A DNA stretch of 31,724 nt. It comes from a virus. A model generated the notes under the pieces. The model did not search any database. It was not told the DNA's origin and saw only the letters and a list, made by a program, of their open reading frames with translations. This document shows positions 1 through 31,724 of this stretch, in pieces; position 1 is the stretch's first letter; every line of letters starts with the position of its first letter. Both the position numbers and the translations under genes were made by a program. The stretch spans positions 1 to 31,724 of the IMG/VR virus record IMGVR_UViG_3300009161_000155; one strand, 5' to 3'.

Positions 1-36
1 CCCGGGCGCTACCCCGGGCGCTACCCCGGGCGCTGC
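1..36 (+). repeat. Three tandem 12-bp repeats at the left edge
   Basis: The unit CCCGGGCGCTAC occurs twice and is followed by a third copy ending GC instead of AC. The array is in frame with the large reading frame that follows and encodes Pro-Gly-Ala-Thr units. It may continue to the left of the window, so the true copy number is unknown. Confidence 0.9.
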
Positions 37-2812
37 GCCGGTAGACTTGCGGAATTTAACCCGTTCCCCATCTTCAAACGGTGGTTCAGCATTAGTGCCT
101 ACTAACTTTTCTAACATTACTGCTCCAGTTGTGCGGGACAACCCGTATGCAATGCCTGCCGCCCCGGTTGCCCGTGCCGAGGGAAGCCCTGAAGAAGGCG
201 AAAAGCCCTTGAAAGATAAGATTGCAGGGTGGGTGCGGGAGACGGAAAAAACGGTTAGTAAGCCGTTGGGGTTGATGGAGATTCGCAGTTACGCCTCTAA
301 CCGTCCGAAAGAGTTGGGGTTAAAGGGCGAAGTAGGTGGAGGAGCGGATGCAATGAGGCACCTGCTTTTAGCGCGTGAGTTGCGGACCAAGTACCCTAAC
401 ACGGCAGGGGGCATGTTGTGGGCGCACGAAGCTATTGCGTCAAATCCTATTTTGCCGTGGCAATCGGACAAGGAGTATGCGCAGGACACCCACAACAATG
501 ATTTGGCAAAGCGGTTGATGGAAGAAAATCCGCAGGCCACGCGGGAGCAGTATGAAAAACGTGCGTTGGAGTCAATTCGTTCTGGGGAGGCCCAATCAGG
601 GCTAACGGAAAAAGACCTCAGATACCGTGCGGGTGGGAGCCCTGAAGAGGGTGAGCGGTCCATGGGCGATAAGCTGAAGGGCTATGGCGAGACGGCGGCA
701 AGTTTGCTCTCGGGCCTTGGCGCGAGCGTCCCGGCCGGGTATTCGGGGCTTGTAGAACTGGCGCGGACGCGTGATCCGGAGAAGGCGGCGGAGGAAATCA
801 GCCGTAGGCAAGCGGCCATGACCTATGAACCACGAACCGCGTCTGGAAAGAAGTCGACAGAGAGTGCGGCGGCGTTGTTGGAGAACCTGAATATTCCGGC
901 GCAATATGTGGGGGGCAAGGCATTTGAAGCCAGTGGGGAATCGCCCTTGGCGGGTGCGGCGGCGGAGACCCTGCTTGACCCGTTGAATTTTATTCCCGGT
1001 GCGAAGGCAATAGGAAAAGGAGCCAAAGCTGTGGGTAAGTCGCTTGCTCCAACAGCGGGTCGTATGTTGGAGAATCATTTAGAGCAACTTGGTATGGGGC
1101 CGATGTACGCGGTCAAACCCTACAAGGGAACTTTTGCGCGTAACTCGCCGGAGTTTTTGGCCAGCAAAGAACACCCTGACCCCTTGCGGCTTCCTGACGA
1201 TGACTATGTATCCAATCTTGAAAAGTATTATGCAAAGGCCCGTCAGCAGGTAAAGGACGCTGGTGGAGAGTTTCAAGAAACAACCCCTGCACAAAAACAA
1301 GCTATGCAGGAGTTTTATGCGGATAAGGTAATGCCCTACTTTGAGGAGTTGCATGGCACCTTGAGAGACCCTGTTTTTGAAAGTTTGATGGAGGGTCGAA
1401 TAACGCCGTATGGTAGATCAGCCGCTGAAGGAAATTTTAGACCGTACGCGATTAAAGCAGCAAAGCGTAAGACGGCACAGCAGACCGGGTTTCGTTACCC
1501 CGCGGACCCGGACGCTTACACAGACCTTACCAATCGCTATGATACCGCTACTGGGTTGACGCCGACGCTGTATTACACAGGCGAACCCCATCTGATCGAA
1601 TCAGCAATTAAACAAAACCCGTTAATTGCACCTAAAGAGGGTGGAGGCGTTAGTACCTTGGAAGGAGAGTTTATACCAACCAAAAAGTGGGATAAAGACA
1701 AAGCATCGCAGGTGGAAAGAAGACGAACAGCTGATTTTATTAGTGGGCAACTAACAAAGCAACAGGAAGCGTTGTCCCCCCAGCTTCGGAATCAAAACCT
1801 GAACCCCCCGGGAGAGGGAAATTATCATGGTGGGGTAAATTTAAAGGAGCCCGGTAATCTTAGTTCTTATTCGGACAAAGAAGCTAAAATTGCGTTGTCC
1901 GACTTGGAAAGAAAGCTATCCGGCGAACCGGCTACCGAGCTTCGCCAGAATCTCAATCCGATTGAGTGGGCAAAAAACGTGTTGGCAAAGACTCCCGAGA
2001 AAAACAAACAGGGATACAGCGTCTCGGACAAGATGCTTGAAGCAATGACCAGAAATGAACCGGTGTGGGACATTGGTAGCTCAACACGGGAAGCTTACGG
2101 CGCGTTGAATTTCTTGTCTCCGGAACACCTCAATGACTACATGCGGACGTTGTCCCCGGAGAAGATTAAAGAAACGCCTTTTGTACGAATGGTAGAAGAG
2201 TCCTCAAAATATCAGGTGTATAAGTCGGGGGTAGATCAGCTCGTAAAGGACATAAAAGCAGGAAAAGGTGTGGACCCCAAAGTGTTTTCTAACGGGGTGT
2301 CTGAGCCCGTAAAAACTTACGATGACGGGTTTCGTTGGGTTAAAGCTAATGACGAATCCGCGCTCAAGTTAAATGGAACGTCTATTGGCCATTGTCTAAC
2401 CTCGGGTGCCCGAAACTGTTCCTTGAGCGGTGAAGCAGGCGGAACGGGCCGTAAAAGTTTTGATAACGGGGACACCGAGATCTATTTCCTGCAAGATGCG
2501 CGTGGGGTTCCGGTGACCACGTTGGAGGTCATTAATGCTAAAGACCCCACCAAGAGGACAATTTCTCAGACCAAGGGCAACGGGACAAAGACGGGGGATA
2601 CGGCTCCGGTTGATTACGACAGCATGGTTTATGACCTTGCAACACAACTCAACCCGGTTAGGATAATTGAAGGCGAAAGATATCTGTCCCCCAGCATGCA
2701 GCAGTTGCAAAAAGCACTGCGTACTCCTCCACCACTTCCACTTAAAAGAGGGGGCGCGGTGAGCGCGGCCCGTCTCCTGAAAGAAATGCCAAGGACACAA
2801 CATGCCTATTGA
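2..2812 (+). CDS. Large mosaic virion-type protein with PcfJ-like C-terminal region (5' partial)
   Basis: The frame is open to the left edge, so the protein is probably truncated there. The first possible start inside the window is TTG at 47, giving 921 residues; numbering below uses that start. Upstream codons read Pro-Gly-Ala-Thr repeats. The sequence looks mosaic. RAEGSPEEGE (43-52) recurs as RAGGSPEEGE (194-203). Around 101-151 there is D-x2-R-H and then D-x-H-N-N (147-151), a pattern seen in other phage proteins. TYEPRTASGK near 260 resembles a segment common in phage internal proteins. The C-terminal part (about 765-880) has GHC at 781-783, then IYFLQDARGVPVTTLEV and ISQTKGNG. This order matches the PcfJ-like domain of phages and plasmids, whose biochemical role is not settled. 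The stop overlaps the portal start by 11 bases. A virion or packaging-linked role is inferred from position only. Confidence 0.75.
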   Translation, partial: PGATPGATPGAAPVDLRNLTRSPSSNGGSALVPTNFSNITAPVVRDNPYAMPAAPVARAEGSPEEGEKPLKDKIAGWVRETEKTVSKPLGLMEIRSYASNRPKELGLKGEVGGGADAMRHLLLARELRTKYPNTAGGMLWAHEAIASNPILPWQSDKEYAQDTHNNDLAKRLMEENPQATREQYEKRALESIRSGEAQSGLTEKDLRYRAGGSPEEGERSMGDKLKGYGETAASLLSGLGASVPAGYSGLVELARTRDPEKAAEEISRRQAAMTYEPRTASGKKSTESAAALLENLNIPAQYVGGKAFEASGESPLAGAAAETLLDPLNFIPGAKAIGKGAKAVGKSLAPTAGRMLENHLEQLGMGPMYAVKPYKGTFARNSPEFLASKEHPDPLRLPDDDYVSNLEKYYAKARQQVKDAGGEFQETTPAQKQAMQEFYADKVMPYFEELHGTLRDPVFESLMEGRITPYGRSAAEGNFRPYAIKAAKRKTAQQTGFRYPADPDAYTDLTNRYDTATGLTPTLYYTGEPHLIESAIKQNPLIAPKEGGGVSTLEGEFIPTKKWDKDKASQVERRRTADFISGQLTKQQEALSPQLRNQNLNPPGEGNYHGGVNLKEPGNLSSYSDKEAKIALSDLERKLSGEPATELRQNLNPIEWAKNVLAKTPEKNKQGYSVSDKMLEAMTRNEPVWDIGSSTREAYGALNFLSPEHLNDYMRTLSPEKIKETPFVRMVEESSKYQVYKSGVDQLVKDIKAGKGVDPKVFSNGVSEPVKTYDDGFRWVKANDESALKLNGTSIGHCLTSGARNCSLSGEAGGTGRKSFDNGDTEIYFLQDARGVPVTTLEVINAKDPTKRTISQTKGNGTKTGDTAPVDYDSMVYDLATQLNPVRIIEGERYLSPSMQQLQKALRTPPPLPLKRGGAVSAARLLKEMPRTQHAY

Positions 2813-5123
2813 CAAAGCATTAAATGAAGTTGAGTCGGGCAACGCCCTTTTGCTGGGCGAAAGCATGCCAGACGTTGAGATTATTCTGGAGGACGACGGC
2901 GGGGCGACGGTAGGGCTTCCGGAAGAAGAACTTTTGTTTGAAGCAAACCTTGCGGAAGTTGTTGACGAAGGTGAGCTTGGCCATATTGCTTCGGAATTGT
3001 CGACGCTTTTTGATGCTGACAAGACCTCGCGCGGGGAGTGGGAGCAACAGTATTCCAAGGGCCTTGATCTGTTGGGCTTTAAATACGAGGAACGCACCAA
3101 GCCGTTCAAGGGCGCTGCCGGGGTTGCGCATCCGCTGCTCTCGCAGGCGATTGTGCAGTTCCAATCGCAAGCTTACAAAGAGCTGATGCCCGCCGAAGGT
3201 CCTGTGCGCACGCAAGTGCTGGGCAAAGAGACTAATGACAAAATGCAGCAAGCCGAGCGCGTGCGGGATTTCATGAACTACCAGCTTACGACGGTGATGG
3301 AAGAGTACACCCCGGAGATGGATCAGGCGCTTTTTTACCTTGGGTATGGCGGTTCGGTGTTCAAGAAGGTGTATTACGACTACCACCTTGAGCGGATGGT
3401 GAGCAAGCTGGTATTGCCAGATGACCTGTACATCCCGTATAGCGGCTCAAGTGTCATGAGCCAATGCTCACGAATCACGCATCGCCTTGCAATGAGCGAA
3501 AATGACTACCGCAGACGTGTTTACAGTGGTGAATACCTTGATTTAGACCTAAAACCAAGCGCGCAACCGGCTATTCCGGACCAAATTGGCGAAAGAGTTG
3601 ACAAAATATCGGGTATTTTGCCTTCCAGTGAGACAGAAGAGCTGTTTTTCCTTGAGTTTCAGGTGGATTGGGACCTTCCGGGGTTTGAAGATGAGGATGA
3701 ATCGGGTGAACCCACAGGAATTAAGCTTCCCTATGTGATCACCATTGAAGAAAGCCAAAACAGGGTGGTTTCTGTGCGCAGAAACTGGGACCCAGAGGAT
3801 GCTAAGAAACGCAGGAAGCAGTATTTTGTTCATTACGTGTTGATCGAGGGCCTTGGTGCGTATGGCTTGGGTTTTGTGCACCTGATTGGAGGTCTTTCGC
3901 GGTCCGCGACAAGTGCTTTGCGTCAATTGATTGATGCGGGGACGTTGGCCAACCTGCCCGCGGGGTTCAAGGCCAAAGGCGCACGGATCATGAACGACGA
4001 TGTGCCGTTGCAACCGGGTGAATGGCGGGATATGGATGCCGGGGGTGCGGAACTGACGAGCCAGATGTTGCCAATGCCGTACAAGGAGCCTAGCCAGACG
4101 CTATTCCAGCTGTTGGGGTTCTGTGTAGAGGCAGGTCAGCGGTTGGCAAACACGGCGGACATGGCCGTGGGCGATGGAAATCAATACGCTGCGGTTGGAA
4201 CGACGATTGCGTTGCTGGAACGCGGGTCAATGGTGATGTCTTCGATTCACAAGCGTCTGCACTACGCGCAAAAACAAGAATTTAAGATGTTGGCGGCTGG
4301 GTTTGGGCAGTTCTTGCCTGACGAATACCCGTATGACGTTCCCGGGGCATCACGGACGGTCAAGAAAAAAGATTTTGACGACCTGATAGCGGTATTGCCT
4401 GTTGCTGACCCGAACATCTTTTCTTCAGCGCAAAGAGTGACCCTAGCCCAGACGCAGTTGCAGTTGGCGCAAAGCGCACCGCAAATGCATGACATGTATC
4501 AAGCATACCACCGGATGTACTCGGCGTTAAATGTGCGGGATATTGATGCAATTCTAAAACCACAAAACGTCCAGCACCCAAAAGACCCTGCAACAGAAAA
4601 CTCCGAGGTATTGGAAGGTGCTCCGTTAAAAGCGTTTGCTGGTCAGCAGCATGATGCGCACACGGTGTCGCATCTGATACAAGGTTTTTCGCCGATGTTG
4701 CAAGCTAATCCGGCCGCTGCCGTTAGGTTGCAGCAGCACCTCTTGGAGCACATGCGGTTGAAAGCGGAAGAGCAAACCGAAGCAGAATTGTTCAAGCAAT
4801 ACGGTAAAGACCCTAAAGACTTGATTTCTGCGTTGCAGAAAGAAGGCATGATTGCGTTAAAGATTGCCCAGTACATGCAAGATATCAAGGAACTTCAAAC
4901 CAAGTTGCAAGGCGATCAAAGTGACCCGTTGGTCTCGTTGAAAGAAAAAGAACTTGGGATTACTGAAGCATCTAACAAGGCTGATGAAGGATTGCAACAA
5001 CAAAAGCTCATGATGGATGCGCAGGAAGAGCAGGCCAAGATTGTTTCACAGGAAAAAATTGCAATGTTGCGGGCACAGCCCCCTTTTAGAGGAAATCCGA
5101 ATGCCACTCAAAACAGGCAGTAG
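2802..5123 (+). CDS. Portal protein
   Basis: A 773-residue protein that fits the portal of podovirus-like phages, the dodecameric ring at the head vertex through which DNA is packaged and leaves. Evidence: its length, its position before the scaffold and capsid genes, and a conserved block at about 99-142 (KPFKGAAGVAHPLL followed by QAYKELMPAEGPVRTQV). After this come DQALFYLGYGGSVFKKVYYD and a segment with LPDDLYIPY, as in other phage portals. The C-terminal 150 residues are rich in Gln, Lys and Glu and probably helical. ATG at 2802 follows AAGGAC and overlaps the preceding gene, which suggests translational coupling. The terminase is not in the window and is probably upstream. Portal identity is strong; the exact subfamily cannot be fixed by eye. 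Confidence 0.88.
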   Translation: MPIDKALNEVESGNALLLGESMPDVEIILEDDGGATVGLPEEELLFEANLAEVVDEGELGHIASELSTLFDADKTSRGEWEQQYSKGLDLLGFKYEERTKPFKGAAGVAHPLLSQAIVQFQSQAYKELMPAEGPVRTQVLGKETNDKMQQAERVRDFMNYQLTTVMEEYTPEMDQALFYLGYGGSVFKKVYYDYHLERMVSKLVLPDDLYIPYSGSSVMSQCSRITHRLAMSENDYRRRVYSGEYLDLDLKPSAQPAIPDQIGERVDKISGILPSSETEELFFLEFQVDWDLPGFEDEDESGEPTGIKLPYVITIEESQNRVVSVRRNWDPEDAKKRRKQYFVHYVLIEGLGAYGLGFVHLIGGLSRSATSALRQLIDAGTLANLPAGFKAKGARIMNDDVPLQPGEWRDMDAGGAELTSQMLPMPYKEPSQTLFQLLGFCVEAGQRLANTADMAVGDGNQYAAVGTTIALLERGSMVMSSIHKRLHYAQKQEFKMLAAGFGQFLPDEYPYDVPGASRTVKKKDFDDLIAVLPVADPNIFSSAQRVTLAQTQLQLAQSAPQMHDMYQAYHRMYSALNVRDIDAILKPQNVQHPKDPATENSEVLEGAPLKAFAGQQHDAHTVSHLIQGFSPMLQANPAAAVRLQQHLLEHMRLKAEEQTEAELFKQYGKDPKDLISALQKEGMIALKIAQYMQDIKELQTKLQGDQSDPLVSLKEKELGITEASNKADEGLQQQKLMMDAQEEQAKIVSQEKIAMLRAQPPFRGNPNATQNRQ

Positions 5124-5463
5124 TCGTAAGGTCGTCAGCTCCAACATAAAGGAGCTTGTCGACACGTATAAAAACAAGGGTCGAATTGGCTCAAGCAGAC
5201 CCGCCAGTAAAACTGCGGCGATCAAGCAGGCGATTGCTATTTCCTTGAACAAGTCAAAAGAAGACAAGCTCATGGCTGCGGGGGGTCCGGTGGGTGGGCG
5301 TCGTAGGCTGGCGCAGGAAGAAGGTCGTAAAAACGTCAAAAACTTTCCTCCGGAGAAGACGGGAGTATCGGTGACCACTCGCAATCAAGTTTCAGCTATC
5401 CGTAAAAAAGGAGGTTCCATAACTTACAAAAGAGATGGTAAACTCCCTGTTGGTGTGTACTAA
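5101..5463 (+). CDS. Small basic protein, DUF6496-like
   Basis: A 120-residue basic protein overlapping the portal end by 23 bases. The frame extends upstream to 5017, but ATG at 5101 is preferred because AGAGGA lies just before it and the conserved-looking sequence starts here. The N-terminal half (SSRKVVSSNIKELVDTYKNKG, then KTAAIKQAIAISLNKSKED) resembles the short DUF6496-type proteins of phages, which carry a K[VI]...HE/NI...KQA[IV]AIAL pattern. The middle, GGPVGGRRRLAQEEGRKN, is Arg/Gly rich. The role is unknown; the charge would suit nucleic-acid contact, but that is speculation. Confidence 0.72.
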   Translation: MPLKTGSSRKVVSSNIKELVDTYKNKGRIGSSRPASKTAAIKQAIAISLNKSKEDKLMAAGGPVGGRRRLAQEEGRKNVKNFPPEKTGVSVTTRNQVSAIRKKGGSITYKRDGKLPVGVY

Positions 5464-5483
5464 CTAACATAAGCAAGGCCACC

Positions 5484-5505
5484 AGACGGGGCCTTTAACC
5501 CGTCT
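5484..5505 (+). promoter_or_regulatory. 7-bp hairpin in the short gap before the next gene
   Basis: AGACGGG (5484-5490) and CCCGTCT (5499-5505) are perfect inverted repeats around an eight-base loop. The hairpin fills most of the 50-base gap and ends nine bases before ATG 5514. No T-run follows, so it does not look like an intrinsic terminator. It could be an mRNA processing or translation-control element. Confidence 0.4.
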
Positions 5506-5513
5506 GCTATTAC

Positions 5514-5714
5514 ATGGAATTAACCATGCTTGAGTTTGCAGAAGCTCTGTTAAAAGAAATTCGTCGCTTGCAACAGGACGCAGAAAGTCTTGTATTAAAT
5601 GGTTCCATTTCCGACATGGAAAGGTATCGCTTTCTGATGGGCAGACTTGAGGGTCTTAGATTTGCTGAGCAAGCCGTAAAAGACTTGCTTTCCAAAAACA
5701 AGGAAGATTTTTAA
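5514..5714 (+). CDS. Small helical conserved phage protein
   Basis: A 66-residue protein, probably one long helical hairpin: EALLKEIRRLQQDAESLVLNG, then MERYRFLMGRLEGLRFAEQAVKDLL. Small proteins with a YRxLxGxxxGL core are common next to portal or scaffold genes in podovirus-like phages. ATG 5514 and ATG 5526 are both possible; neither has a strong ribosome-binding site, and a hairpin lies directly upstream. The function is unknown. A head-assembly role is inferred from position only. Confidence 0.65.
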   Translation: MELTMLEFAEALLKEIRRLQQDAESLVLNGSISDMERYRFLMGRLEGLRFAEQAVKDLLSKNKEDF

Positions 5715-5730
5715 CCCCGAAAGGAGCCTT

Positions 5731-6195
5731 ATGAGTGCGACCGAAACCCTGACCGTTTTGGAAAAGAAGTGGAAAGAAGAAAAAGAAGAAAGAGGACCCG
5801 AGTTGGCCGATAGTTATGCTGATTCAGGCGTCTTAGACCCAAAAACCCTTCATGAGAAGGTTCGGGAGCGTGTTCCGCAGCCCACTGGCTGGCGAATAAC
5901 GGTTCTTCCCTACATGGGACGGGAGAAGAGCAAGGGTGGAATTGCCCTTCCGGAGCAAACGCGGCAGCTTAATCAGCTGACCACCAGTTGTGGCTACGTC
6001 CTGAAAATGGGCGATCTGGCCTACGCCGACCAATCCAAGTTTCCCAAGGGCCCGTGGTGCAAGGAGGGTGATTGGGTGGTTTTTGCCCGTTACGGGGGGT
6101 CTCGGCTGAATATTGAAGGTGGCGAAATCCGTGTTTTGAACGACGATGAAATTCTGGCGGTAGTTAACGACCCAGAAGACATCCTTCACATGTAA
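5731..6195 (+). CDS. GroES-like co-chaperonin
   Basis: A 154-residue protein whose residues 48-150 align by eye along the whole of GroES (Cpn10). PTGWRITVLP (51-60) is the first strand. REKSKGGIALPEQTR (64-78) corresponds to the mobile loop, with Ile-Ala-Leu in place of the GroES Ile-Val-Leu that binds GroEL. CGYVLKMG (87-94), KEGDWVVFARYGG (111-123) and LNDDEILAVV (136-145) match later strands. Compared with host GroES (about 97 residues) it has an extra acidic/basic, probably helical, N-terminal stretch of about 47 residues and a different roof loop containing KFPKGPWC. GAAAGGAG precedes ATG 5731. Lying between portal and scaffold, it most likely joins host GroEL to fold the capsid protein, as gp31 does in T4. 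Its identity is well supported; its client is inferred. Confidence 0.88.
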   Translation: MSATETLTVLEKKWKEEKEERGPELADSYADSGVLDPKTLHEKVRERVPQPTGWRITVLPYMGREKSKGGIALPEQTRQLNQLTTSCGYVLKMGDLAYADQSKFPKGPWCKEGDWVVFARYGGSRLNIEGGEIRVLNDDEILAVVNDPEDILHM

Positions 6196-6202
6196 GGCTT
6201 AT

Positions 6203-7150
6203 ATGACCATTGAAACCGAAGACACACAATTGGATTTAAAGCTGGGGGATGACGAAAAGGCGGTTACCATAAATTTGGAGGAAACCCAACCGGATTCGTC
6301 AAACCGACCTGTCGCATTGCAGGCCCCTGAAGTTGTGGCGGACACCCCTACAAAGCGCAAAAAACCGGATGAGCTGGGGGATTACAGCGAAAACGTCAAA
6401 AAACGCATTGATAAGCTGACTTCTCGCCTTCGAGAAACAGAACGGCGAGAGCAAGCGGCCGTGGAATATGCCCAAGGAGTACAGCGGCAATCGCAGGAAC
6501 TTGAAAAGCGCCTTCTGCATACCGACAATGGCCGTCTTTCTGAAGCTAAAACCCGGTCTGAGACGCAAGCAATTGCTCTGAAACAGATTATCCGCAAAGC
6601 TCGTGAAGAGGGGGATATCGACACGGAAACAGAAGCTCATGAGCGTCTGACTTCGCTGATGTTTGAGCAACGATCCATGACGGAAGAGACGCAAGCTAAG
6701 CAACAGGCGTATGACTCACGACAGGCCCAGTTAGCCCAGCAGGCTCAACAAGCCCAACGAGCCCCACAAGCACCCGCTCAACCGGACCCGCGGGCGGAAG
6801 AGTGGGCGGAGAGAAATCAATGGTTTGGCAAAGACACTGTAATGACCCATGCGGTTTGGGGAATTCATCGTCAATTAATTGAAAATGAAGGATTTGACGC
6901 CAGTTCGGATGAGTATTATGATGAGCTTGACAGGCGCGTTGTTGACACTTTTCCTAACAAGGTAAAGCGAGAAACAGCGCAACCTGCTGAAACCAGAGTG
7001 CAACGTCCCGTGCAAGCGGTTGCACCTGCTACCCGGTCCTCCGGGGTCAATACCGCACGCCGCTCCGTTCGACTTTCACCAAGTCAGGTAGCGATTGCTA
7101 AAAAACTTGGCGTTCCTCTTGAGGAATATGCCAAATACGTGAAGGATTAA
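6203..7150 (+). CDS. Scaffolding protein
   Basis: A 315-residue, highly charged and largely helical protein just upstream of the capsid gene, the usual place and character of a scaffold that shapes the procapsid and then leaves. An acidic N-terminus is followed by a long Arg/Glu/Gln coiled-coil-like region (about 60-165) and an Ala/Gln stretch around 170-195. Next come WAERNQWFGKDTVMTHAVWGIHRQLIENEG and SDEYYDELDRRV, a block common in scaffolds of this phage group. The C-terminal helix (LSPSQVAIAKKLGVPLEEYAKYVKD) resembles the capsid-contacting tails of other scaffolds. ATG 6203 follows AAGG closely, seven bases after the co-chaperonin stop. No protease motif is visible. Confidence 0.82.
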   Translation: MTIETEDTQLDLKLGDDEKAVTINLEETQPDSSNRPVALQAPEVVADTPTKRKKPDELGDYSENVKKRIDKLTSRLRETERREQAAVEYAQGVQRQSQELEKRLLHTDNGRLSEAKTRSETQAIALKQIIRKAREEGDIDTETEAHERLTSLMFEQRSMTEETQAKQQAYDSRQAQLAQQAQQAQRAPQAPAQPDPRAEEWAERNQWFGKDTVMTHAVWGIHRQLIENEGFDASSDEYYDELDRRVVDTFPNKVKRETAQPAETRVQRPVQAVAPATRSSGVNTARRSVRLSPSQVAIAKKLGVPLEEYAKYVKD

Positions 7151-7153
7151 ATC

Positions 7154-7639
7154 ATGGATAAGACACAAGTACCCTCGTTAGATCGCAAAGCTCGCACGTC
7201 CGATGGCCGTGAGGCAACTGCGCGTCGTCGCCCATGGGTTCGTCCTTCTAGACTTGATGCTCCTCAACCTCCAGAGGGGTATGCGTATCGTTGGATTCGT
7301 TCGGAAGTTAACGGTTTTTCTGACAAACAGCATGTGTTTGGTAAGTTGCGCGAAGGCTATGAACTCGTTCGTATAGAGGAATTGCCGGAAGAGCATCGTG
7401 ACTACATGCCTACTGTCGATGATGGCAAATACAAAGGCGTGGTTGCAGTAGGGGGCCTTATGCTTGCCAAGATTCCGTTGGAGACCAAAGAAGAACGAAA
7501 CGCATATTTTCTGCAAAAGGCAAGAGAGCAGATTCAAGCAATCGATAATGACATGATGAGAGAAAATGCACATGGGAGCATGCGCATTGGAAACCCTGAA
7601 CGGGACTCACGTGTAACTTTTTCTGGCCCTCGTAGTTAA
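7154..7639 (+). CDS. Conserved protein of the capsid cluster
   Basis: A 161-residue protein between scaffold and decoration-type genes. Residues 20-60 contain ATARRRPWVRPSRLDAPQPPEGYAYRWIR, followed by LREGYELVRIEELPEEH and GGLMLAKIPLETKEERNAYF. I recognise this pattern (RPWxPPSxLDxPxPPxGxxYRWVR, LREGxE, GGLxLxKIP) as a family found next to capsid genes in many podovirus-like phages, with no clear function. AAGGA lies before ATG 7154, three bases after the scaffold stop. It may be a minor capsid or assembly factor; a catalytic function is not apparent. Confidence 0.72.
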   Translation: MDKTQVPSLDRKARTSDGREATARRRPWVRPSRLDAPQPPEGYAYRWIRSEVNGFSDKQHVFGKLREGYELVRIEELPEEHRDYMPTVDDGKYKGVVAVGGLMLAKIPLETKEERNAYFLQKAREQIQAIDNDMMRENAHGSMRIGNPERDSRVTFSGPRS

Positions 7640-7664
7640 GGGCCGGGTTGACCCTAATCTTTTT
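7625..7664 (+). terminator. Terminator-like hairpin with T-run before the capsid genes
   Basis: GGCCCT (7625-7630) pairs with AGGGCC (7639-7644) across an eight-base loop that contains the TAA of the previous gene. A second short pair, GGGT/ACCC, follows, and then TCTTTTT ends at 7664. Stem plus T-run fits a weak intrinsic terminator or attenuator. It sits immediately before the ribosome-binding site of the next gene, so it could also act as an RNA processing site that sets capsid mRNA levels. The stems are short, so confidence is limited. Confidence 0.4.
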
Positions 7665-7675
7665 GGAGAATTTCA

Positions 7676-8248
7676 ATGGCTAACACAAATAAAGCCTTTG
7701 GTTTTCGTCCGGTAGGTCGTGTGGGTAGCACTGTTGCAAACCAAGGCAATACTTCTTACAGTATTTCCAGCAACTATGGCACCGCGATTTTTCAGGGCGA
7801 TTGCGTTACCTTGTCTGGAGGCTACGTTAACATAGCTACCTCTGGTCCGTTGTTGGGTGTCTTCGTGGGTTGTCAGTATACTGATCCAACCACCAAGAAA
7901 ACCACGTTTAAAAACTACTACCCGGGCAGCATCGTTGCTTCGGACATCGTTGCTTTTGTTGTTGACGACCCGACTTCCTCGTTTGTTGTTCAGTGTTCGG
8001 GCATCGCAGCTGTTACGGCCGTTGGTCGTAATGCAGTGATTGTCACGTCCACTTCGGGCAGCACCACCACAGGCATTTCTGGCCAACAGGTCGATGTTCC
8101 GGCCACGGGCAATGCTACTTACGCATGGAAAGTCATTGGCGTGTACAACGCTCCGGGGAATAACGATGTGCTCTCAGAGTACGCAGAGCTTATTGTTAAG
8201 CCGAATAACCATCTTTATGGTGCCAGTACCGGCACTGCGGGAGTTTAA
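7676..8248 (+). CDS. Probable capsid decoration/stabilisation protein
   Basis: A 190-residue protein, rich in beta-strand residues and nearly free of long helices, directly before the major capsid gene. It begins MANTNKAFGFRPVGRVGS, then has YGTAIFQGDCVTLSGGYVNIA, LLGVFVGCQYTD and an aspartate-rich ASDIVAFVVDDPTSSFVVQ. This succession (AFGFRPV, AIFxGDxVTLxGGY, GVFxGCxYxD, DDPxxxFxxQ) is typical of a family encoded beside capsid genes in podovirus-like phages, usually considered head decoration or stabilising proteins. GGAG precedes ATG 7676. It could instead be another minor head protein; the sequence does not show where it binds. Confidence 0.68.
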   Translation: MANTNKAFGFRPVGRVGSTVANQGNTSYSISSNYGTAIFQGDCVTLSGGYVNIATSGPLLGVFVGCQYTDPTTKKTTFKNYYPGSIVASDIVAFVVDDPTSSFVVQCSGIAAVTAVGRNAVIVTSTSGSTTTGISGQQVDVPATGNATYAWKVIGVYNAPGNNDVLSEYAELIVKPNNHLYGASTGTAGV

Positions 8249-8250
8249 TC

Positions 8251-9165
8251 ATGGCCATCACTCGTGCACAACTAGTAAAAGAGCTTGAGCCCGGACTGAA
8301 CGCCCTGTTCGGTATGGAATACAAGCGTTATGAGAACGAACACGAAGACATTTTTGATATTGAATCGTCTGAGCGTGCGTTCGAAGAAGAGGTGATGCTG
8401 ACGGGCTTCGCGGCCGCTCCTAACAAGGCGGAAGGTGCCGGGGTTGCGTATGACATGGCAAACGAGTCGTTCACGGCTCGATACACCCACCAGACTGTTG
8501 CACTGGCTTTCTCGATCACCGAAGAGGCGATTGAAGATAACCTGTATGACCGTCTGGCGTCGCGTTACACCAAGGCGCTTGCGCGTTCGATGGCTAACAC
8601 CAAGCAGGTCACTGGTGCAAACATCCTGAATAACGCATTCACCAACTCTGCTGCTTACTACGGTGGTGACGGTGTACCGCTGTGCTACAACGCGCACCCG
8701 ACGGCCCTTGGCCCGACGTTCTCGAACACCCCCAGCGTCGCTGCTGACCTGAACGAGACTTCTCTCGAACAGGGCATCATCGATATTGCCGGGTTTACGG
8801 ATGAGCGTGGTCTGAAGATCGCTGTCATGGCAATGAAGATGGTCGTTCCGAAAGAGAACCAATTTACTTCTGAGCGTCTGATGAAGTCCACGCTGCGCAC
8901 TGCAACGGCGGACAACGACATCAACGCGATCAAGTCGATGGGTCTTGTTCCGGAAGGCTGGTGTGTCAACCACTTTCTGACGGATACCGATGCTTGGTTC
9001 CTGATGACTGATGCGCCTAACGGCCTGAAGATGTTCCAGCGTGCACCTATTCGCACCGCCTTCGAGGGTGACTTCGATACCGGCAACGTGCGTTACAAGG
9101 CTCGCGAGCGTTACAGCTTCGGCTGGTCTGACCCCCGTGGTATCTACGGTTCCCCGGGCGCGTAA
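8251..9165 (+). CDS. Major capsid protein (Mu gpT-like, HK97 fold)
   Basis: A 304-residue protein that forms the icosahedral shell. The sequence fits the Mu-like major head subunit (gpT) group. An N-terminal helical arm (LVKELEPGLNALFGMEYKRYENEHEDIF) is followed by ANESFTARYTHQTVALAFSITEEAIEDNLYDRLASRYTKALARSM, the long-helix region of the fold. GGDGVPLCYNAHP is a signature of this group, and RYKARERYSFGWSDPRGIYGSPGA ends the protein. Length and position after scaffold and decoration genes agree. No N-terminal delta domain or protease site is evident, which suits a separate scaffold. GGAG lies about eight bases before ATG 8251; the preceding gene ends three bases earlier. Confidence 0.92.
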   Translation: MAITRAQLVKELEPGLNALFGMEYKRYENEHEDIFDIESSERAFEEEVMLTGFAAAPNKAEGAGVAYDMANESFTARYTHQTVALAFSITEEAIEDNLYDRLASRYTKALARSMANTKQVTGANILNNAFTNSAAYYGGDGVPLCYNAHPTALGPTFSNTPSVAADLNETSLEQGIIDIAGFTDERGLKIAVMAMKMVVPKENQFTSERLMKSTLRTATADNDINAIKSMGLVPEGWCVNHFLTDTDAWFLMTDAPNGLKMFQRAPIRTAFEGDFDTGNVRYKARERYSFGWSDPRGIYGSPGA

Positions 9166-9324
9166 GGAAACAAGGGTGGATGGCAGACTGAAGAACTAGC
9201 CATTAAAAGACAGCTTAAAGCGTCCACCTGTTTTACCAATCTGGGAAATTTTACTTGCACAGACTGCCCCCAGCAGACGTTGTAGAGACTGTGTGAGGAT
9301 GTGCTACAACACAAAGGAACTGCC
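9166..9324 (+). promoter_or_regulatory. Structured 159-base intergenic region after the capsid gene
   Basis: This is the only gap over 100 bases in the window and I see no gene in it. It holds several inverted repeats: GGGTGGATG (9174-9182) with CGTCCACCT (9221-9229), allowing wobble pairs; CTGC/GCAG around CCCCA near 9264-9276; and a perfect 7-bp pair GTTGTAG (9279-9285) with CTACAAC (9304-9310). The last ends just before the AAAGGAAC ribosome-binding site of the next gene. CAGACTG occurs twice (9184, 9260). No convincing sigma70 promoter or T-run terminator was found. RNA structure controlling expression downstream of the capsid gene is the simplest reading. Confidence 0.5.
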
Positions 9325-9912
9325 ATGGCTCAAACTACATTTACTGGCCCCGTTCAATCCTTGAACGGCTTTATCGGCGGAACGTCAGCTTCCCCCATCT
9401 CTGTTACCACTGCACAGAACATTTCTAGTTCCTATGGAACGACTTCTGCTACCACGGGTGACACGCGTCTCAACTACAGCAAGCTGACCTTTACCAGCAC
9501 TGGTTCCGGAGAAACCATCCGTTCATTTTCCGTTGTAACTGGCGTAAATGCCGCAACGGGCGGGACCATTAACGGCTCACACATCAGCTGCTCAATTAAC
9601 GGCGCGGGCACGATCTCTGGCGCTGCCAATGCAATTCGTGCAACTCTCGGTGGTTCTTCAACCAACCCGGGCGGCACTCTGGCGGCTTTGCAACTGGATT
9701 CGGATTTTGCATCCGGCGGCACTTGGTCAAACGCTTCGTTCCTGCGCGTTACCAACTCTGGAACAGGCGAAGTGGGCAATTTTGCGTTGATGCCCGCGGT
9801 GAGCGCGACCGGCGTCTTTCGTGCAAAGGTCGGTAGCCCGGTTGTTACCCACACCATCCCTGTTATATCGGGCGGTACAACCTACTACATCATGGTTTCG
9901 ACGGTTGCGTAA
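9325..9912 (+). CDS. Putative virion surface protein (beta-rich)
   Basis: A 195-residue beta-rich protein. The frame opens at 9301, but ATG 9325 is chosen because AAAGGAAC lies directly before it and MAQTTFTGPVQSLNGF matches the usual start of this family (M..TTFSGPVxSxNGF). Further features are TGDTRLNYSKLTFTSTGSGETIRSF, a Gly/Ser/Thr-rich middle with GAANAIRATLGG, and a final TYYIMVSTV. Such proteins occur after capsid genes in many aquatic phages and are thought to be structural, possibly decoration or head-fibre components. The role here is inferred from position. Confidence 0.65.
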   Translation: MAQTTFTGPVQSLNGFIGGTSASPISVTTAQNISSSYGTTSATTGDTRLNYSKLTFTSTGSGETIRSFSVVTGVNAATGGTINGSHISCSINGAGTISGAANAIRATLGGSSTNPGGTLAALQLDSDFASGGTWSNASFLRVTNSGTGEVGNFALMPAVSATGVFRAKVGSPVVTHTIPVISGGTTYYIMVSTVA

Positions 9913-10127
9913 TGCAAATCACCCAAGAGTTTCTTCAAGAAGAAATCGTTAAAATGGAAAAGCAACGGAACCACGCACATGACGTGGCCGTTGCTTCCCA
10001 AGCAGCGGTGGATACTATGAAGGCGCTATTGATGCGGTTAGACGCTCCGGACCCCGTGGAAAAAGACCTTACATTTGCTGCTCATGGTCTTCCTGATCCA
10101 TTGCCGGTAGAGAAACAGGAGGACTGA
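9912..10127 (+). CDS. Small coiled-coil protein
   Basis: A 71-residue acidic protein whose ATG overlaps the preceding TAA by one base (TAATG), implying translational coupling. Residues 1-43 (ITQEFLQEEIVKMEKQRNHAHDVAVASQAAVDTMKALLMRL) should form one helix with heptad-like spacing. The C-terminal third is Pro/Asp/Glu-rich. Small proteins of this kind (helix containing EKQRNxA) are common in phage structural clusters. The function is unknown. Confidence 0.65.
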   Translation: MQITQEFLQEEIVKMEKQRNHAHDVAVASQAAVDTMKALLMRLDAPDPVEKDLTFAAHGLPDPLPVEKQED

Positions 10128-10130
10128 TAT

Positions 10131-10610
10131 ATGAGTTTTCAATATGATGTAAAGTCGTCGCATAAAGCTAGTTCAGGTGCAGTAGTAGCGAGTGGCCGCA
10201 CACGACTAAAAGGCGGCATTGTCTGCCCGTCGGTCACATCCACTGCGCACATGGTATTTGCCGAGAATACGCCTACTTTGGCGACTTATTCGCAAACTAC
10301 CACGGTTATTACGGTCACCATGGCAAATAGTTTTACGGTAGGTGACCGAGTTTGGTTAACCATCACTTCGGGCAGCGCAGTCAGTGCCGCGTATGCTATT
10401 GCAACGGCCAACGCGTCAACTTTTACAGTCACTGCCGCGTCCGCAACCAATTCGGGAAACGTGTCGGTGTATTCGTCAATCCTGTTGGAAGTGGACACGA
10501 CGAATGCAACGACGTTCTCTTTCACGTGTCCCGGAGACGGGATTTTGGCAGAATCGGGGCTGTATATAGGTGTCCCAACATCCGTTACCGCAACCGCCTT
10601 TTACGGCTAA
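10131..10610 (+). CDS. Beta-rich virion-type protein carrying an inserted adhesion-like module
   Basis: A 159-residue protein starting at ATG 10131 shortly after AGGAGGA of the preceding gene end. Its ends (MSFQYDVKSSHKASSGAVV...GRTRLKGG and ILLEVDTT...CPGDGILAESGLYI...ATAFYG) look like one small phage protein family. Between them, about 48-116, lies what seems to be an insertion: TTTVITVTMANSFTVGDRVWLTITSGSAVSAAYAIATANASTFTVTAASATNSGNVSV. This pattern (T[VI]TVTxxxxxxxGDxVxxxxTSGxAxxxxYxIxxxxxxTFTVTxxxxxxxSGNVxV) is a small all-beta module found inside many phage structural proteins. A related module seems to be present in the nozzle-like protein at 17880. A surface or binding role is inferred. 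Confidence 0.65.
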   Translation: MSFQYDVKSSHKASSGAVVASGRTRLKGGIVCPSVTSTAHMVFAENTPTLATYSQTTTVITVTMANSFTVGDRVWLTITSGSAVSAAYAIATANASTFTVTAASATNSGNVSVYSSILLEVDTTNATTFSFTCPGDGILAESGLYIGVPTSVTATAFYG

Positions 10611-10625
10611 ACCAAGGGGTCAAGA

Positions 10626-11147
10626 ATGGACAATTCGATGAAAAACACCAATCGCCATAAACTAATGGCAATGGGAAAACCGATTAAAGCGGCTAAAGGT
10701 GGGTCTATGTCCATGGGCAAAGGGATTATGTCCATGGGTAAAGCTCCCATGCGGTCCATGCCTGTTGCCGATGCTTTTCCAATGCGTAAAGCAAAAGGTG
10801 GATCAGCAACTGCGGATCGTCAGGGTCGCGCGCTGATGGCGGGTAAGATGGCCAAGAACCTGCCGATGATTGCCCCGCAAAGCGCTTATGCTAAGGGCGG
10901 TGAAGCCAAGCCGTCGTCCTATGATCGCAAGCAGGACATGGCCATGCAAAAGCATGCGAACAAACCGATGGGCGTGGCTCATAAGGCGGGCAAAGCCAAA
11001 GGTGGAGTTATGGAAAAAAGTTCTGGCGAAAAATACATGAGCAAAGCTGCTATGAAACGTCACGAAGCCAAGGAAACGCCTTCGATGGAAAAAGCCGAGC
11101 ACAAAAATTATGGTGGAATGGCCCGAAAATTTCGGTCTAAAGATTAA
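10626..11147 (+). CDS. Lys/Met/Gly-rich basic protein with AKGG motifs
   Basis: A 173-residue, strongly basic, low-complexity protein with no recognisable fold. AAGGGG precedes ATG 10626; ATG 10638 is an alternative start. The motif A-K-G-G, usually after a basic or aromatic residue, recurs at about 17-21 (AAKGGS), 57-61 (KAKGGS), 89-92 (YAKGG) and 120-125 (KAKGGV), with a variant NYGGMA near the end. MSMGK occurs twice near the N-terminus and several short Met-Gly-Lys stretches follow. Gly-Gly motifs of this type also appear in the ejection-type proteins at 20251 and 23995 (MAGGG). Charge and disorder suggest binding to DNA or to acidic virion partners, but no function is shown. Confidence 0.68.
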   Translation: MDNSMKNTNRHKLMAMGKPIKAAKGGSMSMGKGIMSMGKAPMRSMPVADAFPMRKAKGGSATADRQGRALMAGKMAKNLPMIAPQSAYAKGGEAKPSSYDRKQDMAMQKHANKPMGVAHKAGKAKGGVMEKSSGEKYMSKAAMKRHEAKETPSMEKAEHKNYGGMARKFRSKD

Positions 11148-11161
11148 TTTAGGGGAATCAC

Positions 11162-11347
11162 ATGGAAAACAGAGGTCATAAGCGTGGTGTAGGCGCTGCA
11201 ATCAAGGGTTTTGGCGCAGTGATGTCGGACAGCACGGAACAAGCCAAAAAACCTGAAAAGGTGGATGTGGATTTTGATTCGCAAAAGCTGCAAGGTACGG
11301 TTGAAAACCCCATCAGCAAGCGTATTCCGCAGCCTACTAGCTGGTAA
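11162..11347 (+). CDS. Small protein with PQPTSW C-terminus
   Basis: A 61-residue protein with AGGGGA before ATG 11162. The basic N-terminus (MENRGHKRGVGAAIKGFGAVM) could form an amphipathic helix, the middle is charged, and the protein ends SKRIPQPTSW. That C-terminus nearly equals residues 46-54 of the GroES-like protein (ERVPQPTGW), and the underlying DNA is alike at 22 of 25 positions (5868-5892 against 11320-11344). The stop TAA shares its last base with the next start (TAATG). The gene is not otherwise recognised; it lies just before the head-tail adaptor. Confidence 0.65.
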   Translation: MENRGHKRGVGAAIKGFGAVMSDSTEQAKKPEKVDVDFDSQKLQGTVENPISKRIPQPTSW

Positions 11348-12024
11348 TGACCACATCTGGAACAACCACGTTCGATTTGGACGTGGACGAACTAATTTCC
11401 GAAGCGTTTGAACGCTGCGGTCTTCAAGTTCGTGCGGGCTATGACATAAAAACGGCTCGTCGATCCCTGAACCTTATGTTCTTGGACTGGGCGAGCCGGG
11501 GCCTTAACCTCTGGACAATTGAACAGCGCACCTTGGCCTTGGTGGCGGGGACTTACGAATACACCCTGCCCGCGGACACGGTCAATGTGCTGGAAGCCGT
11601 AATCAGATCTACATCAAACGGCGTGCAAACCGATATTACGTTGAACAGGTTTAGTCGAGCCGAGTGGTTGCACACCCCAGTCAAGGTGGCTACGCAATCG
11701 CGCCCGGCGCAGTTTTACGTAGAACGAACAATTAGTCCAAAGGTGTACTTTTACCCGAATCCGGATTCGTCAACGACCTATACCTTTGTGTATTACGCGA
11801 TTCGTAGGGTTCAGGATGCGGGCAGCTATACGAACACGATGGACATCAATTTCCGGTTTTTGCCGTGTTTGGCTTCCGGATTGTCGTATTACATAGCAAT
11901 GAAGCGCGCTCCAGACCGCATTGTTATGTTAAAACAGATTTACGAAGAAGATTTCCTGCGCGCGGCGCAAGAGGACAGGGACATCGCAAGCGTTTATCTG
12001 GTCCCTGACCGGACGATGTTCTAG
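11347..12024 (+). CDS. Head-tail adaptor / tail tubular protein A-like
   Basis: A 225-residue protein of a type found in many podoviruses at the position of T7 gp11 (tail tubular protein A), the ring that docks under the portal. Recognisable segments: LISEAFERCGLQVRAGYDIKTARRSLNLMFLDWASRGLNLWTIEQ (14-58), GTYEYTLPADTVNVLEAVIR, a YFYPNPDSSTTYTFVYYAIRRVQDAG stretch, then FRFLPCLASGLSYYIAMKRAPDR and YEEDFLRAAQEDRD. The start is coupled to the preceding stop by TAATG. The family is confident; which neck layer it forms is inferred from T7. Confidence 0.82.
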   Translation: MTTSGTTTFDLDVDELISEAFERCGLQVRAGYDIKTARRSLNLMFLDWASRGLNLWTIEQRTLALVAGTYEYTLPADTVNVLEAVIRSTSNGVQTDITLNRFSRAEWLHTPVKVATQSRPAQFYVERTISPKVYFYPNPDSSTTYTFVYYAIRRVQDAGSYTNTMDINFRFLPCLASGLSYYIAMKRAPDRIVMLKQIYEEDFLRAAQEDRDIASVYLVPDRTMF

Positions 12025-12025
12025 A

Positions 12026-12352
12026 ATGTATGCACAAGGCAGGCAATCAAATGCTCTGTGCGACCGCTGTAACCAGCGCTTCCTTCTTAGCGAGCTAAGA
12101 AAGGAATGGCAGGGGTTAAAGACCTGCCCGTTTTGTTACGAACCAAAGCACCCGCAGCTAGAGCCTCGTCGTAACGTCTCTGATGCAATCGCTTTGCAAG
12201 AACCGCGGCCGCAACCCAAAGAACCGTTGGATGTGTTTGTAGGCGCTCCGGGCAACTCGGTGTTTTCTGCAACGGGAATGGTTCCTGATGCACAAAACGA
12301 TTTGGTTTTAGCGCAGTGCATGCTTAATTCAGTTACTGTGGTAATCACATGA
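12026..12352 (+). CDS. Small zinc-ribbon protein
   Basis: A 108-residue protein starting two bases after the adaptor stop (TAG A ATG). Two CxxC pairs, C12/C15 and C34/C37, in ALCDRCNQRFLLSELRKEWQGLKTCPFCYEPKHPQ, form a classic four-cysteine zinc ribbon. The same arrangement (ICDRCGxRxxLxELRKEWxGLxVCPxCYExKHPQ) is known between tail-adaptor genes of many phages. The C-terminal half is Pro-rich and then hydrophobic (LAQCMLNSVTVVIT). It may be a minor neck component or assembly factor. No nuclease motif is present. Confidence 0.75.
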   Translation: MYAQGRQSNALCDRCNQRFLLSELRKEWQGLKTCPFCYEPKHPQLEPRRNVSDAIALQEPRPQPKEPLDVFVGAPGNSVFSATGMVPDAQNDLVLAQCMLNSVTVVIT

Positions 12353-13029
12353 ACTATACGCAATTCACCGACAACATTAAAAGTTACATGGAAATTGATG
12401 CCACGGTTTTCACGCCGACGGTGTTGGGTAACTTTATTCTTGTCGCTGAGAACCGCATCATGCGCGATGTCGATTTGGATGCGTTCAAAGAATATGACAT
12501 TGCCACAATAGGCACGACGCAGCCCAAAATTGCGGTGCCCTCGGGCTTTCTGTTTGCACGGTATCTCCAGTACATCCCGACAAGTGGAGACCGAGTATTC
12601 CTTGAGCAGCGGGACATTAGCTTTATGACGGAGTACACGGCAAATACCAGCACAAGCTCTGCTTCGCCAAAGTACTACGCGTTGTGGGATCAATCCACGC
12701 TGTATATCGCGCCTGCTTTAACGGGGTCGTTGAATTACCAGCTAGAGCTGGCTTACTTTCGGCGCACCACGCAGCTGTCCGCGGCCAACCCCAACACGTG
12801 GCTCTCGGACAACGCTCCGGAGGTCTTGACATATGCTGTGTTGGTGGAGGCGTATCTGTTCACCAAAGGTCCGTTGGACGTTCTAGCGCAGTTCCAGCAA
12901 CGGTATACGGATTCCGTGCAGAAGCTGGCCATGGAGCAACAGGGGCGCGGACGTCGCGACGAGTTTCGGGATGGGATGCTTCGTGTTCCATTGGTCTCGA
13001 ACCCCCCGCCGTATGCGCGTGGAGTTTGA
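12349..13029 (+). CDS. Second tail/neck adaptor protein
   Basis: A 226-residue protein coupled to the previous gene by an ATGA overlap. The N-terminus (MNYTQFTDNIKSYMEIDATVFTPTVLGNFILVAENRIMRDVDLDAFKEYD) is a pattern often seen in phage adaptor proteins (IxxxVxxAENRIxRDLDLDxF). It continues with IAVPSGFLFARYLQY, a LYIAPALTGSLNYQLELAYFRR strand region and WLSDNAPEVLTYAVLVEAYLF, then QQRYTDSVQKLAMEQQGRGRRDEFRDG. The neighbours (gp11-like adaptor, zinc ribbon) support a neck or tail-completion role. The fold is inferred from family memory, not proven. Confidence 0.7.
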   Translation: MNYTQFTDNIKSYMEIDATVFTPTVLGNFILVAENRIMRDVDLDAFKEYDIATIGTTQPKIAVPSGFLFARYLQYIPTSGDRVFLEQRDISFMTEYTANTSTSSASPKYYALWDQSTLYIAPALTGSLNYQLELAYFRRTTQLSAANPNTWLSDNAPEVLTYAVLVEAYLFTKGPLDVLAQFQQRYTDSVQKLAMEQQGRGRRDEFRDGMLRVPLVSNPPPYARGV

Positions 13030-13050
13030 TTTTTTTAAAAGGAGAACGAT

Positions 13051-13500
13051 ATGGCAGGTTTAACACAGGCAATGGTCACCAGTTTCAAGGTGCAACTGCT
13101 TACTGGATCACACAACTTTACGACATCGGCTTCCCCCGCTTACAAGATCGCGCTGTTTAAGGCGAATGCAAGCATTGTAGGGACGTATGGTGCCGCAACG
13201 ACCAGCTACAGCAGCATGACATCGGACGAACTGGCCAACGGCAGTGGGTATACCACGGGTGGAAACACGCTGGTCAACGTGACCCCAACTTCGGGCGGCA
13301 CGACGGCATTCACAGACTTTAACGACTCAAGCTGGTCGTCGGCGACGTTCACAACGCGTGGTGCGATGATTTATCAGGCATCGACCAATTACGCGGTGTG
13401 CATTCTGGACTTTGTAACGGACCAAGTGGTGTCCAGTGGCACGTTTACAATTGTGTTCCCGACCGCGGGCGCAGGCACTGCGATTATTCAGATTGCATAG
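13051..13500 (+). CDS. Conserved beta-rich virion protein
   Basis: A 149-residue protein with a strong site, AAGGAG, before ATG 13051. It follows a widespread phage pattern: an N-terminal helix ITQAMVTSFK-like (LTQAMVTSFKVQLLTGSHNFT), YKIALFKANASI, DELANGSGYTTGGNTL, FNDSSWSSATFTTRGAMIY, CILDFVTDQVVSSGTFTIVFPTAGAGTAIIQIA. These proteins occur near tail-fibre genes in many phages and are annotated as structural. The next gene starts ten bases downstream in the same frame, but two stops (TAG, TAA) separate them. Role inferred: tail or fibre-associated. Confidence 0.7.
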   Translation: MAGLTQAMVTSFKVQLLTGSHNFTTSASPAYKIALFKANASIVGTYGAATTSYSSMTSDELANGSGYTTGGNTLVNVTPTSGGTTAFTDFNDSSWSSATFTTRGAMIYQASTNYAVCILDFVTDQVVSSGTFTIVFPTAGAGTAIIQIA

Positions 13501-13509
13501 GTGAGTTAA

Positions 13510-14397
13510 GTGGCCAACGCTACTGTTGCCTTTGACGGATGGAACTCCGTTGTCGGATGGGGAGAACAGACGTGGGGCAATGGCGTTTCTTTTGTTTCTG
13601 CTACGGGGTCGGTCAACAGCGTCGCGATTGAAGTAGGCATTAATGTCTCGGGGTTAGTCGGGACGGGGTCGGTCAACAGCGTTTCAATTCAGGTTGACGA
13701 CAGCATCAGCGTTACGGGGTTAGTCGGAACGGGGTCGGTCAATAGCGTTGCGGTTCAGGTTGACGACGACATCAGCGTTTCGGGATTGGTGGGGACGGGG
13801 TCGGTCAATAGCGTTGCGGTTCAAGTTGACGACAGCGTCAGCGTTTCGGGATTGGTGGGGACGGGGTCGGTCAACAGCGTAGCGATCCAAGTTGACGACA
13901 GCATCAGCGTTACGGGGTTAGTCGGAACGGGGTCGGTCAATAGCGTTGCGGTTCAGGTTGACGACAGCATTAGCGTTTCGGGGTTAGTTGGGACGGGATC
14001 GGTCAATAGCGTTGCAATTCAGGTTGACGACAGCATCAGTGTTTCGGGGCTGGTTGGGACCGGGTCTATCAACAGCGTTGCGGTTCAGATTGACGACAGC
14101 ATTAGTGTTTCGGGGTTAGTCGGAACGGGGTCGGTCAATAGCGTTGTGACAACCATCACTACGGTGGTAAACGTCACGGGGGTTTCGGCCACAGGATCGG
14201 TCAACAGCGTTGTTGTTGAAATTGGCAAGGTTGTAACAGGGGTCTCGGCCATCGGGTCTGTGCATTCCGTATTGATTTGGACCAAGTCCCAAAACGTCTA
14301 TACTCCGGTATGGAATGCGAATAGTGGGTCTCAGAATCCTACATGGTCTGAAAACACGTCTGCGCAGAGCCCTGTGTGGACAAAACTTGCTGCATAG
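13510..14397 (+). CDS. Surface protein made of 22-residue GTGSVNSV repeats
   Basis: A 295-residue protein starting at GTG 13510. The alternative of reading upstream is blocked by TAA at 13507. After a short head (FDGWNSVVGWGEQTWGNG, a motif also seen in other phage tail proteins) come eleven copies of a unit with [AG][TI]GSVxSV, mostly 22 residues with consensus GTGSVNSVAVQVDDSISVSGLV. The tail is PVWNANSGSQNPTWSENTSAQSPVWTKLA, with three Trp-containing short repeats. Alternating Val/Ser/Gly with regular Asp-Asp suggests stacked beta-strands, as in a fibre shaft or solenoid. Similar ATGSVxSV repeats occur in other aquatic phage proteins. A fibre or adhesion role is inferred. No signal or catalytic motif is seen. 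Confidence 0.72.
   Translation: MANATVAFDGWNSVVGWGEQTWGNGVSFVSATGSVNSVAIEVGINVSGLVGTGSVNSVSIQVDDSISVTGLVGTGSVNSVAVQVDDDISVSGLVGTGSVNSVAVQVDDSVSVSGLVGTGSVNSVAIQVDDSISVTGLVGTGSVNSVAVQVDDSISVSGLVGTGSVNSVAIQVDDSISVSGLVGTGSINSVAVQIDDSISVSGLVGTGSVNSVVTTITTVVNVTGVSATGSVNSVVVEIGKVVTGVSAIGSVHSVLIWTKSQNVYTPVWNANSGSQNPTWSENTSAQSPVWTKLAA
13600..14268 (+). repeat. Eleven in-frame tandem repeats, mostly 66 bp
   Basis: Copies of the GSVNSV-coding unit end at 13620, 13680, 13746, 13812, 13878, 13944, 14010, 14076, 14142, 14208 and 14268. Spacing is 60, then eight times 66, then 60. Bases 13693-13767 and 13891-13965 are identical (75 bp), exactly 198 bp or three units apart, indicating a recent three-unit duplication within the array. 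Confidence 0.92.
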
Positions 14398-14404
14398 GTG
14401 ACAA

Positions 14405-15460
14405 ATGGCTACTTACTCTACAAACCTTGCTCTGACCCTGATGGCGACTGGAGAACAGTCCAATACATGGGGTGACACGACCAACACGAACTTGGGCACT
14501 CTGCTAGAGCAAGCCATCAGCGGGTATGCGACGCAGGCTATTACAGATGGCGCTGACACCACAATCACGATTCCCAACGGGACTACGGGTGTTGCGCGTA
14601 ACATGTTCTTGGAACTTACGGGCGCGCTTACGGCTACGCGCAACCTAATCGTGCCTACCAACAAGAAGCTCTACTTTGTGTACAACAACACTACAGGTGG
14701 TTACGCTGTAACCGTGAAGGTCAGCGGACAGACTGGAGTGTCTGTCCCTAACGGCAGGAAAGTTATTCTTGTATCAAACTTTACAGACATCGTAGAAGCT
14801 CATAATGCCATATCGGGTAACGCTACAGTAGGCGGGACGCTTGGGGTAACGGGTGTAGCGACTCTAGGCAATGGTGCAGTACTTGGAACCCCCGCATCAG
14901 GCACGGTCACAAACCTGACTGGCACCGCATCGATCAACATCAACGGTACGGTAGGTGCAACAACAGCCACCACAGGCGCATTCACCACTCTGACCGCCAC
15001 GTTAGACTCAACATTCTCGTCCACTGGCGCTTTGCTGATTAGCAAGGGGACCACGGCGCAGCAACCGACCCCAACTACTGGGATGCTTCGTTACAACACG
15101 ACTACCAGCCAGTTTGAAGGATATAGCGGATCAAGCCCTGCTTGGAATCCTGTTGGGGGGGCCTCTGTTTCCAATGACACCTCCACTGCATCCAACCTGT
15201 ACCCGTTGTTTGCAAGTGCTACTAGCGGCACCGCAACCACTGTCTATACGTCAAACGCCAAACTTCTGTACAAGCCATCCACGGGTGAGTTGGCCGCTAC
15301 GACATTGAATTCTCTCAATGGTTTGTTTGTGAATAGCCAAACGGTGTCTGTAAGTTGTACGGTTGCAACGGGGAATTCCGCATCGAGTGTGGGTCCAATA
15401 ACAATTAGCGGCGGGGTTGCGGTCACCTTGAATGGAACCGCTCGCTGGGTAGTTTCTTAG
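14405..15460 (+). CDS. Tail fibre protein with virion-anchor N-terminus
   Basis: A 351-residue protein. The N-terminus, STNLALTLMATGEQSNTWGDTTNTNLGTLLEQAISGYA (about 4-41), is a signature of fibre proteins in many aquatic phages and probably the virion-attachment part. It is followed by a beta-rich segment (TITIPNGTTG, YFVYNNTTGGYAVTVKV) and shaft-type repeats such as NATVGGTLGVTGVATLGNGAVLGTPASGTVTNLTGTASININGTVGATTATTGAFTTL. A C-terminal part has QPTPTTGMLRYNTTTSQFEGYSGSSPAWNPVGG, a common fibre motif. It ends with one TAG, nine bases before and in frame with the next gene. There is no strong ribosome-binding site; TAGGTGAC around the previous stop may serve. Confidence 0.8.
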   Translation: MATYSTNLALTLMATGEQSNTWGDTTNTNLGTLLEQAISGYATQAITDGADTTITIPNGTTGVARNMFLELTGALTATRNLIVPTNKKLYFVYNNTTGGYAVTVKVSGQTGVSVPNGRKVILVSNFTDIVEAHNAISGNATVGGTLGVTGVATLGNGAVLGTPASGTVTNLTGTASININGTVGATTATTGAFTTLTATLDSTFSSTGALLISKGTTAQQPTPTTGMLRYNTTTSQFEGYSGSSPAWNPVGGASVSNDTSTASNLYPLFASATSGTATTVYTSNAKLLYKPSTGELAATTLNSLNGLFVNSQTVSVSCTVATGNSASSVGPITISGGVAVTLNGTARWVVS

Positions 15461-15476
15461 GAGATTGAGATGGGAT
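15458..15476 (+). promoter_or_regulatory. Stop/ribosome-binding/start linker, copy 1
   Basis: TAGGAGATTGA, one variable base, then ATGGGAT. The TAG of the fibre gene is part of the AGGAG site that starts the next gene. The same arrangement occurs at 31009-31027 before the holin-like gene, differing only at the base before ATG. Confidence 0.7.
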
Positions 15477-15934
15477 CAGTAGTTCTAGCAGGAGCAACAA
15501 GCGGATCGACCACGCTCACGCCAGTGGATGCGGTCACTGCGACCATTACGCTGCCGAGTGCTACGGGGACTTTGGTGACGGGGACTTCAGGAAGGTACAC
15601 GCCAAGCATTACAAACGGAACCAACATAGCGGCAACAAATGCGTATCCTCTTAGCTATGTGCGGGTTGGAAACATAGTATTTGTTGGTGGATTTATTGGC
15701 GTAGACACGACAGCAACAGGGGCATCAAGCCTAAGAATTAGCCTACCTATTGCCTCAAACTTTACTTCATCTACAGACGCTGGTGGTAGTGGAAGTAGAC
15801 CTGTTAATGGGGGTGCTAATGACGGGTGGAACATGTATGCAACTGCTGCAACGGATGACATAACAATTGACGGCTGGTCTATGGATACAGCTTTGCAGAA
15901 TTTGTTTTTCACATTCTCATATCAAGTGTTGTAG
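15470..15934 (+). CDS. Short fibre-tip module protein
   Basis: A 154-residue protein in the same frame as the preceding fibre gene and with its own AGGAG site. The first 40 residues (GSVVLAGATSGSTTLTPVDAVTATITLPSATGTLVTG) are a shaft segment normally found inside long phage fibres. The rest (YTPSITNGTNIAATNAYPLSYVRVGNIVFVGGFIGVDTT, then SLRISLPIASNF) resembles a C-terminal tip domain (YTPTxTNGTNVxxxxAxxxxYxRVGNxVxVxG) known from phage fibres. It lacks an anchor domain, so it probably assembles on another fibre protein or is an alternative tip. The single TAG upstream leaves readthrough fusion possible but unproven. Confidence 0.72.
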   Translation: MGSVVLAGATSGSTTLTPVDAVTATITLPSATGTLVTGTSGRYTPSITNGTNIAATNAYPLSYVRVGNIVFVGGFIGVDTTATGASSLRISLPIASNFTSSTDAGGSGSRPVNGGANDGWNMYATAATDDITIDGWSMDTALQNLFFTFSYQVL

Positions 15935-15949
15935 GGAGAATAAATAATG
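15935..15949 (+). promoter_or_regulatory. Ribosome-binding/start linker, copy 1 of GGAGAATAAATAATG
   Basis: The 15 bases GGAGAATAAATAATG directly precede and include the start codon of the fibre-tip gene at 15947. The identical 15 bases occur at 16563-16577 at the start of the last fibre gene. In copy 1 the sequence is non-coding; in copy 2 it also encodes the end of a 51-residue protein. Confidence 0.75.
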
Positions 15950-16423
15950 TCACTCACTCTTGATGGTACGGCTGGGGTAACTGGGCCAGCAACAAAGGTC
16001 ATTGTAGGCACAACGACGAATGACGATGCCGTTGCTGGGTATGTGGGGGAAGTTACTAGCGCAATAGCAACTACTAATGCCGTAAATCTCTCAAACGCAG
16101 GCGGCGCAAACGCCACTAGCATTTCTTTAACTGCGGGAGATTGGGACGTATATGGCACCGTTGCTTTTGTTCCGGCAGCGTCTACTGTTGTAACAAGGTT
16201 GATTGGTGGTATATCGACTGTTTCAGGGACCAACACTATTCTTGGTCAATACACTGACATGCCTTACACGCTGCCAACTGGTGTAGCGCAAGTAATATTT
16301 ACTACACCTTCGGTAAGGTTTTCTTTAGCGTCAACAACTACAATTTATTTAACCCTATATTCTCAATTTACAATCAGTACGATGACTGGCGGTGGATATA
16401 TCCGCGCAAGGAGAGCCAGATGA
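15947..16423 (+). CDS. Fibre-tip protein (SLTAGDWDV domain)
   Basis: A 158-residue protein beginning MSLTLDGTAGVTGPA, a segment normally found inside fibre shafts. The remainder matches a C-terminal fibre domain that I recognise from many tailed phages: TSISLTAGDWDVYGTVAFVPAASTVVT, a PYTLPTG stretch, SVRFSLASTTTIYLTLYSQFTISTMTGGGYIRARRAR. The final GxIRARRxR is characteristic. GGAGAA precedes ATG 15947. Its end overlaps the next gene as ATGA. It probably forms a trimeric host-binding tip; it has no anchor of its own. Confidence 0.75.
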   Translation: MSLTLDGTAGVTGPATKVIVGTTTNDDAVAGYVGEVTSAIATTNAVNLSNAGGANATSISLTAGDWDVYGTVAFVPAASTVVTRLIGGISTVSGTNTILGQYTDMPYTLPTGVAQVIFTTPSVRFSLASTTTIYLTLYSQFTISTMTGGGYIRARRAR

Positions 16424-16575
16424 AATTCTTTGCCAGACTTAATGGTGGTCTTGTTGCCTACGAAGGCATGAGCCAAGAAACGATAGTAAACATGCTTGCA
16501 GAGCAAGGTCTTGTGCCTGAATTCATTGATGAGGCCACCTACCTTGCAGAAGTAGCTGCACTGGAGAATAAATAA
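16420..16575 (+). CDS. 51-residue fibre-associated protein
   Basis: A small reading frame linked at both ends: its ATG overlaps the previous stop (ATGA at 16420) and its TAA shares one base with the next ATG (TAATG at 16575). The product starts MKFFARLNGGLVAYEGM and ends FIDEATYLAEVAALENK. The last residues resemble the end of the following fibre protein (FLPKLAALEGK). Small proteins starting MK[YF]FAR next to fibres are sometimes fibre assembly chaperones, but I cannot assign this one. Exact coupling on both sides argues that it is translated. Confidence 0.65.
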   Translation: MKFFARLNGGLVAYEGMSQETIVNMLAEQGLVPEFIDEATYLAEVAALENK

Positions 16576-16577
16576 TG
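16563..16577 (+). promoter_or_regulatory. Ribosome-binding/start linker, copy 2 of GGAGAATAAATAATG
   Basis: Identical to 15935-15949. Here GGAG acts as the ribosome-binding site for ATG 16575 while the same bases encode Glu-Asn-Lys-stop at the end of the 51-residue protein. Confidence 0.75.
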
Positions 16578-17600
16578 GCCGCATCGATCAACGCATCGAC
16601 CTCTGCTGGGGTCGTAACAACTGCCGACACAACGGGCAACCTTAACCTTCAGAGTAATGGGACAACGAAGCTGGCGATGACCAGCGCGGGGATTGCTGTT
16701 ACTGGGACGCAGAGTGTTAGTGGTGCCGCAACGCTTAGTTCGACTCTTGGGGTGACGGGAGCAACAACGCTTAGTTCGACTCTTGGGGTGACGGGAGCAA
16801 CAACGCTTAGTTCGACTCTTGGGGTGACGGGAGCAACAACGCTTAGTTCGACTGCAACCGTTGCGGGTCAATTAACAACTAATGGAAATTTGCTTCTGCA
16901 AGGTGGGATGACCACAGCCACCGCCAATACTGTCGTTGATCTTGACGCATTTAATTCGTCTGCCACCAAAATTAAGATGGGTTCAGACCTATACGGCTCT
17001 GACACAGGCGTTAATATTGGAATGTTTGGTGGCGGCGCGATGGGCATTAGGGGTGGTGGTGGGTTGGGCTTATATTGCGGAGCAACCCGTGCGGCTGCGT
17101 CTGGAGGCGTTGAAATTAACTCCTCGGGCAACACCAACATCACCGGCGCGCTGTCAAAAGGTTCTGGCTCGTTCCGCATACCCCACCCTCTGCCTACCCT
17201 TGCGGCTACCCATCAACTGGTGCATTCGTTCATCGAAGGTCCACAGGCCGATTTGATCTATCGCGGCAAAGTGAATCTGGTTGACGGGAAAGCCACGGTC
17301 AATATAGACACCGCTGCCACAATGACTGAAGGCACGTTTGTTATTCTGTGCCGTGATGTTCAATGTTTTACAAGCAATGAAACGGATTGGAACCACGTTC
17401 GCGGTTCTGTCGATGGCAACATTCTTTCTATGGACTGCCAAGACCCAACATCAACTGCATTGATTAGCTGGATGGTTATAGGTGAGCGTCAGGACAAGCA
17501 CATGATGGAAACAGAATGGACTGACAAGAATGGCAAGGTCATTGTTGAGCCTGAAAAACAAGACTTTCTTCCTAAACTAGCCGCACTGGAGGGCAAATGA
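16575..17600 (+). CDS. Tail fibre protein with marine-phage-type C-terminal domain
   Basis: A 341-residue protein. The N-terminal part is a fibre shaft: GNLNLQSNGTTKLAMTSAGIAVTGTQSVSG, followed by LSSTLGVTGATT repeated three times, and NGNLLLQGG. The middle has Gly-rich GMFGGGAMGIRGGGGLGLYCG. The C-terminal domain (from about 190) reads GSGSFRIPHPLPTLAATHQLVHSFIEGPQADLIYRGKVNLVDGKATVNIDT, then EGTFVILCRDVQCFTSNETDWNHVRGSV and ISWMVIGERQDKHMMETEWTDKNGKVIVEPEK. This is a recognisable domain of marine and cyanophage fibre or structural proteins. It ends FLPKLAALEGK. The start uses a linker identical to that of the previous fibre gene. Likely host contact or fibre cap; no depolymerase motif seen. 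Confidence 0.78.
   Translation: MAASINASTSAGVVTTADTTGNLNLQSNGTTKLAMTSAGIAVTGTQSVSGAATLSSTLGVTGATTLSSTLGVTGATTLSSTLGVTGATTLSSTATVAGQLTTNGNLLLQGGMTTATANTVVDLDAFNSSATKIKMGSDLYGSDTGVNIGMFGGGAMGIRGGGGLGLYCGATRAAASGGVEINSSGNTNITGALSKGSGSFRIPHPLPTLAATHQLVHSFIEGPQADLIYRGKVNLVDGKATVNIDTAATMTEGTFVILCRDVQCFTSNETDWNHVRGSVDGNILSMDCQDPTSTALISWMVIGERQDKHMMETEWTDKNGKVIVEPEKQDFLPKLAALEGK
16731..16853 (+). repeat. Three identical 36-bp tandem repeats plus a partial copy
   Basis: Units begin at 16731, 16767 and 16803, each starting ACGCTTAGTTCGACTCTTGG and identical over 36 bases. A partial fourth unit of 15 bases runs from 16839 to 16853. Each encodes one 12-residue LSSTLGVTGATT shaft repeat. Absence of silent differences indicates recent expansion. 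Confidence 0.9.
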
Positions 17601-17650
17601 TCTGGCTCATTGCATTCCTGACAAAGAACGCCGCAAAGGGCACAACATGA
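17597..17650 (+). CDS. 17-residue micro-ORF bridging two genes
   Basis: ATG 17597 overlaps the fibre stop (ATGA) and its own TGA (17648-17650) overlaps the next ATG (17647). The reading frame encodes MIWLIAFLTKNAAKGTT, a hydrophobic N-terminus with a short basic tail. It exactly fills the 46-base gap. It may be a real micropeptide or simply a device that keeps ribosomes moving to the next gene, which has no ribosome-binding site of its own. Chance cannot be excluded. Confidence 0.4.
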   Translation: MIWLIAFLTKNAAKGTT

Positions 17651-17874
17651 GAACCGTCGTCGCTTCTGAACTTGTTGGCACCTATGCGGACGGTTCCCCA
17701 AAGATACTTCCCCGTCACGAGGTGGAGGTGCTGTGTGTCGAGTGCCTTGATCCAGTAAGCGCGATGGAAGAAGCAACCGGGGTCTGCACCGCTTGTGGCA
17801 AACCGTGGACCGCCTCACAAAGCGTCGCGGTCCATGTGACCTCTAGCCCCTTGTTGGGGACTGTAAAGGTATAG
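17647..17874 (+). CDS. Small zinc-ribbon protein 2
   Basis: A 75-residue protein with two CxxC pairs: CVEC (C30, C33) and CTAC (C47, C50), spaced 13 residues apart. This fits a compact zinc ribbon. The N-terminus (VVASELVGTYADGSPKILPRHEVEVL) and C-terminus (QSVAVHVTSSPLLG) are beta-rich. It has no clear ribosome-binding site; its ATG sits within the ATGA that ends the 17-codon frame. The function is unknown; it lies between fibre and nozzle genes. Confidence 0.65.
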   Translation: MRTVVASELVGTYADGSPKILPRHEVEVLCVECLDPVSAMEEATGVCTACGKPWTASQSVAVHVTSSPLLGTVKV

Positions 17875-17879
17875 CAACC

Positions 17880-19712
17880 ATGCCTTTAACAAAAGTTGCC
17901 TTTGCTGCGGGCATCGACAAACAGGATTCGAAATACGGTGCTGAAGGCCGTTGGATCAACTCAGACTATGTTCGCTTTCGGTATGGACTTCCGGAGAAAA
18001 TAGGGGGTTGGACTGCGTTTTTGTCGGGTTACAATTTGATTGGCGTGGCACGTGATACGTGGGCATGGAATGATTTGGATGGAACTCCTTACCTAGCGGT
18101 GGGGACCAATAAAAAACTTTACGTGTATAGCGGGGGCATTTTTGCGGACATCACGCCGATTCGGGTTACAAATGCAGGTGTAGTCATCACCCCGACCAAT
18201 GCGACCACGGTAATCACTGTAACGGACGTTGCACACGGCGCTTCGGTAGGCGATTTTGTGACGTTTTCCGCTACTTCGGTAGCGTTTGGCGGTTTGACAG
18301 CCTCGTTTTTTGACATTGAGTATGAAGTTCAAACAGTCCCCACCGTGAACACCTACACCGTCAAGTCCCCTTTAACGCTGTTGAACAGCACCCCGGGGAC
18401 CGCAACAATTGCCTATCAGTTGGCAATTGGCACAGAAACAGCCATTGCTGATTACGGCTGGGGTACGGGTACTTGGGGTACGGGTACTTGGAACACCCCA
18501 CGCCTTAATGTCAAGACCCTCAACCCAAGGCTCTGGGCTTTGGATAATTTTGGTGAAAATCTGATTGCTTGTGCCAGTGAGGGCAAGGTATATGAATGGC
18601 CTCCGAACCTCAGTAATCGTGCAACGGCAATATCCAATGCTCCTACAAAAAACTTGTTCGTGTTGGTTTCTACTCCGGACAGGCATTTAGTGTGCTTTGG
18701 AACGGAAGAAACCATTGCAACCCCAGCCACGTTTGACCCAATGCTTGTGCGATGGTCTGAGGCAGAAGATGACACAACTTGGGTAGCAACTGCTACTAAT
18801 ACGGCGGGCTCGCAAAGGCTAACCGATGGCAATTACTTGTCTACGGCAATTCGTTCACGGGGACAATTACTGGTCTTCACAGACAATGCGCTTTATGGCA
18901 TGCAGTTTTTGGGGGTTCCTTACACTTTCGGGTTTCAGCAGCTGGGAACCAACTGCGGGTGTTTAAGCAATAACGCGGCAGTGGACGTTAATGGGGTGGC
19001 CTATTGGATGTCCCCCGATGCGTTCTTTGTATTTGATGGAACAGTTAAAAAGGTGCCCTGTTCTGTGCAGGATGCGGTATTCCAAAACTACAACTACACG
19101 CAACGCTCGTTGATTTACTGTGGCCTCAACACCGAGTTTAACGAAGCCACGTGGTTTTATCCGACCTTGAATAGCAACGTGATTGATGCCTACGTGACCT
19201 ACAATTACTTGGAAAACTGCTGGTCTCAGGGGACAATGGCCCGCACGACGTGGCGGGACAGGGGGGTTTATCAGCTGCCGATTGCAACGGAATGGGCTCC
19301 AAATAGCACGACGAATGCGTATCCTTCCGTTTCGGGTTTGACGGCGGGTGTGTCTATTGTCTACTCACAGGAAGTGGGGGCAAATGGTAATGGCAATGCG
19401 ATCAGCTCGTTTGTTGAATCCGCCTTCTTCGATCTAGTGGATGGCGACGACATTTCCTTTGTCAAACGGATCGTTCCCGACTTTTCAAATCAAGTTGGGA
19501 CGTTGGATTTCTACGTGGTGTCCCGTGCGTTTGCCGTGCCCCCGGATCAGGTCAGTTCCTTGACGCCATATTCTTTCACTTCGACGACACAGAAAATTGA
19601 CACGCGGATCAGGGGCCGTGCAATTTCGTTGAAAATAGAAAGCAGCGCGGTTGATGACACGTGGCGTCTGGGATCAATCCGACTGGACATCCAGCCGGAC
19701 GGGAAACGATAG
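17880..19712 (+). CDS. Tail nozzle-like / tail tubular protein B-type structural protein
   Basis: A 610-residue beta-rich protein of a type common in podovirus-like phages: AGIDKQDSKYGAEGRWINSDYVRFRYGLPEKIGGW (10-44), then GVARDTWAWNDLDGTPYLAVGTNKKLYVYSGG, LWALDNFGENLIACASEGKVYEW, TPDRHLVCFGTE, and MQFLGVPYTFGFQQLGTNCGCLSNNA. The strands are consistent with a propeller-like nozzle such as T7 gp12 or P22 gp10, the lower tail tube. Residues about 105-181 (TNATTVITVTDVAHGASVGDFVTFSATS...) look like an inserted beta module related to that in the protein at 10131. GWGTGTWGTGTW (193-204) comes from a 15-bp DNA repeat at 18460-18490. The nozzle role is inferred from size, family memory and context. 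Confidence 0.7.
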   Translation: MPLTKVAFAAGIDKQDSKYGAEGRWINSDYVRFRYGLPEKIGGWTAFLSGYNLIGVARDTWAWNDLDGTPYLAVGTNKKLYVYSGGIFADITPIRVTNAGVVITPTNATTVITVTDVAHGASVGDFVTFSATSVAFGGLTASFFDIEYEVQTVPTVNTYTVKSPLTLLNSTPGTATIAYQLAIGTETAIADYGWGTGTWGTGTWNTPRLNVKTLNPRLWALDNFGENLIACASEGKVYEWPPNLSNRATAISNAPTKNLFVLVSTPDRHLVCFGTEETIATPATFDPMLVRWSEAEDDTTWVATATNTAGSQRLTDGNYLSTAIRSRGQLLVFTDNALYGMQFLGVPYTFGFQQLGTNCGCLSNNAAVDVNGVAYWMSPDAFFVFDGTVKKVPCSVQDAVFQNYNYTQRSLIYCGLNTEFNEATWFYPTLNSNVIDAYVTYNYLENCWSQGTMARTTWRDRGVYQLPIATEWAPNSTTNAYPSVSGLTAGVSIVYSQEVGANGNGNAISSFVESAFFDLVDGDDISFVKRIVPDFSNQVGTLDFYVVSRAFAVPPDQVSSLTPYSFTSTTQKIDTRIRGRAISLKIESSAVDDTWRLGSIRLDIQPDGKR

Positions 19713-19886
19713 ATGGCAAAGATTCCCAATGTCCGTCTGCCAAACGGTGCGGCTCCCGAATACAGTCAGGAGCAGACCAACCAACTGATCCGTTCGCTGG
19801 AACAGCTTGTTTTGGCTTTAAACACAAATTACACTCCCACCGTATCGCAGGATACGGCAGCGGCTTACACGTGGTTCATGGATTGA
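19713..19886 (+). CDS. 57-residue helical protein
   Basis: A short frame starting directly after the previous TAG (ATG 19713) and ending one base before the next ATG. The product is MAKIPNVRLPNGAAPEYSQEQTNQLIRSLEQLVLALNTNYTPTVSQDTAAAYTWFMD. The pattern P...PEYxxxQxNQLIRxLEQxxxxLNxxYTP, with a final aromatic segment, is common in small proteins following nozzle genes of phages. The middle is one helix with leucine spacing that could be a coiled coil. Function unknown, likely virion-associated. Confidence 0.68.
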   Translation: MAKIPNVRLPNGAAPEYSQEQTNQLIRSLEQLVLALNTNYTPTVSQDTAAAYTWFMD

Positions 19887-19887
19887 T

Positions 19888-20241
19888 ATGGCCAATAAAT
19901 ACTTCAGGGCATTTGCAAGACCTGCTGCAACCACTGCAACACCGTTGTATACCGTCCCCGCTGCAAACGCGACGGTCGTTAAAGGGATACGGGTGACCAA
20001 CGTGGGGTCGGCGACGGCGACGGTAACGGTTCGTTATTACCTGAGTGAGACCCCCTCGGTTCTGCGTATTCTTCGAACCGCCACTGTTGCGGTTGGCGAA
20101 ACAATAGAGATGTTGTCTAATGGCACTGCGGACGGAACGGCGCTGCCTGTTATTTTTACTGCTGTAGACGCCTTGACGGTTTATTCCTCAACGGCGGATA
20201 CTGAATACCTGATGTCCTACCTTGAGATGGACCGGAGTTAA
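19888..20241 (+). CDS. Small beta-sandwich virion-type protein
   Basis: A 117-residue protein with alternating hydrophobic strands: TATPLYTVPAANATVVKGIRVTNVGSATATVTVRYYL, TATVAVGETIEMLSN, TAVDALTVYSSTADTEYLMSYLEM. This outline (YTVPAxxxTxVxGIxxxNxxxxxxTVxV...VxxxSSxxxxxxxxxSxLE) is known for small phage proteins in tail regions. ATG 19888 follows the previous TGA by one base. Probably structural; the position in the virion is unknown. Confidence 0.68.
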   Translation: MANKYFRAFARPAATTATPLYTVPAANATVVKGIRVTNVGSATATVTVRYYLSETPSVLRILRTATVAVGETIEMLSNGTADGTALPVIFTAVDALTVYSSTADTEYLMSYLEMDRS

Positions 20242-20250
20242 GGAAAAGCT

Positions 20251-22467
20251 ATGGCTAACGAAGGCGTAATGAATCTTTCGCAGGAGCAACCGATGCAGGG
20301 TTCCCCTGCGGGTGTAATGGGCCTTCCGCAGGCGCAGCCGATGCAGGGCGCGCCTGCTGCTCAAAAACCTCAGTTTGTGTCTAGCGCAGATGCGTATGAC
20401 GCTGCCCAGACGGCGCTTTCGCGGGTTGCTCCGCAACAGCTTGCGCAATACAAGGCGCAGATACGTCAGGCAATAGCAAAGCTTAACCCCACGCCAGAAC
20501 AGATCGACTCGATGATCACGCTCTTCGAGTATCTAAACCAAAACAAGGGCCAGTACAAAGAAATCATAGCGCAAGCGATTCAGGACGGGGATTTGAACGA
20601 AGGGGACCTCCCGCCTGAATACAATCCGGTGATTATCGGCGTTGTGCTGTTGATTTTGCACGAGTTAAAGGATCGCCAAGGTGGCGTGATGCAACCCCCG
20701 CAAGGCATGGCGGGGGGTGGGATTGCGGACATGGCGCAGCATTTGCAAGGCCAAGGTAGGCACGGCGACAGCATCTTGGCGCACATCAACCCGGAAGAAG
20801 CTCGACTGCTGCAACAACGCGGGGGTATGGGTTCAGTTAATCCCTACACAGGCCTTCCGGAATTTGGGCTTTTTAGTAGCTTAGTCAAAAGCGTTAAGGA
20901 AGTTTTTCAACCCGTCGTAGACGTTGCTAAAGATATCATTTCTTCCCCCGTTGGCCGGATCATCGCCACCGTTGCGTTGACCACGATCCTCGGACCTGCT
21001 GCTGGCGCGGCTACGGGTGTTCTTGGTGTTGGCATGGCGGGCACGGCAGCAGCGGTCAGTGGTGGTCTAACCCTGCTCGGAGGCGGGAGCCTTAAAGACG
21101 CCTTGATCAGCGGCGCTACCGCCTATATTGGAGGGGGCGGAACTGTGCTCGGTTTTAGCCCGAGCGACTACATACAGAATGCGTTGCCCGGCGGAGCGCC
21201 TTCGTGGTTAGGCAAGGGTTTGACTGCGGGATTGACAGGGTCGACGGCGGGTCTTTTGTCGGGGCAAAGTGCTGGGCAGGCTTTGAAGTCCGGATTGCAA
21301 GCGGGTGCGACAAGTGCTGGAATAGCCGCTCTTCAGGGGCAGTCTCCTGCTGCGGCCGCGCCCGGTTCCAACGCCCCGACCGCGCCCGGTTCCAACGCCC
21401 CGACCGCCGCCGACCCCAACAGCGCAACATCTCCGGTTGCTTCTGTTGCTTCTGTTGCTTCTGTTGCTCCTGTTGCATCGGCGGACACTCAAGGAACTAC
21501 TAATGGGCCCTTGACTCCGTATAAAGACGGATTCACCAAGCTTCCTTCCATGACTCCCGGCCTAGCCACAGAAGCTCCTCCAGTACAGCCTTCTTTTGCG
21601 GACAGGTTTGCGGGCAACCCCTACGATACGACCATGGATTACTTAACACGGGGCGGAAAAACTGCCGACATGGTCCAACAGGAACAGCTTAAAGCGGGAT
21701 CGGATGCTTTAAGCAAGCTTCCACCTAATACGCCTGCCGCGGTACAACAAGAGGTATACAAGAAAGCCTACGATGCTGCTGGTCCGGGGATGCTCAAAAC
21801 ATACGGCCCTGCGCTGGGTATTGCTACGCTAGGAGCACAACTTACAGGAGCAACGAAGCCTTACACCCCGAACCCCCAACCGCTCGCGCCGCAGTGGGGC
21901 ACGGGTTCCCAGACGGGGCAGGCCTATATGGATGCTCATCCAGAAATGTTTGGGAACTGGAAGGGTTGGAATAATCCGGGGGCCGCTCCACAAATGCAAA
22001 ACCCGGTCAACACTCCCGGGCCGCAACCTCTTGCAACGGTTTTGCCTTACACTATTGCGCCGAATGCGCCTTCTAATTATGTGGCGGGCTCAACCATTCC
22101 GCAACCGTACAATTTGCCCTATTCAGTCTTGCCTACAAAAAGGTACAATGTGGGTGGGACCGTAAATGACCCCGATACCGCTGGGGGGAGTATGGTGCCC
22201 ACCATGACCAACACCTTCTCAAATGGGGGAGGAATGGGTTATGCCGCCGGAGGAACTTCCCCGAGCTACCCTCGTCGCAATGGCGAAATAAGCGGATCAG
22301 GCACGGGCACTTCCGACTCGATACCCGCGATGCTTTCAGATGGCGAATTTGTGCTGACGGCGAAAGCCGTTCGAAATGCGGGCAATGGTAGTCGACGCGA
22401 AGGAGCAAAGCGCATGTACAAGCTCATGCACATGCTTGAGCGCGGCGGAAACGTAAAGGAAGCATAA
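20251..22467 (+). CDS. Large internal-virion/ejection-type protein with SDSIPAMLSDGEF C-terminus
   Basis: A 738-residue protein with AAGGAA before ATG 20251. The N-terminus is repetitive (QEQPMQGSPAGVMGLPQAQPMQGAPA). Helices follow to about 115, then MAGGGIADM (153-161) and HGDSILAHINPEEARLLQQRGGMGSVNPYTGLPEF (171-205), a motif shared with the protein at 23995. Residues about 236-278 are a long hydrophobic Gly/Ala segment (IIATVALTTILGPAAGAATGVLGVGMAG) that could insert in a membrane. The middle is Ala/Pro/Ser low complexity. The C-terminus (about 687-738), GTSDSIPAMLSDGEFVLTAKAVRNAGNGSRREGAKRMYKLMHMLE, is a widespread phage motif of unknown role. Membrane-insertion potential and position suggest a DNA-ejection protein, but this is inference. 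Confidence 0.72.
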   Translation: MANEGVMNLSQEQPMQGSPAGVMGLPQAQPMQGAPAAQKPQFVSSADAYDAAQTALSRVAPQQLAQYKAQIRQAIAKLNPTPEQIDSMITLFEYLNQNKGQYKEIIAQAIQDGDLNEGDLPPEYNPVIIGVVLLILHELKDRQGGVMQPPQGMAGGGIADMAQHLQGQGRHGDSILAHINPEEARLLQQRGGMGSVNPYTGLPEFGLFSSLVKSVKEVFQPVVDVAKDIISSPVGRIIATVALTTILGPAAGAATGVLGVGMAGTAAAVSGGLTLLGGGSLKDALISGATAYIGGGGTVLGFSPSDYIQNALPGGAPSWLGKGLTAGLTGSTAGLLSGQSAGQALKSGLQAGATSAGIAALQGQSPAAAAPGSNAPTAPGSNAPTAADPNSATSPVASVASVASVAPVASADTQGTTNGPLTPYKDGFTKLPSMTPGLATEAPPVQPSFADRFAGNPYDTTMDYLTRGGKTADMVQQEQLKAGSDALSKLPPNTPAAVQQEVYKKAYDAAGPGMLKTYGPALGIATLGAQLTGATKPYTPNPQPLAPQWGTGSQTGQAYMDAHPEMFGNWKGWNNPGAAPQMQNPVNTPGPQPLATVLPYTIAPNAPSNYVAGSTIPQPYNLPYSVLPTKRYNVGGTVNDPDTAGGSMVPTMTNTFSNGGGMGYAAGGTSPSYPRRNGEISGSGTGTSDSIPAMLSDGEFVLTAKAVRNAGNGSRREGAKRMYKLMHMLERGGNVKEA
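21358..21405 (+). repeat. Two identical 24-bp tandem repeats
   Basis: Units at 21358-21381 and 21382-21405, each starting GCGCCCGGTTCCAACGCC, encode APGSNAPT twice in the low-complexity linker of the 738-residue protein. Confidence 0.88.
21436..21480 (+). repeat. Five 9-bp tandem repeats
   Basis: GTTGCTTCT three times, then GTTGCTCCT and GTTGCATCG, encoding Val-Ala-Ser/Pro units in the same linker. Likely a slippage-prone length-variable stretch. Confidence 0.85.
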
Positions 22468-22470
22468 AGC

Positions 22471-23973
22471 ATGGCAACCGCGCCCACTTCAGTATCGCAG
22501 CAGATAGTAAGCGAATCACCTGAAGTTGAAGCCTATAAGCTCAACTTACTTAGAAACGCTTCTAATCTTGCTTACAACACCGATGCGTACGGCAATCCAG
22601 CTGCTCCGTTGGCCTCGCAACTCCCGCAATATCAAATTGCGGGGTTTTCTCCAAGCCAAACAAGCGCCCTAAACGCCGCAGCTAATACAGGCATAGGAGC
22701 GTTTGCTCCATACGTTAATCAAGCCCAAAGCAATCTGACTCAAGCAACAGGGGCTACACAAGAGGCCGCGGATATCGCCCGTGGATCAGATACCCGCGGT
22801 CAGTTCGCCGGTGCACAACAAGCCATGCAAGGAGCGGGTCAAGCTGCTGCCAACATCAACAGCGGAATTGGTGGTGTTGCGGCGGGCAATAACATGCTTG
22901 GGCAAGCCAATACGCTGGCCAATCAGTCGGCTACCGCTAATCTGGACCCTGCGAAAGCGGCCATTACACAAGGCATTGGCGGTCTTGGCCAAGCAGCGGG
23001 GACCGTGCAGGGCGCTGTTGGAACAATAGCCTCGGGCCAAGGTCAGTACGACCCGAATAGCGCTGCGGCCTACATGAACCCCTACACCCAGCAAGTGCTG
23101 CAAGCGCAGCTGGGGGAGATGAACCGGCAGTCGCAAATGCAACAGCAGGCCAACACGTCGCAGGCCACTAAGGCGGGCGCGTTTGGGGGGGACCGTGCAG
23201 CGGTTCAGCAGGCGGAAACTCAACGCAACAACACGCAATTGCAAAACCAAGCCATTGCCAGTGCCTACGGACAGAATTATTCGCAAGCGCAGCAAGCGGC
23301 CATGCAAGCATACGAACAAGGTCAACAGCGCAATCTGGCAGCAGGTCAAGCGACCACACAGGCGGGGCAAGCGCTGTCCGGGATTGCCGGGCAACAGGGC
23401 CAGTTGGGGCAGGGCCTTGGTTCGTTGGCCATCAACAACGCGCAGTTGGGTCAAGGTGCAGCCAATATCCTGAACCAAGGGGCATCCACCGCGGGCAACT
23501 TGGCTGGCCAGCAGGGCAATATCTACGCGCAACAGGCTTCTGCCGAGCAGGCGTTGGGTCAAGGTATCGGCTCGTTGGCCGCGCAGCAGTATGGTATTGG
23601 CCAGAACATGGCGACGACGATGGGTACTTTGGGTGGTCAGTTGGGCAACTTGGGTGTTCAACAAGCAGCATTGGGCCAGACGGCACAGCAGATGAACTCG
23701 AACGACATCAACATGTTGTATAACGCGGGTCAGACGCAGCAGGCGCAGAATCAGCAGGTGTTGGACGCAAACCGGGCAAACACGCTACAGCAGGTGTATG
23801 CACCTTACCAGCAGGCCGGGTTCCTGTCGGACATTTATAAGGGTGCGCCTTCGTCCCAGATGTCGACATCGGCTGCAAGCTCGCCGACGGCGAGTCCGTT
23901 TATGCAAGCGGCGGGAGTAGGGATCGCGGGGATTGCAGCGGCTTCTGGGGCTAAAAAAGCAGGTCTTTTTTGA
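22471..23973 (+). CDS. Gln/Ala-rich internal-virion-type protein
   Basis: A 500-residue protein, extremely rich in Gln, Ala and Gly, predicted mostly helical. AAGGAAG precedes ATG 22471. The family signature is YMNPYTQQVLQAQLGEMNRQSQMQQQANTSQATKAGAFGGDRAAVQQAETQRNNTQLQNQAIASAYGQNYSQAQQAAMQAYEQ (starting about residue 202), common in podovirus-like phages next to ejection-type genes. The second half repeats LGQGLGSLA / GQQGQLGQG-like units about every 20-30 residues. The C-terminus (PFMQAAGVGIAGIAAASGAKKAGLF) is a short hydrophobic Gly/Ala segment. Probably a tail-internal or DNA-ejection component; no enzymatic motif seen. Confidence 0.72.
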   Translation: MATAPTSVSQQIVSESPEVEAYKLNLLRNASNLAYNTDAYGNPAAPLASQLPQYQIAGFSPSQTSALNAAANTGIGAFAPYVNQAQSNLTQATGATQEAADIARGSDTRGQFAGAQQAMQGAGQAAANINSGIGGVAAGNNMLGQANTLANQSATANLDPAKAAITQGIGGLGQAAGTVQGAVGTIASGQGQYDPNSAAAYMNPYTQQVLQAQLGEMNRQSQMQQQANTSQATKAGAFGGDRAAVQQAETQRNNTQLQNQAIASAYGQNYSQAQQAAMQAYEQGQQRNLAAGQATTQAGQALSGIAGQQGQLGQGLGSLAINNAQLGQGAANILNQGASTAGNLAGQQGNIYAQQASAEQALGQGIGSLAAQQYGIGQNMATTMGTLGGQLGNLGVQQAALGQTAQQMNSNDINMLYNAGQTQQAQNQQVLDANRANTLQQVYAPYQQAGFLSDIYKGAPSSQMSTSAASSPTASPFMQAAGVGIAGIAAASGAKKAGLF

Positions 23974-23994
23974 CCTAACATTGGGAAAACAGGC

Positions 23995-26469
23995 ATGAAA
24001 TCCAAAGTTCTTGATCGTCCCATGTTCCGTGGTGCATTGCGCCCGGATATCGACAATATTGGCATCATGCAGGGGTTCATGGACCCCGGCTCTTCGGGGG
24101 ACATGGAGGAGACGCCCGATGACCTTCAGCCCTCGCAAAATGACGAGGACATGGAGGCATCCCACATGGCGGATCGCCGCCCGGGTTCGCCTGAAATTCT
24201 GATGAACACTCTTCGCGGCGACATGCGGTCTGTCGACGCTCGATATAAAGAGCTTGCGGACCTCTTTGGCCCCGCTGTGGCGCGTGATACACCTGAAGAG
24301 GTGCTGGCACTGCTACAGCCTGTTTTGGCTGGTTCCAAGGAGGGTATTGGAGCACTCCCCGAGGCACAAGCATTGCCCGGTATGACACCTGTTCCTGTTC
24401 CTGCTCCCGCTCCCATTCCCGGTGGTATGCCGCCCCCGCCCGGAAGTATGCCCCCCTTTCCGGGAGCCGCGGCCCAAGGGCCACAAGGCGCACCCGGGCC
24501 TTTTCCGTCGGCCCCTAACGCGGGTGCAGCCCCGGGTCAGGGGCCTGCTCCGGTAGGTATGGCAGGTGGTGGGGATGCCGGGATGGTGGCGAATGCGGGT
24601 CGTTTTGGCGATTCGCAGTTGGCCTACTTGTCCCCCGATGCCCGTCAAATGCTGGTGGATCAAGGCGGTTCTGGGACGATTAACCCCACCACAGGGCTGC
24701 ATGAGTATGTGGGGTTGGACACGCTTGCAAAGCTGGGGAGGCTGGGCTATGGGGGTGTTCGCGATGCTGCGGGGGCTATTGGCGGTGGGCTGAAAAGTGC
24801 TGGGGACTATATTGGCACACAGGCACAAAAGGGTGTGGACGCTTTGTATAACTCTCCCTTGGGACCAACGGCTGGGCGCGTGGAAAACGCGATACAAGAT
24901 GCGAGGGCGGGGGTTAACAGCTATGCTGCTAAGAACCCTATAAAGGCATACGGCGGTGCAGCAGGAACAACGGCTGTTGGCGGTGCCGCTGCGCTGGGGT
25001 TGGGCGGACCTCGGCCCACGGAAGTCACGCCTATGGCAGTCCCGCCTATGGCAGTCCCGCCCCCGGAAGGGCCGGAAAGCTCTAACCCTCCGGGCTTGGA
25101 CACCACACCCCGGGCAGTCCCGCCCCCCGGTCCGGCCGACGGTCAGGACCCCGCAACCACTAGGCCTCCAGTGGTCTCCCCCGCAAAAGCGGGTGATGGC
25201 ACCAACGACTTCTTGAGCCGCACCAACAAGCGGTTTGGGGAGTTGAAGCAGGCGCTTACTTCGCCCGAGGACAAGGACTGGATGCAGGCGCAGGCGCTGT
25301 TCCTTCTTGCGGATGCGGCGTTGAAGATTCCCTCGGCGGGTGGGCGCACGCCGCTTGAGACTATTTCTCGTGCAGGTGCTGGCGATCCGGCGGGTCTTGC
25401 CGCATTGGGTGCACAGCAGGCAGGCAAGGAAACGAAGATTCGTGCTGCCGCAGCCGAGCAGGTGCTGGGTGAGCAGTCTGAAGAGCGTAAGTTTGAGAAA
25501 GAGCGGGATGTCGCACGAATACGTGCTCTTGTTTCGCAAGCAGAAAAAGACCGTCCTTATCAAGAGCTTTTGGCAAGTGTACGCGTGTCACACCCCAACT
25601 TAAATGCGCAACAACAGGGGAACATGGCAATGGGTTTGCTTAACAAAACACTTGTTGTTGGGACAGACCCCGACGGTGAACCCGCGCTTGTAAACACGCT
25701 TAAGCCGGGAGAGTTTTATTCTTCAGGAGTTAATGTTCCCAAACCCGGAATGGTGGGTTTTATTGACAACGATAACCCCTTGGCCAAGCCTGTTCAGCCG
25801 CTTAATCGCGCTCCTACGGCCGATAGGCCGAAGATTAGAGAAGAAATACGGGCGTCTCAGGATGTTGTTAGGAAGATCGATGACGTATTGGGTGGGGACT
25901 TTGCAAAGGCGTTTGGTCCCGGCGAGTATTTCAGGGCCGTAGTGGGGGGTGTAACCCTCCCGTTGTTTGGCACTAACGCCCCCGGTGCGAACGTCATGAC
26001 AGATGACAAGGCCAGCGCTAATAGACAACTTTCTAAGGCACTTCAGCGCTCGGTAGCGGCGGGTGGGAGCAGGGTTTCTGTACAGGAACAAAAAGAGATT
26101 GCAACATGGCTAGTAAACCCGGGAAACTTTTTTACAGACCCAACGCTTGCTTTTGCAATTACTAACCGAATAAAAACTGATGAACTAAACTCCATTTCAG
26201 ACGGCTTTAACAGGCTCTATCCGGATCAATATTCGGCGCGTCGGATTGATCCAAATGCCCCGATTGGAATGACCGAGGGTACGGCCTTGAACGTGATGGA
26301 CACAAAGACGTTACGGATACTGGCTGAAGTGGCCAAAACCGCTCCGGGGTATCAACCCTATGTGACGAGCGGGCCGGGCAAAAAAGCGGAACGGATAACG
26401 GACCTTCCGGCGTTTATGGCACAAGAGGGAATCCAGAAACGTCTCAACCCCCAGCGAGGAGCGCAATAG
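23995..26469 (+). CDS. Pro/Ala-rich internal-virion-type protein sharing a motif with the 738-residue protein
   Basis: An 824-residue protein. ATG 23995 has only a weak upstream AGG; ATG 24022 is an alternative. Residues 1-120 are acidic and helical. A Pro-rich linker (130-188, PVPVPAPAPIPGGMPPPPG) leads to MAGGGDAGM (189-197), then FGDSQLAYLSPDARQMLVDQGGSGTINPTTGLHEY (204-238). This aligns without gaps with 171-205 of the protein at 20251 (16 identities in 35). Another Pro-rich stretch lies near 340-390. The C-terminal half (from about 400) is charged and helical, with TNDFLSRTNKRFGELKQAL, an ERKFEKERDVARIRALVSQAEKDRPYQELL coiled-coil region and a globular end. Likely an internal-virion or ejection protein by context; no catalytic motif recognised. 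Confidence 0.68.
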   Translation: MKSKVLDRPMFRGALRPDIDNIGIMQGFMDPGSSGDMEETPDDLQPSQNDEDMEASHMADRRPGSPEILMNTLRGDMRSVDARYKELADLFGPAVARDTPEEVLALLQPVLAGSKEGIGALPEAQALPGMTPVPVPAPAPIPGGMPPPPGSMPPFPGAAAQGPQGAPGPFPSAPNAGAAPGQGPAPVGMAGGGDAGMVANAGRFGDSQLAYLSPDARQMLVDQGGSGTINPTTGLHEYVGLDTLAKLGRLGYGGVRDAAGAIGGGLKSAGDYIGTQAQKGVDALYNSPLGPTAGRVENAIQDARAGVNSYAAKNPIKAYGGAAGTTAVGGAAALGLGGPRPTEVTPMAVPPMAVPPPEGPESSNPPGLDTTPRAVPPPGPADGQDPATTRPPVVSPAKAGDGTNDFLSRTNKRFGELKQALTSPEDKDWMQAQALFLLADAALKIPSAGGRTPLETISRAGAGDPAGLAALGAQQAGKETKIRAAAAEQVLGEQSEERKFEKERDVARIRALVSQAEKDRPYQELLASVRVSHPNLNAQQQGNMAMGLLNKTLVVGTDPDGEPALVNTLKPGEFYSSGVNVPKPGMVGFIDNDNPLAKPVQPLNRAPTADRPKIREEIRASQDVVRKIDDVLGGDFAKAFGPGEYFRAVVGGVTLPLFGTNAPGANVMTDDKASANRQLSKALQRSVAAGGSRVSVQEQKEIATWLVNPGNFFTDPTLAFAITNRIKTDELNSISDGFNRLYPDQYSARRIDPNAPIGMTEGTALNVMDTKTLRILAEVAKTAPGYQPYVTSGPGKKAERITDLPAFMAQEGIQKRLNPQRGAQ

Positions 26470-26470
26470 C

Positions 26471-29400
26471 ATGGCAATTACGATGCCGGGGGGTTACCAG
26501 CTCGATCTGGACACGGGAAAAGCAATTACCCAAGAAGGCGGTCCGCGGCCTCAAGCTGCGGATACCGAATTCAGCCCATCAATGGACAACATTCTTGGCG
26601 TCCTGAAGCAGACCTCCGTTGGCTTTCAAGCGGGGTTGTTTGCTGCGCCTGATTACGTCTTGCGTAAGCTTGCCAAAGGCCTTGGAGGGACCGAAAAAGA
26701 CGCTTTCCAGCTGACCAACCTTTACCAAGATGTTGCAGGCCCCGAGACCTCCCCCCGTAATGTCGTTGAGCGCTATGCCAAGACCATCGGCGATATGGTC
26801 GGCTCGAACGTGGGAATTTCTTTTGGAATCTTGCGCCCATTGGCTCAGACAGGGCTTCTTGCACAAGTCCCGCAAAACGCTGGAACATTTAAAAAGATCG
26901 CAGGCAGCATCATGAAAGACCTGCGCGATAACCCCGTCGGGGTGCTCAAGACCGACCTTAAATGGGGCGGAATTTCGGGGGCGACCGAACAAGCCATCAA
27001 CGAAACAAAAGCCCCGGGAGAAGCGAAGACCCTTTTGGAATCGTTGGCCCCGGCTGTTGCGCCGTTGGCCCTTGAATTATTGCCAACCAACCTTATCCGC
27101 AGGGGCCTTACGGCTGGAAGACAAGCCATTTCAAGTGGAAGCCCAGTTGCTACCGCCGCGCAAGCTGCGTTGGCTCCCGGTGCAGGAAGTATTGCTCCGG
27201 AAATTGCTGCGGGTTACCCGAGGGGCACCCAAACCGCCGCGCAGCTGGTGGCTAAACTAGCCGAGAAAAAGGTGGGTAGTTCGCTTGAAGCCCTGCAACC
27301 GGGGGGCGCGGGGTTCACGCAGCAAACACGTCTGGCACAGGAAACCGCGGATCGTCTCATGCAACGCCCGGAGTTCGCGTTCCTTGGCAACCTCACCCCG
27401 GCAGAGCGCGCCCGTCATCCGGCGGTGCTCGCGGCCCAAGCGGCGGGTGGGGCTCGGTTGAGTGGTCAAATGGCAGCGGACGAGATTGCTCGCCAGCAGG
27501 GCCTTGAGGCCTCTTTCCAGCAGTCTTTGCGTGACCTCGGACCCAATGCTCCGGCAACATCGCTGGAAGCGGTTCTGCGCGCGACCCGCGACTCAATGTC
27601 CAGCGGAGAGATGGGGCCGCTGTTCGCCAAAGGCCATCAGGAGATCACGCTTCCCGGCACGACGCCTCTTTATAGCCAAGCACAAGCGGGGGACCTCAAG
27701 CGCCAGACTCTCCAGACGCGGTATGGCGAGATGGACACGCGAGTCAACGATCTATACAACTCGGTTAACACACGCGACATACGGATCGATCCGGAGGCCT
27801 TGGGCCAAACGAGAATGATCGATGACGAGGGAAAAGCTTTTGAAGAAGCCCCACTTGAAGGAACATTGGCGAGTTTTGTTCAAACCGTGGAACGTGAGGG
27901 TTTTGTTCCGCTCACCTCGTCAACATCTCCGACCAACATCCTTCTTTCCGGTGATCTCACTCCCGCTACTTTGAAGGGGCTGAACCGTATCAAGTCCATG
28001 TTGCCGCAAGCTGCGGAAGAAGGCGTGGAAGGCGCAGCAGGTGCCGTGGCTCAAGAAGCACGGACCGCTCAGCTAAAGAGCATGAGCGCGGCCTTTAATC
28101 GAGGGGTAAACGATAAGCTTATTGAGCCCACCTTTATTGAAAGCTTTCTAACGCTTCGTGATACAGGTGCCACGCAAACTAAAAAGCTGTTAAACACCGT
28201 CGAGGATTTGGATGGTTTTCTGGTAAACCGTATCCAGTCGTATGGAATGCCTTTTTCCCGTGATCAACGGTCTTTCAGGCAAATTGCAGAGGCTCAAAAA
28301 CACAAAAAAATTACGGCGTTGGATACACAGCTTAATAAGCTTCGAGGGTCCACGCAACGATACATTGCCGATTATGTTGCGTTCCAAAAAGGTTCACAAC
28401 GCATTGATGAAACGCAACTAGGCCGAAGCTTTGAAAAACTTCAAAAAGAAGCTTTAGGGGTTAAAAAGTTTCGGGATTCGGATTTTCCGCGCGGACCCAT
28501 TGAGGTCACTCCACCTAAGTATGGCGAATATACTTTTGGCGGACAAAAAACCGCAGCAAAAGCAGACGATGTCATACCCGAAGAACCCAATGAAATCTTT
28601 CTTCAGGATTTTGAGCGCACTCGTCGGGAGCTTTCCATGCTCTACGGTGCTGCGAAGAATCCGCAGGATGCGCGTGGCGTGGCCCTGCTCAAAAAAGGCC
28701 TTGATGAGTGGTTCGAGGGGGCCGTTGACAATGGATTTATTAAAGGTGAGGCGGCCGATCTAGCCACGTTGGCTGAAGCACGCGAGTTGCGAAAGACCGT
28801 TGGCGATATCTTTGAACCACGCAAGGGTTCAGAACAGTCGGGCAACGCCATGCAGGAAGTCCTGCATAACCGCGAATTGAATGCCAATCAGGTACTGGAT
28901 AAGCTTTTTAATTCCTCTGGGGTTCCTTCAAAGGGAGTGGCCACGGAAGTTGCGCGTCGTTTTGAACAGGCGTTTGGTAAGGATTCCCCGGAGTTTGCAA
29001 ACCTCCAACAAGCGGCCTACTTGCGCGCGATGCAGACCCCGAGCGGCACGGTGCTTCCCGCAGCGCAGGCCGGAAAGAATCTGGACATGTTGCTTACTGG
29101 CGCGGGGCAGGAGTTTACGCAGCGCGTATTCACCCCTGACCAGATCAAATCCCTGATGACGCTTCGAGGCAATGTTGCGCAGGTCGCAGCGGACACCGTT
29201 GATGTGCAGCTGACCGCGCTGATCAAGAATGCAACGCGCGAGGGCGCGGATGCAGACCAGCTGATCAAGCAGGCCTTGAAAAACCCCGCCGACATGCGGT
29301 CCTTGGCAAATGCCTTTGGCAAGGACCCCGAGCAAATGGAGGCCTTGCGGCGTCGGGTCTGGGATCAACTAGGCCGGGATAAAGTCGTCAACACGGCCGA

Positions 29401-30304
29401 TGGCATCGAGAACTTCCTCAAGCAAAACCAGAAGTCCTTGAGCATGCTGTACACCCCGGCAGAAATGAATACCCTGCGAGACATTGCCGACGCGCAAAAA
29501 TACGTGTATGCGTCGGTTCGGGTACAGGGAATGTTGCCCCCCGGGAGTACGTTGGATGATTACTTGACCAGAGAATTCGGCACCACAGTGCGTGGTATCT
29601 CAACAACAATCCGTAACGTAGGCCAAGGTCGTGGTGGAGTGCCTGATGCCTTGACGTACTTTGGCATGCGGTTCTTCAACACGCGTCAAGAAGACATCTA
29701 CGCCAAGGTTTTGCAAAAGGCGCTGACCAACAAGGACTACGCCGACTACCTTTTGACAACAAGACCCACCCCGTCGGTTCTTCAACAACTTGGCGCGGGG
29801 GCAGCGCAGAGTGCGCAATCCCTTCAACTGGGCACACGTCTCGCCGAGGGTGCGGGCAACCGCGCATACCAGCTTGCTCGCACGTATGGACTTGAAGAGC
29901 TTCGTGGGGATGATAAACGGCAGCGAGAATTGACATTGCCCATGTCCCCTGACGTGAAAGCACGGGTCGAGGCCCAACAGCCTACGGCAAAAGAACTGCT
30001 TGCGCGGCAGCTTCCGCAACCAAGCGTGGTTAAACCTCCCCCTCCTGCGCCTGCAACAACGGGTGTACCGAACCTGATACCACCGAGCACGGCGCAAGGA
30101 CCACGGCCCATGGGGCAAATGCCGGGCAAGCCTGCGACGAGTCAAGCTCCGGGGCCCGCGGCTACGCAGAGCAGGGCGATGTATCAGGCTCTTTTCCCAC
30201 CGGGGCCCGCGGCTACGCAGAGCAGGGCGATGTATCAGGCTCTTTTCCCGAGAGACCCTGTGTCGACGATGCTACAACAGCAACAACAAGCTCAACCGCA
30301 GTAA
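26471..30304 (+). CDS. Very large helical internal-virion/DNA-ejection-type protein
   Basis: A 1277-residue protein, the longest in the window, starting two bases after the preceding TAG with GAGGAG upstream of ATG 26471. It is mainly helical. An early hydrophobic stretch (about 107-140, TIGDMVGSNVGISFGILRPLAQTGLLAQ) and an Ala/Leu region (about 190-245) are followed by long charged helices, e.g. FLQDFERTRRELSMLYGAAK and LATLAEARELRKTVGDIFEP. The C-terminal 130 residues are Pro/Gln-rich and end with a duplicated 17-residue peptide, GPAATQSRAMYQALFPP/R, then DPVSTML and a poly-Gln tail. No lytic transglycosylase or protease signature was found. Size, helicity and the place at the end of the structural genes match ejection proteins such as T7 gp16, but sequence kinship to gp16 is not seen. 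Confidence 0.68.
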   Translation: MAITMPGGYQLDLDTGKAITQEGGPRPQAADTEFSPSMDNILGVLKQTSVGFQAGLFAAPDYVLRKLAKGLGGTEKDAFQLTNLYQDVAGPETSPRNVVERYAKTIGDMVGSNVGISFGILRPLAQTGLLAQVPQNAGTFKKIAGSIMKDLRDNPVGVLKTDLKWGGISGATEQAINETKAPGEAKTLLESLAPAVAPLALELLPTNLIRRGLTAGRQAISSGSPVATAAQAALAPGAGSIAPEIAAGYPRGTQTAAQLVAKLAEKKVGSSLEALQPGGAGFTQQTRLAQETADRLMQRPEFAFLGNLTPAERARHPAVLAAQAAGGARLSGQMAADEIARQQGLEASFQQSLRDLGPNAPATSLEAVLRATRDSMSSGEMGPLFAKGHQEITLPGTTPLYSQAQAGDLKRQTLQTRYGEMDTRVNDLYNSVNTRDIRIDPEALGQTRMIDDEGKAFEEAPLEGTLASFVQTVEREGFVPLTSSTSPTNILLSGDLTPATLKGLNRIKSMLPQAAEEGVEGAAGAVAQEARTAQLKSMSAAFNRGVNDKLIEPTFIESFLTLRDTGATQTKKLLNTVEDLDGFLVNRIQSYGMPFSRDQRSFRQIAEAQKHKKITALDTQLNKLRGSTQRYIADYVAFQKGSQRIDETQLGRSFEKLQKEALGVKKFRDSDFPRGPIEVTPPKYGEYTFGGQKTAAKADDVIPEEPNEIFLQDFERTRRELSMLYGAAKNPQDARGVALLKKGLDEWFEGAVDNGFIKGEAADLATLAEARELRKTVGDIFEPRKGSEQSGNAMQEVLHNRELNANQVLDKLFNSSGVPSKGVATEVARRFEQAFGKDSPEFANLQQAAYLRAMQTPSGTVLPAAQAGKNLDMLLTGAGQEFTQRVFTPDQIKSLMTLRGNVAQVAADTVDVQLTALIKNATREGADADQLIKQALKNPADMRSLANAFGKDPEQMEALRRRVWDQLGRDKVVNTADGIENFLKQNQKSLSMLYTPAEMNTLRDIADAQKYVYASVRVQGMLPPGSTLDDYLTREFGTTVRGISTTIRNVGQGRGGVPDALTYFGMRFFNTRQEDIYAKVLQKALTNKDYADYLLTTRPTPSVLQQLGAGAAQSAQSLQLGTRLAEGAGNRAYQLARTYGLEELRGDDKRQRELTLPMSPDVKARVEAQQPTAKELLARQLPQPSVVKPPPPAPATTGVPNLIPPSTAQGPRPMGQMPGKPATSQAPGPAATQSRAMYQALFPPGPAATQSRAMYQALFPRDPVSTMLQQQQQAQPQ
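30149..30250 (+). repeat. 51-bp direct tandem duplication
   Basis: 30149-30199 and 30200-30250 are identical except for the last base (A or G). Each copy encodes PGPAATQSRAMYQALFP near the end of the 1277-residue protein. It is in frame and adds exactly 17 residues. Confidence 0.92.
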
Positions 30305-30322
30305 CTACAGGAGATGATTACG

Positions 30323-30490
30323 GTGGCTGATCTTAATGAACTTGACAAGTCATTTTCCATCCATGAACAGGTCTGCGCGGAGCGGTGGAAGGAAACCATC
30401 CTTCGTATCAAAAGACTTGAGTCCGTGGGCATAAGCGTGGCGGGTGCCATAATTATGCTTTTACTCCACCTCACCATAAAAGGATTGTGA
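30323..30490 (+). CDS. Small membrane protein, XhlA-like lysis accessory
   Basis: GTG 30323 is preferred because CAGGAG (30308-30313) lies nine bases upstream; the in-frame ATG at 30314 touches that site and is too close. The 55-residue product has a charged N-terminal helix (ADLNELDKSFSIHEQVCAERWKETILRIKRLES) and one C-terminal membrane segment (VGISVAGAIIMLLLHLTI). HEQVCAERW followed by R...LE and a transmembrane end resembles XhlA-type and related phage lysis accessory proteins. It opens the lysis cluster. It could be a holin partner; that is inference. The stop overlaps the next gene (TGATG). Confidence 0.65.
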   Translation: MADLNELDKSFSIHEQVCAERWKETILRIKRLESVGISVAGAIIMLLLHLTIKGL

Positions 30491-31011
30491 TGAAAAAGTT
30501 ACTTGTACTTGCCTTATTCTGCACCAACACAATTGCCGCTCCCCTTATGATCTGCAACGGCGAATACGCCCTTTGCGCTGCGTCCGGTTCTACGCCTACA
30601 GGCAAAAGGATCATGGTAAATGGCAAAGAGTTCGCAGAGGGTATGGCGGTCTGCCCCGTGCTTACTGGTAGAAGCGTAGCCAATCCTGCTTTGATGAACA
30701 ACAGTTGCGATGCTCCAGCTGGAAAGGTTTGGTCATTGTTTTCTACCGTAAGCGAAGCGCCACAAGCACCGAGCTGGGCGGTTGCGCCACTTGTGAAGCG
30801 ATCCTTCATACTTGGCAAAGATTCGGGGATGAGCAACCAATGGTCGTTCATGTGCGACAAGCAAGCCAAGAAAACTAACGGTGTGCAGCTTGCCTCTTGT
30901 TACGGCCCAATCAACGAGTCGCCATTCACGAACGGGCATATCAAACCCGGCACTACAATTATTACCGATGCCCCAGCCGGGGTGTTGAATCCTGTAGGCG
31001 GAAACTTCTAG
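30490..31011 (+). CDS. Secreted six-cysteine protein of unknown function
   Basis: A 173-residue protein. ATG 30490 is chosen over GTG 30487 because AAAAGGA has better spacing. It starts with a signal peptide, MKKLLVLALFCTNTIAA, with likely cleavage after Ala16 or Ala17. C11 in the signal is preceded by ALF, not a lipobox. The mature part has six cysteines (22, 29, 55, 73, 122, 137), enough for three disulfides. Landmarks are MICNGEYALCAASGSTPTGK, VNGKEFAEGMAVCPVLTG and SFMCDKQAKKTNGVQLASCYGPI. I recall similar CNGEYALCAAS proteins in phages and bacteria, without known function. Its place between two lysis-type membrane proteins suggests an envelope target, such as a spanin-like, inhibitor or exclusion role; none is shown. 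Confidence 0.72.
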   Translation: MKKLLVLALFCTNTIAAPLMICNGEYALCAASGSTPTGKRIMVNGKEFAEGMAVCPVLTGRSVANPALMNNSCDAPAGKVWSLFSTVSEAPQAPSWAVAPLVKRSFILGKDSGMSNQWSFMCDKQAKKTNGVQLASCYGPINESPFTNGHIKPGTTIITDAPAGVLNPVGGNF

Positions 31012-31027
31012 GAGATTGACATGGGAT
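31009..31027 (+). promoter_or_regulatory. Stop/ribosome-binding/start linker, copy 2
   Basis: TAGGAGATTGA, one variable base, ATGGGAT: the same arrangement as 15458-15476, differing at one base. The TAG ends the secreted-protein gene and the AGGAG starts the holin-like gene. Confidence 0.7.
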
Positions 31028-31191
31028 GGCTTAAAAAACGATTTGGTGAACCTTCTACGATGGCAGGATTGGGCGTAATTTTCATGGTTGCCACGCCCTT
31101 CATACCGCCCCAGTACCAAATGCTGGTTCAAGGGGTAGCGGCGGCGTTGGGTCTTGGTGGCGTTGTTAAGGCCGATCCGGGCAACAAGTGA
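31021..31191 (+). CDS. Holin-like small membrane protein
   Basis: A 56-residue protein with AGGAG before ATG 31021. The sequence MGWLKKRFGEPSTMAGLGVIFMVATPFIPPQYQMLVQGVAAALGLGGVVKADPGNK has an amphipathic basic N-terminus and two short hydrophobic segments (about 15-29 and 36-49). WLKxxFGEPSTxAGLG is a common start of phage proteins annotated as holins. A holin makes pores in the inner membrane and times release of the endolysin. Length and context fit, but pore formation is inferred. Confidence 0.68.
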   Translation: MGWLKKRFGEPSTMAGLGVIFMVATPFIPPQYQMLVQGVAAALGLGGVVKADPGNK

Positions 31192-31403
31192 AAGAAAAGA
31201 CGCTATTCATCGTAATTATGATGGTGAGTGTGACGCTCTGTATCATTTTGCTGTCGATGGTTATAGTGATGTGCGTTGGTCTGTTTGATCCGGTTGTGGA
31301 TAACGAGGACATATTTAACTTAATTGCCCCCGCCTTTCAGACCATCGTTGGTGGGTTTATCGGATTGTTAGCGGGAATACAAGTAAATCAAAATGAACCT
31401 TAG
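31188..31403 (+). CDS. Small two-segment membrane protein of the lysis region
   Basis: A 71-residue protein starting at GTG 31188, which overlaps the holin-like stop (GTGA); ATG 31218 is an alternative. The first membrane segment is LFIVIMMVSVTLCIILLSMVIVMCVGLF; the second is LIAPAFQTIVGGFIGLLAGIQV. Between them, DPVVDNEDIFNL is conserved in my memory of related phage proteins (LFDPxVDNxxIFxxIxPAFQTIVGxFIGLLAG). It could be a second holin, an antiholin or another envelope protein. Its last 11 bases overlap the endolysin start. Confidence 0.68.
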   Translation: MKEKTLFIVIMMVSVTLCIILLSMVIVMCVGLFDPVVDNEDIFNLIAPAFQTIVGGFIGLLAGIQVNQNEP

Positions 31404-31724
31404 CCCACATTTCAGTTTGGCGGAGTTGACCTACACCGACCACCGCAGTCTGGACAACACTCCAGATCCGGCGGCGTTGGCTAACTTGCAACGGCTGGCT
31501 GAGTTTTTGGAGGAAATAAAAGCGTTGCTGCGGTTCAAGCCGGTGATGATTAACTCGGCCTATCGGTCAGCGGCAGTCAATGCAGCCGTTGGGAGCCGCG
31601 ACAGCAGTCAGCATAGACTCGGCACCGCGGCTGATATCCGAGTGCCTGGGATGACACCTGACGAGGTTGTCAGGGCAGTTATCGGCTCATCCTTGCCGTT
31701 TGACCAATGCATTCGGGAGTTTGA
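31393..31724 (+). CDS. Endolysin, peptidase M15 type (3' partial)
   Basis: An open frame from ATG 31393 to the right edge; 110 residues are visible and no stop is reached. MNLSPHFSLAELTYTDHRSLDN (1-22) and INSAYRSAAVNAAVG (53-67) are followed by SSQHRLGTAADIRV (71-84). The S-x-H-x2-G-x-A-x-D motif supplies two zinc ligands of the M15A fold, H74 and D81. The third ligand and catalytic Glu should follow FDQCIREF just outside the window. Such enzymes cut peptidoglycan peptide bonds during lysis. No signal peptide is present, consistent with holin-dependent release. No ribosome-binding site is evident, so translation is probably coupled to the preceding gene, which it overlaps. Confidence 0.86.
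   Translation, partial: MNLSPHFSLAELTYTDHRSLDNTPDPAALANLQRLAEFLEEIKALLRFKPVMINSAYRSAAVNAAVGSRDSSQHRLGTAADIRVPGMTPDEVVRAVIGSSLPFDQCIREF

Follow-up and report, generated by a model that had tools for sequence, protein, structure and literature searches.

Two large putative virion proteins, encoded close together in the stretch of viral DNA analysed here (31,724 nucleotides, hereafter the window), carry copies of the same short module, which is without a name in Pfam, PHROGs, the PDB or the literature searched. We favour, tentatively, the possibility that this module serves for docking or sorting, as a transferable tag on proteins that the virion stores and that exit with the genome via the portal and tail.

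The module and its copies in the window

The two carriers, protein A and protein B, and the elements compared in them are as follows.

20251..22467, plus strand: protein A, 738 aa, putative ejection protein of tape-measure-like type, syntenic in about 75 loci, obligatory module carrier
20707..20721, plus strand: MAGGG linker of A, an element of the MAxGG family that also occurs apart from the module
20761-20865, plus strand: module copy 1, aa 171-205 of A, LAHI-PxEA type (profile E 3.7e-22; tree)
23995..26469, plus strand: protein B, 824 aa, facultative module carrier, N-terminal domain common to orthologues
24559..24573, plus strand: MAGGG linker element of B, MAxGG family
24604-24708, plus strand: module copy 2, aa 204-238 of B, LAYLSPxAR type (profile E 5.5e-19; tree)

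A preliminary description of this DNA had aligned residues 171-205 of A with residues 204-238 of B without gaps (16/35 identical). The alignment is reproduced exactly, and of the span given for it, 20661-24708, the end is exact but the start precedes the first MAGGG by 46 nt. The best ungapped BLOSUM62 segment between the two proteins extends over 58 residues with a score of 106, against a mean of 49 (sd 7) and a maximum of 85 in sixty shuffles. A profile made from about 100 module copies of other phages, with both window copies left out, finds the copy in A at 73.8 bits (E 3.7e-22) and that in B at 63.7 bits (E 5.5e-19), whereas the top profile scores among 1000 shuffles per protein were 6.2 bits (A) and 5.9 bits (B). 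Judged by sequence, the similarity between the A and B copies is real homology. DNA identity across the 35-residue stretch amounts to 57/105, so the two copies did not arise by a recent duplication of DNA.

The consensus of the module is GRxGD[ST]xLAHxxPxEAxxLxxxGGSGTxNPxTGLPEF, with a core of about 42 residues, and the family core GR-GD-xLA-...-GG-G-x-NP-TG is present in both window copies. Among 148 distinct copies, the columns G-R, D, a Leu, N-P, T-G and a Glu are conserved at 99-100%, and the GG-G-T columns at 91-95%. Profile searching, which had been proposed as a check, returned hundreds of phage matches that are not of low complexity, and the module is encoded by at least 590 viral contigs. 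In essence it is restricted to phages, given that a scan of 84,980 bacterial and archaeal genomes found only 12 loci; the isolate Kiloniella litopenaei has one of these in a contig, and the others come from assemblies that are uncultured or derived from metagenomes. With the consensus as query there was no match in Pfam; PHROGs holds no family for the module, the best hit (E 0.0043) being an endolysin profile over its second half and the helical flank; no match among PDB sequences was better than E 0.99; and a literature search with the module's own letters found no paper. A divergent family, GRxGDSMLVHMNPxEVxxL...TxNPQTGQPE, is found mostly at the N terminus in contigs L164-L186. Elsewhere the module is doubled inside one protein (L155, 474-2924) or present in two adjacent genes (L196, 6910-9380).

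The MAGGG sequence had been described as standing ahead of each copy and as belonging to the shared module. The first part is correct, but in orthologues MAxGG behaves as a separate element: 69/69 longer B orthologues have it, whether module-bearing or not, and it precedes 149/157 internal module copies at short distance as against 1/48 N-terminal copies. MAGGG was accordingly rejected as part of the module, as B orthologues keep it where the module is missing and N-terminal module copies do without it. At the module's place most B orthologues (L225-L304) have a second unnamed element, MAxGGYVQNFQxGSDExGVTP. MAxGG resembles the GG-x site of an adenain-like protease, and cleavage there is a matter of speculation.

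The module lies in or beside flexible Pro/Gly/Ala-rich linkers, with no confidently predicted fold of its own. In A, modelled by AlphaFold with 54 aligned A sequences, the module has a pLDDT of about 52-66 and a helix at 181-189; in B the values are about 60-70 and the helix falls at 214-222, that is, at module positions 11-19 in both copies and with low confidence. The two models are not fully independent because the B alignment contained A-type fragments. Structure prediction for each segment, another proposed check, thus gave a common short helix, albeit of low confidence, and not different folds. The models fit a peptide that would fold upon binding, and the invariant G, R, D, L, GG, NP and TG columns likewise fit a binding peptide.

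Carriers of the module

Further elements of protein A are:

20383..20685, plus strand: N-terminal helical domain, aa 45-145, five helices, AlphaFold pLDDT about 88-95
20866..21024, plus strand: predicted helices after module copy 1, aa 206-258, partly amphipathic and basic (AlphaFold)
22300..22353, plus strand: tape-measure-type motif GTGTSDSIPAMLSDGEFV near the C terminus (tape-measure PHROGs; PDB 8zdo, 8rk3)

Helices 206-231 and 233-258 have pLDDT values mostly of 75-93. Compared with PDB folds, the A model, most of which is of low confidence, gave no match at E<=0.001. The tape-measure motif (SDSIPAMLSDGEFV) lies within the last 60 residues of A and is matched by tape-measure PHROG families at E 8e-9 and weaker. 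A profile of the C terminus finds 8zdo (1.9e-12) and 8rk3 (3e-6) in the PDB, and phages Douge and JBD30 have tape-measure proteins that match the motif. This common C-terminal motif points to A as a tape-measure-like ejection protein; its sequence suggests a podophage ejection protein partly related to siphophage tape-measure proteins, which would place A between these two classes. The motif, written as G-GT-SDS[IV]PA-LS-GEF[VI], stands about 45 residues before the C terminus in A and in the C-terminal part of siphophage tape-measure proteins. A short helix follows GTGTSDSIPAMLSDGEFV at the end of A. The module and the motif have a faint pattern in common, D[ST]xxAx[IL]xxxE; homology between them was rejected on a profile comparison (E 0.14, probability 0.4%), and they are two different elements of A.

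The likeness to JBD30 bears on one alternative function, namely that the module is a processing site: a protease of phage or host would cut in or beside GG-G-T-x-N-P-x-T-G and so free the N-terminal part at head maturation or ejection. Cleavage of the C-terminal domain of the JBD30 tape-measure protein has been proposed at residue 1066 (PMC11445458), and the motif common with A occupies residues 1021-1055 of that protein, just ahead of the proposed cut. The module also falls in linkers of low confidence, with a folded N-terminal domain on one side and a helical region on the other, its Gly and NP residues are strictly conserved, and at the extreme N terminus, where it is often found, a cut would take off a short leader. 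Yet about 35 conserved residues including a helix are far more than protease sites usually comprise, and the JBD30 site adjoins the tape-measure motif and not the module, so that we regard processing as quite unlikely.

The setting of A and B is defined by the following neighbours.

17880..19712, plus strand: protein N, candidate neighbour, virion structural (stabilisation) protein (phrog_3287, E 5.5e-87), conserved upstream of A
22471..23973, plus strand: protein C, 500 aa, Q/A-rich DNA-ejection protein between A and B (phrog_4287, E 4.7e-7; syntenic homologues)
26471..30304, plus strand: protein E, 1277 aa, large last cassette member (same-position homologues L018, L031, L046, L088)

The order N - small genes - A - C - B - E is kept in many contigs. 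Homologues of protein C, which is rich in Q, A and G, vary in internal repeats and long insertions. The closest annotated phage is DSL-LC04, an unclassified lake phage for which a new family has been proposed (PMC10611076), and its gene at the place of protein E is annotated as a DNA transfer protein. Gene order and PHROG matches suggest that the source phage is short-tailed. From their adjacency to the phrog_4287 gene and the DNA transfer neighbour in DSL-LC04, we infer that A and B are ejection proteins.

Further carriers, though only sporadically so, are giant proteins encoded beside the portal gene, and a homologue of these is cut by the end of the contig.

2..2812, plus strand: giant protein, C-terminal 936 aa (cut at the contig end), directly before the portal gene; in relatives the module lies near the N terminus
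2802..5123, plus strand: portal protein (phrog_1216, E 1e-36)

The window giant is homologous to module-bearing giants of L199, L092 and L133, with E values between about 1e-29 and 1e-26, that for L199 being 2.7e-29 (phmmer); its homologues have 1296-1649 aa, the window piece 936 or more. Its C-terminal domain is conserved in the giants of relatives, and a DUF6973-like stretch scores 14.4 bits, below the cut-off, in the window giant and above it in two relatives. The contig does not reach the N terminus, the site of the module in relatives, and a third copy may therefore exist beyond the window. We infer ejection for B and the giants alike from gene position and neighbours.

Copies per genome were counted, as had been recommended: among 50 whole contigs, six have a second copy in a second protein, beside the TerL/portal genes. 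Five of the six proteins concerned (519 aa, truncated at a contig end, to 1822 aa) are encoded directly after the terminase gene, with the portal gene just beyond in four of these five and off the contig in G014; the sixth, in G027, follows just after the portal. In G043-G045 the protein between terminase and portal holds the only copy or copies, and about a dozen long proteins in the terminase-portal interval are without the module.

In genomes of siphophage type, module-bearing tape-measure proteins are found in L195, with a Tape_meas_lam_C region and matches to several tape-measure PHROGs, and in L100 (phrog_3779, E 1.5e-42). The L195 protein (5193-11900) is of siphophage type and 2236 aa long, and its module comes shortly after a GERGPELFVP tape-measure motif. 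Overall, about a quarter of module copies are N-terminal.

The copy in protein B and its origin

A single-protein search with B found no relatives in viral contigs; an alignment of its N-terminal domain succeeded as query.

24172..24330, plus strand: conserved N-terminal domain of B, aa 60-112 (SPEILMNxLRGDMRSVDAR...), unnamed

This domain (SPEILMNNLRGDMRSVDAR...TPEEVLALLQ) is highly conserved, with at least 384 matches in viral contigs. Loci with A and B orthologues were sampled through it and hence without selection on the module: the B sample comprises the best 80 of the 384 matches, some of its B genes being incomplete (an earlier set had 36 loci), and A orthologues were scored at the loci found through B. 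The module was present in 73/73 complete A orthologues and in 3/80 sampled B orthologues (L294, L297 and L304). Two copies in neighbouring ejection-type proteins, the observation with which the preliminary description began, are therefore a true but rare arrangement.

These counts weigh on another reading, that the module is an element of self-association or channel assembly and that the copies in A and B pair to build a trans-envelope conduit. Two members of the cassette do carry it, and in A it directly precedes helices (aa 206-363) which, in the model, might line a channel or enter a membrane. Against this, what follows the module in the giants and in short N-terminal carriers is low-complexity sequence and not such helices, and with 77 of the 80 B orthologues lacking the module, A-B pairing through it cannot be general. 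We consider self-association unlikely.

The window copy in B sits where most B orthologues have the MAxGGYVQNFQ-type element. In a tree of 78 rows and 42 columns this copy, of LAYLSPxAR type, clusters with copies of the giant type (support 98/92), and the A copy falls among LAHI-PxEA copies. When further B copies are added, those of L294, L297 and L304 form a group of their own and the window B copy remains with the giants. The two window copies thus probably derive from different module lineages. Because the B copy groups with those of giant proteins and not with that of A, it is probably a graft and not a local duplication.

If the similarity were instead the leftover of a local duplication of the A linker into B, it would call for no common function. 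The genes for A and B are near neighbours, with that for C between them, and in both proteins a MAxGG linker stands just ahead of the module. But the B copy is nearest to giant-protein copies (71% over 42 columns, against 16/35 identical to that of A), key columns are kept in both window copies, and the B proteins of L294, L297 and L304 carry another module subtype. An AU test of the A and B copies as one clade gave p=0.079, so that on a tree of 42 columns a common local origin is disfavoured only. Identity and tree together speak against duplication of the A copy into B, and we hold a remnant of this kind, without common function, to be very improbable.

A possible address for ejected proteins

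In the docking or sorting reading that we favour, the carriers, A, B and the giants, would be packed in the virion and ejected with the genome. The module would fold on binding to a common element of the portal, the internal core or the tail lumen, and once bound would recruit or hold its carrier for ejection. In the source phage, B would have gained a second copy, probably from the module lineage of the giant proteins. The types of carrier, namely ejection-type, tape-measure and portal-adjacent giant proteins, fit a common docking or sorting site and so support the docking idea suggested at the outset; the points that differ from the preliminary description are the rarity of two copies in neighbouring ejection-type proteins, the place of MAGGG outside the module and the probable origin of the two copies from different lineages. 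As further proteins that are probably injected bear the module in relatives, it resembles a reusable label for proteins accompanying the genome. It is not needed by every putative ejected protein, as about a dozen giants at the same position and 77 of the 80 B orthologues do without it.

Attachment to envelope-crossing proteins, whether of tape-measure or of ejection type, would also suit a module that binds a host envelope component after ejection, such as peptidoglycan, a membrane protein or a lipid. However, the bacteria to which module-carrying contigs have been binned are very diverse, among them Verrucomicrobiota and several classes of Pseudomonadota, and a conserved phage partner accounts more simply for the constancy of the sequence; we consider host binding improbable.

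A broader form of the docking reading holds that one mobile tag with a common virion partner admits podophage ejection proteins, siphophage tape-measure proteins and giant predicted effector proteins to the channel. We regard this as possible but rather doubtful; if true, phage protein delivery would have a general cargo label in this module. To our knowledge, how proteins are chosen for packing and injection with phage DNA is largely unknown beyond a few models. The module, obligatory on A and optional elsewhere, provides a searchable mark for candidate injected proteins in an abundant group of uncultured phages, and it offers a direct test of an address label for ejection.

Address or docking signals of virion-packaged proteins have precedents as a kind. 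The capsid-targeting sequence of phage T4, a short stretch common to unrelated proteins, sends these into the virion. The module may be compared with it as a sequence that works alike; it is longer and Gly-rich, and the window copies, which start at aa 171 and 204, do not have the N-terminal position of the T4 type. That phages pack and inject large multidomain proteins whose genes lie near those of the virion is an established prediction, set out for the polyvalent proteins (Iyer et al. 2017, PMC5512222). The module-bearing giants resemble these in size and in their neighbourhood of virion genes, and two have DUF6973 above the cut-off; the passages of that paper covered here do not describe the module. 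Podophage ejection proteins exit before the DNA (PMC12633501). In Pfam, A, B and E have no detectable sequence homology to the ejection proteins of T7, P22 or N4. The likeness is one of arrangement: as with T7 gp14/15/16, P22 gp7/16/20 and N4 gp50-52, the window has several large proteins beside virion genes, in a cassette that includes a DNA-ejection PHROG and a last member of 1277 aa.
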